Shown: positions 1 through 64,000 of the stretch, piece by piece
Layout of the letters: each line of letters starts with the position of its first letter
Position numbering within the stretch: the first letter of the stretch is position 1
Assembly (NCBI RefSeq): GCF_020833685.1
Contig: NZ_JACKZY010000003.1
Span: forward strand, 324,997 to 388,996
From: Nitratireductor sp. B36
Lineage (GTDB): Bacteria; Pseudomonadota; Alphaproteobacteria; Rhizobiales; Rhizobiaceae
DNA: 64,000 nt
Reading direction: 5' to 3'
Notes under the pieces: generated by a model
Databases searched by the model: none
The model's input: the letters and a program-made list of their open reading frames with translations, nothing else
What the model was told of the DNA's origin: nothing
Position numbers and translations under genes: made by a program

Positions 1-373
1 CGATCACGGCGTCACCCTTGCGTGTGATCAGTTCTCTCACCAGCGTCGCCGCCAGCGATCCAACGGCGCGACGTGGGTATTCGGAAAGAGCACCTGGTAA
101 TTGAACGTCTCTGCCGAGGCCCAGAGCGGGGGAGCAGATGCACCGTTCGAGATTGAAGCGTTGGCGCAGCTCGTCCTCCACCTCCAGGAGACCGTTGCTC
201 CGTGAATCGATCGAGATCGACACGATGCCGGCATCCTTGGCGCTTTGCAGCAGCTTGTTCACGCGCGCTCTGGTGGTGCCCAGGCGGTTTGCGGTCTCTT
301 CCTGATTGAGCCCCCCAACATAGTAGATCCATGCCGCACGGCTCATCAGTTCGTGGTCGTCACTCTCGATCAT
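1..373 (-). CDS. SorC/DeoR-type sugar-responsive transcriptional regulator (partial, C-terminus beyond left edge)
   Basis: The reverse strand encodes about 124 residues from an ATG at 373, preceded by an AGGAG at 380-384, and runs off the left edge without a stop. The N-terminus has the layout of SorC-family regulators: a short helix with AAWIYYVGGLNQEE, a helix-turn-helix ending GTTRARVNKLL, then the start of the sugar-binding domain (VEDELRQRFNLERCIC). The complete family member at 48366-49397 has the same order (AAWMYFVEQKTQNE, IGRVSVVRML). It diverges from the sugar ABC operon that starts at 530, so it probably controls that operon in response to a sugar phosphate. Family assignment is good; the ligand is unknown. 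Confidence 0.85.
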   Translation of the reverse strand, partial: MIESDDHELMSRAAWIYYVGGLNQEETANRLGTTRARVNKLLQSAKDAGIVSISIDSRSNGLLEVEDELRQRFNLERCICSPALGLGRDVQLPGALSEYPRRAVGSLAATLVRELITRKGDAVI

Positions 374-428
374 GATGATCTCCTAAACGGTGGCGCTTGG
401 ACTGACAATCGAATATCGGCATCGAATT

Positions 429-458
429 ACAAATGTATCGATGCTTGACAAATGTATC
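429..458 (+). promoter_or_regulatory. Tandem ACAAATGTATC operator-like repeats with a consensus -35 box
   Basis: The 11-mer ACAAATGTATC occurs at 429-439 and again at 448-458, 19 bp apart, in the intergenic region between the divergent SorC-type gene and the ABC operon. A perfect TTGACA hexamer (445-450) overlaps the second copy; no good -10 box was seen at 16-18 bp. The second copy lies in an imperfect palindrome TTGACAAATGTATCAA. The position suits autoregulatory binding of the divergent SorC-type regulator, which is an inference. Confidence 0.5.
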
Positions 459-529
459 AAGCCGCGTCACGTTTGGCTTGTGGATGCCATCGGGAGGGCC
501 GTGGGCATCTTCAGTTCAGGGAGGAAATC

Positions 530-1486
530 ATGAACAAGTTTGCAAAGAGCCTGGGACGCTGCGTGGCCGCAGGCGCTGTAATCGCAGCCACCACTGCCGT
601 CGGCTTCACGCAGGATGCGCTGGAAATCGCGTGGGTTCATTCAAATGCTGCCGCTCAGTCCGAGCAGCGGGTCAAGGCGGGGTTCGAGGAATGGCTGGGT
701 GAGAGCGGAAATTCCTGGAATGTCAGTTTCCTCGACAGCCAGGGCTCGGGCGAGGCCACCGCGTCGAATCTTCAGGATGCTGTTTCGCGCGGTGTGGACG
801 CGATCATCATTACGATGTCGGACTTGCGCGCATCCAAGGCAGCTATCGACGTGGCCATCGAGGCTGGAATTCCGGTTTTCTCAGTCGATAGTGGTTTCGT
901 TGAAGGCATTCAGGTGGATGTCACCACCAACAATTGGGCGATGTCGGCCGATGTCTCTCCGTATCTTCTCGATCAGATTGGCGGCGAGGGCAATCTCGTC
1001 TTCTTCCGCATGGCCGAGCACCATGGAACACGCAAGCGCGGCGACGTCATGGAGAAGGTCCTTCAGGAATACGGCAATGTGAAAGTGCTGGCCGAGCACA
1101 ATATCGATTACACGGCCTTCTTCGAGGACACGACGTCTTCGATGCAGGACTATGTGGCGCGCTTCGGTGACGAGATTGACGCTGTCTGGGCGCCCTGGGA
1201 TGAACCGGCGCAAGCGACCATCAACGTCATGAAAGCTGCGGGGCTGACCGATGTGAAAGTCATCGGCATCGACGGACACCCTCAGGCCGTTGCCGAGGTC
1301 TGCAAGCCGGACAGCATGATGATTGCAACTGTGAGCCAGCCCTTTGAGGGCATGGGGGCACAGGTCGGCGAGTGGATCAAATCCATCGTGGTGGACGGCA
1401 AGGCGCGCGACGAGGTGATTCCGAGCGACATCGTCTACATGGACGCGCCTCTCGTGACGAAGCAGAACTGCAAGGACTTTATGTAG
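530..1486 (+). CDS. Sugar ABC transporter periplasmic substrate-binding protein (RbsB-like)
   Basis: The 318-residue product has an N-terminal signal peptide (Lys/Arg-containing start, then an Ala-rich hydrophobic stretch, residues 1 to about 27) and a type-1 periplasmic binding fold. Recognisable segments are the first-domain region around DAIIITMSDL, the middle VWAPWDEPAQATINVMKAAG, and VIGIDGHPQAV near residue 245, all typical of ribose/xylose-type binding proteins. The ATG at 530 is chosen because GGGAGGAAA precedes it closely and the signal peptide begins there. It is the first gene of an ABC operon followed by enzyme genes, so it probably delivers the substrate of that pathway. A pentose, polyol or deoxy-sugar ligand is guesswork. 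Confidence 0.88.
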   Translation: MNKFAKSLGRCVAAGAVIAATTAVGFTQDALEIAWVHSNAAAQSEQRVKAGFEEWLGESGNSWNVSFLDSQGSGEATASNLQDAVSRGVDAIIITMSDLRASKAAIDVAIEAGIPVFSVDSGFVEGIQVDVTTNNWAMSADVSPYLLDQIGGEGNLVFFRMAEHHGTRKRGDVMEKVLQEYGNVKVLAEHNIDYTAFFEDTTSSMQDYVARFGDEIDAVWAPWDEPAQATINVMKAAGLTDVKVIGIDGHPQAVAEVCKPDSMMIATVSQPFEGMGAQVGEWIKSIVVDGKARDEVIPSDIVYMDAPLVTKQNCKDFM

Positions 1487-1567
1487 TCAAACGAGCTTGC
1501 GGACGGGGCGCATCTGGCGGCCCGTCCCGCGCTGTCCCATTTCACCAATCTCGACAGGAGACCGTGC

Positions 1568-3094
1568 ATGTCGGTGCATCTTGCCGATATCCTCATGGAA
1601 TTTCCGGGCACGCGAGCACTGGATCGCGTCGATGTGACATTCCGCTATGACGAAGTGCACGGTCTTGTCGGCGAGAACGGTGCCGGGAAAAGTACATTCG
1701 TCAACATTCTCGGTGGTTCACTCCAGCCCACGGGGGGATCCATCACCGTGAATGACAGCGCGGTGGTCCTTTCCAGCCCGCGCGTCGCGCTTGGCCATGG
1801 CATTGCGCATGTGAGCCAGGAGGGGAGCCTCGTACCCTCGCTGACCGGTGCGGAAAACATCATGCTCGGAGCAGAACCGCGCCGTCCTCTCGGTATCGTG
1901 CGCCGGCGCACGCTGCGAAGTGAGGCCGAACGCCTGATGTCGACATGGTTTCCAGGCTTGGAGATGGATCTTCACCGGCCGGTCAAGGACCTTGCGATGG
2001 CCGATCAGAAAGTCATCGAGATCGTGCGGGCGCTCAGGGGGGACATTCGGCTTCTCATTCTCGATGAGCCCACGGCGACATTGGAAGCGCGGGAGAAGAG
2101 GCGGCTCTGGGACATCATCCAGTCCCTGCCTTCAAAGGGTGTGGGTGTCGTGTTGATCTCCCATTTCCTGACTGAGGTCGTGGCGCTTTGCGATCGGATC
2201 ACCGTCTTGCGCGACGGCCGGCATGTCGGGACACTGGACAAGGGGAACGCCACAGAAGCCGATCTCACAAATCTCATGCTGAGGCGGGAACAGGACGCCT
2301 GTTCGGATATGCCCGAAACCCGCACGCGCGATGTTCGGCCATCGCCGGCGGTGGCAGGACCAGTGGTCTTGTCCGTTGAAGACTGGAAGACCGGAGCAGT
2401 CGAAATAGATCGTTTCGTGCTGCGGCGGGGCGAAATTGTCGGGTTGATCGGGCTGACAGGGGCCGGACATTTCGGCTTTGCGCGCTCGCTCTACACGCGT
2501 CAGGGTAAATTGCGCGGGACGATTTCCGTTAACGGCAGCGAGGTCCGCGCTGGGGGAATCCGCGCCATGCAAAGAGCCGGCGTAGCATTGGTTCCGGACC
2601 AGCGCATGGAGAACGCACTCGCCGGCGAGGGGAGCGTCGTTGAGAACCTGACCATGGTTCACTCGCAGTTTGCTGCGCGGGGTGGTGTGTTGAGCCGCCG
2701 CAGGGAAAGCCAAGAAGCGGCTCGAATCATCGAACTTCTGAACGTCAAGACACCGAGTCAGCGCCAGCTGATCCGTAATCTCTCGGGCGGAAACAAGCAG
2801 AAAGTCTCCATAGGCAAATGGCTGTATGGTGCCGACGACAAGTACAGCGTCCTGATTTTCGTTGAACCGACCGAAGGCGTCGATATCGGGGCGAAGATGG
2901 AAATCTATGCTCATCTGCGCCGGCTTGCAGAGCGTGGGGCGGCAATCCTCATCGCCTCGTCGGATCTGGGCGAGGTTGCGGAACTGTGCCATCGCGCCGT
3001 CCCCTTTGTTCACGGCAGGCCAGGGGATGACATACCGGCCGCCGAATTCTCCGAAAGCCGTTTCATCCAAGCCATCACTGGAGATGCCGCATGA
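1568..3094 (+). CDS. Sugar ABC transporter ATP-binding protein, duplicated ATPase (RbsA/MglA-like)
   Basis: The 508-residue cytoplasmic ATPase has two ABC halves, as in RbsA, MglA and XylG. The first half has Walker A GENGAGKST near residue 35 and Walker B LLILDEPTAT near residue 160. The second half has a degenerate P-loop (GLTGAGHFG), an intact signature LSGGNKQKVSIGKWL, and an unusual Walker B reading LIFVEPTEG, where the usual Asp before the catalytic Glu is Val. Degenerate second sites occur in this family, so transport is still expected. GACAGGAG precedes the ATG. The 3' end overlaps the permease start by 4 bp (ATGA), which indicates coupling. Confidence 0.9.
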   Translation: MSVHLADILMEFPGTRALDRVDVTFRYDEVHGLVGENGAGKSTFVNILGGSLQPTGGSITVNDSAVVLSSPRVALGHGIAHVSQEGSLVPSLTGAENIMLGAEPRRPLGIVRRRTLRSEAERLMSTWFPGLEMDLHRPVKDLAMADQKVIEIVRALRGDIRLLILDEPTATLEAREKRRLWDIIQSLPSKGVGVVLISHFLTEVVALCDRITVLRDGRHVGTLDKGNATEADLTNLMLRREQDACSDMPETRTRDVRPSPAVAGPVVLSVEDWKTGAVEIDRFVLRRGEIVGLIGLTGAGHFGFARSLYTRQGKLRGTISVNGSEVRAGGIRAMQRAGVALVPDQRMENALAGEGSVVENLTMVHSQFAARGGVLSRRRESQEAARIIELLNVKTPSQRQLIRNLSGGNKQKVSIGKWLYGADDKYSVLIFVEPTEGVDIGAKMEIYAHLRRLAERGAAILIASSDLGEVAELCHRAVPFVHGRPGDDIPAAEFSESRFIQAITGDAA

Positions 3095-4086
3095 CACCGC
3101 AAGCCGGCTCCCTCGGTAAGGCATCTGCTGCCGCCGAAAGCAAATCTGTCCGCTCAGACTTCATCCAGCGTTATTCGACGCTCGGGGTTCTGATTCTCAT
3201 GTTCCTCGGGTTCTCCCTCTTCGTTGATCGCTTTCTGACGCCGTTCAACCTGACAAACATTCTACAGCAAATCGCCATCCTGACGATTGTCGGTTCCGGG
3301 CTGACCTTCGGCTTCGCGGCTAGGGAAATCGACCTTTCAGTGGGCTATACGGTGGGCCTTTCGGGCATCTTGGTGCCGCTGCTTCTCACCATGGGATATC
3401 CACTTGCCGTCGCTCTCGGCGCCGGGTTGGCAGCGGGCATCGGGGTTGGTCTCGTCAACGGACTGCTTGTCACGAAAATCGGTATCCCATCGCTCATCGC
3501 CACTCTGGCTGTGGGATCCATCCTCTTCGGCGTGAACTTTCTGATGACCGGGGGGCGCGCAATATATGGCGGTCTGCCTGACGCTTATCTCATGCTTGGC
3601 CAGGGGCGGATCTTCGGAATACCGAACCTGGCGTATTTCATGGTCATCGCCGTGGCGATTGCCTGGTTCGTCATGGAGCGAACGGTGTTCGGCCGCTATG
3701 TCTACGCTGTTGGCGGGAACCAGAAGGCAGCAGAGCTTTCGGGTGTGCATATCACGCTCTACCGGATGGCGGCGCTGGTGCTGGTCTCCGTCTTCGCGGT
3801 TATTGCCGGCGCTTTGCTGGCCGCGAGGCTGGGGTCTGGGCAACCTAATGCAGGCGAACGCTATCTGCTTGATGGGCTCGCCACCGTATTCATCGGCATG
3901 ACCATGTTTCGACCCGGCACTGCCACGGTGCTTGGAACACTCTGCGGCGCGCTCTTCATCGGCGTGATCAACAATGGCCTGAACCTCATTGGAATGGACA
4001 CTTACATCCAGAACATCGTGAAGGGTGTGATCATTCTCGTCGCGGTCGCCATCGTATCGCGCACCACCAAACTCAATCTCCTGTAA
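3091..4086 (+). CDS. Sugar ABC transporter permease (RbsC-like)
   Basis: A 331-residue, very hydrophobic protein with about 8-10 predicted transmembrane segments after a 25-residue polar N-terminus. It carries the family hallmarks REIDLSVG near residue 80, LLVTKIGIPSLIATLA near residue 127, and the cytoplasmic loop AVGGNQKAAELSGV near residue 205 that contacts the ATPase. These place it in the ribose/xylose/autoinducer-2 permease family. It overlaps the ATPase gene by 4 bp and is followed 10 bp later by the E1alpha gene, so transporter and catabolic enzymes appear co-transcribed. Confidence 0.9.
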   Translation: MTPQAGSLGKASAAAESKSVRSDFIQRYSTLGVLILMFLGFSLFVDRFLTPFNLTNILQQIAILTIVGSGLTFGFAAREIDLSVGYTVGLSGILVPLLLTMGYPLAVALGAGLAAGIGVGLVNGLLVTKIGIPSLIATLAVGSILFGVNFLMTGGRAIYGGLPDAYLMLGQGRIFGIPNLAYFMVIAVAIAWFVMERTVFGRYVYAVGGNQKAAELSGVHITLYRMAALVLVSVFAVIAGALLAARLGSGQPNAGERYLLDGLATVFIGMTMFRPGTATVLGTLCGALFIGVINNGLNLIGMDTYIQNIVKGVIILVAVAIVSRTTKLNLL

Positions 4087-4096
4087 GGAAGGCAAT

Positions 4097-5152
4097 ATGA
4101 CTGCACCCATCGACACGGCAGTTGCGGAAAAAGTGCCGCGCTCGAACACCGAGCTTCTTGCGCTCTACCGGCAGATGCGCCGGGTGCGCACATTCGAGGA
4201 GCGGGTTGGCGAGCTTTTCGTTCGCGGGCAATCGGCAGGCTCCATGCTGCATTTGTCCATCGGCGAAGAGTCGGCGGCGGTGGGCGTCGCCTCTCTGATG
4301 AGGGATGGAGACACATTCACCACTCACCACCGGGGCCATGGCATATTCCTTGCCCGGGGTGCAGATCCCAACCGCATGATGGCAGAGATCGGCGGCAAGG
4401 AAGAGGGCTATTGCCGCGGGAAGGGCGGCTCCATGCACATTGCCGACATGGGGCTTGGACACCTTGGCGCCAACGCCATTGTGGGCGGTGGCATCCCTGC
4501 TGTTGTCGGTGCCGGTCTAGCATCAAAGCGCGAGGGCAGGGGTGCGGTTTCCATCGCGTTCTTCGGTGATGGCGCGATGCAGCAGGGCATTCTCTACGAG
4601 AGTATGAACATGGCTGCGCTGTGGGACCTGCCGGTCATTTTCGTCTGCATCAACAACCAGTACGGTATGGGGACACGCATCGAGCAGGCAACAAAAGGCC
4701 GTGCGCTTCATGAACGCGGACTGGCGTTTGGGCTGAATTCGGAAACCGTTGACGGGCTGGATGTACGCGACGTGCGTGCGGCGGCGGGCCGGATTATCGA
4801 CGGTGCCCGGGGAGGCACACCCGGTTTTCTTGCGGTCGAATGCTACCGCTTCTTTGGTCATGCCCGCATGGACAAGAGCCCCTACCGTACGCCTGAGGAT
4901 GAAGAACAGGGACGCGCAAAAGACCCGGTTGGGTTTGCTCGCAAAGCTCTGGTTGAAAGCGGAGAGAGTAGCGAGGCTGACCTCGATGCCCTCGACGCCG
5001 AGATCGCGCAGGAAATGGACGCGACCATCGACTTCACGGTCGCCGCGCGTGAGCCGGCACTTCAGACGATGTTCCGCGACGTCTATGCGCCTGGTGAGCC
5101 GGAGCCGGAATCCGTGGCTGCCCGCATCGACCGCATTCTGGCAGGGGACTGA
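4097..5152 (+). CDS. Thiamine-diphosphate dehydrogenase E1 component, alpha subunit (acetoin dehydrogenase AcoA-like)
   Basis: The 351-residue product matches the alpha subunit of two-subunit 2-oxo acid/acetoin dehydrogenase E1. The thiamine-diphosphate motif begins GDGAMQQG near residue 156 and ends in the INN pair about 30 residues later. The segments MLHLSIGEESAAVG and [10 protein letters not shown] resemble AcoA more than alphaproteobacterial PdhA. With the adjacent beta subunit it would cleave a methyl-ketone acyloin or decarboxylate a 2-oxo acid and pass the acetyl group to lipoyl-E2. GGAAGG precedes the ATG. The operon contains a sugar transporter and a sugar kinase, so a phosphorylated 1-deoxyketose is an attractive substrate. 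Plain acetoin is the main alternative. Confidence 0.85.
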   Translation: MTAPIDTAVAEKVPRSNTELLALYRQMRRVRTFEERVGELFVRGQSAGSMLHLSIGEESAAVGVASLMRDGDTFTTHHRGHGIFLARGADPNRMMAEIGGKEEGYCRGKGGSMHIADMGLGHLGANAIVGGGIPAVVGAGLASKREGRGAVSIAFFGDGAMQQGILYESMNMAALWDLPVIFVCINNQYGMGTRIEQATKGRALHERGLAFGLNSETVDGLDVRDVRAAAGRIIDGARGGTPGFLAVECYRFFGHARMDKSPYRTPEDEEQGRAKDPVGFARKALVESGESSEADLDALDAEIAQEMDATIDFTVAAREPALQTMFRDVYAPGEPEPESVAARIDRILAGD

Positions 5153-5156
5153 GACT

Positions 5157-6146
5157 ATGGCAGAGATGACCTATAGAGACGCGCTCAAACAGGCTCTGCG
5201 CGATGCTATGGCCGAGGACGATACCGTGATGGTGATCGGTGAAGAGGTGGGTCGCTACGGTGGCGCCTACGGTGTTACCAAAGGCCTGTACGAGGAGTTC
5301 GGTCCCGACCGCTTGATCGACACGCCGATTTCCGAACCGGCGATCGTTGGCGCTGCAGTGGGTGCCGCCATGTCCGGCCTGAGACCTGTTGCTGAACTCA
5401 TGTATGTGGACTTCATCGGGATGACGATGGATCAGCTGGGAAATCAGGCAGCGAAAATCCGCTATATGTTCGGTGGTCAAGTGGGTGTGCCCATGGTGCT
5501 GCGGACCCAGGGCGGAACAGGCCGTTCGGCCGGTGCCCAGCATTCCCAATCGCTCGAAGCCTATGTGATGCATACGCCCGGTCTTCGGCTCGTCATGCCA
5601 GCAACCGTCTCGGATGCCTATCATCTTCTGCGGCAGTCGCTGAAGCAACCGGACCCGGTCGTCTTCATTGAGCACAAGGCGCTCTACACGATGAAGGAAG
5701 ATGTGGATCTGGCCGCGCCTGCGCCGGAGTGGGGGAAAGCCCGGGTTCACCGAACGGGAGACGATCTGGTGATCGTGACCTATTCCCGCCAACTCCACCA
5801 TGTGCTCGCAGCCGCAGAGGCAATGGCCCGGAAAGGCGTGCAAGCGACGGTGATCGATCTCCGCTCCCTGAATCCGCTCGATTTCGATACCGTGCGGACA
5901 CATGTTGAGCGTGTGGGCCGGGTGATGGTTGTCTCCGAGGGTGTGATGACCGCTGGCGTTGGGGCGGAACTCTCGGCCCGTATTCACGAGGAATGTTTCG
6001 ATTTCCTGGCCGAGCCGGTGATCCGCGTCTGTGGCGAAGATATTCCGATTTCGGTTTCCGTCGAGCTCGAAAAGAACTCTGTGCCCACTGCAGCCTTTAT
6101 CCAGACGGCGGGTGAAAAGCTTGTGGGTTTGAGGACTGCAGCATGA
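5157..6146 (+). CDS. Thiamine-diphosphate dehydrogenase E1 component, beta subunit (AcoB-like)
   Basis: From the ATG at 5157 the product is 329 residues, the usual length for AcoB/PdhB. It begins MAEMTYRDALKQALRDAM and shows the conserved [44 protein letters not shown] and VIDLRSLNPLD blocks. Longer in-frame starts exist upstream, but they would lie inside the alpha-subunit gene. This ATG follows the alpha stop by 4 bp. The subunit completes the heterotetrameric E1 and contacts the E2 core. Its last codons overlap the E2 gene by 4 bp (ATGA), giving tight stoichiometric coupling. Confidence 0.87.
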   Translation: MAEMTYRDALKQALRDAMAEDDTVMVIGEEVGRYGGAYGVTKGLYEEFGPDRLIDTPISEPAIVGAAVGAAMSGLRPVAELMYVDFIGMTMDQLGNQAAKIRYMFGGQVGVPMVLRTQGGTGRSAGAQHSQSLEAYVMHTPGLRLVMPATVSDAYHLLRQSLKQPDPVVFIEHKALYTMKEDVDLAAPAPEWGKARVHRTGDDLVIVTYSRQLHHVLAAAEAMARKGVQATVIDLRSLNPLDFDTVRTHVERVGRVMVVSEGVMTAGVGAELSARIHEECFDFLAEPVIRVCGEDIPISVSVELEKNSVPTAAFIQTAGEKLVGLRTAA

Positions 6147-7399
6147 GCACCGTCATGCTCACAATGCCTCGCCTGGGCGAGACGATGGAAGAAGGTACCG
6201 TCTCTGAATGGCTTGTGCCCGAAGGGCAGGCCTTCGAGCGCGGGACGCCTCTGGTGGAGTTCGAAACTGACAAGACTGCTGTCGAATATCCCGCGCTCGG
6301 GTCCGGACGGTTGGTTCGCACACTGGTCACCCAGGGAGATCTTGTTCAGGTGGGTGACCCGATTGCCGAGATCGACCTGATGGGAGGCGAGGATTGGGTT
6401 TCGGGTGGGCAGGAGGATCAGTCTGCCGCCAGCGATGAGCCGGAAGATGCCGGCATTGAAGAGGCTACGGATGCACACAAGCATGCCAAGCCTCCAATGA
6501 CTTCGTCCGGCCAGGAGGGGCGCGTACGCGCCACGCCCCTGGCCCGCCGTGCGGCGAACCGTGCGGGGGTCAGCATAGAGACGGTTCCCGGAACAGGGCG
6601 CAGAGGGCGTGTGGAGCTCTCTGACGTCGAGCGTTCCATCGCCGGCTCGGTTGTCTCCGCACTTGCAGCGGAAAGCTGGGGTTCCGAGACCGGCTCGCCC
6701 GTGCTCCTCGTTCACGGTTTTGCGGGGGATCGCCAGACCTTCGATCAGCTGGGCAGGGCGCTGGGGCGGGCGCAGCTTTCAGTGCGAGCGATTGATCTTC
6801 CTTCCCACGGAGAAACGGAGGCGGAGGCTCAGTCGTTCGATGATCTTGTCGACGCATTGTGCGGTGAGCTGAACCCGTCCCGTCCGGTCGCATTGGTCGG
6901 CCATTCACTCGGGGCGGCCGCCGCAATCGCTGCGGCCCACCGTAAGGGCGGTGTCTCCTCGCTCACCCTCATCGCACCGGCCGGTCTCGGATTGCATATC
7001 GATGCTGAGTTTGTTTCCGGTATGGCTCGCGCCGACAGTGTGGGCGCGGTGGGTCATTTGCTGCGAAGGCTCTCAAACCGCGCCGATGCATTTTCGCCGG
7101 CTCTGGTAACGCAGATCCACGCCGCCCTCTCGCGTGGCCGTTTGCTACGCTTGGCAGACGATATTTGCCGCGAGGGCAGACAGTTGGTCAATGTGCGAAG
7201 CGCCCTTGCATCGCTCGCCAATCAAATCCCGGTGCGTATCCTTGTGGGTACGGAGGATCGAATTCTGAACTGGCGCGACACTCTGGATGTCTCGCCGGCC
7301 ATCGCACTGCATGTTTTTCCAGGTGCTGGTCACATGCCCCACTGGGATGCACCAGCCGAGGCGGTGGCGATCATCAAAAAGGGGGTGCCCGATGACTGA
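6143..7399 (+). CDS. Lipoyl-bearing E2 with alpha/beta-hydrolase core (AcoC-type dihydrolipoamide acetyltransferase)
   Basis: The 418-residue protein has three parts. Residues 1-78 form a lipoyl domain with the lipoylated Lys in ETDKTAVEYP. Around residues 125-160 is an E3-binding peripheral domain (RATPLARRAANRAGV). From about residue 175 comes an alpha/beta-hydrolase domain with VLLVHGF, the nucleophile elbow VGHSLGAAAA near residue 253, and a late GAGHMPHWD histidine. This layout, without the classical chloramphenicol-acetyltransferase-like core, matches AcoC of acetoin dehydrogenase systems. It would carry the acetyl group from E1 to CoA. No E3 gene is nearby, so a shared Lpd must serve it. 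Confidence 0.86.
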   Translation: MSTVMLTMPRLGETMEEGTVSEWLVPEGQAFERGTPLVEFETDKTAVEYPALGSGRLVRTLVTQGDLVQVGDPIAEIDLMGGEDWVSGGQEDQSAASDEPEDAGIEEATDAHKHAKPPMTSSGQEGRVRATPLARRAANRAGVSIETVPGTGRRGRVELSDVERSIAGSVVSALAAESWGSETGSPVLLVHGFAGDRQTFDQLGRALGRAQLSVRAIDLPSHGETEAEAQSFDDLVDALCGELNPSRPVALVGHSLGAAAAIAAAHRKGGVSSLTLIAPAGLGLHIDAEFVSGMARADSVGAVGHLLRRLSNRADAFSPALVTQIHAALSRGRLLRLADDICREGRQLVNVRSALASLANQIPVRILVGTEDRILNWRDTLDVSPAIALHVFPGAGHMPHWDAPAEAVAIIKKGVPDD

Positions 7400-7730
7400 G
7401 GTGGATGTCCGTTCGAAGTTGAAGGCTGCAAGAGCGCGGATGGGGGGATTTGCAAAATCTGCACCGGAGCTGATGAAAGGTTTCGCTTCCATTTCCGCTG
7501 TGGCGACCAGGCAAGGTCATTTCTCCGCTTCAGACCGTGAATTGCTGGCGACAGCCATTGCCGTGGCCAGTGGCTGCGAGGACTGCATTCTCTATCATGT
7601 GGATGCTGCGAAGCGTCATGGCGCGGAGGAAGCGGCTCTTGTCGAGGCGCTGGAGGTGGCGGTCGAAATGGGCGGTGGTCCTGCTGTCATGTATGCCGGC
7701 AGGGCGATGGAGGCGTTCAGGGAGCTTTAG
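7392..7730 (+). CDS. Carboxymuconolactone decarboxylase/AhpD-like small protein with CxxC
   Basis: The ATG at 7392 gives 112 residues and overlaps the E2 gene by 8 bp. The protein has the CMD/AhpD fold signature: helix-rich, with SGCEDCILYHVDAAKRHGA near residues 52-70 providing a redox CxxC followed by a conserved His. In Mycobacterium, AhpD receives electrons from lipoyl-E2 and Lpd. Its position directly behind a lipoyl-E2 gene suggests a thiol-redox role with this E2, though CMD-family genes are also common as uncharacterised companions of dehydrogenase operons. No catalytic assignment beyond the family is justified. Confidence 0.8.
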   Translation: MTEVDVRSKLKAARARMGGFAKSAPELMKGFASISAVATRQGHFSASDRELLATAIAVASGCEDCILYHVDAAKRHGAEEAALVEALEVAVEMGGGPAVMYAGRAMEAFREL

Positions 7731-7851
7731 AGCCGCGTGGGGGACAGTTCGTCCAAGCGAAGATTGCTTTCGGAGTTTCCGAACGAACAAGATTTAGCTG
7801 CCTGATCGAGCTGAAGGTTCATTGAGGCGGGGCAACTGGGAGGAGGAGTGC

Positions 7852-9339
7852 GTGGCTTATTTCCTGACGGCAGACGGCGGGACCGAGAGCATACGAGCGC
7901 GTGTCTACGATCTGAAGGGAAACTGCCTTGGAACCAGTGCAGTTCCTTACCAGACCGATTTCAAGCCCGGACGGGTGGAGCAAAATCCGGAGGATTGGTG
8001 GGCGAATTTCGTTCGTGCCGCACGCGAAGCTATCCGCGAGGCAGGCGTCGACCCAAGTGGGATCGAGGCCATTTGCTACGCCACCACCTGCTGTACCGTT
8101 GTCGCTCTCGATGAAAACGGCCGAGCCTTGCGCCCAGCCATCATGTGGATGGATGTGCGCGCGCATCAGGAGGCTCAGGACGTGCTGGCCACGGGCGATG
8201 AAGCCCTGCTTTTGAACGGAGCTGGGCAAGGTCCGGTCTCCGCAGAGTGGATGATCCCGAAAGCCTTGTGGTTGAAACGAAACGAACCGCAGACCTTTGC
8301 GGATGCCCACAGGATCTGCGAGTATCAGGACTTTCTTACCTATCGCCTTACAGGCACGTGGGCGGCAAGCCTCGACAATGCCGGACTGCGCTGGCACTAC
8401 CGGTCGCGCTCGGGCGGGTGGGCCTCCAGCTTGCTCGCCACACTGGACCTGTCGGAGCTTGAACAGAAATGGCCCGAGCGGGTGGTGGCGCCGGGCGAGG
8501 TGATCGGAACGCTCACCTCGGCTGCAGCCAACGAGCTGGGCCTGTCGGCGAATGTGAAAGTGGTTCAGGGTGGCGCGGATGCGCTCATCGGCATGATTGG
8601 TCTGGGGGTTCACAAACCTGGACAGCTGGCCATGATCACGGGCTCGTCCCATCTTCAGTTCGGGGTGACTGAAAGCCCTATACATGCGCCCGGCGTGTGG
8701 GGCAGCTACGCCGACATTGTGTATCCCGACCGCTGGATAGTGGAGGGCGGTCAGACTTCCACCGGCTCCATCATCAACTGGCTTTCGCGCCTGAAGGGCG
8801 CCCCACTCGATTTCGATGACCTCAACCGCAGGGCCGCTGCGCTCGAGCCGGGTTGTGACGGGCTCATCGTTCAGGATCATTTTCAGGGCAACCGCACGCC
8901 ACATACCGACCCGCTTTCACGTGGTGCGATTGTTGGACTGACGCTCGGCCATGAAATTCACCACCTCTTCCGCGCTATCATGGAGGGCATCGGCTTCGGG
9001 ACCCGTTCCATTCTAGATGCTTTCCGTTCGGCCGGGTATGCCGGGGAGGAGATGACCGTGGGCGGTGGCGCTACCGGGTCGGACTTGTGGCTGCAAATCC
9101 ATGCGGATACGGCCGGCATTCCGGTGCGGGTGCCAGCCTCGACCGATGCGCCGTCGACAGGATCGGCGGTTCTTGCCGGCGTGGGGGCCGGGCACTTCGC
9201 AACCATCGATGAGGGTATCGGAGCGATGGTCCATGCGGGCAGGTTGATCGAGCCTCGCGCCGACAGTGTCGCTCGATACGATGAAATTTACGCGAAATAC
9301 GCCGCGCTCTATCCGGCTTTGAAGGAGGTTTTGGCATGA
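7852..9339 (+). CDS. FGGY-family carbohydrate kinase (xylulokinase-like)
   Basis: The GTG at 7852 is preferred because AGGAGGAG lies at 7841-7848 and the product then opens VAYFLTADGGTESIRARVYD, the normal FGGY beginning; it is 495 residues, the usual length. The N-terminal half has the ATTCCTVVALDENG and MWMDVRAHQEA segments with the catalytic Asp. The C-terminal half has GGQTSTGSIINWL and the family signature around VGGGATGSDLWLQIHAD. It phosphorylates a sugar or polyol with ATP. Because the ABC transporter delivers an unphosphorylated substrate, this kinase probably supplies the phosphate before E1 cleavage. E. coli xylulokinase is known to accept 1-deoxy-D-xylulose. It overlaps the SDR gene by 4 bp. 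Confidence 0.86.
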   Translation: MAYFLTADGGTESIRARVYDLKGNCLGTSAVPYQTDFKPGRVEQNPEDWWANFVRAAREAIREAGVDPSGIEAICYATTCCTVVALDENGRALRPAIMWMDVRAHQEAQDVLATGDEALLLNGAGQGPVSAEWMIPKALWLKRNEPQTFADAHRICEYQDFLTYRLTGTWAASLDNAGLRWHYRSRSGGWASSLLATLDLSELEQKWPERVVAPGEVIGTLTSAAANELGLSANVKVVQGGADALIGMIGLGVHKPGQLAMITGSSHLQFGVTESPIHAPGVWGSYADIVYPDRWIVEGGQTSTGSIINWLSRLKGAPLDFDDLNRRAAALEPGCDGLIVQDHFQGNRTPHTDPLSRGAIVGLTLGHEIHHLFRAIMEGIGFGTRSILDAFRSAGYAGEEMTVGGGATGSDLWLQIHADTAGIPVRVPASTDAPSTGSAVLAGVGAGHFATIDEGIGAMVHAGRLIEPRADSVARYDEIYAKYAALYPALKEVLA

Positions 9340-10109
9340 CGGCTCATGAAAATCCCGGCTCTGCCGGCAGAACGGCTCTTGTCACAGGAGCAAGCCGTGG
9401 CATCGGGGCGGCGATCGCCCGAGGGTTGGCAAAGCGCGGGTATGATGTGGCGCTCAATGATATTGAGCGGCAAGAAAGCGATCTCGAGGGGGTGGCAAAA
9501 GACATTCGTGCTCTGGGTCAACGCGCGGAGCCCCTCTATGCGGATGTCAGCAGCAAAATTGAAGTCGAGACCATGGCCCAGAAGGCGCTGGAAGCTTTCG
9601 GCAAGATTGACGTGATCGTCAACAATGCCGGCATCCTCATTGCCGGTGAAGTCGATGGCCTTCCCGAGGAGACATGGGACGCTGTGATGGACGTGAATGC
9701 GAAAGGCGCGTTCATGGTGATCCAGGCGCTCCTGCCCTCAATGAAGAACCGCGGCTATGGTCGTATCGTCAACATCGCCTCCATCGGCGGGAAGCACGGT
9801 GCACCGGAACAGGCGCACTACTCTGCCTCCAAGGCTGCGGTGATGGGATTTTCACGCGTTCTTGCTCAGGAGGTCGGGCCGCTGGGGATCACCGTGAACT
9901 GTGTGTGTCCCGGGATCATCCTGACCGATATGGGGCGAGTGAATCTGGATGATCCTCTGGTGCGCGACGCCTGGAAATCCAAAACGGCGATGGCCCGCAT
10001 AGGCGACCCCGAAGATGTGGTCGGTCCTGTTGCGTTCTTCGCATCCGATGACGCGGGCTTCGTTACCGGACAGACGCTCAATGTCGACGGCGGGATCGTG
10101 TTCTCGTGA
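9336..10109 (+). CDS. Short-chain dehydrogenase/reductase (FabG-like fold)
   Basis: The 257-residue classical SDR has the nucleotide motif TGASRGIGAAIA near residues 18-29, NNAGIL, and the catalytic Ser plus YSASK (Tyr-x-x-x-Lys) near residue 160. The C-terminal DAGFVTGQTLNVDGG is the usual SDR ending. It overlaps the kinase gene by 4 bp and closes the operon. In sugar operons such enzymes oxidise polyols or sugars with NAD(P); here it may form the keto-sugar that the kinase phosphorylates. An acetoin/butanediol dehydrogenase role would fit if the E1 acts on acetoin. Confidence 0.85.
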   Translation: MTAHENPGSAGRTALVTGASRGIGAAIARGLAKRGYDVALNDIERQESDLEGVAKDIRALGQRAEPLYADVSSKIEVETMAQKALEAFGKIDVIVNNAGILIAGEVDGLPEETWDAVMDVNAKGAFMVIQALLPSMKNRGYGRIVNIASIGGKHGAPEQAHYSASKAAVMGFSRVLAQEVGPLGITVNCVCPGIILTDMGRVNLDDPLVRDAWKSKTAMARIGDPEDVVGPVAFFASDDAGFVTGQTLNVDGGIVFS

Positions 10110-10660
10110 TTTCGTGACGCGTGCAGTGTCGGCGGGGTCGCGCCTGCGCGCCCCCCAGGTGCTGTCATTTGGGTGTCCCACCAAGCTGTGAGCTGCTCTG
10201 ACGCGTCTCTTTCCTCCTCGGCTTTTGCATCGTGTTATGCAGAGGAGGCCCGCCCTGCGTATGGGCCGATGATCTGATCTGAGATCACTCGTATCAGGCT
10301 TGTTTACAAGACCTTGCTGGGTCCGGATGCAGTCCGGCTAAAACGAACACATCTATCTCCAATATCCCTAAGGTTAGAGGAAGAAAGAGGAATTGCCTTC
10401 GCACATTCGCGCTCCGTACGCCAACAAGGGTTGCGCGAGGACCGGCCGGACAGGATGGCGATATTTCAAGTTTGAAAGACATGATTGATCGGCTTCCCGT
10501 TCTGTGATCATATGATCATTAGACTATGGGGAATTCTTAGCCGCGATGACGGGGCGTGTTTTTTGGCATGGGTCGGGCGGACGACCGGCGTTTTTCGAGC
10601 GCCTCGACGCCTTGCGCATGGTGAGAGCAGTGTCGATCGCGACAATCAGGGAGAAAAAAC
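10110..10660. other. Intergenic region between sugar operon and TRAP operon
   Basis: No gene is supported in these 551 bases. A bulged hairpin lies at 10213-10248 (outer arms CCTCCTC/GAGGAGG, inner arms TGCAT/ATGCA) and could end the upstream operon, although it lacks a T tract. A near-palindrome TGATCTGAGATCA is at 10275-10287. The clear regulatory signal is the perfect palindrome at 10505-10518, listed separately. The TRAP promoter must lie in the last 150 bases; no convincing -10/-35 pair was identified. Confidence 0.6.
10505..10518. promoter_or_regulatory. Palindromic operator candidate TGATCATATGATCA (GntR site 1)
   Basis: A perfect 14-bp palindrome 142 bp upstream of the TRAP binding-protein start. 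The same half-sites, TGATCA-NN-TGATCA, recur at 23126-23139 upstream of the Liv operon. The two sites flank the island that contains the GntR/FCD regulator at 15046-15753. This is a typical arrangement and size for a FadR-subfamily GntR operator. Assignment to this regulator is inferred. Confidence 0.6.
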
Positions 10661-11662
10661 TTGAAAAAGCTCATTGCGACGTTGGCCTTGGCGGGCTTTG
10701 CCGTTTTCAGCAACGCTGAAGCTCAGGAGATCAAGGTCGGCCTTTCGCTGCCGCAGGATCTGCCCGGCTTCGACTTCGTCAACGGCATGTATGAGACCTT
10801 CAAGACCGAGGTGGAAGCCAATTCCGACATGACGGTCGATCTCGTCTATGCCGGTGCGCTGGGCGCGCCCAATGAACGCCTTGCCCAGATGCGCCGCGGC
10901 GTCATCCAGATGAGCGATGCGGCAGACGGCAATTTCGCGACCATTCACAGCGATGTGCAGATCCTCAACATGCCCTATCTCTTCCCGGATGAGGAAACGG
11001 CGTGGGCCGTGTTCGATGGTCCCTTCGGCGACGAGCTTGCTGAATCCATCCGCGAGAAGACCGGCGTGCGCGTTCTTGGCTGGTGGGAATCGGGTGGTTT
11101 CAAACATTTCAGCGCCAGCCGCGCGATCACCAGCCCCGATGACATGAAGGGGCTGAAAATGCGAGTGCTCGGGCCGCTCGCCACCATTCCGGTGGAGGCG
11201 CTCGGCGCATCAGCCGCCCCCATTGCCTTTGGCGAGCTTTACACCTCGCTCAAGACCGGCGTTGTCGACGGGCAGGACAATTCCGTCTCGGTCTTCAACC
11301 TCGTCAAGCTTTACGAGGTCCAGCCCCATCTGGCGCTGACCGGCCACACTTATGCTTTTGGACCGCTCGGCATAAACGATGCCTTCTTCTCGGGTCTCTC
11401 GGAGGACAAGCAGAAGGTGATCACCGATGCGGCGGAAAAGGCCATAGCCTTCAATCGCCAGAAGTCACGCGAGATCGAGGCCAATGCCATAGCCTTTGCC
11501 AAGGAGCAGGGCGTGGAGATCATCGAGCTCGACGATGAAGCGCGTTCAGCCTTCAAAAGTGTCATGCAGCCGCCGGCACGGGCATGGCTTGAAGAAAATG
11601 TCGACAGTCCCGATCTGATCGACGCTGCGGAAGCCGCCGTCAAGGCTGCTGCAAACCAGTGA
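10661..11662 (+). CDS. TRAP transporter solute-binding protein (DctP family)
   Basis: The product is 333 residues starting at a TTG at 10661 (AGGGAG upstream); no in-frame ATG would keep the signal peptide. Residues 1-21 are a signal peptide (MKKLIATLALAGFAVFSNAEA). The mature protein has the DctP features: LAQMRRGVIQMSDAADG, then GLKMRVLG (the Arg that salt-bridges substrate carboxylates) and FGELYTSLKTGVVDGQDN near residue 190-210. It binds an organic acid or amino-acid-like anion in the periplasm for the DctQM permease encoded next. The stop overlaps the next start. Confidence 0.9.
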   Translation: MKKLIATLALAGFAVFSNAEAQEIKVGLSLPQDLPGFDFVNGMYETFKTEVEANSDMTVDLVYAGALGAPNERLAQMRRGVIQMSDAADGNFATIHSDVQILNMPYLFPDEETAWAVFDGPFGDELAESIREKTGVRVLGWWESGGFKHFSASRAITSPDDMKGLKMRVLGPLATIPVEALGASAAPIAFGELYTSLKTGVVDGQDNSVSVFNLVKLYEVQPHLALTGHTYAFGPLGINDAFFSGLSEDKQKVITDAAEKAIAFNRQKSREIEANAIAFAKEQGVEIIELDDEARSAFKSVMQPPARAWLEENVDSPDLIDAAEAAVKAAANQ

Positions 11663-12147
11663 ACATGGGGTTTGGCTCAAGGCTGGTCAGGGGCGTGGAG
11701 ACGGCGCTGCGCGTCGTCGCCGCGCTCTGCCTTGCCGGCCTGACGCTTCTTGTCACCTTTCAGGTGGTGGCGCGCTATGGCATCGGCTCGGTGCCGATCT
11801 TCACCGAGGAAGTGGCGCGCTATGCCATGATCTGGATGGCTCTGCTGGCTGCCGCCGTTGGCGTGCGCGAGGCAAGCCATATCCGCATCGACTTTGTGCC
11901 GGGGCTGCTTTCAAGCCTCGCACCGCGCCTCAGTCTGGTGCTTGAGGCGGTGCTCGATCTTGTTTCGCTGACCGTCTTTCTGGTGCTCATCTGGTATGGC
12001 GTGGACATGGTGATGTTCGCCGCCGGCCAGACCAGCGAAGGGCTGCGCCTGCCGCTTTCCTATCCCTATCTCGCAGTGCCGGTGAGTTTTGTCTTTGCAG
12101 CGCTCTTTGCCTTTCTGCGCCTCAAGGAGCGCATCAGCCCGTCATGA
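11659..12147 (+). CDS. TRAP transporter small permease (DctQ family)
   Basis: A 162-residue membrane protein with four predicted transmembrane segments, the standard DctQ design. The segment FTEEVARYAMIWMALLAAAVGVREASHIRID around residues 38-70 is the conserved DctQ core. Translation may begin at the GTG at 11659, overlapping the upstream stop, or at the ATG at 11665; spacing does not decide. It anchors the periplasmic binding protein function to the large DctM subunit, whose gene overlaps by 4 bp. Confidence 0.88.
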   Translation: MNMGFGSRLVRGVETALRVVAALCLAGLTLLVTFQVVARYGIGSVPIFTEEVARYAMIWMALLAAAVGVREASHIRIDFVPGLLSSLAPRLSLVLEAVLDLVSLTVFLVLIWYGVDMVMFAAGQTSEGLRLPLSYPYLAVPVSFVFAALFAFLRLKERISPS

Positions 12148-13436
12148 GCGCGTCCCTTTCCGTTCTTCTCATCACCTTTCTGGGGCTGATCATTGCCGGG
12201 CTTCCAATCGCCTGGGGCATGATCGCGGCGGTGATCGCGTGGATGGCCTTTACCGGCCAATGGGCTTTTCTGCCGATCGTGCCGGAGCGGCTTTATCAGG
12301 GCATGGATTCCTTCGTTCTGATGGCGATCCCGCTGTTCATCCTGGCCGGCGAGCTCGTCAATGAAGGCAAGATCACCGACCGGCTGATCCATTTCGCCAA
12401 TGTGCTGTTTGGCTGGATGCGCGGCGGGCTGGCGCAGGTGAATATCGGCGCATCGATCCTGTTTGCCGGCATCACCGGCGTGGCGCTGGGCGACATTGCC
12501 TCGCTGGGGCGCGTCTTCATCCCCGCCATGGTGAAGCAGGGTTATTCAAGCGCCTATGCGGCGGCTGTCACCGCCTCGTCCTCCATTATTGGCCCCATGG
12601 TGCCACCCTCTCTGGTGGCGGTGATCTATGGGTCGATGACAGGGGTCTCCATCGGCGCGCTGATGGCGGCGACGCTCATTCCCGGTCTGCTGATCGGGCT
12701 GGCGCAGATGATCCTTGTCGCCATTCAGGCGCGGATCAACAATTTCCCGCGCATCGAGACGGACCGCAACCCGGCCGCTGTCGTCTCGGCCACGGGCCAT
12801 GCGCTGGTGCCGCTGATGATCCCGGTCATCATCCTTGCCGGCATGCTGGGCGGCATCATGACGCCAACGGAAGCCGGCGGCGTGGCGGCGGTCTATGCGC
12901 TGATTGTTTCGCTGGTGCTCTATCGCAGCGTGACGCTCTCGTCGCTTGCCGCCGTGTTCAATCGCTCGGCGCTTTTCTCCGGTCAGCTTCTCATCATTGT
13001 GGGCTGCGGCGCGGCCTTTTCCTGGGTGATGGGCATGGAAAATGTGCCGCGCATGGTGGGCGAGATGATCTCCACCTGGGATCTCGGCCTGATCGGCACC
13101 ATGCTGGTGTTCAACGTGATCCTGCTCGTGCTTGGCATGTTCATCGATCCGACCACGGTGATCATCCTGTTCGGCCCGCTGCTTTCGGCGGCGGCTACCC
13201 TTGCGGGCATCGACCCGTTGCATTTCGGCGTGGTGGCAATTCTCAATCTCAATATCGGGCTTTTGACTCCGCCGCTCGGCGTGTGTCTCTTTGCAGCCGA
13301 ACGCATTGCCAATTGCGGCTTTGCGGCACTGCTGCGCGCCACGCTGCCCTTTCTCCTTGTCAATCTCATTGCGCTGGCGATCATAGTGGCCTTTCCCGGC
13401 CTCAGCCTCTGGCTGCCGCGCGCACTCGGCTTTTGA
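12144..13436 (+). CDS. TRAP transporter large permease (DctM family)
   Basis: A 430-residue membrane protein with about 12 predicted transmembrane segments. DctM hallmarks are visible: IPLFILAGELVNEGKI near residue 60, GGLAQVNIGASILFAGITGVALGDIASLG with the first conserved GxxxGxxxxD-type region, SSSIIGPMVPPSL near residue 145, and ILNLNIGLLTPPLGVCLF near residue 365. It is the sodium-coupled transport subunit of the TRAP system. It is followed 11 bp later by the class-V aminotransferase-fold gene, so uptake and metabolism are probably co-expressed. Confidence 0.9.
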   Translation: MSASLSVLLITFLGLIIAGLPIAWGMIAAVIAWMAFTGQWAFLPIVPERLYQGMDSFVLMAIPLFILAGELVNEGKITDRLIHFANVLFGWMRGGLAQVNIGASILFAGITGVALGDIASLGRVFIPAMVKQGYSSAYAAAVTASSSIIGPMVPPSLVAVIYGSMTGVSIGALMAATLIPGLLIGLAQMILVAIQARINNFPRIETDRNPAAVVSATGHALVPLMIPVIILAGMLGGIMTPTEAGGVAAVYALIVSLVLYRSVTLSSLAAVFNRSALFSGQLLIIVGCGAAFSWVMGMENVPRMVGEMISTWDLGLIGTMLVFNVILLVLGMFIDPTTVIILFGPLLSAAATLAGIDPLHFGVVAILNLNIGLLTPPLGVCLFAAERIANCGFAALLRATLPFLLVNLIALAIIVAFPGLSLWLPRALGF

Positions 13437-13447
13437 AGGATGGTTTC

Positions 13448-14602
13448 ATGACTGCGACACCGCTTCCCACGGATGGGTCGGGCTATCTGCTCTATCACTC
13501 CATCGGCATGTATCCGGGCAAGGGCGCGGCCATGGCGAAAGCCTTTGCCGATTTCTCCAATCTCTGGGCGGCGCTGGATGACGGGCAGTGGATGCAGGCG
13601 CTGACCCTGCGCGCGCGCTTCATCGATCTGTGGCGCGACCTGATCGATGCCGAACCCGGCACACTGACTTCGGCGGAGAATGTGACCACGGCGCTTTACA
13701 GCGTTGTGGGCAGCCTGCCGGAGAAACATCTGAAGGGTAAAACGCTGCTGGTGGCAGGCGACTGTTTTCCGAGCCTGCATTTTCTTCTGGCAGGTCTTGC
13801 GCCGCGCCTTGGCTTCACGCTGAAGACCGTGCCACTGCGCGCGGGCGAAAACTGGGTGCGTGATGAAGACATGCTTGCCGCATGGGATGAGCGCGTCGGT
13901 GTCGCGCTTTTGACCTTCGTCACCTCTACCTCTTCCCATCGCAGTGATGTCACGCGGCTCATCGCTCATGGGCGAAAGATGGGCAGTCTCGTGGGCGTCG
14001 ACATCACGCAGGGAGCGGGGCTTGTCCCTTACTCCGTAAAGGAGAGCGATGCGGATTTTACCGTTTCCACCACGCTCAAATGGCTCTGCGGCACGCCGGG
14101 GGCGGGCATATTGCACATGAAGCCGCAGCTGATTGCAGCGTGCAGTCCGGAGCTGCGCGGCTGGTTCAGCCAGGAAAATATTTTCTCCTGGGATCTCGAC
14201 GCCTTCCAATATGCGGGCGATGCGCGGCGGTTCGACCACGGCACGCCATCGGTTCTTGCCTGCGCCGGCTCCGTGCCGGCGCTGGAATGGCATGCGGAGC
14301 AGGACCAGACGGCACTGCTTTCCCAGAACCGCGAACTGGGTGCGATGATCATTGCCGAGGCCGACAGGCTGGGGCTCGATCTGGTGACCCCGCGCGAAGA
14401 CGAGAGGCGCGGCGGCAGCCTGATGGTGCGTCTGCCGGAGACTATCGATGGTGCGGGGCTGATCGACCGGCTGCGCGAAATCGGTGTCTTCACCGATTGC
14501 CGCGGGCCGATCATGCGGCTTTCGCCGGGCATCGTCACCAGGCCGGAAGGGATCGAGGCGCTGTTCCGGCATTTGCGCGATGCGGAGGGGCTTGGGCGAT
14601 GA
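13448..14602 (+). CDS. Class V aminotransferase-fold PLP enzyme, kynureninase-like
   Basis: From the ATG at 13448 the product is 384 residues. It has the fold-type-I PLP layout of the kynureninase/cysteine-desulfurase group: FVTSTSSHRSDV near residue 157, VGVDITQGAG with the cofactor-binding Asp near residue 184, and the Schiff-base Lys in VSTTLKWLCGTPGAGIL near residue 208. The LxGTPGAG context resembles kynureninase. It may cleave a beta or gamma carbon-carbon or carbon-heteroatom bond in an amino acid carried by the TRAP system. True kynureninase activity is not assured, because no other kynurenine-pathway gene is nearby. Confidence 0.78.
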   Translation: MTATPLPTDGSGYLLYHSIGMYPGKGAAMAKAFADFSNLWAALDDGQWMQALTLRARFIDLWRDLIDAEPGTLTSAENVTTALYSVVGSLPEKHLKGKTLLVAGDCFPSLHFLLAGLAPRLGFTLKTVPLRAGENWVRDEDMLAAWDERVGVALLTFVTSTSSHRSDVTRLIAHGRKMGSLVGVDITQGAGLVPYSVKESDADFTVSTTLKWLCGTPGAGILHMKPQLIAACSPELRGWFSQENIFSWDLDAFQYAGDARRFDHGTPSVLACAGSVPALEWHAEQDQTALLSQNRELGAMIIAEADRLGLDLVTPREDERRGGSLMVRLPETIDGAGLIDRLREIGVFTDCRGPIMRLSPGIVTRPEGIEALFRHLRDAEGLGR

Positions 14603-15036
14603 CAAGCGCTGCCCTTGGCCATTCCGTCACGGCCTTGATCGAGGTTTCTGCAGACAAGGCCTTTGCCTTCATGAAAGACCCGCTGCTTCTGGGGCGCTGG
14701 TCGCTTGGCTGCATGGATACCAAACCGACCGAGGTGGAAGGTATCTATACCGGCACATCGCTGTTTGACGGCGGCACCGGCTTCTTCGAGATCGATGCGG
14801 ATGAACAGCGGTTGATCATCGATTTCCGGCTGGGCGATCTTGAGCAACGCCAGCCGCGCATTTCAGCACGGATTATCCCTGCTGACGTTTGCGGGCTGGA
14901 AAAAGGCACCTGCTATCTGACGCTCGATGCATGGCGTTCAGCCGGAATGGACGAAGCGCGCTGGGAGAGGCTTTGCCGGGCCCACGAGGCCGAGATCCTG
15001 CTCATCAAGAGCCAGTGCGAACGGCATTTTGCCTGA
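14599..15036 (+). CDS. SRPBCC/START-like small-molecule-binding domain protein
   Basis: Starting at the ATG at 14599, which overlaps the upstream stop by 4 bp, the product is 145 residues. The opening VTALIEVSADKAFAFMKDPLLLGRWSLGCMD and the following strand-rich pattern match SRPBCC helix-grip proteins (polyketide cyclase/Bet v 1-like), which bind hydrophobic ligands in a cavity. It ends the TRAP operon. No catalytic residues can be named. It may bind or act on an intermediate of the pathway encoded around it. Confidence 0.65.
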   Translation: MTSAALGHSVTALIEVSADKAFAFMKDPLLLGRWSLGCMDTKPTEVEGIYTGTSLFDGGTGFFEIDADEQRLIIDFRLGDLEQRQPRISARIIPADVCGLEKGTCYLTLDAWRSAGMDEARWERLCRAHEAEILLIKSQCERHFA

Positions 15037-15045
15037 GCCGCACGT

Positions 15046-15753
15046 TTAAACCGCTTCGCCCTCGCACAATTTGCGCAAGAGGGACTGCGTGCCGGTGATG
15101 TCGGCAATCATGTGGGTGCGTGCTTCTTCCGCATTGCGCTCTTTGAGCGCAGCAACAATGGCATGGTGATGTTTCGAGAAAGGCTCGTGCAGGCCGGTGC
15201 CGAGCTTCGGTGCGATATAGGAAGACAGCATCCGCATATAGGGCCCGTAGCGCAGCCATAAGGAATCGATCAGCTGCATCAGCACATCGGAGCGCGATGC
15301 CGCGTAGATGGCGAAATGGAAATCGCGGTTCTTGAGCAGCATTTCGTAAACATCGCCAGCAGCGTGGATCGATTCATGCGCCTCGACAAGCTGTTCCAGA
15401 TTGGACACTTCCGCGTCGGTGATCCGGTGGGCAGCCTGCTCGGTGGCCAATCCCTCAAGGGCGACACGTGCCTGACAAATATCGTCGAGCCTCTGGGCGG
15501 AGACGGGTGGCACATGCGCTGAACCGTTGGCCGCGATCTCCAGCGCGTTTTCGGCGCCAAGACGCCGCAGCGCCTCACGCACCGGCATGGGGCTCGTGCC
15601 GAAAGTGGCTGCAAGAGCCTTGATGGTCATGATCTGACCCGGATCGAACCGGCCGACAATCAACGCATTGCGCAACTGATGGTAGACACCATCACCGATG
15701 GTGACCCGAGTGGAGACGGGCTGCAGGCCTTCCCCCAGTTGCAATTCACTCAT
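15046..15753 (-). CDS. GntR-family transcriptional regulator with FCD ligand-binding domain
   Basis: The 235-residue protein has an N-terminal winged helix (GVYHQLRNALIVGRFDPGQ, then FGTSPMPVREALRRLGAENAL with the recognition helix) and a C-terminal all-helical FCD domain. The FCD metal/ligand residues are present: Asp and His in NRDFHFAIYAAS near residue 145, and the later HHHAIVAAL. FadR-subfamily regulators of this type usually repress transport and catabolism genes until an organic-acid ligand binds. It is the last gene of the leftward Liv operon and lies between two matching palindromes (10505-10518 and 23125-23140), its likely operators. Confidence 0.88.
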   Translation of the reverse strand: MSELQLGEGLQPVSTRVTIGDGVYHQLRNALIVGRFDPGQIMTIKALAATFGTSPMPVREALRRLGAENALEIAANGSAHVPPVSAQRLDDICQARVALEGLATEQAAHRITDAEVSNLEQLVEAHESIHAAGDVYEMLLKNRDFHFAIYAASRSDVLMQLIDSLWLRYGPYMRMLSSYIAPKLGTGLHEPFSKHHHAIVAALKERNAEEARTHMIADITGTQSLLRKLCEGEAV

Positions 15754-15831
15754 CGCCGGTTCCTCGTTTTCTGCCGCACGGCCCCTTGATAGCCGTACAG
15801 AGGGCGAGGGTCCATATCTAGGATTCCAGCT

Positions 15832-17001
15832 CTACAGATCGTTGAAGAAGCGTCCAAGACGGTCCATCGCTTCTTCAAGGCGCTCGTGGCTTTGCGACCC
15901 AAAGCACACGCGCAGATGGTGTTCTCCGGCCGGACCGTAGAAACTGCCGGCTTCGACCACCACATCCGCTCTTTCCAAAATGGCATCAGCGGCCGCCTGT
16001 GCGCTTAGCCCTGTTCCGCTGATGTCGGGAAAGGCATAGATCGTGCCTTCGGGGCGGGCACACTTCACGCCCGGCATCTGGTTCAGGCGGCTGACCACCA
16101 TATCGCGTTTGCGGCAATCGTCGTCCACCATGTCCTGCAGGGCCGATGCAGGGCCTTTAAGCGCGGCGATGGCGCCGTATTGAATGAAGGTGTTGACGTG
16201 GGTCACCTCCGTTGTGGTGATTTTCATCAGGGCTGCAATCAGGCTTTGATCGGCGGCGATATAGCCAAGCCGCCACCCATCCATGGCGTAAGCCTTGGTA
16301 AAGGCGAACATGGTCACGGTCCGCTCCTTCATGCCCGGCAAGGAGGCGATGCTGATGTGTCTGGCATTGTCGAAAAGAATCTGCTCGTAGACTTCGTCTG
16401 CGATCACCCAAAGGTCATGCTCGATGGCCAGGTCGGCCACCACCTGCAATTCCGCATGGGTGTAAACGCGGCCTGTCGGATTGCATGGATTGACGATGGC
16501 GATCATGCGCGTCTTCGGGGTGATGTGCTTCTCGATCAGATCGCGCCTTATGGCAAAACCGTTCTCCCGGTCGAGCGGGGCCATGACCGGTTTGCCGCCG
16601 GCCATTTCGATCTTGCCCACATGCTGCGGGTAATAGGGTTCGAGAAGAATGCATTCCTGATCATGGTCGAGCAGCGCCATGAAGGCAGCAAACGAGGCCT
16701 GTGTCAGGCCATTGGTGACAATGATCTCGGAGGCCGAAACATCGACGCCATTATAGGTTCGCACCTTATCCGCCATGGCCTCGCGCAAAGGCAAAATGCC
16801 CTGTAGATCGCTGTAGTGAACGTGCCCGTCTCTGAGCGCCTGAATGGCCGCGTCCTTGATATGCGGCGGGGTGTCGTGAATGGGCTGGCCGAGCTCCAGA
16901 TGAATGATGTCCCGCCCCTCGGTGGGGAGCGCGGCCGCCTTGGCAACCATGCCGTAGCTCTTCTTGGACGTGTGGGTAATGCGTTTTGCGAAACTCGGCA
17001 T
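15832..17001 (-). CDS. Class I/II aminotransferase (aspartate aminotransferase-like)
   Basis: A 389-residue fold-type-I PLP aminotransferase. Visible landmarks are HLELGQPIHDTP near residue 35, NPCNPTGRVY near residue 165, VIADEVYEQILFD near residue 195, the Schiff-base Lys in FAFTKAYAMDGWRLGY near residue 230, and the carboxylate-binding Arg in HHLRVCFG near residue 365. It would transfer an amino group between an amino acid from the Liv transporter and a 2-oxo acid. It lies between the GntR gene and the binding-protein gene on the leftward operon. Exact substrate is not readable from sequence. Confidence 0.85.
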   Translation of the reverse strand: MPSFAKRITHTSKKSYGMVAKAAALPTEGRDIIHLELGQPIHDTPPHIKDAAIQALRDGHVHYSDLQGILPLREAMADKVRTYNGVDVSASEIIVTNGLTQASFAAFMALLDHDQECILLEPYYPQHVGKIEMAGGKPVMAPLDRENGFAIRRDLIEKHITPKTRMIAIVNPCNPTGRVYTHAELQVVADLAIEHDLWVIADEVYEQILFDNARHISIASLPGMKERTVTMFAFTKAYAMDGWRLGYIAADQSLIAALMKITTTEVTHVNTFIQYGAIAALKGPASALQDMVDDDCRKRDMVVSRLNQMPGVKCARPEGTIYAFPDISGTGLSAQAAADAILERADVVVEAGSFYGPAGEHHLRVCFGSQSHERLEEAMDRLGRFFNDL

Positions 17002-17077
17002 GGAATTTCTGTCCTGTCATTGGGGCTTTGAAATATGGGCTGGCCGGGCTTCCAGAGCGGCGGCCAGCCCCTGTCTG

Positions 17078-18340
17078 CTATTGCAGTTTTTCGAGTGCGG
17101 CATCGACGCGGGCCTTGTCCCAGCGGTCGAGCGTGGCCAGTTCGCCGTCCTTGACGCCGTAGATGAGGTAAGGGCCGGTCACATCGCCATTTTCATCGAA
17201 GGTGATGGGCCCGGTCGCGCCGACATAGCGGATGGGCTTGCCTTCAGCGATCAGTGTCTTGGCCTTCTTGAAGCCCTCGACGCCGGGATAGATGGCTTCG
17301 CCCTCGCCGCCGGTCACTTTGCGGATATTGTCGCGGATGGCCGTGCCATCGGCTTCGCCGGCCTGTTCCATCGCCAGCAGAGCGACGGCGGCAGCGTCAT
17401 ACATAACGTGGAGGCCGGGGCCGTTGGGATCGGAGCCCTTGGCGTCCTTCCAGCTCGTGTTGAAGGCTTCCACCGACTCGCCCTCAACCTGCGCATTGTC
17501 GATCCCATAGGCATTTTCGAGATATTGCGCACCGACGGATTCCACGAATTCATCCGCACGAAGCGCATTGCTGAGGATCAGGTTCTGGCTGCCGCCGAAG
17601 GAAATCCATTCGCGGGCCACAGTTGCACCATCCGCCGGGAAGGCGACAAGGAAGAGGGCATCGGGTTCAGCCTGAAGCGCGGCATTCACCTCGGCGCGGT
17701 AGGAGGCCTGTTCCTGATTGTAGGGCGTGACGCCGGTCACCTCGATGCCCAGCTTCTCGGCATCTTCCTTGAAGCGGGTGGCGAGGCTGACGCCATAGTC
17801 AGAGTTGACATGAATGACGGCAATCTTCTTGTAGCCCTTCTCCGCAGCGATGGTGGCCAGCACCGCCGCCTGCGGGCGGTCTGTCGGTAGGGTGCGGAAC
17901 CAATAGCCTTGCGTGCCGCCTTCCTTGGCCAGTTCGGTGAAGCTTGGCGCGCTGGAGCAGCAGGAAATCTGGGTGACTTTTGCCGGCACCGTGACCGAGG
18001 TGAGAATCGGTAGCGAAACGCCGGACTGGATGGCCCCCAGAAGCACCGGCACCTTCTCGATCTCGACGAGGGTCTTTGCGGCATCGACGCCGACATTGGG
18101 CGAGCCCTGATCATCGCGCAGGATGAAGTTGACCTCGCAACCATTCACGCCGCCGGCCTCGTTGAAATGGTCGATAGCGAGCTTGCCGGCATCACCAATG
18201 GCCGAGCCGATGGCAGCCATGGAGCCGGTGATGGAGAGCACCGAGCCGACGGCGATCTCGCAATCCTGCGCCTGAGCGGTTCCTGCTCCGGACAATATGA
18301 GCCCGGCCCCCATCAGGCCGGAAACGATCAGTGATTTCAT
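17078..18340 (-). CDS. Branched-chain-amino-acid-type ABC transporter substrate-binding protein (LivK family)
   Basis: A 420-residue periplasmic protein with a signal peptide (MKSLIVSGLMGAGLILSGAG, cleavage near AQAQ). The mature part begins IAVGSVLSITGSMAAIG and has GGVNGCEVNFILRDDQ and the VPVLLGAIQSGVSLPI region, all typical of the Liv/urea/amide-binding type-1 fold. It is encoded in one leftward operon with both Liv permeases and both ATPases, but is separated from them by the oxidase gene, which overlaps it by 4 bp. The ligand may be an amino acid or a related amine; it need not be a branched-chain amino acid. Confidence 0.88.
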   Translation of the reverse strand: MKSLIVSGLMGAGLILSGAGTAQAQDCEIAVGSVLSITGSMAAIGSAIGDAGKLAIDHFNEAGGVNGCEVNFILRDDQGSPNVGVDAAKTLVEIEKVPVLLGAIQSGVSLPILTSVTVPAKVTQISCCSSAPSFTELAKEGGTQGYWFRTLPTDRPQAAVLATIAAEKGYKKIAVIHVNSDYGVSLATRFKEDAEKLGIEVTGVTPYNQEQASYRAEVNAALQAEPDALFLVAFPADGATVAREWISFGGSQNLILSNALRADEFVESVGAQYLENAYGIDNAQVEGESVEAFNTSWKDAKGSDPNGPGLHVMYDAAAVALLAMEQAGEADGTAIRDNIRKVTGGEGEAIYPGVEGFKKAKTLIAEGKPIRYVGATGPITFDENGDVTGPYLIYGVKDGELATLDRWDKARVDAALEKLQ

Positions 18341-19674
18341 GTCAGTTCCCCTTTCATTGTGCTGGTTGTGGCGTGGCCTTTCGGCCTGTTCTTCATTGTC
18401 CTCCGGTCGTCCAGCATCCCCTTTGCGAGATAAAAGCGCGGGGCGAGGCCGGCGAGGCGGCGGAAGGGAAGCGCGCGGGCAGCCGCGAGCGGTACGGGCA
18501 GCGATTCCAGATCAGCTCCCGTCGCAGCATCGGCAAGCACCTGTCCGAGCATGGTGGTGAAGGCAACGCCGCGGCCATTGCAGCCAATGGCGCCAATGAA
18601 ATTGGGGCCGAGCGCATAAAGATGCGGCAGGAAATCAGTGGTCACAGCCGCCGTGCCGCGCCAGACATGGGCAAGGCGCGGACGCTCGGAAAGGCCAAGC
18701 TCCTGCACCAGCCGATCAATGATCTTGCGCCCCATGCGCTTTTCGCCGGTGAGGGGGCTCAGCGCCATGCCGCCGGAGATCAGCCGGTTTTCCGCATCGA
18801 GCCGGTAGGTGAAGATGTTGGCGCGGGTATCGGAGACGGGTTCACGATGTGGCGCGAAACGGCGAGTGACTGCTTCCGGCAGAGGCTCTGTGGCCATCTG
18901 GAAAACGGTCAACGGCAGGATAGCGCGGCCAAGCCGGGAGGCAATGCCCGTTTCGCTGGCATTGGTGCACATCACCACGCGCTCGGCTTCGACAGTGAGA
19001 TGCGGTGTGCGCAAATGCCAGCCCTGCCCTTCCTGACTGATGCCGGTGACCGGTGCCTGCTCGACAATCGTCGCGCCGGCAGCCAAGGCCAGCCGGGCAA
19101 GGCCATGGACAAAGGCCAGCGGGTTGATCATGCCGCCGGAGGCGTCATGCAATGCGCCATGATAGACCGACATACCGGTGCGGGCGGCCGCTTCCGGAAC
19201 GTCCAGCCACGTGACAGGTCGGCCAAGTGCTTGCCAGGCGGCAACGCGTTTCTGCAGATCCCTCGCTGCGGCTTGTGAGTGTGCCGGTTGCAACCAGCCG
19301 GTCTGCTCTGCCTGTTTGCCAAGCCCCATGGCGTTTGCCAGGGAGAAGACGCGCTCGCCACCCTTGCCGACGAGGTCCAGCAGGGCTCTGCCTTTCTCAT
19401 CACCGAGGCGTCGAGCCACTGTTTCGGGATCGGCCTTGGAGAAATTCGGCACCACGAAACCGGCATTGCGCCCGCTGGCACCGAAGCCGATTTGCTCGGC
19501 TTCAAGGAGAACCGTGCTCACCCCGCGCTCTGCAAGCCGCATTGCCGTTGTGAGGCCGGCAATGCCGCCTCCGATCACGGCAACATCTGCCTTGCGCACA
19601 CCCGTGGCTGTGGGGAAAACCGGTTTGGGCCCGGCAGTCTGGCGCCACAATGTGTCGGGGTGAGTGGCTCTCAT
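18337..19674 (-). CDS. FAD-dependent amine/D-amino-acid oxidoreductase (DAO family)
   Basis: The 445-residue flavoenzyme has the dinucleotide motif VAVIGGGIAGLTTAMRLAERG near residue 30 and GFGASGRNAGFV near residue 65, which resembles gamma-glutamylputrescine oxidase and related DAO enzymes. Near the C-terminus GPNFIGAIGCNGRGVAFTT completes the FAD site. It would oxidise an amine or amino acid to an imine. A RidA-family protein, whose known role is imine hydrolysis, is encoded at the other end of the operon. It sits between Liv permease and binding-protein genes with 4-bp overlap to the latter. Confidence 0.85.
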   Translation of the reverse strand: MRATHPDTLWRQTAGPKPVFPTATGVRKADVAVIGGGIAGLTTAMRLAERGVSTVLLEAEQIGFGASGRNAGFVVPNFSKADPETVARRLGDEKGRALLDLVGKGGERVFSLANAMGLGKQAEQTGWLQPAHSQAAARDLQKRVAAWQALGRPVTWLDVPEAAARTGMSVYHGALHDASGGMINPLAFVHGLARLALAAGATIVEQAPVTGISQEGQGWHLRTPHLTVEAERVVMCTNASETGIASRLGRAILPLTVFQMATEPLPEAVTRRFAPHREPVSDTRANIFTYRLDAENRLISGGMALSPLTGEKRMGRKIIDRLVQELGLSERPRLAHVWRGTAAVTTDFLPHLYALGPNFIGAIGCNGRGVAFTTMLGQVLADAATGADLESLPVPLAAARALPFRRLAGLAPRFYLAKGMLDDRRTMKNRPKGHATTSTMKGELT

Positions 19675-19678
19675 CGGC

Positions 19679-20623
19679 TCAATCCGCGTGTTTCGACACG
19701 GATTCGGCTTCGCCGATCAGGCCGCGCGGGCGGAAGATCAGCGTCAGCACGATCAGGAGACCGATCAGGATCACCTGAATCGCCCCGCCCTGCGATTGGT
19801 AGGCGACGGGCAAGAGGCGGCTGATGGCGAGTCCACTCATGGCCCACAGCGCCCACACACCCACCGCGCCGACAATCGCGCCTCGATTGTTGCCGCTGCC
19901 GCCGACGATGAGCATGGCCCAGATCTGGAAGGTGAGGATGGGCAGGAAATCGAGCGGGCTGACATAGCCGATGAAACCTACATAGAGACCACCGGCAAGG
20001 CCCATCAGAACGCAGCCGAGCACGAAGACCTCCAACCGCACCCGTGCGGGATTTCGCCCCAGAGAGCGGGCAGCTGTCTCATCCTCGCGCACGGCTTTCA
20101 AGAGCCTGCCCCATGGCGAGCGCACCGCCGTTTCCAGCGCCCAGTAGACGAGACCGGCCATCACGGCCACGACGCCGAGATAAAAGAGGTTGTAGCTGGC
20201 CGGGCTGTCAAAGAGGCCAAAGAGTGGGCGCGGTAGGCCGACGAGCCCCTGCGCGCCGCCCGTCAGGCTCTCGAAATTGAGGGCAACGAGCTGGATCGAG
20301 ATGGCGATGCCGAATGTGGCAATGGCGAGATACTCTTCGCGCAATCGTAGCGTGGCGAGCCCGACGATCAGCGCCGCTAGCGCGCAGAGTGCCATACCGC
20401 CAAGAACGGCAAGCGGGAAGGGCAGGCCGAACCCGCCGATGAGATGGGTGCGGTCCGGGCCGACAAGGATCGCCGTGCCATAGGCACCGATGGCGAAAAA
20501 GCCCACCACGCCGGCATTGAACAGGCCCGTATAGCCCCACTGGATGTTGAGCCCCATCACCACGATGGAATAGGTGAGTGCGACGATGAGGAAGAAAACG
20601 AGATAGGCAGCAAAGCCGGTCAT
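19679..20623 (-). CDS. livM: Liv-type ABC transporter permease (LivM family)
   Basis: A 314-residue membrane protein with about nine predicted transmembrane segments. The conserved LivM segment YTGLFNAGVVGFFAIGAYG lies near residue 30, and the cytoplasmic coupling motif AVREDETAARSLGRNPARVR near residue 200. Near the C-terminus is the GGSGNNRGAIVGA block typical of the family. It pairs with the LivH-type permease whose gene overlaps by 4 bp. The symbol names the family; specificity for branched-chain amino acids is not established here. Confidence 0.87.
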   Translation of the reverse strand: MTGFAAYLVFFLIVALTYSIVVMGLNIQWGYTGLFNAGVVGFFAIGAYGTAILVGPDRTHLIGGFGLPFPLAVLGGMALCALAALIVGLATLRLREEYLAIATFGIAISIQLVALNFESLTGGAQGLVGLPRPLFGLFDSPASYNLFYLGVVAVMAGLVYWALETAVRSPWGRLLKAVREDETAARSLGRNPARVRLEVFVLGCVLMGLAGGLYVGFIGYVSPLDFLPILTFQIWAMLIVGGSGNNRGAIVGAVGVWALWAMSGLAISRLLPVAYQSQGGAIQVILIGLLIVLTLIFRPRGLIGEAESVSKHAD

Positions 20624-21528
20624 GATTTGCCTCCCCCGACTGTGCCGGCAAAGATGCCGGTGGGCCTGATGTAGAGAACCAGCAGCAGGATCATGAAGGG
20701 CACGGCCAGCTTGTAACCTGCGGGGATGAAGAGGACGGAGATGGATTCGGCAAGTCCAACGATCAGGCCGCCGATCACCGCGCCGAACACATTGCCCACA
20801 CCGCCAAGGATCGCGGCGGCAAAGAGTGGCAGGAGAAGGTGGAAGCCGATCTCGGGCCGCAGCTGCACGGTGAGGCCGTAAAGCACGCCGGCAATGGCAG
20901 CGAGCGAGGCGCCGATGATCCAGGTCCAGCGCACCACATGGCGCGTGTCGATGCCATTGACGCGGGCGAGCTCCGGGTTTTCGGCAAGGGCGCGCATCGA
21001 CAGGCCCAGCCGTGTCTTCTGCAGGAAGAGATGCAGCGCCACAACGATCACAGCCGTCAGGCCAAGGGTGAAGATCTGGTCGGGCATGATGCGCAGGCCC
21101 GGCGCGACCTTCATGGCGATCTGCAGCGTGCTGGAATAATACTGCGCCGCGCCGCCAAAGAGCAGCAGGATCACCATGCGCACCAGAAGCGACACGCCGA
21201 AGGAGCCGAACACCAGGGTCAGATGATTGGCCCGGCCGCGCAGGGGGCGATAAACCAGCCAGTCGATGGCGAGCGCCAGAAGCGCCGTTGCCACCATGGC
21301 GACCAGCGTTGCCATGAGAAGCGGCACGCCGAAGGAGAAGGGCGCAAGCGGCCCCATGAAGGCTCCGGTAAGCGAGAGAACGCCCAGCGCCATATAAGCG
21401 CCCCAGGTGACGAGTTCGGCATGGGCGAAATTGGCAAAGCGCAATATCCCCATGGTCAAGGTGAGCCCGATCGCGCCAAGCGCGATGATGGACCCGCTCA
21501 ATATGCCGTCGGCAATGGCTTGCAGCAT
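20620..21528 (-). CDS. livH: Liv-type ABC transporter permease (LivH family)
   Basis: A 302-residue membrane permease. LivH-type signatures are GSIIALGAIGLTLTMGILRFANFAHAE near residues 11-38 and ENPELARVNGIDTRHVVRWTW near residue 195, the latter being the ATPase-coupling loop. The end YIRPTGIFAG is also standard. It forms the membrane channel with LivM and is driven by the LivF/LivG ATPases. Its start codon overlaps the LivF stop. Confidence 0.88.
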   Translation of the reverse strand: MLQAIADGILSGSIIALGAIGLTLTMGILRFANFAHAELVTWGAYMALGVLSLTGAFMGPLAPFSFGVPLLMATLVAMVATALLALAIDWLVYRPLRGRANHLTLVFGSFGVSLLVRMVILLLFGGAAQYYSSTLQIAMKVAPGLRIMPDQIFTLGLTAVIVVALHLFLQKTRLGLSMRALAENPELARVNGIDTRHVVRWTWIIGASLAAIAGVLYGLTVQLRPEIGFHLLLPLFAAAILGGVGNVFGAVIGGLIVGLAESISVLFIPAGYKLAVPFMILLLVLYIRPTGIFAGTVGGGKS

Positions 21529-22256
21529 CAGCGTTTGCGCCCCCCGGCGCCCAGATAGATGGAAGTCACTTCGGGATCCTCGGCCAGAGCGGCGGAAGGT
21601 CCGTCGATACGATTGCGTCCCTCGGCGAAGACATAGGTGCGGTGGGAGATGGCAAGCGCCGCCTTGGCGTTCTGCTCGACCATCAGGATTGCCACGCCGT
21701 CTTCGACCAGCGCTTTCAGCCGCTCGAACACCTCGCTCACCATGAGCGGGGACAGGCCAGCGCTTGGCTCATCCAGCATCAGAAGGCGTGGGCCGGTGAG
21801 AAGCGCACGGGCGACTGCCAGCATCTGTCGCTGACCACCCGAAAGAACACCGGCCTTCTTGTCGCGATAGCGCTTCAGATCCGGGAAGGCCTCATAGCCC
21901 CGCTCGATGCGGGTTCTCGCTTCCGCCTTCGGCAGGGCGGAGGCGCCGACCAGCAGGTTTTCGTTGATGGTGAGCGTGGTGAAGACATTGGCCACCTGCG
22001 GCACATAGGCCATGGAGGCCTCCGCCATGCGGTGGGTCGGCAGGTTGGTAATGTCGCGGCCATCGAGCCGTACCGTGCCGGAAGAGACCGTCAACACACC
22101 GGCCAACGTCTTGATGAGGGTGGACTTGCCCGCACCATTCGGCCCGATGATGGTGACCATTTCCTGCGGTGCGACGGTGAGCGACAGCCCGTGAATGATC
22201 GGCAGATCCGGCTTGTAGCCGGCGACCACGTCCTTGACGTCGAGAAGCGCGCTCAT
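21528..22256 (-). CDS. livF: Liv-type ABC transporter ATP-binding protein (LivF family)
   Basis: A 242-residue single-domain ATPase with Walker A GPNGAGKSTL near residue 37, signature LSGGQRQMLAVARAL near residue 137 and Walker B LLMLDEPSAGLSP. The stretch NLPTHRMAEASMAYVPQVANVF and the ending VTSIYLGAG are typical of LivF. It shares a 4-bp overlap with livG. It supplies energy to the LivHM permease together with LivG. Confidence 0.88.
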   Translation of the reverse strand: MSALLDVKDVVAGYKPDLPIIHGLSLTVAPQEMVTIIGPNGAGKSTLIKTLAGVLTVSSGTVRLDGRDITNLPTHRMAEASMAYVPQVANVFTTLTINENLLVGASALPKAEARTRIERGYEAFPDLKRYRDKKAGVLSGGQRQMLAVARALLTGPRLLMLDEPSAGLSPLMVSEVFERLKALVEDGVAILMVEQNAKAALAISHRTYVFAEGRNRIDGPSAALAEDPEVTSIYLGAGGRKR

Positions 22257-23083
22257 GCCACGGCTCCGCCGAGATAGGCCTCGATCACCTGCGGCTGCGC
22301 GATCACTTCTTTCGGTGTGCCTTCGGCGATCACCCGGCCCGTGGCCATGACCACGATGTGGTCGCAGAGCGACATGATGAAATCCATATTGTGCTCGATG
22401 ATGAGGAAGGTGAGACCGCGCTTGTTCAGTTCGACGATGCGATCGACGATTGTGTCGAGCAAAGCGGGGTTCACGCCCGCGCCCGGCTCATCGAGCAGGA
22501 GCACTTTCGGGTCCGCCATCAGGGCGCGTGCAAGCTCCACCAGCTTTTGCTGTCCACCGGAGATGGAGCCCGCCAATTGCCGCTCCACCGGGGAGAGACC
22601 GCAAAACTCGATGATCTCGCGGGCACGCTCCCGGTTCTGCCGTTCCTCGCGTGCCACGGTGCCGGGGCGGACCCAGCTGTTCCAAAAACGCTCTCCCGCC
22701 TGGCGTTCAGGCACGAACATGACGTTCTCGAGCACCGTCATGCCGGCGAAGGGACGCGGGATCTGGAAGGTGCGGGCCAGCCCGTGCGAGAACACGCGGT
22801 AGGGCGGAAGCGAACCAATCTCCGTGCCATCGAGCCGTACGGAGCCGCCATCCAGCGCATATTCGCCGGCAATGGCGTTGAACAGTGTCGTCTTGCCGGC
22901 ACCGTTCGGACCGATGAGACCGGTGATCTTTCCAGCTTCGGCCACGAAACTCACGCCGTCGACGGCGCGGTTGGCGCCAAATGTCTTCACCACGCCAGCG
23001 GCTTCCAGCCGGCCACGGCGCGCACCGTCCGCGCCGGTCGACGGTCCGGTTGCGCTGCCCCCTGGGGGTAGGCTTTCGCTCAT
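22253..23083 (-). CDS. livG: Liv-type ABC transporter ATP-binding protein (LivG family)
   Basis: A 276-residue ATPase with an unusual 25-residue Gly/Ala/Arg-rich lead before the ABC domain. Walker A is GPNGAGKTTLFNAIAG near residue 57. The LivG-specific RVFSHGLARTFQIPRPF follows, then signature ISGGQQKLVELARALM and Walker B LLLDEPGAGVNP. It is the first gene of the leftward operon, starting 42 bases from the palindromic operator at 23125-23140. Confidence 0.88.
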   Translation of the reverse strand: MSESLPPGGSATGPSTGADGARRGRLEAAGVVKTFGANRAVDGVSFVAEAGKITGLIGPNGAGKTTLFNAIAGEYALDGGSVRLDGTEIGSLPPYRVFSHGLARTFQIPRPFAGMTVLENVMFVPERQAGERFWNSWVRPGTVAREERQNRERAREIIEFCGLSPVERQLAGSISGGQQKLVELARALMADPKVLLLDEPGAGVNPALLDTIVDRIVELNKRGLTFLIIEHNMDFIMSLCDHIVVMATGRVIAEGTPKEVIAQPQVIEAYLGGAVA

Positions 23084-23124
23084 GGGTTCCCCTTTTTGTT
23101 GCTTCTTGACCCAAGAGCCTATTT

Positions 23125-23140
23125 GTGATCACGTGATCAC
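23125..23140. promoter_or_regulatory. Palindromic operator candidate GTGATCACGTGATCAC (GntR site 2)
   Basis: A perfect 16-bp palindrome centred in the 83-bp gap between the leftward livG start (23083) and the rightward ridA-like start (23167). Its core TGATCA-CG-TGATCA matches the site at 10505-10518 except for the two central bases. One dimer bound here could control both divergent units. Confidence 0.65.
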
Positions 23141-23166
23141 GTCAAGACATTTTGAGGTTAAAATTT

Positions 23167-23556
23167 ATGAGCGACACGAAAAGGTGGACGATCAACTCCG
23201 GCTCCCGCTTTGAGGAGTTGGCCGGCTATTCCCGTGCGGTGATCGAGGGAAACTGGATTTTCGTCTCCGGCACGGCGGGCTTCAATTTCGAGGATGGCTC
23301 GATCTCCGACGATGCGGCGGAGCAGGCACGGCAGGCGCTGCGCACCATCGAGGCGACGCTTGAAAAGGCTGGTGCGGCCATGTCGGACATCGTTCGCGTC
23401 CGAGTTTATCTATCCAACCGCGAGGATGTGGTTGCGGTGTCCAAAGTGCTTGGAAAGACGTTCTCTGATCCACGCCCCACCAATACAACCATCATTTGCG
23501 GTTTCGCTGAGGAAGTGATGAAGGTTGAATTGGAAGTGACTGCCTTGAAACAGTGA
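23167..23556 (+). CDS. RidA/YjgF-family imine deaminase-like protein
   Basis: The ATG at 23167 gives 129 residues. RidA-family features are RAVIEGNWIFVSGTAGF near residue 25, the central QARQALRTIEATLEKAGAAMSDIVRVRVYL with the substrate-carboxylate Arg near residue 80, and the C-terminal EVMKVELEVTAL with the conserved Glu. RidA proteins hydrolyse reactive enamines and imines released by PLP enzymes and FAD amine oxidases. Both such enzymes are encoded in this island, which makes the role plausible. It diverges from the Liv operon over the palindrome at 23125-23140. Confidence 0.85.
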   Translation: MSDTKRWTINSGSRFEELAGYSRAVIEGNWIFVSGTAGFNFEDGSISDDAAEQARQALRTIEATLEKAGAAMSDIVRVRVYLSNREDVVAVSKVLGKTFSDPRPTNTTIICGFAEEVMKVELEVTALKQ

Positions 23557-23941
23557 GTTTTTGCCGTCCGTCTCAAGAACGAGTGCGGCCGGCAAAGCCT
23601 TCGTGATTGCTGATGACCATCGCAGGCGGGACAGCACCCCCCGACGGCCGACCCTGCCGAGGTGCGTTTGCCCGTATGTGAGCCTTGTATCGCCTCGCGT
23701 AAAGCACGCGCCTTGGTGTCTATGTAAGAAAAATCCACCTTCCCTCTTCGGCGAACGAAGTCGCTTATTTCATCCAGTGGTGAAGTCGTGGGATCGCGGC
23801 AGGGCCCATCAGCCAGGGGCCTCTCAAGGTCTCTTGAAAACCATCCCTCGAGGCAGCCTCCCCCAAATGAGGGACGGCAGCCGTGACGAGGCAATGTATC
23901 TGCCAGTTGCCGACCGATACGATGGATGGAGATGACGCTAG
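23557..23941. other. Intergenic region upstream of the secreted-protein operon
   Basis: The 385 bases hold no supported gene; an open frame at 23561-23935 has a basic, Pro/Arg/Ser-rich product without any recognisable feature. The useful signal is the 16-bp element at 23859-23874, listed separately. The promoter of the 23942 operon presumably lies between that element and the start codon. Confidence 0.55.
23859..23874 (+). promoter_or_regulatory. 16-bp element TCCCCCAAATGAGGGA, copy 1
   Basis: The imperfect palindrome TCCCCCAAATGAGGGA ends 67 bp before the start codon of the secreted-protein operon. The identical 16-mer lies at 32019-32034 between lemA and the symporter gene, and related versions lie at 34520-34535 and 35925-35940. 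An activator or repressor site is likely; the LuxR-type regulator encoded at 28315-30132 is the obvious candidate. Confidence 0.55.
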
Positions 23942-25267
23942 ATGATCCGGCAGTTTGTAAGCAGGGCAACCTGCCTGGTTTTCTCACTGGTGGTGAGCGC
24001 AGTGCTTGTTTTGGGGTCGATGGTGGGGGCGAGTGCGCAAAGCAAAGCCTCTGACGAGATTGCCGCCAGAAGTGTGGTCCTGTCTCTCTACACCATTAAT
24101 TCCATGCTTGAGCAGCAAGGCGCGGGGCTCGAGGTGGGAAAGCAAGTCATGACATCCTTCCGCGCCTTTCTGGCACCGGAACTCATTGAGGAGATTGCCA
24201 CGGGAAGCGGAGGATTCCGTCCTCTGGTCGGAGCACAGGAGGGCACTGTCGAGAACTATGAATTGCGGATGGCGACGGTTCAGCCAGGAGAAGGATCCGT
24301 CGTGGAGGCAGCGGTTGAGTCTGGTGGGAAGGTCCGATTGGTTTCGTTTGCGCTTGCAAGGACGAGCGGGCATCCGCTGATCGTTCGGATATGGGGAGAT
24401 GGCTGGTCCCTTGGCATGGGCGGCGGGAGCGCCGCGCGCGCCCCCTCGGGCAAACACTCTCCGAGCGAAGAACGACAGAAAGCGCTTGCGGCGGCGGATG
24501 AGAACGACACCGGAGCAGGTGCTCCTTCAGGTTCCAACGCAACGCTGGAGCTTCCGTTTCAGGATGAATTCGACGGAAAAACGCTGGGGCCACAATGGAG
24601 CGTGATCGGGGAAGCCGCTGACAAGTTCGTCTTGGAAAACGGTGTCATCTACCAGATCGCCACGGGTGGCGACGACAGTTTCCGCAACGAGGGGAGCGAA
24701 AACATCTTCCGGCTCGGCAAGGTGCCGGAAGGGGACTTCGATATGACCTTGAAGGGGCTTCTCGAAGCCAAGACGGGGAGGGAGGGCGTCTGGTTGGGCC
24801 TCTATGAAGATTCCACCAGCTTCCTTGCAGGTACTCTTCACGTCTATACGAGTGGGTGTGGTCCCTACCTGACCTTGAGGATCGTCAATCGGCAGCATGT
24901 CGCGGGCGTCGAAGAGCCCCTGACCAGTGAGTTTTACGACAATCTTTTCGACAAGGGGCCCATTCTCTCCGACTACTGCAGTGCCGGCAACCGGGACATC
25001 GGCGACGCCATACTGCAACGTCTCAACGAGAGCGGTTTCTCCCTGACCCTTTCCCGGCGGGGGCTGCAATATTTCGCGACAGCCGAAATCAATCTGCCGG
25101 CATTTGGCGACAATCCGGGCGGACCCGTGAGCTTCAAGACACGCAAAGTCGCCCGCACAACCAGCGCCGGCAGCCCCGCTTTCATGTTGGGTCAGCTTCA
25201 GCGCGCCCGAAACGGGGAATCGGTCGCACAATTCGACAGCTTCTCGATATCGGCGCCAGTCAATTGA
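23942..25267 (+). CDS. Secreted protein with C-terminal concanavalin/LamG-like domain
   Basis: A 441-residue protein of unknown function. Residues 1-33 are a signal peptide (VSAVLVLGSMVGASAQ). Residues 35-160 form an N-terminal domain vaguely like DUF3828. After a Gly/Ala/Ser-rich linker, residues 205-440 form a beta-rich domain opening FQDEFDGKTLGPQWSVIGE, typical of concanavalin-like jelly rolls. This domain shares PEGDFD, REGV, two cysteines (GCG and a later YC) and a GDAI...RRG block with the next protein in the operon, so the two are paralogous. The stop is immediately followed by the next gene. Likely periplasmic or surface-associated. Confidence 0.75.
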   Translation: MIRQFVSRATCLVFSLVVSAVLVLGSMVGASAQSKASDEIAARSVVLSLYTINSMLEQQGAGLEVGKQVMTSFRAFLAPELIEEIATGSGGFRPLVGAQEGTVENYELRMATVQPGEGSVVEAAVESGGKVRLVSFALARTSGHPLIVRIWGDGWSLGMGGGSAARAPSGKHSPSEERQKALAAADENDTGAGAPSGSNATLELPFQDEFDGKTLGPQWSVIGEAADKFVLENGVIYQIATGGDDSFRNEGSENIFRLGKVPEGDFDMTLKGLLEAKTGREGVWLGLYEDSTSFLAGTLHVYTSGCGPYLTLRIVNRQHVAGVEEPLTSEFYDNLFDKGPILSDYCSAGNRDIGDAILQRLNESGFSLTLSRRGLQYFATAEINLPAFGDNPGGPVSFKTRKVARTTSAGSPAFMLGQLQRARNGESVAQFDSFSISAPVN

Positions 25268-25296
25268 CCGCGGCCATCATGATGGGAATTCCGGCC

Positions 25297-27255
25297 ATGT
25301 TTCGACAATCAAGAATCGCTCTCTGCGGACTGACCACCACCCTGGCGGTTGTCCTTGGGGGAAATGCCCACGCTCAGGACGTCAACGCTGCCGTTGCTCT
25401 GGTGGAGCAATTCATCACCGCGCACAAGACGCATCTCGACAGCATGCAAGGTCCGCTGCTCAACGATGCGCGGGCGGCGGCACCTTATGTGGTGGATGTG
25501 CTGGCGGTCGACGGGCTGCAGGGCCGCCTTGGCTTCGATCCTGTATACAATGCTCAGGACTACGATATTTCCAGTATCGAGGTCTTCGCAGACGCCGATG
25601 CACCTATCCTGCGCGGGGCGGCCCAGGTGTGGGTCGAACTCGTTAATTTCGGGCAGCGCCAGAAATTCCTTTATACGCTGGTTCCAGTACAGCCCGACAA
25701 TGTCTGGCAGATTTCCGACATTTACTCGGAAAATAATGACTGGTCGCTGGCCGATATGGCGGCCGATCTCGGGATAGACCTCAGGCGCGATACAGGAAGC
25801 GAGGTCACGCTCCAGAATGCGGGGTTTCCCATTCCGTGCGCTTTCGCATGCGGGAACCCTACGGCCGCCGACGCTGAGGAGGGCCAGGAAGCGGTCATCG
25901 TCCCCGGAATGGAAGAAGGTGACCTGCCCGGAAATGGCATCAATCCCGATGGACGCAACCTCCTGCTTATTCTCGATGCGTCGGGTTCGATGTGGGGTCA
26001 GATGGAAGGCGTTGCCAAGATAACGACAGCCCGTCAGGCCTTGGCTGGAATAGTGGGCGATCTCGATCCATCGACAAATGTCGGGCTCATGGCCTATGGC
26101 CATCGGCGTGAAGGGGATTGTTCGGATACGGAAGTTCTCTATCCTGTCGCCAATTATGCGGCGGGCCGGCTCATTCCCGCCATAGAAGGAATTTCACCAC
26201 TCGGGAAAACCCCGATCGCCAACGCACTGGAGCAGGCGGCCTCCGTGATGCCGAAATCCGGCCGGTCCTCGAGTGTTCTTTTGATTTCGGACGGATTGGA
26301 AACCTGTGGGGGCGATCCCTGTGCCGCGGCTGCCCGGCTGGCAGAATCTGGAATCGATACGCGGGTTCACGTGGTGGGCTTCGATCTGAATGAGGAAGAA
26401 CATTCGGCGCTGCAATGCATCGCCGAGAACGGCAACGGCACCTACTATCCCGCAAATGACGCCCAGAGTTTCGTCGCGGCGGTCAAGGAGGCGGTTCGGG
26501 AATCCGAGACCGTGGCGCCTGTGCCTACACCTGTTTCGCAGCCAACCGTCGAAACCGTATTTGAAGAGACGTTTGACGGCCCGGCGTTGAAGGCGGAATG
26601 GCGGGTGGAAAACCCCATTCCCGAGCTCACGGCGTTCACGCCTCCGGGCTCCCTTTTCGTCGCCGCAATTGGAGAGGCACCGCATTTCCAGAAGGCCGAG
26701 GCAACCAACCGTTTCGTTCTGGACCATCCTTTGCCTGAGGGTGATTTCGATCTTGTTCTCGATTTCAAGCTGAATGTGCAGACCATGCGTGAGGGGGTGA
26801 CGTTGTCGCTGTTCAACGCCGCCCATGATCAGGTAGGCGCACATATGTGGCTGGACCCAAAGGGCTGCGGCATTCTGCTGAACCTTTCGCTTTTCCGGAT
26901 TTCGGGAACTGATGAAGACCCCGAAAAAACGTCTTTCGACACCAACCTCTTTGGTGGACCATGGGTCGACGGTGTTTGCGATGCGGAGGGACGGGCGCGC
27001 GGGGACGCCATCGTGGAAGCTCTGGGGCAGGATGGGGCGCGGTTGCTCCTGAAACGTCGCGGCCGGGAAATCACTGCTTCTCTGGAGATGCGCGACCCTG
27101 CCACTGGGGAATCGCTGGGCTACACCACCGAATCCATCACCATGCTTCGTTTGTCGGGAGCAGCCAGTCTGCTGGGTGGCCATGGGCACAAGGCCGTACC
27201 CGGGGAGAGCCATTTTGAGTTTGATCGGTTCGCCATAGAGGTTCCAAAATCATGA
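25297..27255 (+). CDS. Secreted VWA-domain protein with DUF3828-like N-terminus and concanavalin-like C-terminus
   Basis: The ATG at 25297 gives a clean signal peptide (MFRQSR, hydrophobic core, AHA-Q) and 652 residues; starts at 25264 (TTG overlapping the upstream stop) and 25279 are possible. Domains are an N-terminal DUF3828-like region (to about residue 170), a von Willebrand A domain with MIDAS residues in DASGSMWGQM, a Thr in GKTPIANAL and an Asp in ISDGLETCGG (about 215-410), and a C-terminal beta-rich domain with EETFDGPALKAEW and PEGDFDLVLDF. VWA domains with this motif bind protein ligands through a metal ion. Its outer domains match the 23942 product, as if a VWA module had been inserted. 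Confidence 0.8.
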   Translation: MFRQSRIALCGLTTTLAVVLGGNAHAQDVNAAVALVEQFITAHKTHLDSMQGPLLNDARAAAPYVVDVLAVDGLQGRLGFDPVYNAQDYDISSIEVFADADAPILRGAAQVWVELVNFGQRQKFLYTLVPVQPDNVWQISDIYSENNDWSLADMAADLGIDLRRDTGSEVTLQNAGFPIPCAFACGNPTAADAEEGQEAVIVPGMEEGDLPGNGINPDGRNLLLILDASGSMWGQMEGVAKITTARQALAGIVGDLDPSTNVGLMAYGHRREGDCSDTEVLYPVANYAAGRLIPAIEGISPLGKTPIANALEQAASVMPKSGRSSSVLLISDGLETCGGDPCAAAARLAESGIDTRVHVVGFDLNEEEHSALQCIAENGNGTYYPANDAQSFVAAVKEAVRESETVAPVPTPVSQPTVETVFEETFDGPALKAEWRVENPIPELTAFTPPGSLFVAAIGEAPHFQKAEATNRFVLDHPLPEGDFDLVLDFKLNVQTMREGVTLSLFNAAHDQVGAHMWLDPKGCGILLNLSLFRISGTDEDPEKTSFDTNLFGGPWVDGVCDAEGRARGDAIVEALGQDGARLLLKRRGREITASLEMRDPATGESLGYTTESITMLRLSGAASLLGGHGHKAVPGESHFEFDRFAIEVPKS

Positions 27256-28286
27256 GGCGCCGTCCTGCCCTCGTTCACGCATGCATGATGCTCACCTGCT
27301 GGGCGGTGGCGATGTCTCCGGTCCAGGCGCAGGGAGTTGATCCGTCTGCTGAAGGGGAAGGCAGCCTGTTCGAGCGGGTGGAGGGCTCCGAAAGCGGCAA
27401 AATGGCAGTGGAGTTCGACGAGGCTTCTGTAGCGGAACACGACGCCCTGGCGTGTGCGGCGGGCCTCGGGTGCGAGGGATTGGCAGTTTCGCAGGATGAA
27501 GCGCTTGTCCTGACGGGGCACAATGACGCCGAAGGCGCACGTGAGGCTTACATAGAGCAATACGGAGATGCAGATGCTCTGGAGCCGGAACCTTCGAATG
27601 AGGCAGGCGAAGGGGGGGCTGATAGCGCAGGCGATGTGCCTCAGGGTAAAGACAGCCTGTTCGAGCGGGTGGAGGGGTCCGAAAGCGGCAAAAAGGCAGT
27701 GGAGTTCGACGAGGCTTCTGTGGCGGAACACGACGCCCTGGCGTGCGCGGCGGGCCTCGGGTGCGAGGGATTGGCGGTTTCGCAGGATGAAGCGCTTGTC
27801 CTGACAGGGCACAACACTGCAGAAGATGCCCGTGAAGCCTATCAGGAGGTATACGGAAATCCAGAGCCCGAATCCGAAGAGGAGGGGGCAAGACAGGATC
27901 TCTCGGTCGACGTGAAAGACGGAGGCATGTCGTTCACCGAGGATGAGGCTACCGACGGCGGCGGGGATATGTCGTTCACCGAGGAAGAGGTCGGCAGCGA
28001 TGAAGACAGCGGACTGTCCGGCGAGAAATTCACGAATGCGGAAATCGCTTCTTTCACGCGAGAGCAGGATGAGCTGTGGGCATGCGCTGCGGCGTTTGGT
28101 TGCAAGGGGGCTGCCTCGGGCCTCACGCCGCATGAGGCGCTGCATCGTCTGGGTCTGCCCGAATACTCCTATGAATGGCCGCTGGCGGCATGCGCCACCA
28201 ATGCGCCCGGCGCCTGTGACGAAATGGGGATCTCACTGAACGATGCGCTTCGGATCATGTCGCATCTGGCCAACCCCAACCGGTGA
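27252..28286 (+). CDS. Secreted acidic protein with cysteine-pair repeats
   Basis: The 344-residue product has a signal peptide (MRRRPALVHACMM to PVQAQG) and no domain I recognise. It contains two almost identical 54-residue units (roughly residues 38-91 and 135-188), each with SLFERVEGSESGK followed by ALACAAGLGCEGLAVSQDEAL. Two diverged copies follow near the C-terminus (LWACAAAFGCKGAASGLTPHEAL and LAACATNAPGACDEMGISLNDAL), giving four units with paired cysteines. The linkers are Glu/Asp/Gly-rich. It overlaps the VWA gene by 4 bp and ends the operon. The cysteine pairs suggest disulfides in the periplasm or outside the cell; function is unknown. Confidence 0.75.
   Translation: MRRRPALVHACMMLTCWAVAMSPVQAQGVDPSAEGEGSLFERVEGSESGKMAVEFDEASVAEHDALACAAGLGCEGLAVSQDEALVLTGHNDAEGAREAYIEQYGDADALEPEPSNEAGEGGADSAGDVPQGKDSLFERVEGSESGKKAVEFDEASVAEHDALACAAGLGCEGLAVSQDEALVLTGHNTAEDAREAYQEVYGNPEPESEEEGARQDLSVDVKDGGMSFTEDEATDGGGDMSFTEEEVGSDEDSGLSGEKFTNAEIASFTREQDELWACAAAFGCKGAASGLTPHEALHRLGLPEYSYEWPLAACATNAPGACDEMGISLNDALRIMSHLANPNR
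27362..27523 (+). repeat. In-frame 162-bp tandem-type repeat, unit 1
   Basis: This 162-bp segment is repeated 291 bp downstream at 27653-27814 with about six differences seen by eye, most of them silent. The unit begins CAGCCTGTTCGAGCGGGTGG and encodes 54 residues. The silent pattern and high identity point to a recent duplication inside the gene. Confidence 0.85.
27653..27814 (+). repeat. In-frame 162-bp tandem-type repeat, unit 2
   Basis: Second copy of the unit at 27362-27523, in the same reading frame and separated from it by an acidic linker of about 43 residues. The clearest coding difference is Met to Lys after ESGK. Confidence 0.85.
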
Positions 28287-28314
28287 ATGACGCGCTGCCG
28301 CCTGGTACCCGGCT

Positions 28315-30132
28315 CTAACCAAGCCAGCCCACCGGTCCAGACAATATCCGAGAGGTCAGCTCCGACTGGGTGTGGACGTTCATTTTCGAAAATGCCTTTT
28401 TCAAATGTCCACGCACGGTGCTTACCAGAATGCCAAGGGTTTCGGCGGCTTCTTCGGGGGATTTTCCACCGGCGATCAGAAGCACGATTTCGGCTTCCTT
28501 GCCTGTTAAACCATAAGCAAGCTCGACCAGCGCGAGGCGCGAATCCGCAGCGAGTTTTCGCTCTTCGCTTGTGCGAAGCACCAGGACGGAAGCGGGCCCC
28601 TGCCGCTGGAGACTTGTTTGCTTCAGGGCGTCCGGATGAAAGCGGAAACCAACCGGGACATCATCGTGAACGATAAGCGTCTCGCGATTGCCCTTTCGGC
28701 TGGCGGTATCGATCAACTCCCCGGTCAATAGCTCCCGGGTGAGCTGATTCAGGCTGCGTTGATCGGTCTCCAATAGTCCGCTGGTGGGGAACAATCGGGA
28801 CAGTGCCTCGAAATAGGTTCGGTTGGAATGAAGCAATCCCCCTTCGCTGTCGAGTATTGCGACACCGATCTGAAGTCGTTCAATGACCGATTGCAGCAGC
28901 ACGCCTAGCGTGGCGTTCATCATGACCTGGCGGTTGAGATTGAATGAACGCTCCCAGTGGGGCATCAACGAAAGTATACGCTTGTGCAAAGCGGCCTCGG
29001 CCAGATCGCCGGAGCGTTCGGCCTCGTAAATCATGCGATAGATGATCTCATTCCAGCGGCTTTCGTCGTCTATTGCATTGTAGCAAAGTTCAACGAGTTC
29101 GCCGGGGTTCATGTCTTCGGCTGATCCGAGGCTCCCGGTCATGGCGAGCAACTCGGATGTGAGTTCTGCGACGCCGATCTCGTCGCTCCCTTCTTCCGGG
29201 TGCCACTCCTCGCCGACCCACTGGATGATGCGTTCCGCAATCCCGAAGCGTTTTTCTTCCAGGAAAAGAGCTGAGCGAGCTCCTTCGATGCGCGCTGAGG
29301 CGATATCGTCAAAACCCACCCGTTCCAGGAAGCGTTCGACAGGCGGGAGAAAGCCACCGTCTCGCAACATGGCGTCTTCGCCACCAAACAAGATCAGCCC
29401 ACGTGTACCGGGAACAACCGATGCGCCTTTTGGCCACTTCCAGGCCGAGAGCATGCCCGAGAAGATGTTGTACCAATAGGAAGGTGTAGGCGTGGGCCAT
29501 CCCAAAGGGTCGGCGATCACGGAATCAATCAAGGCGCGGTCCGCGCTCATCACGTCTGCTGGATGCCGACGCTCCTTCAGATGTGAGCCAAGAAAGGCGT
29601 AGAGATGATGTAGCGACTGCTCGTCAGGCGTATCCGCGGAACCGAGCTTGCAGCGTGTCTGTGAGAAGGTTTTGCCGAACATGGCGATGGCACGCTGGTT
29701 CGGTGGCGGAGATATCAGCACGATGTGGCGCGCAAGGTCCGGCCAGGTTTTGAGCACTTCGAGTGTTAGAAGAGCGGTGATGTTAGGGACGACGACGAGG
29801 CGATGCTCCCATGGGATATCGGCGAAACTTGCTTCATAGAAAAGCCGCATATCGGCCACGGCGCGCTGCCACCCGTCCTTATAGTCCAGGTGGCCCAGAG
29901 GGTTCAGGCGGCCCGTGGACTTGCCATGTCCGCGCACATCTCCTGAATAAGCATTCCATCCCAATTTCTGGAAAGCTGACCCCAGATCAGAGAGCATGCC
30001 TGAGTGGGTGGGCTGGCTATGGCCAAGAAAAACCGCTTTGACGCCCCCCGTGGACCTATGCCCCGGGTCGACCACCCACTTGCGCAAAAGCAAGGGCTGG
30101 TTGTCTTCTCCAACCAGAAAGGCGGCATCCAT
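28315..30132 (-). CDS. LuxR-type regulator fused to a degenerate alpha/beta-hydrolase domain
   Basis: A 605-residue protein. Residues 1-270 resemble a monoacylglycerol-lipase-type alpha/beta hydrolase: AVFLGHSQPTHSGMLSDLG, then YSGDVRGHGKSTG. Where the nucleophile elbow GxSxG should stand, the sequence is VVVPNITALLTL, so the catalytic Ser appears lost. A central PAS-like region (IERLQIGVAILDSEGGLLHS near residue 425) follows. The C-terminus is a LuxR/GerE helix-turn-helix: YGLTGKEAEIVLLIAGGKS, then TVRGHLKKAFSKMNVHTQ. The hydrolase part may therefore be a ligand sensor. GGGGGA precedes the ATG. It is convergent with the secreted-protein operon and may control the 16-bp-element regulon. Confidence 0.8.
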   Translation of the reverse strand: MDAAFLVGEDNQPLLLRKWVVDPGHRSTGGVKAVFLGHSQPTHSGMLSDLGSAFQKLGWNAYSGDVRGHGKSTGRLNPLGHLDYKDGWQRAVADMRLFYEASFADIPWEHRLVVVPNITALLTLEVLKTWPDLARHIVLISPPPNQRAIAMFGKTFSQTRCKLGSADTPDEQSLHHLYAFLGSHLKERRHPADVMSADRALIDSVIADPLGWPTPTPSYWYNIFSGMLSAWKWPKGASVVPGTRGLILFGGEDAMLRDGGFLPPVERFLERVGFDDIASARIEGARSALFLEEKRFGIAERIIQWVGEEWHPEEGSDEIGVAELTSELLAMTGSLGSAEDMNPGELVELCYNAIDDESRWNEIIYRMIYEAERSGDLAEAALHKRILSLMPHWERSFNLNRQVMMNATLGVLLQSVIERLQIGVAILDSEGGLLHSNRTYFEALSRLFPTSGLLETDQRSLNQLTRELLTGELIDTASRKGNRETLIVHDDVPVGFRFHPDALKQTSLQRQGPASVLVLRTSEERKLAADSRLALVELAYGLTGKEAEIVLLIAGGKSPEEAAETLGILVSTVRGHLKKAFSKMNVHTQSELTSRILSGPVGWLG

Positions 30133-30171
30133 GTTTCATCCCCCAAGCCACTCAGACATCCGCAGCACTTG

Positions 30172-30191
30172 AAACAACTTTGAGGTTGTTT
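30172..30191. promoter_or_regulatory. Inverted repeat upstream of the LuxR-type gene
   Basis: Perfect 7-bp arms AAACAAC and GTTGTTT with a 6-bp loop, 40 bp upstream of the regulator's start codon. It could be an operator for autoregulation or a hairpin in the leader. Nothing decides between these. Confidence 0.35.
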
Positions 30192-30259
30192 ACCCGTGCT
30201 CGTGTGAACTGCACCTGAATGGCGCTGTCAGCCCTTATGCCATCTGGGGAGGACTATAG

Positions 30260-30289
30260 AAAAGGTCCGCTGAGGAGGAAAGCGGCCCC
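30260..30289 (-). terminator. Intrinsic terminator of the lemA operon
   Basis: Read on the reverse strand, the stem GGGCCGCT / AGCGGACC encloses a 9-base loop and is followed by TTTT. It lies about 55 bp past the stop of the 30344 gene, the last gene of the leftward lemA operon. Confidence 0.6.
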
Positions 30290-30343
30290 ACAACACTGCG
30301 GTAGGAGCTTGCTTCGCTGATGGGGCAGGGCGCGATGGCGAGA

Positions 30344-31369
30344 TCACTCGACATAGCGCTTGATTGAAAGCTTGGCTGCTTCGAATTCTTCCAACATGCC
30401 AGGCAAGAGGCGATCAATGCCACCCTCGGAAGCATTTTCTCCAACCAGGGTATCCTGCGCCATGAAGAACAGCACATCATCGTCCACGATGAAACCGACA
30501 TTGTGAAAACGGGTTTCCAGATCAAGCATTGTGGCCTGGGTTGCCGGTGTGAGAATGCGCAAGACATCCTGTGCAATGTCGTGCCCATTGCCGGGTGATA
30601 GCGGTCGGCCCGAGATATGAAATCTCTCGTTGAACTGTATCGATTCCGTCTTGATGTCGCGATCCAGCGGTCCCTTGTTGACAATGTTCTCCGGGCGGAT
30701 CACAGCGCGAATCCCGGTTTTCCGATCGATCCAATAGGCACCCAGTAGCGAGAAGAACTGGCCAAAGCCGCCTCTGCCGCCGCGTGCATCCCTTCGCATT
30801 TCAGGCGTGCCGAGCCCGGCCTCCATCTGCATGGCGCCCACCGCAACCCACAAAGGCATATGATCCTGTTCGCTCTTGCCCCAGAACTCACCATCGAGCC
30901 GAACTCCCATAAAGGATCCCGCCTGTAACCTGGTCAGTTCGGGTATGCGCGCCTCGATCTTCTCCAGTCTCGGCGGTTTCACACGTTGCGAACGGCGTTC
31001 GTAATTGCCTTCGGAGTCGCGAACAGGGGTTCGCGCCATCTGCCATTCGAGAAACTTTCCAGTGTAGGACCAGCCTTTTTCTCGCGCAAAGCTCACACGG
31101 CGAACGAGCCGACGGCCATCAGCGTTCTCCAAGATTTCGACCAGAAATATCGAGCCAAAAGCGAGCGTGGTGATGGCGACGGGAACAATGGGAAAGCTGT
31201 CACTCATGACGCCCGCCACCATTGTCCAGACCATACCAAGAAGCGCGAATGGGAGGGGGAGACGCTTTAGCCATATCGGAAGCACTACGCCCTGCCGGGT
31301 GTTGGAAGCATCTGGCGTCTCGACCAAAATCTCCCCTTCAAACGGATCCCAGTGCCGGCGAGCACTCAT
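30344..31369 (-). CDS. LemA-associated membrane protein of unknown function
   Basis: The 341-residue product has two predicted transmembrane segments near residues 31-80 (LPLPFALLGMVWTMVAGVM and VPVAITTLAFGSIFLVEIL) and a long soluble C-terminal domain with no recognised motif. Its start overlaps the lemA stop by 4 bp, so it is almost certainly expressed with LemA. LemA proteins are often encoded beside partner membrane proteins. A DUF3137 protein is encoded 2.1 kb away, but this product lacks the clear DUF3137 signature. Confidence 0.7.
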   Translation of the reverse strand: MSARRHWDPFEGEILVETPDASNTRQGVVLPIWLKRLPLPFALLGMVWTMVAGVMSDSFPIVPVAITTLAFGSIFLVEILENADGRRLVRRVSFAREKGWSYTGKFLEWQMARTPVRDSEGNYERRSQRVKPPRLEKIEARIPELTRLQAGSFMGVRLDGEFWGKSEQDHMPLWVAVGAMQMEAGLGTPEMRRDARGGRGGFGQFFSLLGAYWIDRKTGIRAVIRPENIVNKGPLDRDIKTESIQFNERFHISGRPLSPGNGHDIAQDVLRILTPATQATMLDLETRFHNVGFIVDDDVLFFMAQDTLVGENASEGGIDRLLPGMLEEFEAAKLSIKRYVE

Positions 31370-31941
31370 GGACGGCTGCCTGGCAAACTGATTTCGGGCA
31401 TCGCACGGACGGCTTCACTTTCCGTGGCGGTGAGGGAAAAAGGCTTTGCATGTTCAAGCCCCATCGCACGTCCAACCCAATTCGATGGGATCGCGTCGAG
31501 AAGCGTGTTGTAGCGCTCGACATTGGCGTTGTAGAGCCGCCTTGACGCGCTGATCTGGTCTTCCGTCTCCTCCAGTTGCCTTTGAAGTTCCCGCACATTT
31601 TCCGTTGAGCTGATCTCCGGGGTGTCTTCAGAATATGCAAGGAAGGCGTGGAGCGCGGCGGATAAGCCGCTTTCTGCTTTTTGGACGGTTTCGATGTCGC
31701 TCAAACGCGCATGCATTGCGGTTTGCCGGGCTTCCAGCAGTGCGTCGAATACTCGATTCTCCTGCGAGATTGCGCCCCGCACCGCGTCAACCAGAGCAGG
31801 AATGAGGTCGTGACGGCGCTTGAGCTGAACATCGATGCCTGAGTAACCGTTGGCCACCGCGTTCTTCGCTGCTGCCAGACGGTTCTGCAGGTAAATGAAC
31901 AAGAGTATAGCTGCTGCTATTATAAGAATGGTTGTGATCAT
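31366..31941 (-). CDS. lemA: LemA family protein
   Basis: The ATG at 31941 gives 191 residues, the normal LemA length; longer in-frame starts would add a basic non-conserved tail. One N-terminal transmembrane helix (MITTILIIAAAILLFIYLQNRL) is followed by the conserved NGYSGIDVQLKRRHDLIPALVDAV near residues 30-53 and LEETEDQISASRRLYNANVERYN near residues 125-147. LemA is a membrane-anchored helical-bundle protein of uncertain role. Its upstream region, shared with the divergent symporter gene, holds the 16-bp element at 32019-32034. Confidence 0.92.
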   Translation of the reverse strand: MITTILIIAAAILLFIYLQNRLAAAKNAVANGYSGIDVQLKRRHDLIPALVDAVRGAISQENRVFDALLEARQTAMHARLSDIETVQKAESGLSAALHAFLAYSEDTPEISSTENVRELQRQLEETEDQISASRRLYNANVERYNTLLDAIPSNWVGRAMGLEHAKPFSLTATESEAVRAMPEISLPGSRP

Positions 31942-32018
31942 GCCTGTTCCGAATGCCTTTCCAGCCACGGTGCCTGGTATTGTGCAGTCAGACCTAGCCG
32001 CGCGCGGGCGTGATCGCG

Positions 32019-32034
32019 TCCCCCAAATGAGGGA
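32019..32034. promoter_or_regulatory. 16-bp element TCCCCCAAATGAGGGA, copy 2
   Basis: Identical over all 16 bases to the copy at 23859-23874. It lies 77 bp upstream of lemA (leftward) and 88 bp upstream of the symporter gene (rightward), so it could serve both promoters. Confidence 0.6.
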
Positions 32035-32122
32035 GCATGCAAATCTGCCGGAATGGGTGGGAACCACATTTAAACTGCAGTAAAACTGGCTAGCTCGTAT
32101 TGATGAGTGATACCCATCTCAA

Positions 32123-33463
32123 ATGCATTCGCCTTCCGACCTGTTTGAACTCGCCCCGATCGTCTTTGTCCTGTTTGCGCCTCTCGTCTATGCGCTCATG
32201 CGCGCACGCAACGCCACACGGGATGACTTCATCTTCAATTCAGGACGAACCGGATTGCTTGCGACCATCGCCGGAATCGTGTGTGGAAATATCGGTGCAG
32301 GCACGTTTGTAGCGCTTCTGTTGTTTTCGGACGCAAGCCCGATACTCGGCGTATCCCTTGCGTTTGCGTATGCACTCGGACTCGTAATCTGTGGCGCCAT
32401 TGCTCCGCGTGTTCACCGGCAGTCACAAGAATACGGCGTTCACGGGCTGGTTGACCTGATCGTTGCAGCGCACAGGGTTCGTCATCCGCTGGCGGTGTGG
32501 ATCCCAATCGCTTTCGTCTTCCTGTTGCGCACGGCGGTGCAGCTTCTGGCGCTAGCCGCCATTTTATCCGCGATTATGCCGGTTTCGAACCTGGGTGCGT
32601 TGGTTCTGGCGAGCGCGTTCACTGGGATTTATACCGCCATTGGCGGGTATCGTGTGGCAACAGAGACGGATGTCTTTCAGGCAGGCGTCATTCTTCTAGG
32701 GCTCGGTGTGCTCACGGTTTCAAATGCCGGTGGCGCACCGCATATCGAAAACCCCTTCGATCTGGGACCCTATAAGTTTCCGCTGCTTGTTGGCGTCTGG
32801 CTCTTCATTCCGGTCAGTGCTGTCCTTGCGATCGACAATTGGCAAAGAATGGCCACGGCCAGAGCCCCGGGCGTCGCGCGAAGAGCCTTTCTGCTTGCCG
32901 CCCCGCTGTGCCTTTTCTGCTATTTGGGTATCGTCTGGTTGGGGCTCAAAGGCCATGCCGGTGAAGAGGTTCTCACAGTGCTGCGCGAAACCATGCCGGC
33001 TAATTGGGCCTGGCTGGCTGATGTCATGCTTATTGCGGTGCTCATGTCCACAATGGACACATTCGTCATGCCGTTGCTTACCAGTCTGAAGCAGACACGC
33101 TATACCTTGCGACAGCTCCAGTTGATGGTACTGATGTTGTTTGTCCTGCTTGCCGTCGTCGCCTACGCGCTGGGACCTCTTCTCAACTCCATCATCGCTG
33201 CATTCAGCTCACTCGTGGTGTTCCTGCCTGCTGTGCTAGCCGCGTTGCTCTTGCGTAATCTTCGCTCTGCATCGGCGGTTCTTTCATTGAATCTCGGCGT
33301 AGCGGTCAGCCTTATCCTGGTGGGAATCGATTTGAATTATGCTGCCTTTCTCGGCTTTGGAGTTGCGCTTGTGGCATATGCTGTTGCCTGGGCGTGGCCG
33401 CTCCGCAAAAGCATGCGGCCGCAGGCAAATCTCGAGCGTTCAATCAGCACCGATAGCCAATAA
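32123..33463 (+). CDS. Sodium/solute symporter (SSS) family membrane protein
   Basis: A 446-residue protein with about 12 predicted transmembrane segments. Family features are GIVCGNIGAGTFVALLL near residue 52, YTAIGGYRVATETDVFQAGVI near residue 170, typical of the SSS core, and LIAVLMSTMDTFVMPLLTS near residue 305, matching the family's STxDS segment. It probably couples uptake of an organic solute to sodium. Some SSS proteins are sensor modules, but there is no fused kinase here. It diverges from lemA over the 16-bp element at 32019-32034. Confidence 0.82.
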   Translation: MHSPSDLFELAPIVFVLFAPLVYALMRARNATRDDFIFNSGRTGLLATIAGIVCGNIGAGTFVALLLFSDASPILGVSLAFAYALGLVICGAIAPRVHRQSQEYGVHGLVDLIVAAHRVRHPLAVWIPIAFVFLLRTAVQLLALAAILSAIMPVSNLGALVLASAFTGIYTAIGGYRVATETDVFQAGVILLGLGVLTVSNAGGAPHIENPFDLGPYKFPLLVGVWLFIPVSAVLAIDNWQRMATARAPGVARRAFLLAAPLCLFCYLGIVWLGLKGHAGEEVLTVLRETMPANWAWLADVMLIAVLMSTMDTFVMPLLTSLKQTRYTLRQLQLMVLMLFVLLAVVAYALGPLLNSIIAAFSSLVVFLPAVLAALLLRNLRSASAVLSLNLGVAVSLILVGIDLNYAAFLGFGVALVAYAVAWAWPLRKSMRPQANLERSISTDSQ

Positions 33464-33486
33464 GAGAGGCTTTGCAGGTTGCGCGG

Positions 33487-34446
33487 TCAACTGTCCACGC
33501 TTTTGCCCTGGACGGTCTTTGCTGGTCTGGAACCGGCCAAACCAAGGATGCTGACTATGTCGGCCACCAGATTGAGCTCGGCCAGAATTTTATAGGCCCG
33601 TTCTTTACCGTCCCGGACTTCACCGAACACGTTTCCGATCTCGAAACGGCGGGCCATCGACCCGATCCGTATGGTTATCAGTAATTGGCTTTCCTGAAAT
33701 GCCAGTGCCACACCGCGCTTGTTGTTAAAATGTTGGGTGAGCTCAAGGATCTGCTCCATGAAACGTGGCGTGAGAAGATATCGGGCTTCAAGCTGGTCGG
33801 TGGAGAACACCTCAAAGTGCTCTTCGAATTCCGGGTTTTCAAGTCGGACCTTTTCACCAGTCTGACGCAATCGCTCGATTGCGTTGCCGATCCAATCAGT
33901 GTCTGCGACCACGCAGGTCTTGCCCTTGAATGGTTTTGAGAAGCTGTAGGCAAGCATGATGCTGCGCCATTTGGCGTCTTTTCTGGAGAGCTTCCCCTCG
34001 CATAGCTCGAAGTTCACATCTCCTACTCGGCCGCTTATCCGGTCCTCCAGTTTGGCCCCTGTAAAACGCGGGAGAAGTGGATGGAAGCGAGCCAGCGGAA
34101 AATCGAAGCCACCAAGTTTGTAGTCAAAACCCAGATAGGAGCAGACGCCTCCTGTTAGAACCCGCTTATACTCGTTGGTAAGGCCCCGATATAAAAGCCC
34201 TGCCCCCAATAGACCGCCGAACCCCACGACAAAGGCGGCCAACGCGCCCGGATGATTGGCCAGGCCCAACGATGCGAGGGCTGCGATGGCACAGAACCCG
34301 ATGGCGCCGACAGCGGCCAGGCCGATCACAACCCGCATCCTGTTTTTCCGCCGCTGGTTTGCGCGGACGAGGCCCGGCTTGATTTCATCGGCGTAATATC
34401 GGTCGAACTCTTCATTGGTATTGTTCATCGGCGAGGAGATGTTCAT
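33487..34446 (-). CDS. DUF3137 membrane protein
   Basis: The 319-residue product has two predicted transmembrane helices near residues 37-85 (VVIGLAAVGAIGFCAIAAL and LAAFVVGFGGLLGAGLLY), then a soluble domain. FEVFSTDQLEARYLLTPRFMEQILEL near residue 215 is the recognisable DUF3137 block. Members of this family are frequently encoded near LemA proteins. The function is unknown. It diverges from the transglycosylase gene, and the 16-bp-like element at 34520-34535 lies between them. Confidence 0.8.
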   Translation of the reverse strand: MNISSPMNNTNEEFDRYYADEIKPGLVRANQRRKNRMRVVIGLAAVGAIGFCAIAALASLGLANHPGALAAFVVGFGGLLGAGLLYRGLTNEYKRVLTGGVCSYLGFDYKLGGFDFPLARFHPLLPRFTGAKLEDRISGRVGDVNFELCEGKLSRKDAKWRSIMLAYSFSKPFKGKTCVVADTDWIGNAIERLRQTGEKVRLENPEFEEHFEVFSTDQLEARYLLTPRFMEQILELTQHFNNKRGVALAFQESQLLITIRIGSMARRFEIGNVFGEVRDGKERAYKILAELNLVADIVSILGLAGSRPAKTVQGKSVDS

Positions 34447-34519
34447 GGGATCCCGACTTTGTCTGCACGGATTGGGCTTGGCTGTCCCCTGACATTTCCC
34501 GGGCCGCTAATTTTCTGCC

Positions 34520-34535
34520 TCTCCCAAATTGGAGA
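34520..34535. promoter_or_regulatory. 16-bp element, variant copy 3 (TCTCCCAAATTGGAGA)
   Basis: Matches the 23859-23874 element at 12 of 16 positions, including CCCAAAT, and is itself nearly palindromic. It lies between the divergent DUF3137 (73 bp) and lytic transglycosylase (78 bp) genes, at the same distance from the start codons as the other copies. Confidence 0.4.
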
Positions 34536-34613
34536 GCCAGATGACGGGGCGAATCGAGACCTTGTCCGACTGCATTGCGGGGCATAGGCTTTTCTTGAAG
34601 AGAGGGGTTGGCG

Positions 34614-35489
34614 ATGCGGTATCCGCGTCCTTGCAGAAAGTTCAGGCTGTTTGCCTGTTTTGGGCTGTTTCTGCTGGGGATCTCTGCCGTAGGGGCCGAG
34701 GAAGCATCCGGCGAGACCGAGAAGAACCGACTGATTGCCTCGATCTGTCGGCTGGTAGAGGTCAATGCCCGAGAAAATCTGCTGGATCCAGCATTTCTGG
34801 CGCGGCTTCTATGGAAGGAGAGCCGCTTCAATCCCAATGCTGTCAGCCCGAAAGGGGCTGAAGGCGTGGCGCAGTTCATGCCGGGCACTGCGGCGCTGCG
34901 CGGGCTGGACGATGCATTCGACATTGAGAAGGCGATACCGGCCTCGGCCGCGTATCTGGCGGAGTTGAGAGAAAAGTTCGGAAATCTGGGCTTGGCCGCT
35001 GCAGCATACAATGCCGGGGAAGGGCGCGTGTCCCGCTGGCTCGACAAAGGCGGGTTTCTGCCGTTGGAAACCGAGAACTACGTCATGGCGATTTTGGGTG
35101 CGCCGGCCGATACGTTTTCCAACCGCCAGGTTGTCATTGAAGTCGAACCTCTACACCCGGAAAAGTCTTTTGAGGCGGCTTGTCGCGAACTGCCTGTTTC
35201 AGCTCGTGCCGTGATGGCCATGACCAGCACCCATACGCAACCTTGGGGGGTACAGGTGGCAGGGCATTTTCGCCGTGATGTGGCGATCAGGTTGTGGCAG
35301 ATGGTGTTGCGTCGACATTCAACACTTTTGAGAAATCATGAGCCCGTCATCACGAGAGTGCGCTCCTCTCGAGGGTGGCGTGGAATTTATGCCGTGCGCA
35401 TCGGTGCGGGCAGCCGTGGGGAAGCGGTCAAGGTCTGTGATCAGTTCCGCAAAGGCGGCCTGCCCTGTGTGGTCTTGCGAAACAAATAG
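34614..35489 (+). CDS. Lytic transglycosylase, SLT domain, with SPOR-like C-terminus
   Basis: The ATG at 34614, 6 bp after AGAGGGG, gives 291 residues with a signal peptide (RKFRLFACFGLFLLGISAVGA). The goose-lysozyme-like SLT domain spans about residues 40-165. It shows LLWKESRFNPNAVSPKGAEGVAQFMPGTA with the catalytic Glu in KES, then AAAYNAGEGRVSRWL. The last 65 residues (VRSSRGWRGIYAVRIGAG, then VCDQFRKGGLPCVVLRN) resemble a SPOR peptidoglycan-binding domain. It would cut peptidoglycan between MurNAc and GlcNAc in the periplasm, consistent with an envelope theme for this region. Confidence 0.88.
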   Translation: MRYPRPCRKFRLFACFGLFLLGISAVGAEEASGETEKNRLIASICRLVEVNARENLLDPAFLARLLWKESRFNPNAVSPKGAEGVAQFMPGTAALRGLDDAFDIEKAIPASAAYLAELREKFGNLGLAAAAYNAGEGRVSRWLDKGGFLPLETENYVMAILGAPADTFSNRQVVIEVEPLHPEKSFEAACRELPVSARAVMAMTSTHTQPWGVQVAGHFRRDVAIRLWQMVLRRHSTLLRNHEPVITRVRSSRGWRGIYAVRIGAGSRGEAVKVCDQFRKGGLPCVVLRNK

Positions 35490-35537
35490 TCTTTCCAAAA
35501 AACTACTCGGTCGCGTCGTAAATTTGAGACGTAAAGG

Positions 35538-35569
35538 AAAAGGCCCGGGATAATCTCCGAGCCTTTTCT
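35538..35569. terminator. Bidirectional intrinsic terminator
   Basis: Arms AAAAGGC (35538-35544) and GCCTTTT (35561-35567) enclose a partly paired interior, with A-rich and T-rich flanks on both sides. It sits between the convergent transglycosylase gene and the small secreted-protein gene, and can serve both. Confidence 0.75.
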
Positions 35570-35587
35570 AAATTGATTTCGCAAGTA

Positions 35588-35833
35588 TTAGCTGTTGTTC
35601 GAGATTGTGCGGCTTACGAGCTCCGGACGACCGTCCGCGCCAACCACATAAATCTCAACGTAATCATTTCCGTTCGAAGTAAATTGGTGCTTAAGAACTG
35701 AGCCAACCGGGGTTTTGCTGAGAGTTTCCTGAGAAGGACCATCAAAATTGATGCTCCCCTTGATTGGCTCAATTGCAAATGCGGGAGCGGCAACGAAAGA
35801 CGAAATAACGAGGGCAGAAAGAACAGTTTTCAT
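35588..35833 (-). CDS. Small secreted protein, 81 residues
   Basis: The ATG at 35833 is preferred because TAGGAG lies 7 bases upstream and the product then starts with a clean signal peptide (MKTVLSALVISSFVAAPAFA). The mature part of about 60 residues has GSINFDGPSQETLSKTPVGS and a beta-rich end. No family is recognised with confidence; it resembles the many short periplasmic proteins of Rhizobiales. Base composition is lower in GC than its neighbours. The variant 16-bp element at 35925-35940 lies 92 bp upstream. Confidence 0.7.
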   Translation of the reverse strand: MKTVLSALVISSFVAAPAFAIEPIKGSINFDGPSQETLSKTPVGSVLKHQFTSNGNDYVEIYVVGADGRPELVSRTISNNS

Positions 35834-35924
35834 TTTAAAACTCCTAATAGCTTTCAACAAGCCATTCACATTCCCGTCAGGGAAATCATGATATTACTAT
35901 CAGCATGGGGTGATCCCTTGCTGG

Positions 35925-35940
35925 TTCCTCATTTAGGGAG
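35925..35940 (-). promoter_or_regulatory. 16-bp element, variant copy 4 (reverse strand CTCCCTAAATGAGGAA)
   Basis: On the reverse strand the sequence matches the 23859-23874 element at 12 of 16 positions, keeping AAATGAGG. It is 92 bp upstream of the small secreted-protein gene. Confidence 0.4.
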
Positions 35941-35984
35941 TGGTTGTTCGTTCTGTCAGATCGGAATTTTGAAACAGAGCGTTC

Positions 35985-35993
35985 ACAAATGTT
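35985..35993. promoter_or_regulatory. ACAAATGTT site upstream of the DRL-type operon
   Basis: ACAAATGTT followed by a second AATGTT at 35996-36001. The 8-mer ACAAATGT also occurs at 42521-42528 upstream of the PTS operon and twice at 429-458 upstream of the sugar ABC operon, all loci with a SorC-type regulator. It may be a common SorC half-site. Confidence 0.35.
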
Positions 35994-36166
35994 GGAATGT
36001 TACGATCAAGTTTGCAGGACTGTCTGTCTCGTGAACCAGCAGCCACGAGCGGCAGGTCATGGCACTCTCGCAGCGGGTCAAATGAGTGGACATTCGTATT
36101 GACACCAAAACAGATGTTCAATAAGCCTCGGGTCGAGGAAACGTCCATCTGGGAGAGTGGTCAGAA

Positions 36167-37483
36167 ATGTCTGCCAATGTTGCGCTTACCGGTCTTGCCC
36201 GGGATCTCGAGGATCGGGCCAAATCCGGCAAGCCGATCCGTATCGGCCTTGTGGGCTCTGGCGAAATGGGAACCGATATTGTTACCCGCGTGGCTCATAT
36301 GCCGGGTATCGAAATCGGCGCCATTTCGGAGCTGAACCTGCCTGCGGCCAGCCGTGCCGTGGATATCGCCTATCAGGAAGAAGGCCATGCCAAGGAAGTG
36401 GACAGCCAGTCGGCTATGACCACGGCCATGGAAGGCGGCAAGGTGGCCGTCACCAACAATGCCGATCTTCTTCTTGAAAACGATCTGATCGATGTTGTGA
36501 TCGATGCAACCGGCGTTCCGGCTGTCGGCGCGGAGATCGGTCTCAAGGCCATGGAACATGGCAAGCATCTTGTCATGATGAATGTCGAGGCGGATGTCAC
36601 CATCGGCGCTTATCTCAAGAGCGAAGCTGATCGTCTGGGCGTGACCTATTCGCTCGGCGCTGGCGACGAGCCGTCTTCCTGTATGGAGCTGATCGAGTTC
36701 GTTTCGGCCATGGGGCATCCCATCGTCGCTGCCGGCAAGGGCAAGAACAACCCGCTCAACATCGATGCGATCCCGGACGACTATGCCGAGGAAGCAGCGC
36801 GCCGCAACATGAATGTGCGCATGCTGGTCGAGTTTGTCGACGGTTCCAAGACCATGGTCGAGATGGCGGCAATCGCCAATGCCACGGGCCTCGTGCCGGA
36901 TAAGCCGGGCATGCATGGCCCCAAGGCGACGCTCGATGAGTTGTCCTCGGTGCTCGTGCCCGAAAAGGATGGCGGTGTGCTGTCGCGCGTCGGCGTGGTG
37001 GACTATTCCATCGGCAAGGGTGTTGCGCCCGGCGTCTTCGTTGTGGCCGACATGTCGCATCCGCGCATTTCCGAGCGCATGGAAGACCTGAAGATGGGCA
37101 AGGGGCCCTACTTCACCTTCCACCGTCCCTATCATCTCACCTCTCTTGAAGTGCCGCTCACCTGCGCCCGAGTGGTGCTCTATGGCAAGGCCGACATGGT
37201 CCCGCTGGACAAGCCGGTGGCGGAAGTCTGCGCCGTTGCCAAGAAGGACATGCAGCCGGGCGATACGCTCGATGCGATCGGCGAATACTGCTACCGCGCA
37301 TGGATCATGACGGTTCCCGAAGCCCGCGCTTCCAAGGCGATCCCATGCGGCCTGCTTCAGGGTGGCACGGTCACCAAACCCATCAAGAAGGGTGAACTCA
37401 TCACGTCCGAGAATGCTGCACCGCCGGCCGGTTCCAAGATCGCCGAGCTGCGCGCGCGTCAGGACAAGCTCGTTTACGGCTAG
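36167..37483 (+). CDS. DXR-like (DRL)/SAF-domain NAD(P)-dependent oxidoreductase
   Basis: A 438-residue enzyme of the homoserine-dehydrogenase-like family with a Rossmann N-terminus (IGLVGSGEMGTDIV near residues 26-39), a central catalytic domain (NVEADVTIGAYL near residue 143, GAGDEPSSCMELIEF near residue 165), FHRPYHLTSLEVP near residue 320, and a C-terminal SAF-like part. This architecture matches the DRL family described from Brucella abortus, which interconverts 1-deoxy-D-xylulose 5-phosphate and 2-C-methyl-D-erythritol 4-phosphate. Only some family members have that activity. Here it heads an operon with an acetoin-dehydrogenase-like complex beside a glucitol PTS, so the oxidative, catabolic direction is plausible but unproven. 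Confidence 0.78.
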   Translation: MSANVALTGLARDLEDRAKSGKPIRIGLVGSGEMGTDIVTRVAHMPGIEIGAISELNLPAASRAVDIAYQEEGHAKEVDSQSAMTTAMEGGKVAVTNNADLLLENDLIDVVIDATGVPAVGAEIGLKAMEHGKHLVMMNVEADVTIGAYLKSEADRLGVTYSLGAGDEPSSCMELIEFVSAMGHPIVAAGKGKNNPLNIDAIPDDYAEEAARRNMNVRMLVEFVDGSKTMVEMAAIANATGLVPDKPGMHGPKATLDELSSVLVPEKDGGVLSRVGVVDYSIGKGVAPGVFVVADMSHPRISERMEDLKMGKGPYFTFHRPYHLTSLEVPLTCARVVLYGKADMVPLDKPVAEVCAVAKKDMQPGDTLDAIGEYCYRAWIMTVPEARASKAIPCGLLQGGTVTKPIKKGELITSENAAPPAGSKIAELRARQDKLVYG

Positions 37484-37497
37484 ACAGGAGCATGAAT

Positions 37498-38532
37498 ATG
37501 TCGGCCACGGCCAAGAAGGGCGCCGCAAAAAAAGACGGCGCCAACCAGCCTTTCATCTACAGGCACTATGATCAGGAAAAGCTGCGCGATGCGCTGCGCA
37601 AGATGTATCTGATCCGCCAGTTTGAGGAAGGCGCGGAAGAAAGCTATATGCGCGGCCTGATCCACGGCACGATGCATCTTTCCATCGGGCAGGAAGCAAG
37701 TGCCGTCGGCATCTGTCTTGGCCTCACCGATGAAGACCAGATCACCTCCACGCACCGGGGGCATGGTCACTGCATTGCCAAGGGTGCGGATGTCTCGCGC
37801 ATGTTCGCCGAGTTCTTCGGCAAGATCACCGGTTATTGCCGCGGCCGCGGCGGTTCCATGCACATCGCCGATGTGTCGACGGGCAATCTTGGCGCAAACG
37901 GCATTGTCGGCGGCGGTCTGCCGATTGCCGTTGGTGCCGCGCTGACCGCAAAGAAGATGAAGACCGGCAATGTGGTCGTCTGCTTCTTCGGCGACGGTGC
38001 AAACAATGAGGGCGCGTTCCACGAGGCGCTGAACATGGCGGCCATCTGGAAGCTTCCGGTGATCTTCGTTTGCGAGAACAATGGCTATGGCATGTCGACC
38101 TCCGTCGCCCGTGCGACAGCGGTTCCCAACATTGCCGACCGCGCTTCCGCCTATGCGATGCCCGGTGTGATCGTCGACGGCAATGTCGTGTCGGATGTGG
38201 CCGAGGCTATGCACGAGGCAACCGAGCGCGCGCGCAATGGCGAGGGTCCGACGCTCATCGAATGCAAGACATATCGCTATCGCGGCCATTCCAAGAGCGA
38301 CCGCAACCGCTACCGCACCAAGGAAGAGATCGAGGAGTGGATGACCGAGCGTGATCCGATCGAGGCCTTCGAATCCCAGCTGATGGAATTCGGTGTCATC
38401 GATCAGAAAGGCATCGAGGACATCCGCGAATCCGTCCGCAAGGAAATCGAGGCCGGTATCGAGTTTGCCAAGGAAAGCCCGATGCCCGAAGTCGCCAATC
38501 TTGAGAAATACGTCTACACGGAGCAGGCCTGA
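37498..38532 (+). CDS. Thiamine-diphosphate dehydrogenase E1 component, alpha subunit (second copy, AcoA-like)
   Basis: The ATG at 37498 is 7 bases after AGGAG; another ATG at 37492 is too close to it. The 344-residue product opens with a Lys/Ala-rich tail, then [34 protein letters not shown]. The diphosphate-binding motif runs from GDGANNEG near residue 162 to CENN. It resembles acetoin dehydrogenase alpha more than pyruvate dehydrogenase alpha. Following the DRL-type gene by 14 bp, it may form the carboligase-type site that cleaves a methyl-ketone sugar phosphate, the reverse of the DXS carbon-carbon bond. A conventional acetoin or 2-oxo acid substrate is possible. Confidence 0.85.
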
Positions 38533-39542
38533 TGGACGCGCAAGTCGAGACAGCCACGCGTGAACTGAGCTACGCGCAGGCCATCCAGGAAGCCATGGCC
38601 ATAGCCATGGAGCGTGATGAGCGCGTGTTCCTCATGGGCGAGGACATCGGCGTTTACGGTGGCGCCTTTCAGGTCACCGGCGATCTGGTCGAGCGTTTCG
38701 GCACCGACCGTGTCATGGACACGCCGATTTCGGAACTGGGCGGCGCAGGTGTCGCAGTCGGTGCCGCTGTCACCGGCATGCGCCCGATCTTCGAGTTTCA
38801 GTTCTCCGATTTCGCGACGCTCGCCATGGAGCAGATCGTCAACCAGGCCGCCAAGATGCGCTACATGCTGGGTGGTGCCGTTTCGGTGCCGGTCGTCATG
38901 CGCTTTCCGGCGGGCTCCGGCACGGGTGCTGCCGCACAGCACAGCCAGAGCCTTGAAGCGTGGCTCGGCCATGTGCCGGGTCTGAAGGTCATCCAGCCGG
39001 CAACCCCGCACGATGTGAAGGGCATGCTGCTCGCGGCCATCGAGGATCCCGATCCGGTGATGATCTACGAGCACAAGCTCCTCTACAAGATGAAGGGCGA
39101 GGTGCCGGAAGGCTATTACACCGTGCCTATCGGCAAGGCCGAGGTCCGGCGCGAGGGCGCTGATCTCACCATCGTCGCCACGTCGATCATGGTGCACAAG
39201 GCGCTGGACGCTGCAAAGCAGCTTGCCGAAGAGGATATCGACGTCGAGGTTATCGATCTGCGCACGATCCGCCCGATGGATCGCCAGACGATCATCGACA
39301 GCGTGTGCAAGACGTCCCGTCTGATGTGCGTCTATGAAGGCGTGAAAACGCTCGGCGTCGGCGCGGAAATCTCCGCCATGATCGCCGAAAGCGAGGCTTT
39401 CGATTATCTCGACGCACCGGTTGTCCGTCTGGGCGGCGCGGAAACGCCGATCCCGTACAATCCGGAGCTGGAGAAGGCGACGGTCCCGCAGGTCGACGGC
39501 ATCGTCAAGGCGGCCCGCGATCTTGTCACGGGAGCGCGCTGA
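38532..39542 (+). CDS. Thiamine-diphosphate dehydrogenase E1 component, beta subunit (second copy, AcoB-like)
   Basis: The 336-residue beta subunit starts one base inside the alpha stop. It has [18 protein letters not shown] near residue 33, [39 protein letters not shown] near residue 130 and [13 protein letters not shown] near residue 240. These are the standard beta-subunit blocks. It pairs with the 37498 product and hands the acyl group to the E2 encoded next. Confidence 0.88.
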
Positions 39543-39543
39543 C

Positions 39544-40854
39544 ATGGCCGTTGAAGTCATCCTGCCCAAGGTCGACATGGACATGGCGACCGGCCGCATC
39601 TCCTCCTGGCATGTGGAAGAAGGCGCGACCGTGAAGAAGGGCGATCTCCTGTTCGAGATCGAGACCGACAAGGCGGCCATGGAGATCGACTCTCCTGCCG
39701 CCGGCATCGTTCGAAACATCACCGGCAAGGAAGGCGTCGATATTGCCGTCGGTGAGGTTGTCGCCTGGATTTATGAGGAGGGCGAGGCGGTGGCCGATGC
39801 ACCGGCTTCTGCGCCCGCCGAAGCCGCAGCCGAAGCGCCCGCAAAGGCTGAAGCGCCGGCCCCCGTCGAGGCCGCCGCGCCCGTTGCGGCTGTACCGGCA
39901 GCAAATGTGGAAGCGTCTTCAGGCGTTCGCGCCTCTCCGCTCGCGCGCCGTCTGGCGAAGGAAGCCGGTCTCGATCTTGCGGCGATTTCGGGCTCCGGCC
40001 CGAAAGGCCGGATCGTCAAGGCCGATGTGGAAGCCGCTGGCAAGGATGGTGGTGCGAAAGCCGCCGATGCAGCACCTTCTGCCGCTCCGTCCGCACAGCC
40101 GGCCATGTCCGACGATCAGGTCATGAAACTGTTCGAGGAAGGCTCCTACGAGCTCATCCCCCATGACAGCATGCGCAAGACCATCGCCCGCCGTCTGGTC
40201 GAGGCGAAGTCGTCCATCCCGCATTTCTACCTGACGCTCGACTGCGAGATCGACGCGCTTCTGGCGCTGCGCAAGCAGTTGAACGATGCCGCGCCGAAGG
40301 TGAAGACCGAGGATGGCGAGAAGCCGGCTTACAAGCTGTCGGTCAACGACATGGTCATCAAGGCCCATGCGAAGGCGCTCGCCATGGTTCCGGAGGCGAA
40401 TGTCTCCTGGACCGAGAGCGCCATGGTGAAGCACAAACATGCCGATGTGGGCGTTGCCGTGTCGATCCCTGGCGGCCTGATCACGCCGATCATCCGCCGC
40501 GCCGACGAGAAGACGCTGTCGGCGATTTCCAACGAGATGAAGGATCTGGCCACACGGGCGCGCTCGCGCAAGCTGAAGGCGGAAGAGTATCAGGGCGGCA
40601 ACACGGCCGTTTCCAATCTCGGCATGTTCGGCATCAAGGACTTTGCCGCCGTCATCAACCCGCCGCATGCGACGATCCTTGCGGTTGGCGCTGGCGAGCA
40701 GCGGGCGGTGGTGAAGGATGGCGAGGTGAAGGTGGCAACGGTGATGTCGGTGACGCTGTCGACCGATCACCGCGCGGTGGACGGCGCGCTCGGCGCCGAA
40801 CTCCTCGCCGCCTTCAAACAGGTCATCGAAAATCCGATGACAATGCTCGTCTGA
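39544..40854 (+). CDS. Dihydrolipoamide acyltransferase E2 with classical CAT-type core
   Basis: The ATG at 39544 begins directly after the beta-subunit stop and gives 436 residues. Residues 1-80 are a lipoyl domain with the target Lys in ETDKAAME. An Ala/Pro/Glu-rich swinging linker (about 85-130) follows. Then comes an E3-binding domain (RASPLARRLAKEAG near residue 136) and, from about residue 200, the acyltransferase core ending in the catalytic DHRAVDG. Unlike the first cluster's E2, this one has the ordinary pyruvate-dehydrogenase-type core. It would make acetyl-CoA from the E1 product. No E3 gene is present; the operon ends here at a terminator. Confidence 0.9.
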   Translation: MAVEVILPKVDMDMATGRISSWHVEEGATVKKGDLLFEIETDKAAMEIDSPAAGIVRNITGKEGVDIAVGEVVAWIYEEGEAVADAPASAPAEAAAEAPAKAEAPAPVEAAAPVAAVPAANVEASSGVRASPLARRLAKEAGLDLAAISGSGPKGRIVKADVEAAGKDGGAKAADAAPSAAPSAQPAMSDDQVMKLFEEGSYELIPHDSMRKTIARRLVEAKSSIPHFYLTLDCEIDALLALRKQLNDAAPKVKTEDGEKPAYKLSVNDMVIKAHAKALAMVPEANVSWTESAMVKHKHADVGVAVSIPGGLITPIIRRADEKTLSAISNEMKDLATRARSRKLKAEEYQGGNTAVSNLGMFGIKDFAAVINPPHATILAVGAGEQRAVVKDGEVKVATVMSVTLSTDHRAVDGALGAELLAAFKQVIENPMTMLV

Positions 40855-40987
40855 TATGCATCCCCGGTTCGCAGAGGGGCTCGTTGCCGGGGAAGCAGAG
40901 GGGGAGCGTCCGGCATTCCTTGTGGGATGAGGGACGCTATTGGGGTGGGTAACCGGGGGACAGCCCTGGAACTTTGACCGCGTCAAC

Positions 40988-41023
40988 TGGCGCTGCCTGG
41001 ATCATCACGGGCAGCGCCATTTT
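40988..41023 (+). terminator. Intrinsic terminator after the E2 gene
   Basis: A perfect 10-bp stem TGGCGCTGCC / GGCAGCGCCA (40988-40997 and 41010-41019) with a 12-base loop, followed by TTTTCTTT. It closes the DRL-E1-E2 operon. The stem may also serve the convergent HAD gene, which ends at 41026. Confidence 0.85.
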
Positions 41024-41025
41024 CT

Positions 41026-41712
41026 TTACATGTCCGCCACGGTTTCACGGATGAAGCCGCGCTGGGTCAACTCGGCTTCCACCGCGTTCCAGCTTGTGCA
41101 TACTGCATGGGCACCGGCGGCCAGCAGCTTTTCGGCGTGACCCTCGAAAGTATGGCTTCCTCCCGTGAAGCCGATGGCGGTCATACCGGCTGCAACGGCA
41201 CCCTGTACGCCGAAGGGGGAATCCTCGATCACCACCGAAGAAGCAGGCTCGCTACCCAGCTTTTCCGCTGCGAACAGAAAAATGTCAGGTGCCGGCTTGC
41301 CGTTTTGGACCATTGAGGTGCTGAAGACATTGTCGGCAAAGAAATCTGCAATGCCAGTCACTTCAAGGCTGAGGGCAATGCGTTCCATCGATGATGATGA
41401 GGCAACACAGCGGGCGGCTTCAAGGTTACGAAGAAACGGCAATATGTCCCTTGTCGGCTTTAGCTCTTCTTCCAGAAGGGCTCTGGTCTCCAGCCAGATG
41501 TCGCCTTCGGCATGGGCAGGGAAAGCGTGACCGGTGAGTTCCTCGATGCGGACAATGATGTCGGCCTGCTTCATGCCGATGCACTGGGTAACGATATCGC
41601 GGGTCAGTGCGAGGCCATGTTTGTTGTAGACGCGTTCATAGGCGATCGCGGCCAGCGGTTCGCTGTCGACGAGGACGCCGTCGCAATCGAATATGATCAG
41701 GGGCTTGCTCAT
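41026..41712 (-). CDS. HAD-superfamily sugar phosphatase / beta-phosphoglucomutase-like
   Basis: A 228-residue HAD subfamily IA protein. Motif I is FDCDGVLVDSEP near residues 8-19, motif II is ASSSS near residue 110, motif III Lys is in NGKPAPDIFLFAAE near residue 137, and motif IV is VVIEDSPFGV near residue 157. Length and the C1-type cap match sugar phosphatases and beta-phosphoglucomutases. Lying between the DRL operon and the PTS operon, on the opposite strand, it may hydrolyse excess sugar or polyol phosphate formed by the PTS. Confidence 0.85.
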   Translation of the reverse strand: MSKPLIIFDCDGVLVDSEPLAAIAYERVYNKHGLALTRDIVTQCIGMKQADIIVRIEELTGHAFPAHAEGDIWLETRALLEEELKPTRDILPFLRNLEAARCVASSSSMERIALSLEVTGIADFFADNVFSTSMVQNGKPAPDIFLFAAEKLGSEPASSVVIEDSPFGVQGAVAAGMTAIGFTGGSHTFEGHAEKLLAAGAHAVCTSWNAVEAELTQRGFIRETVADM

Positions 41713-41769
41713 GGAAACTCCAGAATTGACGTAGAGCTGGTGTGAAAGGGAGATGACCGGTGCTGAATT

Positions 41770-42417
41770 TCAGCTGGCCGGGTCGGGGAAGATGGAGGGA
41801 GCGGCGATGCTTTTCCGCCCGGCCTCGACCGCGGAGCGCATGGCGTGTCTCCCTTCCACGAGGTCAGGGGCGACCCAGTTCGGCTCTGCTCCGAGAAACC
41901 GGTCGAGAAAGGCAACCGCTGTGGCGGGCATCTCACGCGTGTTTTCACGGTAAGACCACCACGTCCGCAGATCGTCGGCGCAGTGGTCAAGCCTTGGCGC
42001 CTGGCCGAATTCTTGCTCAAAGATGGCTGCGATGGCGCAGACACAATAGTTTGTATAGAGAAAGCCCTCGGGCCAGAATTTCACAATGTCTGCGTTGTCG
42101 GCACCGCGAGACACACTGCTCCCGTCCGCGACGGTGACCGGTGCGTTCCGGATCAACTCCTTGAGAGCGAGGCCTGCGGAATAAATGATGAAATCCGCTC
42201 GATCGAGCTGGGCGTAGGCTTTGTGGGCATCGACCATTTCCACCCAATCGAGGAAGACTCGGGTCAGCTTCTCTTCGTTCACCTCAAACGCGACACCGTA
42301 ATGCTGCGTTACGGCTCTCGCATTGCCGCGAAACGTGGCGCGAAACCAGCGCAACTGGCGCAGCCGGTGGCGCAGATCGGGCATGACGGCAAGTTCGTTC
42401 TTGAAATCCAGATCCAA
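41770..42417 (-). CDS. Hypothetical protein inside the PTS locus
   Basis: The TTG at 42417, 7 bases after AAGGAG (reverse strand of 42425-42430), gives 215 residues beginning MDLDFKNELAVMPDLRHRLRQ. No domain is recognised. The sequence is soluble, helix-rich and slightly aromatic, with the distinctive stretch FWPEGFLYTNYCVCAIAAIF. It is divergent from gutM and shares its upstream region, including the inverted repeat at 42509-42528. The context suggests a link to polyol use; no function is assigned. Confidence 0.65.
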   Translation of the reverse strand: MDLDFKNELAVMPDLRHRLRQLRWFRATFRGNARAVTQHYGVAFEVNEEKLTRVFLDWVEMVDAHKAYAQLDRADFIIYSAGLALKELIRNAPVTVADGSSVSRGADNADIVKFWPEGFLYTNYCVCAIAAIFEQEFGQAPRLDHCADDLRTWWSYRENTREMPATAVAFLDRFLGAEPNWVAPDLVEGRHAMRSAVEAGRKSIAAPSIFPDPAS

Positions 42418-42508
42418 CGGTGAACTCCTTGGCCTGAACAATAGCACGCCGCAGGCTGGTTCCAATCAAATAAGCGGCGCGTTCGGGCTCGGAGGAATAT
42501 ACAATTTG

Positions 42509-42530
42509 ACATTTCAAAAAACAAATGTTC
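42509..42530. promoter_or_regulatory. Operator candidate ACATTT-N8-AAATGT upstream of the PTS operon
   Basis: Perfect 6-bp inverted arms (42509-42514 and 42523-42528) separated by CAAAAAAC; the right arm belongs to ACAAATGTT, which also occurs upstream of the DRL-type gene (35985). The site lies between the divergent hypothetical gene and gutM. A SorC-type regulator encoded at 48366-49397 is the natural candidate. Confidence 0.45.
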
Positions 42531-42597
42531 TTAGTTTCAGGATTGAGGTGTTTGCAGTGCGTACGCTTGGGATGAGCGTTTCGGGAGGAACGGCCTG

Positions 42598-43035
42598 ATG
42601 GCAATATGGCAATGGGGGCTTTTGCTCCTCGCGGTCGTATGGGCATTGCAGTCCTACGGCGTGTGGCTGCAGATGCGACACTACTCCGATGTCTTCAAGG
42701 GCATTACCCACAAATACACGGACGGGTTCGTCGGGACGGGCGCCTTTCACGGGCGCTTTCTGAAGCGTGGAGCGATTGCCATCGTCGTTGTTGCTCCGGA
42801 TCTTTCCGTTCGTCGCATTCTGACCATGAGCGGTCGCTCCGTTTTTGCAAAGTTCAAACGACATCAAGAGTTCGAGGGCATGTCCCTCGATCAGCTGCGG
42901 GCCGAGCCGGCGCTGTTCGGCGAAGACAAGCCGGGGCTTACTGCGGCGATTACCCAGGCGGTGGCACAGATAGACCGTACGCGCGCGGGCGATGAACCGC
43001 CGCTGCGGGAATCCCTGGCCGCAGCAAACGCATGA
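42598..43035 (+). CDS. gutM: Glucitol operon activator family protein (GutM)
   Basis: A 145-residue protein with one N-terminal membrane helix (WQWGLLLLAVVWALQSYGVWLQ) followed by the GutM-type region VFKGITHKYTDGFVGTGAFHGRFLKRGAIAIVVV and later LTMSGRSVFAKFKRH. GutM proteins accompany glucitol-family PTS genes and were described as operon activators in enteric bacteria. It is the first gene of the PTS operon, 64 bp before the EIIC gene. Confidence 0.85.
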   Translation: MAIWQWGLLLLAVVWALQSYGVWLQMRHYSDVFKGITHKYTDGFVGTGAFHGRFLKRGAIAIVVVAPDLSVRRILTMSGRSVFAKFKRHQEFEGMSLDQLRAEPALFGEDKPGLTAAITQAVAQIDRTRAGDEPPLRESLAAANA

Positions 43036-43099
43036 CATACGGGACTGCACGCTCACCGGGGCTCAATCACCGGGGTGAGCAGAAGAGAGAGGGAGGACT

Positions 43100-43858
43100 A
43101 TGTCTGTCATTTCACTAATGGCCCAGCATGCCGATACGGCTATGCAGGGGCTGCATATGGCTGGTGCTGTGGCCGGTGATGCCGCACTTACCGGCAAGCT
43201 GGCCGCCAAGGCGGCAGCAAATGATCTCGTCGTTCTGGCCCAGGCGGGCAGCGACATCTCGGTCGAGGAATTCCGGCAGAAGCTGGATTCGGTCGCCCAG
43301 GAAGAGCAACTCGGCTGGCTCACAGCCGCGGGCAAATACTTTATCGGCATTTTCCAGAAAGGCGGCGAAGTGTTCGCCGGCTTCGTCACCGGAATCATTC
43401 CGACACTGGTTGTTCTGATGACGGCTTTCTACGCCATCACCGAACTGGTGGGCGAGAAGCGCGTTCACGGCCTGGCCCAGAGCGCGGGCCGGATTGCGCT
43501 CACGCGTTACACGGTTCTTCCGGTGCTTGCGGTTTTCTTCCTCACCAACCCTATGGCGTACACGTTCGGTTCATTCCTGGAAGAGAAGCACAAGCCGGCA
43601 TTCTATGATGCTGCGGTGTCCTATGTGCATCCGCCGCTCGGCCTGTTCCCGCATATCAATCCAGGTGAGTATTTTGTCTGGGGCGGCATTCTTGTCGCGT
43701 TGCTCGAGCTTGAGAGCCAGGGCGTTGTTCCCGGTGGTTACCACATCACCGTGGCCATCTGGTATGCGCTCGTCGGCCTCGTCGTCATCCTGCTCAAGGG
43801 CATGCTGACCGAGAAGATCACCGCCATCATGGCGCGCCGCCAGGGCGTTGAGCTCTAG
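43100..43858 (+). CDS. srlA: PTS glucitol/sorbitol-family transporter subunit IIC
   Basis: The 252-residue membrane protein matches E. coli SrlA along its length from about residue 75: YFIGIFQKGGEVFAGFVTGIIP, FFLTNPMAYTFGSFLEEKHKP and GLFPHINPGEYFV. Compared with the roughly 187-residue E. coli protein, it has an extra N-terminal region of about 65 polar residues. It forms part of the membrane channel for a polyol phosphorylated during uptake. The symbol names the family; glucitol as substrate is not implied. Confidence 0.9.
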   Translation: MSVISLMAQHADTAMQGLHMAGAVAGDAALTGKLAAKAAANDLVVLAQAGSDISVEEFRQKLDSVAQEEQLGWLTAAGKYFIGIFQKGGEVFAGFVTGIIPTLVVLMTAFYAITELVGEKRVHGLAQSAGRIALTRYTVLPVLAVFFLTNPMAYTFGSFLEEKHKPAFYDAAVSYVHPPLGLFPHINPGEYFVWGGILVALLELESQGVVPGGYHITVAIWYALVGLVVILLKGMLTEKITAIMARRQGVEL

Positions 43859-43872
43859 GGGAGGGGCAGGAC

Positions 43873-44883
43873 ATGGCGAAAACATACAAAGCAGTAAAGA
43901 TCACGAAGGGTTCCTCCGGTTGGGGTGGCCCGCTGGTCATCGAACCGACGGCACAGCGCAACAAGGTTGTGTCCGTTACCGGTGGTGGCATCCATCCGGT
44001 CGCACAGCGCATTGCGGACATGACCGGCGCCGAAGTTGTCGACGGCTTCAAGAGCCCGCCGATTGAGAGCGAGATGGCGGTGGTCGTTGTCGATTGCGGG
44101 GGCACGGCGCGTTGCGGTGTGTATCCGCGCAAGCGCATTCCGACCGTCAATCTCACACCCGTCGGCCAGGCTGGGCCGCTCGCCCAGTTCATCACCGAGG
44201 ACATCTATGTGTCCGGTGTGAAGCCGGAGAACATTGAGATGGCGGACGGTAGCGAGGCGGCGACCGTTGCTGGCGGCGCTGCCAGCGGCGCAGAAGCTGG
44301 CGAACAGGCCACTGCCTCCGCGGCGGCACCTGCACCGTCCAACGAAGGTGGTCTTGTCGGTCTTATCAGCAGCGTTGGCCGCGTGATGGGCCGCGTGGTG
44401 GGCATCTTCTTCAACGCCGGCCGTCGCACCATCGACCAGGTGGTTCGTAACGTTCTGCCATTCATGGCCTTCGTGACCATGCTGATCGGTCTAATCCTCT
44501 ACACGGGCATCGGCGATGTGCTTGCCCAGCCCATGGGGCCGCTGGCCAACAACATTATCGGCCTGCTCATCATTTCGGCCATCTGTGGCCTGCCGTTCCT
44601 GTCACCCATTCTCGGGCCGGGTGCGGTTATTGCGCAGGTGATCGGTGTGGCGATCATCGGCCCGCAGATTGCCAATGGCACGATTTCGCCCGCCATGGCG
44701 TTGCCGGCCCTGTTTGCCTACAACACACAGGTGGGCTGTGACTTCGTGCCCGTGGGCCTCGCGCTGGGTGAAGCAAAGCCGAAAACGATCGAAATCGGCG
44801 TCCCGGCGGTGCTGATCAGCCGCCAGATCATGGGTCCCGTTTCCGTGGCACTCGCCTGGGCTGTCAGCCTGGTGGTGCTGTAA
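43873..44883 (+). CDS. srlE: PTS glucitol/sorbitol-family transporter subunit IIB(C)
   Basis: A 336-residue protein like E. coli SrlE. The N-terminal IIB domain begins KITKGSSGWGGPLVIEP and has the phospho-accepting Cys region VVVDCGGTARCGVYPRKRIPT near residue 75. After an Ala-rich linker, the C-terminal membrane part carries NVLPFMAFVTMLIGL, SPILGPGAVIAQVIGVAIIGP and CDFVPVGLALGEAKP. It accepts phosphate from IIA and gives it to the incoming polyol. It follows the IIC gene by 14 bp. Confidence 0.9.
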   Translation: MAKTYKAVKITKGSSGWGGPLVIEPTAQRNKVVSVTGGGIHPVAQRIADMTGAEVVDGFKSPPIESEMAVVVVDCGGTARCGVYPRKRIPTVNLTPVGQAGPLAQFITEDIYVSGVKPENIEMADGSEAATVAGGAASGAEAGEQATASAAAPAPSNEGGLVGLISSVGRVMGRVVGIFFNAGRRTIDQVVRNVLPFMAFVTMLIGLILYTGIGDVLAQPMGPLANNIIGLLIISAICGLPFLSPILGPGAVIAQVIGVAIIGPQIANGTISPAMALPALFAYNTQVGCDFVPVGLALGEAKPKTIEIGVPAVLISRQIMGPVSVALAWAVSLVVL

Positions 44884-44889
44884 CCCTCG

Positions 44890-44923
44890 GAGGCGGCGGC
44901 TGCCTTGGGGCGGCCGCTGCCTC
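44890..44923 (+). other. Strong intra-operon hairpin between srlE and srlB
   Basis: Two 15-base arms (44890-44904 and 44909-44923) pair completely in RNA if two G-U pairs are allowed, with a 4-base TTGG loop. No T tract follows, so a transcript-stabilising or processing hairpin at the 3' end of srlE is more likely than a terminator. Confidence 0.6.
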
Positions 44924-44983
44924 TCGATTACCAGATCGCCGCGCGTCCATCCGGACGCACAACGGACGATCTAAACTATTGAT

Positions 44984-45035
44984 GGAGCATCGGAATAGCC
45001 CGAAAACCGGATTCCACTTTTCGGTCCGATGCTCC
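44984..45035. repeat. Rhizobial-type palindromic intergenic repeat
   Basis: Outer arms GGAGCATCGGA (44984-44994) and TCCGATGCTCC (45025-45035) are perfect inverted repeats; inside is CCGAAAA ... TTTTCGG-like pairing around the ACCGGATTCCACTT loop. This outline matches the palindromic repeats scattered between genes in Mesorhizobium and relatives. It lies between srlE and srlB. Confidence 0.7.
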
Positions 45036-45057
45036 GGTTTGCATGGAGTTTTCTTGA

Positions 45058-45441
45058 ATGTCGGTGTTTCTCAAAACGCGCATAACCGCAGTCGGTCCGG
45101 AAGTTGCGGATCTGGCGGAAGGTGGTGTCCTGATTCTGTTCGCTGATGGTGCGCCGGAGGAACTTGCCGAGGTTTCCGTTCTTCATGCGGTTCAGGATGG
45201 ACCGTCTACCGATGCACCGGTGCCCGGCACGCGTGTCAGCGTTGGCGACAGTGTATCTGCAGAGATTACCGCCATGGGCGATGCAGCCTGGAACAAGGTG
45301 CGCGAGATCGGGCATGTTGTGGTGAATTTTAACGGTGCGACCGCCGTGGAGCGTCCTGGTGAGATTTGCGCGTCTGTAGTAGAGCCTGACAAGCTTGTCG
45401 CGGCGTTGAAGGCGGATGCCGTGATCACCATCGGCGCCTGA
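45058..45441 (+). CDS. srlB: PTS glucitol/sorbitol-family subunit IIA
   Basis: The 127-residue soluble protein follows the E. coli SrlB pattern: VFLKTRITAVGPEVADL at the start, then GVLILFADGAPEELAEVSVLHA. The His in VLHA aligns with the phospho-accepting His of the family. The middle has VPGTRVSVGDSVSAEITAMGDAAWNKVREIGHVVVNFNG. It takes phosphate from HPr and gives it to IIB. A 174-base gap with a hairpin and a repeat separates it from srlE. Confidence 0.87.
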   Translation: MSVFLKTRITAVGPEVADLAEGGVLILFADGAPEELAEVSVLHAVQDGPSTDAPVPGTRVSVGDSVSAEITAMGDAAWNKVREIGHVVVNFNGATAVERPGEICASVVEPDKLVAALKADAVITIGA

Positions 45442-45478
45442 CGCCGTTACGAAATCGAAGAAAAGACACGAGACCGGT

Positions 45479-47467
45479 ATGGAACGCTCGACCATCGTCC
45501 GAGTGCAGGATGGCCTGCATGCCCGACCAGCCACCCGCTTTGTACGCCTCGCCAAGGGGTTCGAGAGTGAGGTGGAGATCGTAAAGGGAGAGAAGGCCGT
45601 TAGTGCCAAGAGTTCGGTCAAGCTGATGCTGCTTGGCGTGAAGGAAAATGACGAAGTCTCCATCCGCGCCGAAGGTGCCGATGCCATAGAGGCCGTCGAT
45701 GCACTCATCGCCTATCTGGAAAACCCGCTTTCGGGGATTGAAGAGGGTGCCGGCGAGATTTCGGCGCAGCCGTCTGAACCTCAGAAAGAGGCCGCGCCTC
45801 AAAAAGCGGCCACGAGTGCCGAAAGCCCGGTAGCTGAGGCAGGGTTGCATGGTGTCGCTGCCAGCGCCGGCCTCGGGCTTGGCCCCGTCTTTGCGCATTT
45901 CCCGCAACAGATCGTGCCTGCCAACAAGACGCTTTCAGCCGAGGAAGTCGGCCCGGAGAAAAAACGCTTTGAGGATGCTGTGGTGCGGCTCCAGGAAAAG
46001 CTCGACCGCTCGCTTGCATCCGACGGTATGCAGGAAAGTGACCGTGGAATTGTCGCGGCCTTGCGTGATATTGCGTCTGATGACGCGCTGCGCGATGAGA
46101 CGCTTGCCGCCATAGACGGTGGGCTTGATGCGGTTTCCGCCGTTATCGCGGCCTCGTCAAATCTCGCGGACGAGTTCCGCAAGCTGGATGATGCCTATAT
46201 GGCGGCCCGCGCAGAGGACATGGAGTCCATCGCGCGGCAGATATGCCTGACGCTTCTTGGGCAGGAAGACGCCCGCCTTGATGACATTCCCGAAGGTGCA
46301 ATTCTGGTTGCCGAGGACATCGGAGCCTGGGACCTGGCGCGTGCACCACTCAAGCGTCTTGGCGGTGTGGTATGCGGACATGGCGGCGCTACCTCGCATG
46401 TGGCGATCATCGCCCGCACCCATGGCATACCGGCAGTGCTCGGTCTTGGTGAGGCAGTCAACCAGTTGCGTGAAGCCAAGGAAGCAGCCATCGACGGTCA
46501 TACAGGGCAGGTTGTGGTCGAGCCGGATGCGGAGACCCGTGCCCGTTTTGCGGAGATGATCGGAGCCGCCGCGCGTGAAAAGGAAGCCCTCAAGGCTTAC
46601 AAGGATGTGGTGCCGCGTCGGGCGGATGGAACGGTCATCCAGGTTGCCGCCAATCTCGGTTCGCTGGAAGAGGTCGAAGCCGCCCAGGAGGCCGGTGCGA
46701 TGGGCGTTGGCCTGTTCCGTACCGAATTGCTTTTCATGCGTCACATGCATCTGCCTTCCGAGGACATGCAGGCGGAAACCTATGCGGAACTCGCCCGTGC
46801 CTTTCCGGATCATCCGGTGATCGTGCGCACACTCGATATCGGCGGTGACAAGCCGATCTCCGGCGTGGAGTTTCCGGAAGAAGAGAACCCCTTCCTTGGC
46901 TGGCGTGGCATTCGCATGTGCCTTGATCGGCCGGATATCTTCAAGGTGCAGCTGCGGGCGCTTCTGCGCGCCGCCGTTCACGGCAATCTGCGCGTAATGC
47001 TGCCGATGGTTTCGGATGTTGAGGAAGTGCGCCGCACACGCGCCCTCATCGAAGAATGCGCAGCCGAGCTGAAAGCTGAGGGGGTCGCCTGCGGCGAATT
47101 TCCGCTGGGGGTCATGATCGAGACGCCGGCTGCGGTCTTCGGTGCAGCAGCACTGGCAAAGGAGGTTTCGTTCTTCTCGATCGGCACCAATGACCTGACC
47201 CAGTATGTGATGGCTGCGGATCGCCTCAATCCCTCGGTCGCCAATCTTAACGACGCGGCTCATCCGGCCGTGATGGCAGCCGTTGAGCAGGCTGCAAAGG
47301 CTGCGGAGGAAGCAGGGATCGAGATTGGCATGTGTGGTGAGGCCGCCGCGCGCCCAGATCTCATACCGGAATTCATTCGCATGGGGCTGACGGAGCTCAG
47401 CATGAGCCCGGCGTCCATTCAGGCAACCAAGAAACAGCTTTCGGAGCTGCTGGAGACCGCTGCCTGA
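45479..47467 (+). CDS. HPr-Enzyme I fusion phosphotransferase
   Basis: A 662-residue fusion. Residues 1-88 are HPr, with the phospho-His in GLHARPATRF and the AKSSVKLMLLG segment around the regulatory-Ser position. After an acidic Ala-rich linker, residues 120-660 form Enzyme I: phospho-His in GGATSHVAIIARTHGIPAVLGLG near residue 305, GLFRTELLFM near residue 410, and the C-terminal PEP-binding site with SIGTNDLTQYVMAADR and MCGEAAARPDL. There is no IIA module, because IIA is encoded separately upstream. It makes the PTS self-sufficient by moving phosphate from PEP to IIA. Confidence 0.9.
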   Translation: MERSTIVRVQDGLHARPATRFVRLAKGFESEVEIVKGEKAVSAKSSVKLMLLGVKENDEVSIRAEGADAIEAVDALIAYLENPLSGIEEGAGEISAQPSEPQKEAAPQKAATSAESPVAEAGLHGVAASAGLGLGPVFAHFPQQIVPANKTLSAEEVGPEKKRFEDAVVRLQEKLDRSLASDGMQESDRGIVAALRDIASDDALRDETLAAIDGGLDAVSAVIAASSNLADEFRKLDDAYMAARAEDMESIARQICLTLLGQEDARLDDIPEGAILVAEDIGAWDLARAPLKRLGGVVCGHGGATSHVAIIARTHGIPAVLGLGEAVNQLREAKEAAIDGHTGQVVVEPDAETRARFAEMIGAAAREKEALKAYKDVVPRRADGTVIQVAANLGSLEEVEAAQEAGAMGVGLFRTELLFMRHMHLPSEDMQAETYAELARAFPDHPVIVRTLDIGGDKPISGVEFPEEENPFLGWRGIRMCLDRPDIFKVQLRALLRAAVHGNLRVMLPMVSDVEEVRRTRALIEECAAELKAEGVACGEFPLGVMIETPAAVFGAAALAKEVSFFSIGTNDLTQYVMAADRLNPSVANLNDAAHPAVMAAVEQAAKAAEEAGIEIGMCGEAAARPDLIPEFIRMGLTELSMSPASIQATKKQLSELLETAA

Positions 47468-47476
47468 TCAAACCGT

Positions 47477-48235
47477 CTATGGAAGATGGGTGAGCAGGCT
47501 CTCAAAGACGGCCGTCAGGTCGGTGATCGGTTGGTCCGCCGCAAGGCTGCGGGCCATCCGGTCCCGACGCGCTGAAATGGCCATCGTGGCGATGTCGAGC
47601 AAATCCGAAGCGGGGAGACTCTCGTCGGACCCGATCAGCGCCGAGGCGAGGAGCCCCGGTGCAAAGACAAGTAGGACTGCTTTCGCATCCCGGGTGGAAG
47701 GCGACGCTGCCGGATCGTTCAAAGCGCTGCGGCAAATGTCCTGAACGAGGTGTGCAAGCATGCCCGCGATCAGTGCACGCTTCGTTTCATGTCCGGTGGC
47801 ATTCTTCAGAGCCAGAACCATGTGGCCCTGCCGTTGACGTAGCGCCTCATGGGCCGCGGTGAACCCGGTTTCGCGAATCACTGGTGGCTCGGCAGGCTCG
47901 AGGGTGGCCGCCAGGATTTTTGCTGTGCGATACATGTGACGTCTGAAAGCGCGTTCACCCGCGCCGGAGTCAGTGAAGTAATCGCCGAGCGGCCATAAGA
48001 CCAGTTCGTGCTGCTGCGCTCCAGGCAGAACAGTCCGAGACGTGGTTTCGGCGAGTGTCAGCGTGTCATCGAGCATGCTCGCAGCGCGTGCCAGAAGCGT
48101 CTCCATATCGCTGAAATTTCTGCCTGTGGCGGCTGTCGCCTGCCGCTCATGCCTATGAGAACGCAGAAAATCGCGTATGTCCCGCAAGCGGTCCTTAAGG
48201 TGAATCGCCATATCCTGCGAGGCATCACGAAGCAT
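47477..48235 (-). CDS. Hypothetical cytoplasmic protein between PTS and SorC genes
   Basis: A 252-residue product on the strand opposite its neighbours, convergent with the HPr-EI gene (9 bp apart). It looks helix-rich and soluble, with no signal peptide. Stretches such as FSDMETLLARAASMLDDTLTLAE and ALKNATGHETKRALIAGMLAHLVQDICRSAL suggest a helical bundle. No family is recognised. It may be expressed divergently from the SorC gene at 48366 and so belong to that regulator's control region. Confidence 0.65.
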   Translation of the reverse strand: MLRDASQDMAIHLKDRLRDIRDFLRSHRHERQATAATGRNFSDMETLLARAASMLDDTLTLAETTSRTVLPGAQQHELVLWPLGDYFTDSGAGERAFRRHMYRTAKILAATLEPAEPPVIRETGFTAAHEALRQRQGHMVLALKNATGHETKRALIAGMLAHLVQDICRSALNDPAASPSTRDAKAVLLVFAPGLLASALIGSDESLPASDLLDIATMAISARRDRMARSLAADQPITDLTAVFESLLTHLP

Positions 48236-48365
48236 AAAGTAGTATCCTCAGGTAAGCACTTTTCCGCTACCGGGCATTGACCCGATGGCGACATCATTGT
48301 TTTGGTCTTCCCGGAAATCAAGCGAGATGCTTGTATCCGTCCCGGGGACAACGCAGGAAGACTAT

Positions 48366-49397
48366 ATGACCAAGGCCAAAGCGCACAAACAGTCCGCTGG
48401 GCAGCCCGCCGGTACGACCAGTTCTGGAGAGCTTGCGATCGTACCGGGCAGGGGAGGCGTGACCAGCAAGACGGATCGACTGCGTGTGCGCGCCGCATGG
48501 ATGTATTTCGTTGAGCAGAAGACACAAAACGAAATCGCGGAGATCCTCGGCATTGGTCGGGTCAGCGTGGTGCGCATGCTTGCCGATGCGCGCGCCCGCA
48601 ACGAGGTGAAGATCACAATCGAAGGTGATCTTGCAGAGATAACGCGTATCGAGCGGGCGCTTGAGAAACGCTTTGGTCTGGAACGTGCAGTGGTCGCGCC
48701 GCTCTCAGATCCTGATGCAGACCCGATACCGGCCATCAGTGCGGCTACTGGAAGTTTTGTCTCGGATGTGATGGCAACGGGCATGTCGGTTGGTGTCGGC
48801 TGGGGCCGAACGTTGTTCGGTTCCTTGCCGTTCATTCGCGCTCGACCACTGGCGGATTTCAGAGTGATCTCACTGTTGGGTGGCGTCGGCGTGGCGCGAC
48901 GGTTCAATCCGGCCGAGTTTGCCTGGCGTTTTGCGCGCGCCTTTCAGGGGGACGGTTATCTCATTCCAGCACCTGCAGTCGTCGACAGCGTTGAAACCAA
49001 GACGGCCCTGATCGAGCGATGCGGTTTGCATGAGATCCTGGCTTTGGCTGATACGCTCGATGCGGTCATCGTTTCCATTGGCGGTCTGGCTTCGGCCACC
49101 ACCTTTTATCGAGGTGGTTACCTCACTGAGGCCGTTCGGGCAGCCCTGGAGGAGAAGGGCGCGGTCGGAGACATACTTTACCACTTCTATGACATTGAGG
49201 GCCAATTGGTGGATCACCCGATCAACGACCGAGTGATGTCTGTCGATGTCGATCGTCTGCGGCGGGCGCCGATGCGAATCCTGACCTCAGGTGGTGAAGA
49301 CAAGATCGAGGCGCTCGTCGGAGCCATGAAACTGGTTGAGCCGACAGTGTTCATCACGGACGAGGAGAGTGCTCGCAGCATCCTCGCTTATGCCTGA
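48366..49397 (+). CDS. SorC-family sugar-binding transcriptional regulator
   Basis: The ATG at 48366 follows CAGGAAGACTAT and gives 343 residues. After a Ser/Gly-rich tail comes a helix-turn-helix (AAWMYFVEQKTQNEIAEIL, then GIGRVSVVRMLADARARNEV, about residues 45-85). The SorC effector domain follows: GMSVGVGWGRTLFGSLPFI near residue 145, SLLGGVGVARRFNPAEFAWRFA near residue 175, and GDILYHFYDIEGQLVDHPINDR near residue 280. Such regulators sense phosphorylated sugars or polyols. At the downstream edge of the PTS locus, it probably senses the PTS product and controls PTS and DRL operons. Confidence 0.9.
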   Translation: MTKAKAHKQSAGQPAGTTSSGELAIVPGRGGVTSKTDRLRVRAAWMYFVEQKTQNEIAEILGIGRVSVVRMLADARARNEVKITIEGDLAEITRIERALEKRFGLERAVVAPLSDPDADPIPAISAATGSFVSDVMATGMSVGVGWGRTLFGSLPFIRARPLADFRVISLLGGVGVARRFNPAEFAWRFARAFQGDGYLIPAPAVVDSVETKTALIERCGLHEILALADTLDAVIVSIGGLASATTFYRGGYLTEAVRAALEEKGAVGDILYHFYDIEGQLVDHPINDRVMSVDVDRLRRAPMRILTSGGEDKIEALVGAMKLVEPTVFITDEESARSILAYA

Positions 49398-49510
49398 TCG
49401 GCGCACGTCTATGAATTTCCTGCTGGATGTGTGAATTCGCTGTCCACGCGGCTATAAGATCAAAAGCGTTCAGGTCTGCGGCGGGTCGCACAGGGGAGCA
49501 TTATTCGACG

Positions 49511-50404
49511 ATGGTGGACAGGTTTGCGCGGCGCTTTTTGCCGTCCTTCTCGGTTCTGCGCAGCTTCGCATCCGCCGCGCGGCATCAGAGCTTTACCCTG
49601 GCTGCGGAGGAACTCAATCTGACGCAGAGCGCCGTCAGTCGCCATATTCGCGACATGGAAACGGCGCTCGGGTTCAGTCTGTTTCGGCGCGTGGGGCGGC
49701 GTGTGGTTCTGACGCCAGCCGGCAAAAATCTCGCCGATGCACTGGAAGACGATCTCAGCCGCATTACCCAGACCCTGCATCGAGCCATTGCAGCCGGGAT
49801 GTCGGGGGCCACACTCAATGTGGCGAGCCTCCCGACCTTCGCCAGCCGTTGGCTCATTCCGCGATTGCCGGGATTTGAAAAGGCGCATCCGGGAATTGGG
49901 ATCAATCTGACCGCACGCATTAATCCCTTCGACCTGGCTCACGAACGTTTCGACGTCGCCATTCATTTCGGGCGTGATAACTGGCCGGATGCGCAGCTCA
50001 CCAAATTCTGCGATGAGGAGATGATTGCAGTAGCATCGCCGCAATTCATGGAGACAAACGGAGTCCATGGCCCGGCAGATCTTCTCAATGCGCCGCTTCT
50101 TCATCTCCAGAGCCGACCCGGTGCCTGGGGAGACTGGATGCACGAGGCGGGGCTACAAGACGTCCCGGCGCTTCCCGGCAAGCAGTTTGATCAGTTCACC
50201 ATGGTCATCGCCGGGGCTGCGGCAGGGCTTGGGGCTGGTCTGGTGCCAGCCTACCTGATTGAAGAGGAGCTGCGCTCCGGCGTGCTGGTTCAGGTGGGGG
50301 ATACCGCTCTCAAGACGCAGAACAGCTACTTCATCGTGCGGCCGTTGGGTGTAGAGAACCCCTCGGCGGATGCCTTCGTTTCATGGATCCTCGCCCAGGT
50401 TTAG
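49511..50404 (+). CDS. LysR-family transcriptional regulator (GcvA-like)
   Basis: The ATG at 49511 gives 297 residues. The winged helix begins FLPSFSVLRSFASAARHQSF, with the recognition part LNLTQSAVSRHIRDMETALGFSLFRRVGRRVVLTPAG. The effector domain starts TLNVASLPTFASRWLIPRLPGF and has NPFDLAHERFDVAIHFG, which resembles the GcvA subgroup. It precedes the aldehyde dehydrogenase gene by 184 bp on the same strand and may regulate it. The intervening region was inspected without finding a clear operator. Confidence 0.88.
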   Translation: MVDRFARRFLPSFSVLRSFASAARHQSFTLAAEELNLTQSAVSRHIRDMETALGFSLFRRVGRRVVLTPAGKNLADALEDDLSRITQTLHRAIAAGMSGATLNVASLPTFASRWLIPRLPGFEKAHPGIGINLTARINPFDLAHERFDVAIHFGRDNWPDAQLTKFCDEEMIAVASPQFMETNGVHGPADLLNAPLLHLQSRPGAWGDWMHEAGLQDVPALPGKQFDQFTMVIAGAAAGLGAGLVPAYLIEEELRSGVLVQVGDTALKTQNSYFIVRPLGVENPSADAFVSWILAQV

Positions 50405-50588
50405 CGGCACGGTCCTGTGTCGTTTTGCGCCCGTTCTGGCTGTTTTGCATGACCCTACATCATGAATACAGTCCGTTTTTCCATTTCCATTCCTGAGCGG
50501 CCCTCCCTACATTCCCGGCAGGGGCCGGTCAGGCCGCGCGGCAATCATCCGCGTCTCGAGAAAAGCTTACCCAGGGAGCGAAGCACCC

Positions 50589-52103
50589 ATGAACGTCAAG
50601 AATGAAACACGCGAGCTTTTGAAGCGCCTCGGCGTTGACGAGAAGGCTTTTACCGGTGGCGACCTGTCGGTGCGCACGCCGGTCACCGGCGAGGAAATCG
50701 CTGCGGTCTCCTCCATCTCCTCAGACCAGACCGGAGCTGCCATCGAGCGTGCGCATGAGGCCTTCAAGGCATGGCGCAATGTGCCGGCACCGCGCCGCGG
50801 CGAGTTGGTGCGGCTTCTGGGCGAGGAACTGCGCGCGTCAAAGGATGATCTTGGGCGCCTGGTTTCCATCGAGGTCGGCAAAATCCGCTCGGAGGGCCTC
50901 GGCGAGGTCCAGGAAATGATCGACATTTGCGACTTTGCCGTTGGCTTGTCGCGGCAGCTCTATGGATTGACCATTGCTACCGAGCGCCCGGGACACCGGA
51001 TGATGGAAACCTGGCATCCCTTGGGTGTGGTCGGGGTCATCTCCGCTTTCAATTTCCCGGTGGCTGTGTGGTCGTGGAACGCGGCTCTCGCCTTCGTCTG
51101 TGGCGATAGCGTCGTGTGGAAGCCCTCCGAAAAGACGCCGCTGACAGCGCTCGCCTGCGAGGCGATCTTCAAGCGTGCGCTCAAGCGCTTTGGCGATGAC
51201 GCGCCTGCGGATCTTCTCACCGTCCTCATTGGTGATCGCGCCGTGGGCGAAGCCATGGTTGATCATCCGAAGGTGCCGCTGGTCTCGGCCACCGGGTCCA
51301 CGCGGATGGGCCGCGAAGTGGGGCCGCGCCTGGCAAAGCGGTTTGCCCGGGCGGTGCTGGAACTTGGCGGCAACAATGCCGGCATTGTCTGCCCTTCAGC
51401 CGATCTCGATATGGCGCTGCGCGCCATCGCCTTTGGCGCCATGGGCACGGCAGGTCAACGCTGCACGACGCTGCGCCGGCTCTTTGTGCACGAATCGGTC
51501 TATGACGCATTGCTGCCGCGTCTGCGCAAGGCGTATGAATCGGTGTCCGTCGGCAGCCCGCTCACGACGGATGCCTTGGTGGGTCCCCTGATCGACAAGA
51601 GTGCATTCGACAACATGCAGAAGGCGCTTGAAGAGGCGAAGAAGCTTGGCGGCAAAGTGGTGGGTGGCACGCGCTTCGACAGCGGGGATGCAGATGCCTA
51701 TTACGCGCACCCGGCTCTGGTCGAAATGCCGGAGCAGGCGGGTGTTGTTCTCGAAGAGACCTTTGCACCGATCCTCTATGTGATGAAATACAGCGATTTT
51801 GACGAGGCGCTTGAACTTCACAACGCTGTGGGTGCAGGACTTTCTTCCTGTGTGTTCACCACCGATATGCGTGAGGCGGAGGAATTCCTCAGCGCCCGTG
51901 GGTCCGATTGCGGCATTGCCAATGTGAACATTGGCACCTCCGGTGCCGAGATCGGCGGTGCGTTCGGTGGTGAAAAGGAAACGGGCGGTGGCCGCGAATC
52001 GGGGTCCGACGCATGGAAGGCTTATATGCGCCGTGCGACGAACACGGTGAATTACTCGAAGGAGCTGCCGCTCGCACAGGGCGTCTCCTTCGATATCGAG
52101 TAG
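50589..52103 (+). CDS. amaB: Aldehyde dehydrogenase, alpha-aminoadipate-semialdehyde/piperideine-6-carboxylate type
   Basis: The 504-residue NAD-dependent dehydrogenase resembles antiquitin/AmaB enzymes of lysine catabolism. Clear blocks are WHPLGVVGVISAFNFPVAVWSWNAALA near residue 139, VLELGGNNAGIV with the general-base Glu near residue 259, and FGAMGTAGQRCTTLRRL with the catalytic Cys near residue 293. NNAGIV and GQRCTT are characteristic of this subgroup. The C-terminal GGAFGGEKETGGGRESGSDAWKAYMRR is also typical. It would oxidise L-2-aminoadipate 6-semialdehyde to 2-aminoadipate. A strong terminator follows. Confidence 0.85.
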   Translation: MNVKNETRELLKRLGVDEKAFTGGDLSVRTPVTGEEIAAVSSISSDQTGAAIERAHEAFKAWRNVPAPRRGELVRLLGEELRASKDDLGRLVSIEVGKIRSEGLGEVQEMIDICDFAVGLSRQLYGLTIATERPGHRMMETWHPLGVVGVISAFNFPVAVWSWNAALAFVCGDSVVWKPSEKTPLTALACEAIFKRALKRFGDDAPADLLTVLIGDRAVGEAMVDHPKVPLVSATGSTRMGREVGPRLAKRFARAVLELGGNNAGIVCPSADLDMALRAIAFGAMGTAGQRCTTLRRLFVHESVYDALLPRLRKAYESVSVGSPLTTDALVGPLIDKSAFDNMQKALEEAKKLGGKVVGGTRFDSGDADAYYAHPALVEMPEQAGVVLEETFAPILYVMKYSDFDEALELHNAVGAGLSSCVFTTDMREAEEFLSARGSDCGIANVNIGTSGAEIGGAFGGEKETGGGRESGSDAWKAYMRRATNTVNYSKELPLAQGVSFDIE

Positions 52104-52122
52104 ATATGCAGGCTGCAATCGC

Positions 52123-52150
52123 AAAAGGGCGGCTTCGGGCCGCCCTTTTT
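52123..52150 (+). terminator. Intrinsic terminator after the aldehyde dehydrogenase gene
   Basis: A perfect 11-bp stem AAAAGGGCGGC / GCCGCCCTTTT with a TTCGG loop and a run of five T. It lies about 20 bp after the stop and would work in both directions for the convergent SDR gene. Confidence 0.9.
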
Positions 52151-52194
52151 CGTGTTTGGAGCATGTCATGCCGCATACGCTTCCAGACCCGCTC

Positions 52195-52944
52195 TCAGGC
52201 AACAAGAGCCAACGCATCCGCGCCGGCTGGCTGCACTATCGGGCAGTCGGGTTCGGTGACAGCCCGCCAGATCGCAGCCACGACATCCGCTGGTTCTGTG
52301 ACCGGCTCTTCCGCTGCTGCATTCATCGCGTCGAAGACCTGCTTTGCGATGGGCTGATAGGCATCAGGAGTGCTTCCTGAGGCGCTCATCCGGGTCCTCG
52401 CATTCGCTCCGAAACGCGTTGTCGGTGCGCGGCCGGGCAGAACCAGCCGGGCACGAATGCCGAGTGGTGCGACTTCCAGTGCAAGACATTCGGTAAAGGC
52501 GTTCACGGCCGCCTTGCTTGCCGTGTAAACCGGAAGAAGCGGCAGTGCCTTGAGGGTCGTGCTGGAGGAAACATTCACGATCACCCCCGCTTTGCGCTGG
52601 CGCAGCTGCGGCAGCACTGCGCGGGTCATCTCCATTGTTCCAAACGTGTTGGTGTCGAATATCTCCCGGATCATTTCTTCAGGGGTGCCTTCCAGAGGGC
52701 CCATCCATCCGATCCCCGCATTGTTGACGAGCGCATCGATTGGGCCTGCGTCTTCAACGGCGCGACGGATCGAGACAGGATCTGTCACGTCCAGCGGCAG
52801 GATGCGGAGCCGTTCAGAGGCGGGGAGCGCACCATGCTCCGGTTTCCGCATTGTGGCGACAACAGACCATCCCTGCGCGATGAAATGGTGCGCGGTCTCC
52901 CGTCCGAATCCGGAAGAACATCCGGTGATCATCACAGTCTTCAT
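52195..52944 (-). CDS. Short-chain dehydrogenase/reductase
   Basis: The ATG at 52944 gives 249 residues and starts directly with the nucleotide motif VMITGCSSGFGRETAHHF. NNAGIGWMG lies near residue 80 and the catalytic Ser with YTASKAAVNAF near residue 150. The GCSSGFG motif and size suit the classical SDR subgroup that acts on steroids, retinoids or small ketones. An upstream in-frame extension exists but would overlap the divergent AraC gene. It lies 91 bp from that regulator, which probably controls it. Confidence 0.85.
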   Translation of the reverse strand: MKTVMITGCSSGFGRETAHHFIAQGWSVVATMRKPEHGALPASERLRILPLDVTDPVSIRRAVEDAGPIDALVNNAGIGWMGPLEGTPEEMIREIFDTNTFGTMEMTRAVLPQLRQRKAGVIVNVSSSTTLKALPLLPVYTASKAAVNAFTECLALEVAPLGIRARLVLPGRAPTTRFGANARTRMSASGSTPDAYQPIAKQVFDAMNAAAEEPVTEPADVVAAIWRAVTEPDCPIVQPAGADALALVA

Positions 52945-53035
52945 CTTGGCTTCTCCTGTTGGGGCCTTCTGATATCGACCGTGCGGATCGTATTTTCTAT
53001 AATCAATAATCCTTATTTCTTTATCGGAAGTCCAA

Positions 53036-53965
53036 ATGTCCGATCCGCTCTCACAAGCGATTTCCCTTCTTCGGCCCCGTGCGCCGTTTTCCAAGCTGGT
53101 GCAAGCCTCCGGTGCCTGGCGGGTCCGGCGTGAGGAATTGGACAAGGCTTATTATTGCCTCATGCTGGACGGGCAGGCGCGCCTTGAAGTGGACGGAAAA
53201 CCGCCGGTGGAACTTCGCCGCGGCGATTTCGTCCTGGTGCCGGCAGCGCCCGGGTTTTTCATGTCCAGCATTCAGCCCATACTCCCGGTCGGGCGGGAAA
53301 GCAGCCCGCGGATTGGACCGGACGGAATGGCGAGAATCGGTCCGGAGGAGGCCCCTGTCGATGTTCAGGCGCTTGTCGGTTACTGCAGTTTTGATGCCCC
53401 TGATGCCGAGTTGCTGGTATCGCTGCTGCCCGACATCGCAGTGGTGCGCGGTGAAGCACGTCTGGGCGAGCTGGCGCGGCTGGTGAGGGATGAGGCACGT
53501 GCGGAGCGTCCGGCCAAAGATGTTGTTCTCGAGCATCTGCTCCAGGTGCTGCTCATTGAAGCGCTGCGTTCGGCAACGGATGCGGGAGATATGCCAGGGC
53601 TGTTGAGGGGGCTCGGCGACGAGCGGTTGGCTGGACCCTTGCGCGCGATACACGCAGAGCCTGCCCGCGCATGGTCCGTGGCAGAACTCGCTCGGAGGGC
53701 GGGCCTGTCTCGTTCCAGCTTTTTCACGCGGTTCAACCGGGTGGTGGGAATGCCGCCGATGGAGTACCTGCAAAGGTGGAGAATGACGCTTGCCAGGAGC
53801 ATGCTGAATTCGAAAGCGAACAGCATTGCGGAGACTGCGATAAAGGTCGGCTACGGTTCGACCAGCGCATTCAGTACGGCTTTCTCCCGATATGCTGGCG
53901 TTTCACCGGCCAGGTATATCCGCGAGAAAGGCGGCAAGGAAAACCAAGCCTTTCTGCAAACGTAA
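53036..53965 (+). CDS. AraC-family regulator with N-terminal cupin domain
   Basis: A 309-residue regulator. Residues 1-190 form a cupin-type effector domain (DGQARLEVDGKPPVELRRGDFVLVPAAPGFFM near residues 45-75). The C-terminal two helix-turn-helix AraC domain has WSVAELARRAGLSRSSFFTRFNRVVGMPPMEYLQRWRM and GYGSTSAFSTAFSRYAGVSPARY. It diverges from the SDR gene; AraC/Cupin regulators commonly activate such a neighbour when an aldehyde or ketone is present. Confidence 0.9.
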   Translation: MSDPLSQAISLLRPRAPFSKLVQASGAWRVRREELDKAYYCLMLDGQARLEVDGKPPVELRRGDFVLVPAAPGFFMSSIQPILPVGRESSPRIGPDGMARIGPEEAPVDVQALVGYCSFDAPDAELLVSLLPDIAVVRGEARLGELARLVRDEARAERPAKDVVLEHLLQVLLIEALRSATDAGDMPGLLRGLGDERLAGPLRAIHAEPARAWSVAELARRAGLSRSSFFTRFNRVVGMPPMEYLQRWRMTLARSMLNSKANSIAETAIKVGYGSTSAFSTAFSRYAGVSPARYIREKGGKENQAFLQT

Positions 53966-54033
53966 AACTCTGCCCCGGAGCGATTGGAGCGGAGTGCCGG
54001 GCGCCATCAGGTCAGCGCCCGATCAGCCCTGCA

Positions 54034-54297
54034 TTACTCCATGCCGAGCGCGGCCTTGTAGAGGTCGATCATGGCTTCCTCTTCCTGACGCTCAGCCTGG
54101 TCCTTCTTGCGCAGCCGCACGATGGTACGCACAGCCTTGGTGTCGAAGCCGTTGGCTTTCATTTCGGCGTAGACTTCCTTGATGTCCTCCGAAATGGTCT
54201 TCTTGTCTTCCTCAAGTCTTTCCACGCGCTCTATAAAGGCGCGAAGCTGGCCAGCGGCCACGGTGTCGGCAGTCTCGGTCGTAATGTCGTCGGCCAT
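54034..54297 (-). CDS. GapR-like nucleoid-associated protein (DUF2312)
   Basis: An 87-residue protein of the DUF2312 family: [21 protein letters not shown] then [29 protein letters not shown]. In Caulobacter the family member GapR is a small coiled-coil protein that binds AT-rich, overtwisted DNA ahead of replication and transcription forks. The conserved coiled coil and basic patch are visible. It is a widespread alphaproteobacterial housekeeping gene. Confidence 0.9.
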
Positions 54298-54433
54298 GCA
54301 AAACTCCGGTCGATTGTTTTGAAAGCCCGCGAGTCGGGCGTTGAGGCGTGGCAGGTTCGATGCCCCAGAGAGCCCCGTCGGTCAAGGGATTTGCTGCTTT
54401 CAGCGAAACCCCTGCTGCCAGAACAATGACTGG

Positions 54434-54742
54434 TCAGTGCTCTTTCGGCCGGTTGGCCACGAAAGCCGCTTTCTGGGCCTCGTTTGCCTCGGTCTGGTAT
54501 CTCGCGCGCCATTCCTCATAGGGCATGCCGTAGATGATCTCACGCGACTCCTCCTTGGAAAGCGCGATCCCTTCAGCCTCGGCGGCGTCCTTGTACCAGT
54601 TGGACAAGCAATTGCGGCAAAAGCCAGCCAAATTCATCATGTCGATGTTCTGGACATCGGTCCGGATGCGCAGGTGATCGACCAGGCGGCGAAACGCAGC
54701 AGCTTCGAGGTCGCGTCTCTTTTCTTCACTCAGCGTTGTCAT
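54434..54742 (-). CDS. DUF1244 family protein
   Basis: The ATG at 54742, 6 bases after GAGGA, gives 102 residues; a GTG at 54754 overlapping the upstream stop is a weaker alternative. The family signature is AAAFRRLVDHLRIRTDVQNIDMMNLAGFCRNCLSNWY, with the conserved Cys-x-x-Cys, followed by YEEWRARYQTEA. Its function is not known. It follows the formylglutamate amidohydrolase-like gene closely and is probably co-transcribed. Confidence 0.88.
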   Translation of the reverse strand: MTTLSEEKRRDLEAAAFRRLVDHLRIRTDVQNIDMMNLAGFCRNCLSNWYKDAAEAEGIALSKEESREIIYGMPYEEWRARYQTEANEAQKAAFVANRPKEH

Positions 54743-54750
54743 GGCATTCC

Positions 54751-55551
54751 TCACATATGATCTGTTCGGGACCCAAAGTGCATCACTTTATGGATATCGG
54801 GCCGTGTATTGATGGCTTCAACCATGGGGGCCAGCGTTTCCGACCAGGCGATGGCGCCGTCCTGGCCGGCAATTAAATCCTGGCGAAGCTCAATCAGCGC
54901 ATAGGGAAAACCCTTCATCGTGGCGTGTTGATGCATGGTGTCGCCGGGATAGGCGCCATCATAGGGTTCATTGTCCCCCACCGTGAGATTGCCATCGGCA
55001 CGCAGCATTTCGATCAGAGGGCCGGCAGCCCGGCTGTCGATGTCCCACAGCACACCCACCTCCCAGGGTCGTTTGCGGCCCAGAAGAGACGGCGTGAAGG
55101 AGTGGATGGCGATTATCAATGGCGCGCCTCCGATGGCTTCTCCCACTCCCCGCACCGCCTCATCCACTGCATGGTGGAAGGGGCGATAAAAGTGGTCTAT
55201 CCGCTTTTGCCGTTCTTCTGGGGGCAGAGGGTAGTTTCCGGGAATGATCGTTCCGTCGTAGAGTTGCCTGATCAGGGTCGGGTCATTGATGCCGCGATTT
55301 GGATCGATGAGCAATCTTGAGAAACCGCCCAGGACCGCCGGCACCCCCAGCCTTGCTGAGAGGGTGCGGGTGACCATCTCCACGCCAATGTCGTAGGCGA
55401 TGTGACGCTCAAACTCTGACGTCGGCAGGCCCAGCGCTCCGTATGTTTCTGGCAGCGCTCGCTTCGCGTGGTCGGCCACCAGGACGATGCCCCTGGCAGG
55501 ATCACCGGGAATCAATTCGAACGGTGATGTGAAGGTCAGGGCATTCATCAA
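54751..55551 (-). CDS. N-formylglutamate amidohydrolase family protein
   Basis: A 266-residue hydrolase. Recognisable segments are VLVADHAKRALPETYGALG near residue 25 and RHIAYDIG near residue 50, then LLIDPNRG, YRPFHHAVDEA near residue 120 and IAIHSFTPSL near residue 147 with metal-binding His. The family includes HutG-type deformylases, but many members act on unknown amides. There is no histidine-utilisation gene nearby, so a general or repair role is likely. Confidence 0.87.
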   Translation of the reverse strand: MMNALTFTSPFELIPGDPARGIVLVADHAKRALPETYGALGLPTSEFERHIAYDIGVEMVTRTLSARLGVPAVLGGFSRLLIDPNRGINDPTLIRQLYDGTIIPGNYPLPPEERQKRIDHFYRPFHHAVDEAVRGVGEAIGGAPLIIAIHSFTPSLLGRKRPWEVGVLWDIDSRAAGPLIEMLRADGNLTVGDNEPYDGAYPGDTMHQHATMKGFPYALIELRQDLIAGQDGAIAWSETLAPMVEAINTRPDIHKVMHFGSRTDHM

Positions 55552-55711
55552 ACAGGTTCCGGGAAAATTGGTGCGGTCATAAATGTGCGCCTATCACAGC
55601 GTAATCTCGTCCTTTCATGATGCGCGTTGTTCTGCAAGGCTATGATGGAAAACACGCATTGGCAGGCAATGGCGCGTTGACAGGCGCCCGGACATTGCCG
55701 AAAAGGAAAAT

Positions 55712-56224
55712 ATGCTCAGGTCGAATTCAAGGTTCTCAAAAATGCTTCGACGGGCGCCGCACGCAAAAAGCCGATGGGCATTTCTGCTCGCTGCAGCGAC
55801 CGGATTGGGGGGCGTTGTCTTTGCGCCCACACCGGCTTTCGCAGATTTTCGTGTCTGTAACTCCACACAGAATCTTGTTGGTGTTGCCATTGGCTACCGC
55901 ACGGCGTCAGGCTGGGTGAGCGAGGGTTGGTGGCGGATCGAGAAATCAAGCTGCAAGACCCTGATCGAAGGGCCGCTGGAATCACGCTATTACTATCTCT
56001 ACGCGGAGGACGCTGCCAGCGGTGGCCGATGGGAGGGTAAAGTGCAGATGTGTGTTGCGCTGACCGAGTTCAAGATTGCCGGTACCAACGATTGTTTTGC
56101 GCGGGGCTTCCAGCGTGCCGGCTTCCAGGAATATGACACGCGCGAGCAGGAAAACTGGATGGTGGATTTGACCGACGGGCCGACCGACAACAGCACGCTG
56201 ACGAATTCGGATGCCTCCCAATGA
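55712..56224 (+). CDS. DUF1036 family secreted protein
   Basis: The ATG at 55712 follows AAGGAAAAT. The 170-residue product has a basic start and hydrophobic signal region ending near FAPTPAFA. The mature domain FRVCNSTQNLVGVAIGYRTASGWVSEGWWRIEKSSCKTL is the DUF1036 hallmark, with paired cysteines. Function is unknown. It overlaps the pyruvate kinase gene by 4 bp, an arrangement common in Rhizobiales. Confidence 0.88.
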   Translation: MLRSNSRFSKMLRRAPHAKSRWAFLLAAATGLGGVVFAPTPAFADFRVCNSTQNLVGVAIGYRTASGWVSEGWWRIEKSSCKTLIEGPLESRYYYLYAEDAASGGRWEGKVQMCVALTEFKIAGTNDCFARGFQRAGFQEYDTREQENWMVDLTDGPTDNSTLTNSDASQ

Positions 56225-57657
56225 GGCGCAATCGCAAGGTCAAGATTCTCGCCACGCTCGGGCCAGCTTCTTCAGAAGAAGAGAGCATCCAGCGCCTCTT
56301 TGAGGCCGGTGCCGATGTGTTCCGCATCAATATGAGCCATGCCAGCCACGATCTGATGCGCACGCTTGTCGGGCGCATCCGGGCAGTGGAGAAGAAGGTT
56401 GGCCATCCCATTGGCATTCTGGCCGATCTGCAGGGCCCCAAGCTCCGTGTGGGCACCTTTGCCGAAAAAAGCGTCGAGCTTTCCCTCGGTCAGACCTTCA
56501 CGCTCGATGACAATCCCGAGCCGGGCAATGACAAGCGGGTTCATTTGCCGCATCCCGAAATCCTGAAATCGGTGGAGCCGGGACATCGCCTGCTCATTGA
56601 TGATGGGCGGTTGCAGCTCAAGGCGGTCAAGAATGATGGCAAGGCGATTACCTGTGAGGTGGTGGCCGGCAACAAGATTTCCGACCGCAAGGGCGTGAGC
56701 CTGCCGGACACGGATCTTCCCATGGGGGCCCTGACCGACAAGGACCGCAAGGATCTCGATGCGGTGCTGTCTTCGGATGTGGACTGGATTGCGCTTTCCT
56801 TCATTCAGCGACCCGAAGACCTGGCGGAAGTGCGGAAGGTGGCGCGCGGTCGAGCCGCGCTTCTTGCCAAGATCGAGAAGCCGCAGGCAGTGAAGCGCTT
56901 GGCCGAGATTATCGAGCTGTCCGACGCGCTGATGGTGGCGCGCGGCGATCTTGGCGTGGAAATGCCGCTCGAGGCCGTCCCGGGCATCCAGAAGCAGATC
57001 ACCCGTGCCTGCCGGCGTGCGGGTAAGCCGGTTGTAGTCGCCACGCAGATGCTGGAATCCATGATTTCCGCGCCTGTGCCGACCCGTGCGGAAGTGTCTG
57101 ACGTAGCGACCGCCGTTTTCGAGGGGGCTGACGCGGTTATGCTGTCGGCGGAATCCGCAGCCGGGGACTACCCGGTCGAGGCGGTTGCGACAATGAACTC
57201 GATCGCGACCAAAGTGGAACAGGATCCCACTTATCCGACCATCATCTATGGCCAGCGGACCGAGCCGGAGCCCACCGGCGCTGATGCGATTTCCATGGCA
57301 GCACGGCAAATCGCAGAAACACTGAATCTCTCGGCGATCATTTCCTATACTTCGTCGGGCACCACGGGGCTGCGTGCAGCCCGGGAGCGACCGCAGGTGC
57401 CGATCATTGCGCTATCGCCGGTGGTCGAGACTGCGCGGCGCCTGTCGCTTGTCTGGGGCACACATTGTGTTGTTACGGAGGACGCGGCCGATCTGGATGA
57501 TATGGTCAATCGCGCCTGCCGCATCGCCTATGAAGAGGGCTTTGCCAAGCCGGGCAACCGCGTGATTGTTACAGCCGGTGTGCCACTCGGCACGCCCGGT
57601 GCGACCAATATGCTACGGATTGCCTATATTGGCTCCGACGGCCTCGGCGGTATCTGA
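56221..57657 (+). CDS. pyk: Pyruvate kinase
   Basis: A 478-residue pyruvate kinase of normal length. It opens RNRKVKILATLGPASS and has FRINMSHASH near residue 38. The active-site Lys region is AKIEKPQAVKRL near residue 217, followed by ARGDLGVEMPLE and the substrate loop TQMLESMI near residue 275. The C-terminal domain shows ISYTSSGTTGLRAARERP. It converts PEP and ADP to pyruvate and ATP in glycolysis. It is coupled to the upstream DUF1036 gene by a 4-bp overlap. Confidence 0.97.
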   Translation: MRRNRKVKILATLGPASSEEESIQRLFEAGADVFRINMSHASHDLMRTLVGRIRAVEKKVGHPIGILADLQGPKLRVGTFAEKSVELSLGQTFTLDDNPEPGNDKRVHLPHPEILKSVEPGHRLLIDDGRLQLKAVKNDGKAITCEVVAGNKISDRKGVSLPDTDLPMGALTDKDRKDLDAVLSSDVDWIALSFIQRPEDLAEVRKVARGRAALLAKIEKPQAVKRLAEIIELSDALMVARGDLGVEMPLEAVPGIQKQITRACRRAGKPVVVATQMLESMISAPVPTRAEVSDVATAVFEGADAVMLSAESAAGDYPVEAVATMNSIATKVEQDPTYPTIIYGQRTEPEPTGADAISMAARQIAETLNLSAIISYTSSGTTGLRAARERPQVPIIALSPVVETARRLSLVWGTHCVVTEDAADLDDMVNRACRIAYEEGFAKPGNRVIVTAGVPLGTPGATNMLRIAYIGSDGLGGI

Positions 57658-57682
57658 TACGGCCTCGAGAAGGTTGCTACGA

Positions 57683-57702
57683 CCGGCGGGCGACTCCGCC
57701 GG
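57683..57702. other. Hairpin downstream of pyk
   Basis: Perfect arms CCGGCGG and CCGCCGG with a 6-base loop, 26 bp after the pyk stop, in the gap shared with the convergent TPR gene. No T tract is present, so it may stabilise transcript ends and is not a classical terminator. Confidence 0.4.
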
Positions 57703-57737
57703 CGTTCAGAGACGAGACAGTTTCCCCGGACGTTTGA

Positions 57738-58331
57738 TCAGATGCCCTGACCGGCCAGTTTGTCGGATATCTCAGCGACAGCGCTCTGTGCGCTGCGGAG
57801 CATCGGATAGATGTTCAATACCTGCTCATAGGCGGTCAACGCCTGCTCCTGCCGACCTGTGGCCTGTAGAATGCGGGCCATCCCGGCAAGCGCGCCGAAA
57901 TGGCGTGGCTCGAGTTCGAGCGTGTGTGATATGTCTGCCATCGAGCGGGCATAGTCGTTCATCATGAAATGAACCGTGGCCCGACGATTCCATCCCTCGG
58001 CATAGTCGGGGAACAGCATGACCACCTGATCGAGAAAATCGAGCGCTACGGAAAACTTTTCAGCCTTGATCGCATCGTTGGCCCAGCCGATGAGCAGATT
58101 CGCGGTATCGCTGCCCGAATTGGCCCAGGTTTCCCCAATGCGCAGCGCAATGCGGCGCGCAGCGCGTTCGTTGGTTTCTTTCTTGAGGTCAAGGAAAAGC
58201 GCATCAAGGCGCGCCTGCCGGTCGGACACCAGGGATTCGATGCCGGAAACGGGCTTGCTCTCTTCCGCTGCCTGCGCCAATGGCAGGCCCATGAGAGCAG
58301 CAGCAAAGAATGCGATCATGAATCGAACCAT
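57738..58331 (-). CDS. Secreted TPR-repeat protein
   Basis: A 197-residue protein with a signal peptide (MVRFMIAFFAAALMGLPLAQA). At least three tetratricopeptide units follow from about residue 85 to 180, with typical spacing in AEKFSVALDFLDQVVMLFPDYAEGWNRRATV, then LEPRHFGALAGMARILQATGRQEQALTAYEQVLNIYP. TPR proteins scaffold protein complexes; the partner is unknown. It is a conserved neighbour of pyk in related genomes as far as I recall, which was not checked. Confidence 0.85.
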   Translation of the reverse strand: MVRFMIAFFAAALMGLPLAQAAEESKPVSGIESLVSDRQARLDALFLDLKKETNERAARRIALRIGETWANSGSDTANLLIGWANDAIKAEKFSVALDFLDQVVMLFPDYAEGWNRRATVHFMMNDYARSMADISHTLELEPRHFGALAGMARILQATGRQEQALTAYEQVLNIYPMLRSAQSAVAEISDKLAGQGI

Positions 58332-58401
58332 GCCGCAATCATAGGCGCGGCATGGTTAAAGAGAAACTGAAATTCGCGTGAAGACCGCCAGAATCGGCGG
58401 A

Positions 58402-58527
58402 TCAGCCCTGCCGTGCCTTGAAGCGCGGGTTGGACTTGTTGATGATGTAGATGCGGCCCTTGCGACGGACCATGCGGTTTTCCCGGTGACGGGTCTTCAG
58501 CGCCTTGAGCGAGTTTTTGATCTTCAT
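58402..58527 (-). CDS. rpmJ: 50S ribosomal protein L36
   Basis: The ATG at 58527 gives 41 residues, [20 protein letters not shown] at the start and NPRFKARQG at the end, the standard alphaproteobacterial form. It lacks the zinc-binding cysteines of the C+ type, so it is the zinc-independent variant. Longer frames upstream are not conserved. It belongs to the large ribosomal subunit. Confidence 0.95.
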
Positions 58528-58723
58528 CGTTCTTGTCCGTGGTTGGCCTTGCGGCCCGAAATGAGAAGGCGCGCATCCATGGCGCGCCACAAGTCGATGG
58601 GCTCATAGACGAGGATGCTTGTCCGTGTCAACCTTTCGGCGGGTCGCGATGGGACGAATCATTGGATTCAGGCGGCTGAAAATGTCGAACCTGCAGCGAT
58701 GATGCAGATCAGAGGAGCTTGAT

Positions 58724-59137
58724 ATGTTTTTTCCCCCTCGTCGTTGTTCAGCGGTCATTCTGACTCTGATGCTTTCCCCCTTGGTTGTCGCTGCGCAGGC
58801 CCAGGAGCCGAATTGCGACAACGCGCAGACACAGCTCGACATGACGCAGTGCGCAGCCAGGGAATATGAGGCCGCCGACAAGGCGTTGAATGCTCAGTAT
58901 GCCGCTGTGAGGAAGCGCTATTCTGACAATGAAGATGCGCGCAAGCTCTTGCGGGATGCGCAGCGGGCATGGATCGGCTTTCGTGACGCACAATGCGATC
59001 TTGAAACGCTGGCCGTGCGCGGTGGTTCGATAGAACCCATGATACGCGCTCAATGCCTTCAAAGGCTCACGGAAGCGCGTACCAAGGAGCTGGCTGTCCT
59101 TGCTGAATGCGCGGAAGGCGATCTCAGCTGCGTGTGA
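58724..59137 (+). CDS. Lysozyme inhibitor LprI-type/DUF1311 secreted protein
   Basis: A 137-residue protein with a signal peptide ending near AQAQ. The DUF1311 pattern is clear: DNAQTQLDMTQCAAREYEAADKALNAQY near residues 28-55, RDAQRAWIGFRDAQCD near residue 80, and MIRAQCLQRLTEARTKELA, with paired cysteines. Some relatives inhibit lysozyme in the periplasm. Its 3' end overlaps the purK 3' end by 14 bp on the opposite strand. Confidence 0.88.
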   Translation: MFFPPRRCSAVILTLMLSPLVVAAQAQEPNCDNAQTQLDMTQCAAREYEAADKALNAQYAAVRKRYSDNEDARKLLRDAQRAWIGFRDAQCDLETLAVRGGSIEPMIRAQCLQRLTEARTKELAVLAECAEGDLSCV

Positions 59138-60200
59138 GGCGGGTGAAGTGGCCCATTTTGCGGCCAGGCCTGATTTCGCTCTTGCCGTAAAGATGGAGCA
59201 TAAGATCCGGCTCTCTGAGCAATTCAGATGCGCGCAGAACCTCATCGCCGATCAGGTTTTCCATCACGCAGTCTGAGTGGCGGCGTATGTCGCCCAGCGG
59301 CAGACCGGCCACAGCCCGAATATGTTGTTCGAACTGGGAAATCGCGCATGCCGCTTCGGTCCAGTGTCCGGAATTGTGAACGCGTGGAGCGATTTCGTTG
59401 ACGAGCACCTTGCCATTGTCGAGCACAAAAAACTCCACGCCGAGCACGCCCACATAATGAAGCGAATCCAGAATTTCCGTCGCAGCCTGTTTTGCCGCGC
59501 TGAGCGTTCCGGGCTCGACACGTGCCGGCACGATGGAGCGGTGCAGGATGCCATCCCTATGCACGTTCTCTGCCGGGTCATAAATGGCGATGCTTCCGTC
59601 GATTGATCGTGCGGCGATCACGGAAATTTCCCGCCGGAACGGAACCAGAGCTTCCAGGATGAGGGGTACGCCCCCCATTTCGGAAAAGACACCCTTGTGC
59701 GCTCCAGGATCGACTTTACGAAAAACACGCTGGCCCTTGCCATCATATCCCATGCGGCGCGTCTTGAGCACGCCGCCCGAAAAACGTTCGAGCCCCCGCG
59801 CAAGGTCGTCATCGTTGTCCACAGAGAGAAAGGGTGCTGTGGATATGCCTGTAGCGTTCAGGAAAATCTTTTCCGCCAACCTGTCCTGGGCCGCTTCAAG
59901 TGCCTCCGGTGGGGGAAACACGGAAACTTCCTCAGACAGAGACAAGGCCGTTGCTACTGGAACATTCTCAAATTCGTAGGTGATGACATCGCTGTGCCGG
60001 AGGAGGCTCTTCAGCGCGGGGGTGTCGTCATAAGCAGCGTGAATGAAAGTGTTGGCAACCTGTGCTGCCGGGCTGTCGCCGGCAGGATCCAGCACCACGG
60101 TGCGATAGCCCAGTTTTGCCGCGGCCATTGCCAGCATGCGACCAAGCTGACCGCCGCCGAGGATGCCGATCGTCGCGCCTTGAGGGAGAGGGTCATTCAT
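59124..60200 (-). CDS. purK: 5-(carboxyamino)imidazole ribonucleotide synthase
   Basis: The ATG at 60200 gives 358 residues; a TTG at 60206 overlapping the purE stop is possible. ATP-grasp enzyme landmarks are IGILGGGQLGRMLAMAAAKLGY, TYEFENVPVATAL near residue 75, KTRRMGYDGKGQRVF near residue 145, EISVIAARS and VNEIAPRVHNSGHWT near residue 270. It makes N5-CAIR from AIR, bicarbonate and ATP in purine synthesis. It is coupled to purE. Confidence 0.96.
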   Translation of the reverse strand: MNDPLPQGATIGILGGGQLGRMLAMAAAKLGYRTVVLDPAGDSPAAQVANTFIHAAYDDTPALKSLLRHSDVITYEFENVPVATALSLSEEVSVFPPPEALEAAQDRLAEKIFLNATGISTAPFLSVDNDDDLARGLERFSGGVLKTRRMGYDGKGQRVFRKVDPGAHKGVFSEMGGVPLILEALVPFRREISVIAARSIDGSIAIYDPAENVHRDGILHRSIVPARVEPGTLSAAKQAATEILDSLHYVGVLGVEFFVLDNGKVLVNEIAPRVHNSGHWTEAACAISQFEQHIRAVAGLPLGDIRRHSDCVMENLIGDEVLRASELLREPDLMLHLYGKSEIRPGRKMGHFTRLTRS

Positions 60201-60202
60201 GC

Positions 60203-60694
60203 TCAATCGACCGGATAGTCGGCAACGCTTGCCGTTTGTTCTGTGCGCCAGGCATCAAGCCGGTCTGCCAGGTCCTCGTCGTGGAGTGCCAGCACGGCCG
60301 CGGAAAGAAGCGCTGCGTTGATCGCGCCGGCACGGCCGATGGCAAGTGTTCCTACAGGAATGCCGGCCGGCATCTGGACGATGGAGAGAAGTGAATCCTG
60401 CCCGGACAGCGCTTTGGATTCAACCGGTACGCCAAAAACGGGAAGCGGGGTCAACGCAGCGGTCATGCCTGGCAGGTGAGCCGCGCCACCGGCGCCAGCG
60501 ATGATCGTCTGAAAGCCCTCGTCGCGGGCGTTTCTTGCGAAGTCGTAGAGGCGCTCCGGCGTACGGTGCGCAGAGACGATGCGCGCCTCATATTCGACAC
60601 CGAGTTGGTCGAGCGTGTCTGCGGCATGCCGCATCGTTGCCCAGTCGGATTGGCTCCCCATGATAATCGCCACTCGGGCGGACCGCTCAGCCAT
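60203..60694 (-). CDS. purE: 5-(carboxyamino)imidazole ribonucleotide mutase
   Basis: The ATG at 60694, 6 bases after GAGGGG, gives 163 residues, the usual class I PurE length. The active-site features are [40 protein letters not shown] and the [23 protein letters not shown] region. It converts N5-CAIR to CAIR, the step after PurK. The gene lies directly upstream of purK in one operon. Confidence 0.96.
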
Positions 60695-60784
60695 CAGATC
60701 CCCTCGCAATCAAAAATGAGGCTGTAGTCAAAACCAACCGTCATCGCAAGCTTGTCTGGCGGCAAGTCGTCCATTCAAGGCAGA

Positions 60785-60991
60785 TCAGGCGATGATGTCC
60801 GGGATAATATTGTCTTCCAGTTCTTGAAGCCTGTCTTTCAGAGCCAGCTTCTTTTTCTTCATGCGCTGGATGCGGAGTGGATCGCAACCAGTGGCGATCA
60901 TCGCGTTGATTGCGGCATCGAAATCCGCGTGATCCTGCTTTAGGCGGGCGAATTCAAGCCGCATCTCCGCCTGTTCCTGTTCAGATGTCAC
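60785..60991 (-). CDS. DUF465 (YdcH-like) small protein
   Basis: The GTG at 60991 gives 68 residues (start uncertain; ATG at 60964 gives 59). The coiled-coil pattern EFARLKQDHADFDAAINAM and the C-terminal LRIQRMKKKKLALKDRLQELEDNIIPDIIA fit DUF465. The function is unknown. A second DUF465 gene starts divergently at 61251. Confidence 0.75.
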   Translation of the reverse strand: MTSEQEQAEMRLEFARLKQDHADFDAAINAMIATGCDPLRIQRMKKKKLALKDRLQELEDNIIPDIIA

Positions 60992-61250
60992 CACAGTCAG
61001 TCGACCCACATGCGCAAAACTTCGGCTGCACACACAAGTGAGGCATTCACTGTCAGGTCTGCAGCCCAGCAACGCCGTCGGGATCGTCCCGGCAGCGGCG
61101 GCGCTTATACCACATTTCAGTGTTTCGGGAAATGCTACCAGACGATGTTCGACAAGCCACATTTGTGGTGGCACACTGCCCTGATCGCCGGTTCCTGCGG
61201 GCGGGCATTGGGGCCGGTGAGTTCTCGAGGAAGCAAAGGAGATCCCAATC

Positions 61251-61430
61251 ATGTCTCTTGAATCCCATCTTGCAGAGTTGAAGCGTAAACACGGCGAACT
61301 GGAGCGTGAAATCGACGATGCAAAGCTCCATCCATCCGTAGACGAACTCGATGTGGCTCAACTCAAGCGACGCAAGCTGGCCATCAAGGACGAGATGGAA
61401 AAGCTCAAGTCGGCGGTTACCCGTCACTAG
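61251..61430 (+). CDS. DUF465 (YdcH-like) small protein
   Basis: A 59-residue protein from the ATG at 61251, preceded by AAAGGAGAT. The sequence MSLESHLAELKRKHGELERE and QLKRRKLAIKDEMEKLKS is a typical short DUF465 coiled coil of Rhizobiales. No further function is known. It diverges from the 60785 gene, and the two may be regulated from the shared 260-bp gap. Confidence 0.88.
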   Translation: MSLESHLAELKRKHGELEREIDDAKLHPSVDELDVAQLKRRKLAIKDEMEKLKSAVTRH

Positions 61431-61754
61431 GTCATTGCACATCCATTTGGATCTGCGTGAAGCGACCTGACGCATGCATGGAATGTCGGTTTATGTGAAA
61501 GCCGGAGCTCCATTCCGGCCCGATGTTTCAGGGGGTACTTTGCGAAGCGAAATCGATGAGAGAGATTTCGTCTGATGGCATGATCTTCGGCCTAGCGTCA
61601 CGGATGTGATCGCGGCTGGTCATTGCCTTTTTGTCATGCGGTCCTTCTCAGGGCCTTCGGCCTCCGCCTCAAAAGATTCCGGGTGCGGGGGCCTTTTCGT
61701 TGGTTCTGTTGAAGCCAACGATCGCACGAAACTCATAAACTTTCTTTGTGAAAC
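61431..61754. other. Intergenic region before the MFS gene 3' end
   Basis: No gene, repeat of known type or clear terminator was seen in these 324 bases. Short GC-rich inverted sequences occur near 61645-61700 (GGGCCTTCGGCC and neighbours) and may act as transcript ends for the convergent DUF465 and MFS genes. Confidence 0.4.
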
Positions 61755-63017
61755 TTATTCGACAGTCTCCGCCAAACTTTCGTCGGTGTCACTGCGCGGA
61801 TCCAAAACGGCTGCCTGCGGCGTGACAGCACGTTCGGATGGCAGCGTCTTGAAGGCTTCGCGCTCGTCCACGGGCACCGGAGCGCGTTGTGAGATGCGCA
61901 GCAGGGCGTAGGCACCCAAGGCGAAATGCGCGAGGGCGGTAATGAGAAACAGGCTTTCCGGCCGCATGATTTCCATGAGGACACCACCTATCAACGGCCC
62001 AATCATGGTGCCGAAGCCATAAAGGAAGAGAAGTCCGCTCGCGACTTTGACAAAATCTTCCGGGGTCGCGTGATCGTTGGCGTGCGCCACGATGATAGAA
62101 TAGAGCGTGTAGGCAAAAGCGCCGTAGATCGCGGTCATGATGATCACATAGGTGCCATCACGCGGTGCGCTCAGAAGAATGAGCAAGCCTAACAGACCCG
62201 AGCCGAAGGATGCGCCCGCTATGACCAGGCGACGATCGATCCGATCGGAAAGCCGTCCGGCGGGAAGCTGCAGTGCAGCGCCGGCGAGAACGGCAATGCT
62301 CATCATGGTGGCGATCTGCAGCGTCGAAATGCCTATCAGGCCGCCATAAACCGCTCCCAAAGTGCCCCAGGCGCCATTGGCAATGCCGACGAGTACACAG
62401 CCAAGGAAGGAGACCGGCGAGTTCTGGTAAAGTCCCTTCAGATCAAGCGAAACCTGCGCCAGCGGCTCAGGGCTCACAGCCTTGGAGACCGCTGTCGGGA
62501 TGAGTGCCATACAGAACAAGATGCCCGTCGTCATGAAAAGGATCGTGTTGGAAACGTCACCGAACGCAACCGTCATCTGACCCGCGGTCAACGATGCATA
62601 AGTCAGCATCATGTAGATGCCGAAAACGGTCCCGCGATTTTCATTGGTGGACTTTTCATTCAACCAGCTCTCGATCACCATGAACGCGCCGGCCATGGTG
62701 AAGCCGGTGAATATACGCAGGACCACCCAGCCGGTTGGATCCACCCACATGCCGGTGAGCAATGCGATAATCGCGCCCGAAGCCGCAAAAGCACCAAAAG
62801 CACGCACGTGGCCGGCTCGGCGGACGATGCGAGGCGCAACAAAACAGCCGGCTACAAATCCTGCTGCCCAGGCGGCGCCCAGCGCGCCCAGAGAGGCCGT
62901 GGGAAACCCTTCCATCTGTCCGCGCAAAGGCAGGAGAAGTCCATGTAGACCCGAGCCGGTTAACAGGAAGGCCGTGCCTAGAAGAAGAGCGATGATGGAG
63001 CCGAGAGGTGACAGCAT
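61755..63017 (-). CDS. MFS transporter (YcaD-like)
   Basis: The ATG at 63017 gives 420 residues; upstream in-frame residues are not membrane-like. There are 12 predicted transmembrane segments, with SLGALGAAWAAGFVAGCFVAPRIVRRAGHVRAFG near residue 40 and WLNEKSTNENRGTVFGIYMMLTY near residue 115, resembling the YcaD/UMF-type MFS group. The central loop and QLPAGRLSDRIDRR near residue 265 are typical. Substrate is unknown. Confidence 0.85.
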   Translation of the reverse strand: MLSPLGSIIALLLGTAFLLTGSGLHGLLLPLRGQMEGFPTASLGALGAAWAAGFVAGCFVAPRIVRRAGHVRAFGAFAASGAIIALLTGMWVDPTGWVVLRIFTGFTMAGAFMVIESWLNEKSTNENRGTVFGIYMMLTYASLTAGQMTVAFGDVSNTILFMTTGILFCMALIPTAVSKAVSPEPLAQVSLDLKGLYQNSPVSFLGCVLVGIANGAWGTLGAVYGGLIGISTLQIATMMSIAVLAGAALQLPAGRLSDRIDRRLVIAGASFGSGLLGLLILLSAPRDGTYVIIMTAIYGAFAYTLYSIIVAHANDHATPEDFVKVASGLLFLYGFGTMIGPLIGGVLMEIMRPESLFLITALAHFALGAYALLRISQRAPVPVDEREAFKTLPSERAVTPQAAVLDPRSDTDESLAETVE

Positions 63018-63219
63018 GGATTGCTTCCGAGGAGACTGTGGGTTCGAACAGGCCGGCGTCTGTCGACGGATGCCCTCGCCATTGAAACATGGCGCGAGCA
63101 AGGCCGCAGATTGATTGATGGCGTCTTCGAGACACGCAAATGACAGTATGTGCGAATAAGTTCGCGGATTGCATCGCAAAACCGTCGCTCAAAGCCGCGA
63201 TTGCGCAGTTTGAAACGTG

Positions 63220-63414
63220 TCAGCTGCGGTGAAACAACGCCTCTGCCGCATTTTTGGTTGCGCCCTTGCTTTCGATCTCTCGTTCCAGCCGCAAAATTTC
63301 CTCCTGTAATAACGTGACCCGGTGCTTGAGCTCATCCACTGATAGCAAGGCGAGGTCCTGCCCAATCTGGTGAGTGGCAACCGGTTTCCTCTCGTCCTCG
63401 TCGAAAATGCCCAT
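63220..63414 (-). CDS. DUF1192 family protein
   Basis: The ATG at 63414, 6 bases after GAGGAA, gives 64 residues. It starts MGIFDEDERKP and has IGQDLALLSVDELKHRVTLL, followed by a coiled coil (LQEEILRLEREIESKGATK), the DUF1192 pattern of Rhizobiales. Its function is unknown. It diverges from the quinone oxidoreductase gene, and such pairs are commonly conserved. Confidence 0.85.
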   Translation of the reverse strand: MGIFDEDERKPVATHQIGQDLALLSVDELKHRVTLLQEEILRLEREIESKGATKNAAEALFHRS

Positions 63415-63570
63415 TGTTTGTTCCTCCGTCATCTGGATTGCAGTCCTCGAATGCCGGTGAAGCCTGGCAGCTTGTGAGGCATGATAGGTCGGCAGCGTCC
63501 AGGATTGGCCTTGATCCAAATGCATCGCTCATCGATTGTGTTGTCAGATGTTTTTCAAATCAACAGGGGC

Positions 63571-64000
63571 ATGATGAACACCACAGCACTTCCAGCGCAG
63601 ATGACAGCGATCGCCATCAGCGAACCGGGTGAACCAAGCGTCTTGAAGCCAGAGCGGCGGGATGTGCCAAAGCCGGCCGAAGGAGAAATTCTCATCAAAG
63701 TGCGCTCTGCCGGCATCAATCGGCCCGATGTGTTTCAAAGGAAGGGACTGTATCCAGCGCCGCCCGGCGCTTCGGACCTGCCTGGTCTGGAGGTTGCCGG
63801 CGAGGTGGCTGCGGTGGGCGAAGGGGTCAAGCGCTGGCAGGTCGGCGACCGGGTTACCGCGTTGACGCCTGGCGGTGGCTATGCCGAATATTGTCTGACC
63901 CACGAGACGAATGCCCTGCCGATCCCGCGCGACCTCACTTTCTCGGAAGCGGGGGCGATTCCCGAAACCTTCTTCACGGTGTGGCACAACGTGTTTCAAC
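63571..64000 (+). CDS. NAD(P)H quinone oxidoreductase, PIG3-like (partial, continues past right edge)
   Basis: The first 143 residues are visible, starting at ATG 63571 or 63574 after AGGGG. The zinc-independent medium-chain dehydrogenase pattern is clear: MTAIAISEPGEPSVL, VRSAGINRPDVFQRKGLYPAPPGASDLPGLEVAGEV near residue 48, VGDRVTALTPGGGYAEYC and the DLTFSEAGAIPETFFTVWHN segment near the edge. The IPETFFT block is typical of the PIG3 subgroup, which reduces quinones with NADPH. The nucleotide-binding domain lies beyond the window. Confidence 0.9.
   Translation, partial: MMNTTALPAQMTAIAISEPGEPSVLKPERRDVPKPAEGEILIKVRSAGINRPDVFQRKGLYPAPPGASDLPGLEVAGEVAAVGEGVKRWQVGDRVTALTPGGGYAEYCLTHETNALPIPRDLTFSEAGAIPETFFTVWHNVFQ

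Follow-up and report, generated by a model that had tools for sequence, protein, structure and literature searches.

The closest described relatives of the locus analysed here are the DXR-II enzyme of Brucella (structures 3UPL and 3UPY), the enterobacterial srl/gut operon, the acetoin dehydrogenase complex AcoABC and DXS. PMC3847144 describes functional additional DXR-II paralogues in Mesorhizobium loti and Ochrobactrum anthropi, DXR-II in bacteria having DXR-I, and active DXR-II in bacteria lacking the MEP pathway.

The window, i.e. the whole stretch of 64,000 nucleotides of Nitratireductor sp. B36 that was analysed, holds a cluster at 36167-49397 that shares features with each of these systems and departs from each. 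IIC, IIB, IIA and GutM are of the same families as in the srl/gut operon, whereas a DRL stands in place of SrlD and a SorC-type regulator in place of SrlR, and the PTS is of a separate lineage with its own HPr-Enzyme I. The DRL is of the same family as Brucella DXR-II and has the same active-site residues, but lies in a cluster together with genes for uptake, E1/E2 and SorC, has an acidic residue 55 where Brucella-type standalone DXR-II shows Ala-Arg-Arg at 55-57, and would work in the reverse direction. With AcoABC the cluster shares the E1alpha/E1beta/E2 layout and a reaction in which, as proposed here, an acyloin is split into acetyl-CoA and an aldehyde, and an E2 of AcoC type is encoded in about half of the homologous clusters; the E2 of the window, however, is of the acyltransferase type (2-oxoacid_dh) instead of combining lipoyl and alpha/beta-hydrolase domains, and the proposed substrate is a sugar phosphate. 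The bond that E1 is proposed to cut is the DXS bond, both reactions proceeding via a hydroxyethyl-ThDP intermediate, but DXS has a different protein architecture and the route in the window would be a lipoyl/CoA-coupled oxidation. Taken from the genes, the cluster rather probably encodes a catabolic pathway for 2-C-methyl-D-erythritol, leading via MEP and DXP to acetyl-CoA and glyceraldehyde 3-phosphate.

Gene content of the cluster and the two DRLs of its genome

All genes named in a preliminary description of this DNA are present and open (Table 1), and its statement that a DRL, E1alpha/E1beta/E2, an HAD phosphatase and a complete glucitol-family PTS with a SorC regulator lie together is confirmed by the open reading frames and by Pfam and NCBIfam profile matches. 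The catalytic motifs expected of the cluster proteins were matched by pattern. DRL, E1alpha, E1beta and E2 are arranged head to tail with intergenic gaps below 10 bases. HPr-Enzyme I is likely dedicated to the cluster PTS, and the HAD phosphatase perhaps relieves accumulation of sugar phosphates. Hyp1, for which AlphaFold2 gives a mean pLDDT of 88.5, occurs in 28/46 E1-linked versus 0/14 unlinked well-flanked DRL loci; tblastn found hyp2 in 18 loci. Elsewhere in the window, a second cluster comprises a ribose-type ABC transporter, an FGGY kinase, an SDR and an E1/AcoC-type E2 set.

Table 1. Features of the cluster, with positions in the window and supporting matches
Feature	Position	Strand	Evidence and remarks
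DRL/DXR-II oxidoreductase	36167-37483	+	PF21135, 230.1 bits (cut-off 27); proposed oxidation of MEP to DXP
E1alpha, ThDP dehydrogenase complex	37492-38532	+	PF00676, 312.6 bits
E1beta, ThDP dehydrogenase complex	38532-39542	+	PF02779, PF02780; NF006667, 408.5 bits (cut-off 321)
E2 dihydrolipoamide acyltransferase, PDH-type catalytic domain	39544-40854	+	lipoyl, E3-binding and 2-oxoacid_dh domains
Hairpin followed by a T-rich stretch, candidate terminator of DRL-E1-E2	40988-41019	+	12 pairs, 9 G-C; terminator-like sites overall not more frequent than in shuffles
HAD-family phosphatase	41026-41712	-	PF13419, 83.4 bits; top NCBIfam matches below their cut-offs
Hyp1, conserved, mostly helical	41770-42465	-	no Pfam match; start codon uncertain
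GutM	42598-43035	+	PF06923, 72.5 bits
Glucitol-family PTS IIC	43100-43858	+	PF03608, 210.6 bits
Glucitol-family PTS IIB	43873-44883	+	PF03612, PF07663; on the DRL side of the IIB tree
Glucitol-family PTS IIA	45058-45441	+	PF03829, 86.1 bits
Fused HPr-Enzyme I	45479-47467	+	PF00381, PF05524, PF00391, PF02896
Hyp2	47477-48235	-	no Pfam match; adjoins HPr-EI in several PTS clusters
SorC-type sugar-binding regulator	48285-49397	+	PF04198, 184 bits

The assignment of the oxidoreductase to the DRL family is borne out by its PF21135 score, by a 729-bit match with Brucella DRL (3UPL) that spans residues 1-435, and by the presence of 10/10 published DXR-II residues (G121, T229, H250 and V351; K191, K193, E174, F178, R320 and Y322; listed in PMC3847144). 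We found no DXR-I in the source Nitratireductor genome, which has two DRLs, the second being a standalone gene between proC and an Lrp-type regulator gene and the likelier biosynthetic copy. That the window DRL is merely the biosynthetic enzyme of its genome, a reading favoured by the absence of DXR-I, is weakened by this standalone copy, and we set it aside. One Ochrobactrum genome likewise has an E1-linked (L034) and a standalone copy (L078), the latter matching 3UPL with 889 bits versus 729 bits for the window DRL. At position 55, where beta-strand 2 is expected to end, 57/57 E1-linked DRLs and 39/77 unlinked ones have an acidic residue, which is not confined to the E1-linked group; with a control for relatedness 3-4 pairs speak for the association and 0 against (median p 0.125).

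We scored 151 family genomes for DXR-I, DXR-II-type genes and DRL neighbours. A DXR-II-type gene without DXR-I is found in 93, of which 85 have a resolved standalone copy, three (G004, G089, G127) have a contig cut within 1.5 kb of the DRL, and five (G018, G067, G086, G090, G136) have the E1-linked copy as the sole DXR found. These five suggest the clustered DRL probably makes MEP, being able to work biosynthetically (DXP to MEP) as well. Another five genomes have both DXR-I and a DXR-II-type gene, the latter being E1-linked in four and located beside PfkB at a contig end in one (G087).

A conserved core with exchangeable uptake modules

The neighbourhood search suggested in the preliminary description found the cluster to recur in Nitratireductor thuwali with the gene order of the window, in Priestia with a matching gene set, and in family genomes. 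Glucitol IIB scores above cut-off in 17 of the 151 genomes, and 17/17 also carry E1/E2 genes, which together with the order in N. thuwali shows that the association is not due to chance. Both lie on one contig in 15/17; in G136 they lie on two contigs, both ending inside the cluster, and in G122 at two separate places. Two genomes (G096, G063) have the E1/PTS set without an adjoining DRL; in G096 no DRL was found anywhere in the genome, probably reflecting an assembly gap.

E1 is present in 64/80 named DRL loci, including Rhodobacteraceae and one gamma-proteobacterial MAG, and adjoins DRL in 46/60 well-flanked named loci: DRL-E1alpha-E1beta(-E2) is a conserved core. Around it the PTS is exchanged in related clusters for an ABC transporter plus a PfkB kinase. 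The 46 E1-linked well-flanked loci comprise 34 with an uptake module of either kind (18 with PTS, 15 with PfkB, one with both) and 12 with no PTS and no PfkB resembling the query; one of these 12 (L030) has an ABC importer at that place with no evident kinase. PTS or PfkB occurs in 0/14 unlinked well-flanked loci. Glucitol PTS or PfkB kinase would in either case result in a phosphorylated substrate. Loci of Listeria innocua, Enterococcus raffinosus and Ligilactobacillus salivarius have DRL and PTS without E1/E2. Sequence comparison documents this gene content, its conservation, the exchange of modules and the division of DXR-II into clustered and standalone copies.

Lineages of the PTS and of the E1/E2 complex

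We compared IIB from DRL genomes (16 rows, 12 proteobacterial and 4 from Bacillota; 15 with DRL nearby and L244, whose DRL lies at another place in its genome) with 8 rows having an SDR beside the PTS. Both sets are split by one branch with a support of 100/99.8, and two Priestia as well as two L. salivarius sequences separate by partner gene. An SDR or sorbitol-6-phosphate dehydrogenase is present in all 8 SDR-linked loci compared and absent among the genes of 36167-49397.

The window E1alpha scores 388.9 bits with the PDH equivalog TIGR03182, just under the cut-off of 393.85, and E2, its start taken as 39541 and thus one residue longer than from 39544, scores 477.4 bits with TIGR01349, above the cut-off of 445. 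E1alpha is 56% identical to the Priestia cluster E1alpha, 52% and 50% to two acetoin-type E1alphas, 43% to the second E1 set in the window and 40% to its own PDH, whereas E1beta is closer to its own PDH (50%) than to two acetoin-type E1betas (45-47%); the genome has another E1alpha/E1beta pair at a separate place (L003), which is taken as the PDH. H58, T60 and N132 are conserved in 88/88 cluster E1alphas, some of which share a genome, and in Priestia, compared to 0/4 full-length outgroups; the two acetoin-type E1alphas are without H58 and T60. T60 takes the position of a Phe in human PDH, two residues ahead of a conserved His (for the PDH E1 active site see PMC2663715). In the E1alpha tree, which has long branches, the Priestia and proteobacterial DRL-linked E1alphas are not united; a branch setting them together apart from the rest occurs in 4% of the bootstrap trees.

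The ORF that follows E1beta in 77 clusters (74 distinct) is an E2 of acyltransferase type in 33, of alpha/beta-hydrolase type in 34 and truncated or unclear in 10; 6/6 hydrolase-type E2s tested were confirmed by Pfam and 3/3 exceed the acetoin-dehydrogenase E2 cut-off. The earlier term "acetoin-dehydrogenase-like complex" therefore fits the homologous clusters, about half of their E2s being AcoC-type, better than the E2 and E1beta of the window with their PDH-type scores. Acetoin dehydrogenase genes typically occur with butanediol dehydrogenase and a sigma-54 regulator, a context seen at L204; neither is found among the cluster genes at 36167-49397.

A proposed route for methylerythritol and its alternatives

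From this gene set we infer substrate, direction, cofactor, cleavage chemistry and regulation of the route. 2-C-methyl-D-erythritol would be phosphorylated to MEP at uptake by the PTS, or by the PfkB kinase in related clusters, and DRL would oxidise MEP to DXP in reversal of biosynthesis. DXP, a methyl-ketone acyloin, would be cleaved oxidatively by E1/E2 with thiamine diphosphate, resulting in acetyl-CoA and glyceraldehyde 3-phosphate, with an E3 common to other complexes; SorC may sense a phosphorylated intermediate, and standalone DXR-II would retain the biosynthetic job. The DXR reaction is reversible, a property for which we found no printed report among open-licence PMC papers. DXR-II residues, PTS lineage, module exchange, E2 types and the sole-DXR genomes support this route, which the preliminary description had put forward as new. 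Speaking against it are the PDH-type scores of the window E1beta and E2 and the closeness of this E1beta to its own PDH, the E1alpha tree, the 12 E1-linked loci with no recognised uptake module, the DRL and PTS loci of Listeria, Enterococcus and Ligilactobacillus lacking E1/E2, the E1/PTS sets of G096 and G063 with no DRL next to them, the occurrence of the acidic residue 55 in unlinked DRLs too, and the five genomes in which the clustered DRL would also work biosynthetically. Feeding on methylerythritol in this way looks undescribed, text searches of open-licence PMC papers having found no description of methylerythritol catabolism, utilisation or degradation.

The same gene logic would serve another branched or deoxy polyol, e.g. 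2-C-methyl-D-threitol, with DRL acting on an MEP homologue and E1/E2 splitting the 1-deoxyketose phosphate so formed into acetyl-CoA plus an aldehyde phosphate; the exact substrate is unreadable from sequence, and the second cluster of the window shows that E1/E2 complexes join more than one sugar route. We regard this as unlikely, since the clustered DRL, being the sole DXR found in five genomes, probably acts on DXP and MEP themselves and since M. loti and O. anthropi are reported to have extra paralogues that are functional (PMC3847144). MEP being an isoprenoid intermediate, methylerythritol uptake might instead feed isoprenoids, DRL and E1/E2 merely balancing the pools of MEP, DXP and acetyl-CoA, and the Listeria-type locus with DRL and PTS but no E1/E2 would suit such a salvage. 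A Salmonella study reportedly belongs in this context. We consider it quite improbable, because a dedicated E1/E2, alternative uptake systems and SorC regulators exceed the needs of salvage, E1-linked DRLs occur in four DXR-I genomes, and DXR-II is reported in bacteria without the MEP pathway (PMC3847144).

That E1/E2 is an extra pyruvate or acetoin dehydrogenase whose position by DRL and PTS is functionally meaningless agrees with the PDH-type scores of E1beta and E2, but is very improbable given E1 in the large majority of named DRL loci, including Rhodobacteraceae and a gamma-proteobacterial MAG, the same set in Priestia, the pair already taken for the PDH of the genome, the lineage residues near the conserved His and the swap of E2 to the acetoin type with linkage kept. 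A plain PDH or acetoin cluster was set aside on this E2 exchange, on the E1alpha identities, on H58, T60 and N132 and on the TIGR03182 score under cut-off. If the cluster were a sorbitol operon to which unusual accessory genes belong, the glucitol-family PTS subunits and GutM would be explained, yet this reading is hardly credible with no SDR in 36167-49397 and the 8 SDR-linked PTS across the fully supported branch; SDR absence and the separate PTS lineage led us to set it aside. To our knowledge, neither DRL nor E1/E2 has a use in sorbitol breakdown.

If the methylerythritol route is correct, the entry reactions of non-mevalonate isoprenoid synthesis would also run backwards for carbon and energy, one enzyme family having two opposite jobs distinguished by gene neighbourhood, and DXR-II in DXR-I bacteria as well as active DXR-II without the MEP pathway would have a reason. 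More tentatively, and with somewhat less than even confidence, DXR-II may be catabolic in origin: a methylerythritol pathway with PTS or ABC transporter plus kinase, an NAD-type DXR-II and a DXP-cleaving complex would exist in Proteobacteria and Bacillota, and the DXR-II that serves biosynthesis in Brucella and in other Hyphomicrobiales lacking DXR-I would be a later recruit with its cofactor pocket shifted towards NADP; this, too, would account for functional DXR-II beside DXR-I or without the MEP pathway. Methylerythritol occurs in plants, 2-methyltetrols form in air from isoprene, and among the matches listed soil, nodules and the roots of plants are the source of many plasmid-borne copies; such compounds may thus find a sink in this pathway. 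The cluster would provide an enzyme set linking methylerythritol and DXP to central metabolism, ready for use.

Gene content of the cluster and putative cofactor residues of DRL

Domain and profile searches of the window recovered all genes which the preliminary description had placed together, i.e. those of a glucitol PTS, a DRL, E1alpha, E1beta, E2, a HAD phosphatase and a SorC regulator, within one cluster (see table). DRL, E1alpha, E1beta and E2 form a single tight run, with the HAD phosphatase and hyp1, a conserved protein without Pfam match, encoded on the opposite strand. The cluster also contains GutM, the glucitol-family IIC, IIB and IIA, a fused HPr-EI, the SorC regulator and, on the opposite strand, a second conserved protein without Pfam match, hyp2. 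Downstream of E2 lies a hairpin of 12 pairs, followed by a T-rich tail.

Positions of features in the window and in compared loci
Feature	Position	Strand	Remark
Window, cluster	36167-49397
Window, E2	start 39544		searches used a start one codon earlier
Window, second cluster	452-10109	+
Second cluster, E1alpha	4097-5152	+
Second cluster, E1beta	ends 6146	+
Second cluster, AcoC-like E2	6143-7399	+	301.6 bits, just under cut-off 307
Second cluster, FGGY pentulose-type kinase	7822-9339	+
Second cluster, SDR	9336-10109	+
L030 (Mesorhizobium jarvisii)	15260-20307		SorC, ABC importer
L050 (Phyllobacterium phragmitis)	15030-18135	-	NAD(P) transhydrogenase genes (PNTB, AlaDh_PNT domains)
L014 (Ligilactobacillus salivarius)	14919-17578		fructose-6-phosphate aldolase, transketolase
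L207 (Enterococcus raffinosus)	6082-8463	-	phosphoketolase gene (XFP domains)
L205 (Clostridioides difficile plasmid)	8025-13945		SorC, E1alpha, E1beta, E2, E3 in a row

The window DRL aligns with the solved Brucella DRL (3UPL, 3UPY) over residues 1-435 without gaps (729 bits) and carries all ten residues checked, these being named for DXR-II in PMC3847144. The source genome (4.19 Mb, 99.7% complete) gave no match to DXR-I and encodes two DRLs, the second being standalone and adjoining proC and an Lrp-type regulator. Residue 55, expected at the end of beta-strand 2, is Asp or Glu in 57/57 E1-linked DRLs (thinned at 96.5% identity) compared to 39/77 unlinked ones, and an acid at 55 followed by an aliphatic residue at 56 is found in 56/57 compared to 15/77; many standalone copies show Thr-Arg-Arg, Thr-Arg-Thr or Ala-Arg-Arg at 55-57. 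These sequences point to NAD+ as the cofactor of clustered enzymes and to NADP(H) in many standalone copies, a hint only, since controlling for relatedness leaves 3-4 pairs for and 0 against (p 0.125).

Clustered and standalone DXR-II in the family

The survey covered 151 genomes from the family of the source organism. A DRL-domain match is present in 116 of them; DXR-I gave 56 matches, of which two weak ones were discounted, leaving 54 genomes with a clear DXR-I. Surroundings fetched for 109 DXR-II-type places yielded, together with the window, 110 loci from 98 genomes, 93 of which are without DXR-I. In 85 of these 93, one or more resolved copies lack a neighbouring E1; in three (G004, G089, G127) the sequence ends no more than 1.5 kb from DRL; and five (G018, G067, G086, G090, G136) have an E1-linked copy only, E1-linked copies occurring in 14 of the 93 overall. 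DXR-I and a DXR-II-type gene coexist in 5/98 genomes, four of these copies being E1-linked and the fifth (G087) lying beside PfkB at a contig end. This distribution ties standalone DXR-II to the absence of DXR-I, clustered DXR-II being independent of it, and the five genomes with a clustered copy only suggest that the clustered enzyme interconverts DXP and MEP. proC is nearby in 33/92 loci without E1.

An over-cut-off IIB was found in 17 survey genomes, all 17 having E1/E2 genes and 10 having DRL within 10 kb of the PTS. G063 carries an E1/PTS set with its DRL elsewhere. In the 99% complete genome G096 (L243, G096:C11), neither DRL nor DXR-I was found beside or apart from its E1/PTS set; the contig begins just before E1alpha, making an assembly gap likely.

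A conserved core with exchangeable uptake modules

A genome scan gave 556 confirmed relatives; among the 80 best of these, the named loci, E1alpha is linked to DRL in 64. Sixty of the 80 are flanked by at least 9 kb on either side and 46 of the 60 are E1-linked, with a glucitol PTS in 18, a PfkB kinase resembling the one in the Agrobacterium cluster in 15, both in 1 and neither in 12; neither glucitol PTS nor PfkB was found in the 14 unlinked loci. hyp1 is present in 28/46 compared to 0/14. Either module, PTS or ABC importer plus kinase, would supply DRL with a phosphorylated substrate. Complete or near-complete sets occur in Rhodospirillales (L011) and Terrarubrum (L209), and Priestia (Bacillota) has GutM-IIC-IIB-IIA-HPr, E1alpha-E1beta-E2-E3, SorC, DRL and an FGGY kinase. 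L030 has its ABC importer at the uptake place; the best structural relatives of its binding protein include a pyridoxal-phosphate binder and 4r72, which we take to be a sugar-phosphate binder, so that this importer may bring in an already phosphorylated compound (phosphate ester) directly.

That the PTS is simply a sorbitol PTS is made very unlikely by the IIB tree (24 proteins), in which one branch with support of 100/99.8 parts the 16 rows from DRL genomes (12 proteobacterial, 4 Bacillota; one, L244 of G122, with its DRL elsewhere in the genome, and L014 on a long branch) from 8 rows with an SDR beside the PTS, as in sorbitol systems. Priestia (two species) and L. salivarius (two records) are each split across this branch, the side matching the partner gene.

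Several loci deserve separate mention. The transhydrogenase genes of L050 lie beside DRL-E1-E2 genes. Those for aldolase and transketolase in L014 follow DRL-PTS genes, possibly representing another way of splitting DXP, and the phosphoketolase gene of L207 is divergent, upstream of DRL-PTS-SorC genes. The record L063 is entitled Bacillus subtilis SK6B4; its DRL shares 83% identity with that of the window, and mislabelling or contamination is probable.

The E1/E2 complex and the proposed route

The complex had been described as acetoin-dehydrogenase-like, which fits the related clusters as a set better than it fits the window E1beta and E2. The window E1alpha shares 56% identity with that of the Priestia cluster, 52% and 50% with two acetoin-type E1alphas and 40% with what is taken as the source genome's PDH E1alpha, whereas E1beta shares 62% with Priestia, 50% with its own PDH and 45-47% with the acetoin type. 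Among 81 clusters, an ORF follows E1beta in 77 (74 distinct by the last 150 residues), encoding an acyltransferase domain in 33, an alpha/beta hydrolase in 34 and a truncated or unclear product in 10; the assignment was confirmed with Pfam for six hydrolase-type E2s and one acyltransferase E2. Three hydrolase-type E2s score above the threshold (307) of the acetoin-dehydrogenase E2 model, with 433.6, 340.9 and 362.1 bits; the window E2 instead passes that of a PDH model. H58, T60 and N132 are present in 88/88 aligned cluster E1alphas and in Priestia, compared to 0/4 full-length outgroups, T60 aligning, two residues ahead of a conserved His, with a Phe of human PDH that presumably lines the pyruvate pocket. 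Priestia is unplaced in the E1alpha tree.

The window contains a second acyloin-type sugar cluster with a ribose-type ABC transporter, which looks like another route from a polyol via a 1-deoxyketose phosphate to acetyl-CoA. The L205 stretch, in which no DRL was seen, encodes an E1beta 58% identical to the window's.

We consider it probable that the cluster encodes a route in which methylerythritol, the putative substrate, would be taken up through the PTS and thereby converted to MEP, an entry and conversion for which Testa, Cornish and Poulter (in 2004) reportedly offer a precedent, judging by their title. DRL would then convert MEP to DXP. Acetoin-type complexes cleave a CH3-CO-CHOH unit, which DXP contains, and the E1/E2 complex may thus cleave DXP into acetyl-CoA and glyceraldehyde 3-phosphate, both entering central metabolism; its E3 would be shared in the source organism, the E3 gene lying inside the cluster in Agrobacterium and Priestia. 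Against this route stand the PDH-type scores of the window E1beta and E2, the unplaced Priestia E1alpha, the 12/46 clusters without recognised uptake module, Bacillota loci having DRL and PTS without E1/E2, among them L014 and L207, and the E1/PTS sets of G063 and G096 with no DRL alongside.

Text searches of open-licence papers returned no description of methylerythritol catabolism. Every enzyme family involved is already known. What appears to be new is the pathway, and with it the separation, by gene context, of a clustered from a standalone form of DXR-II. The role of DXR-II outside isoprenoid synthesis thereby becomes a directly testable question.
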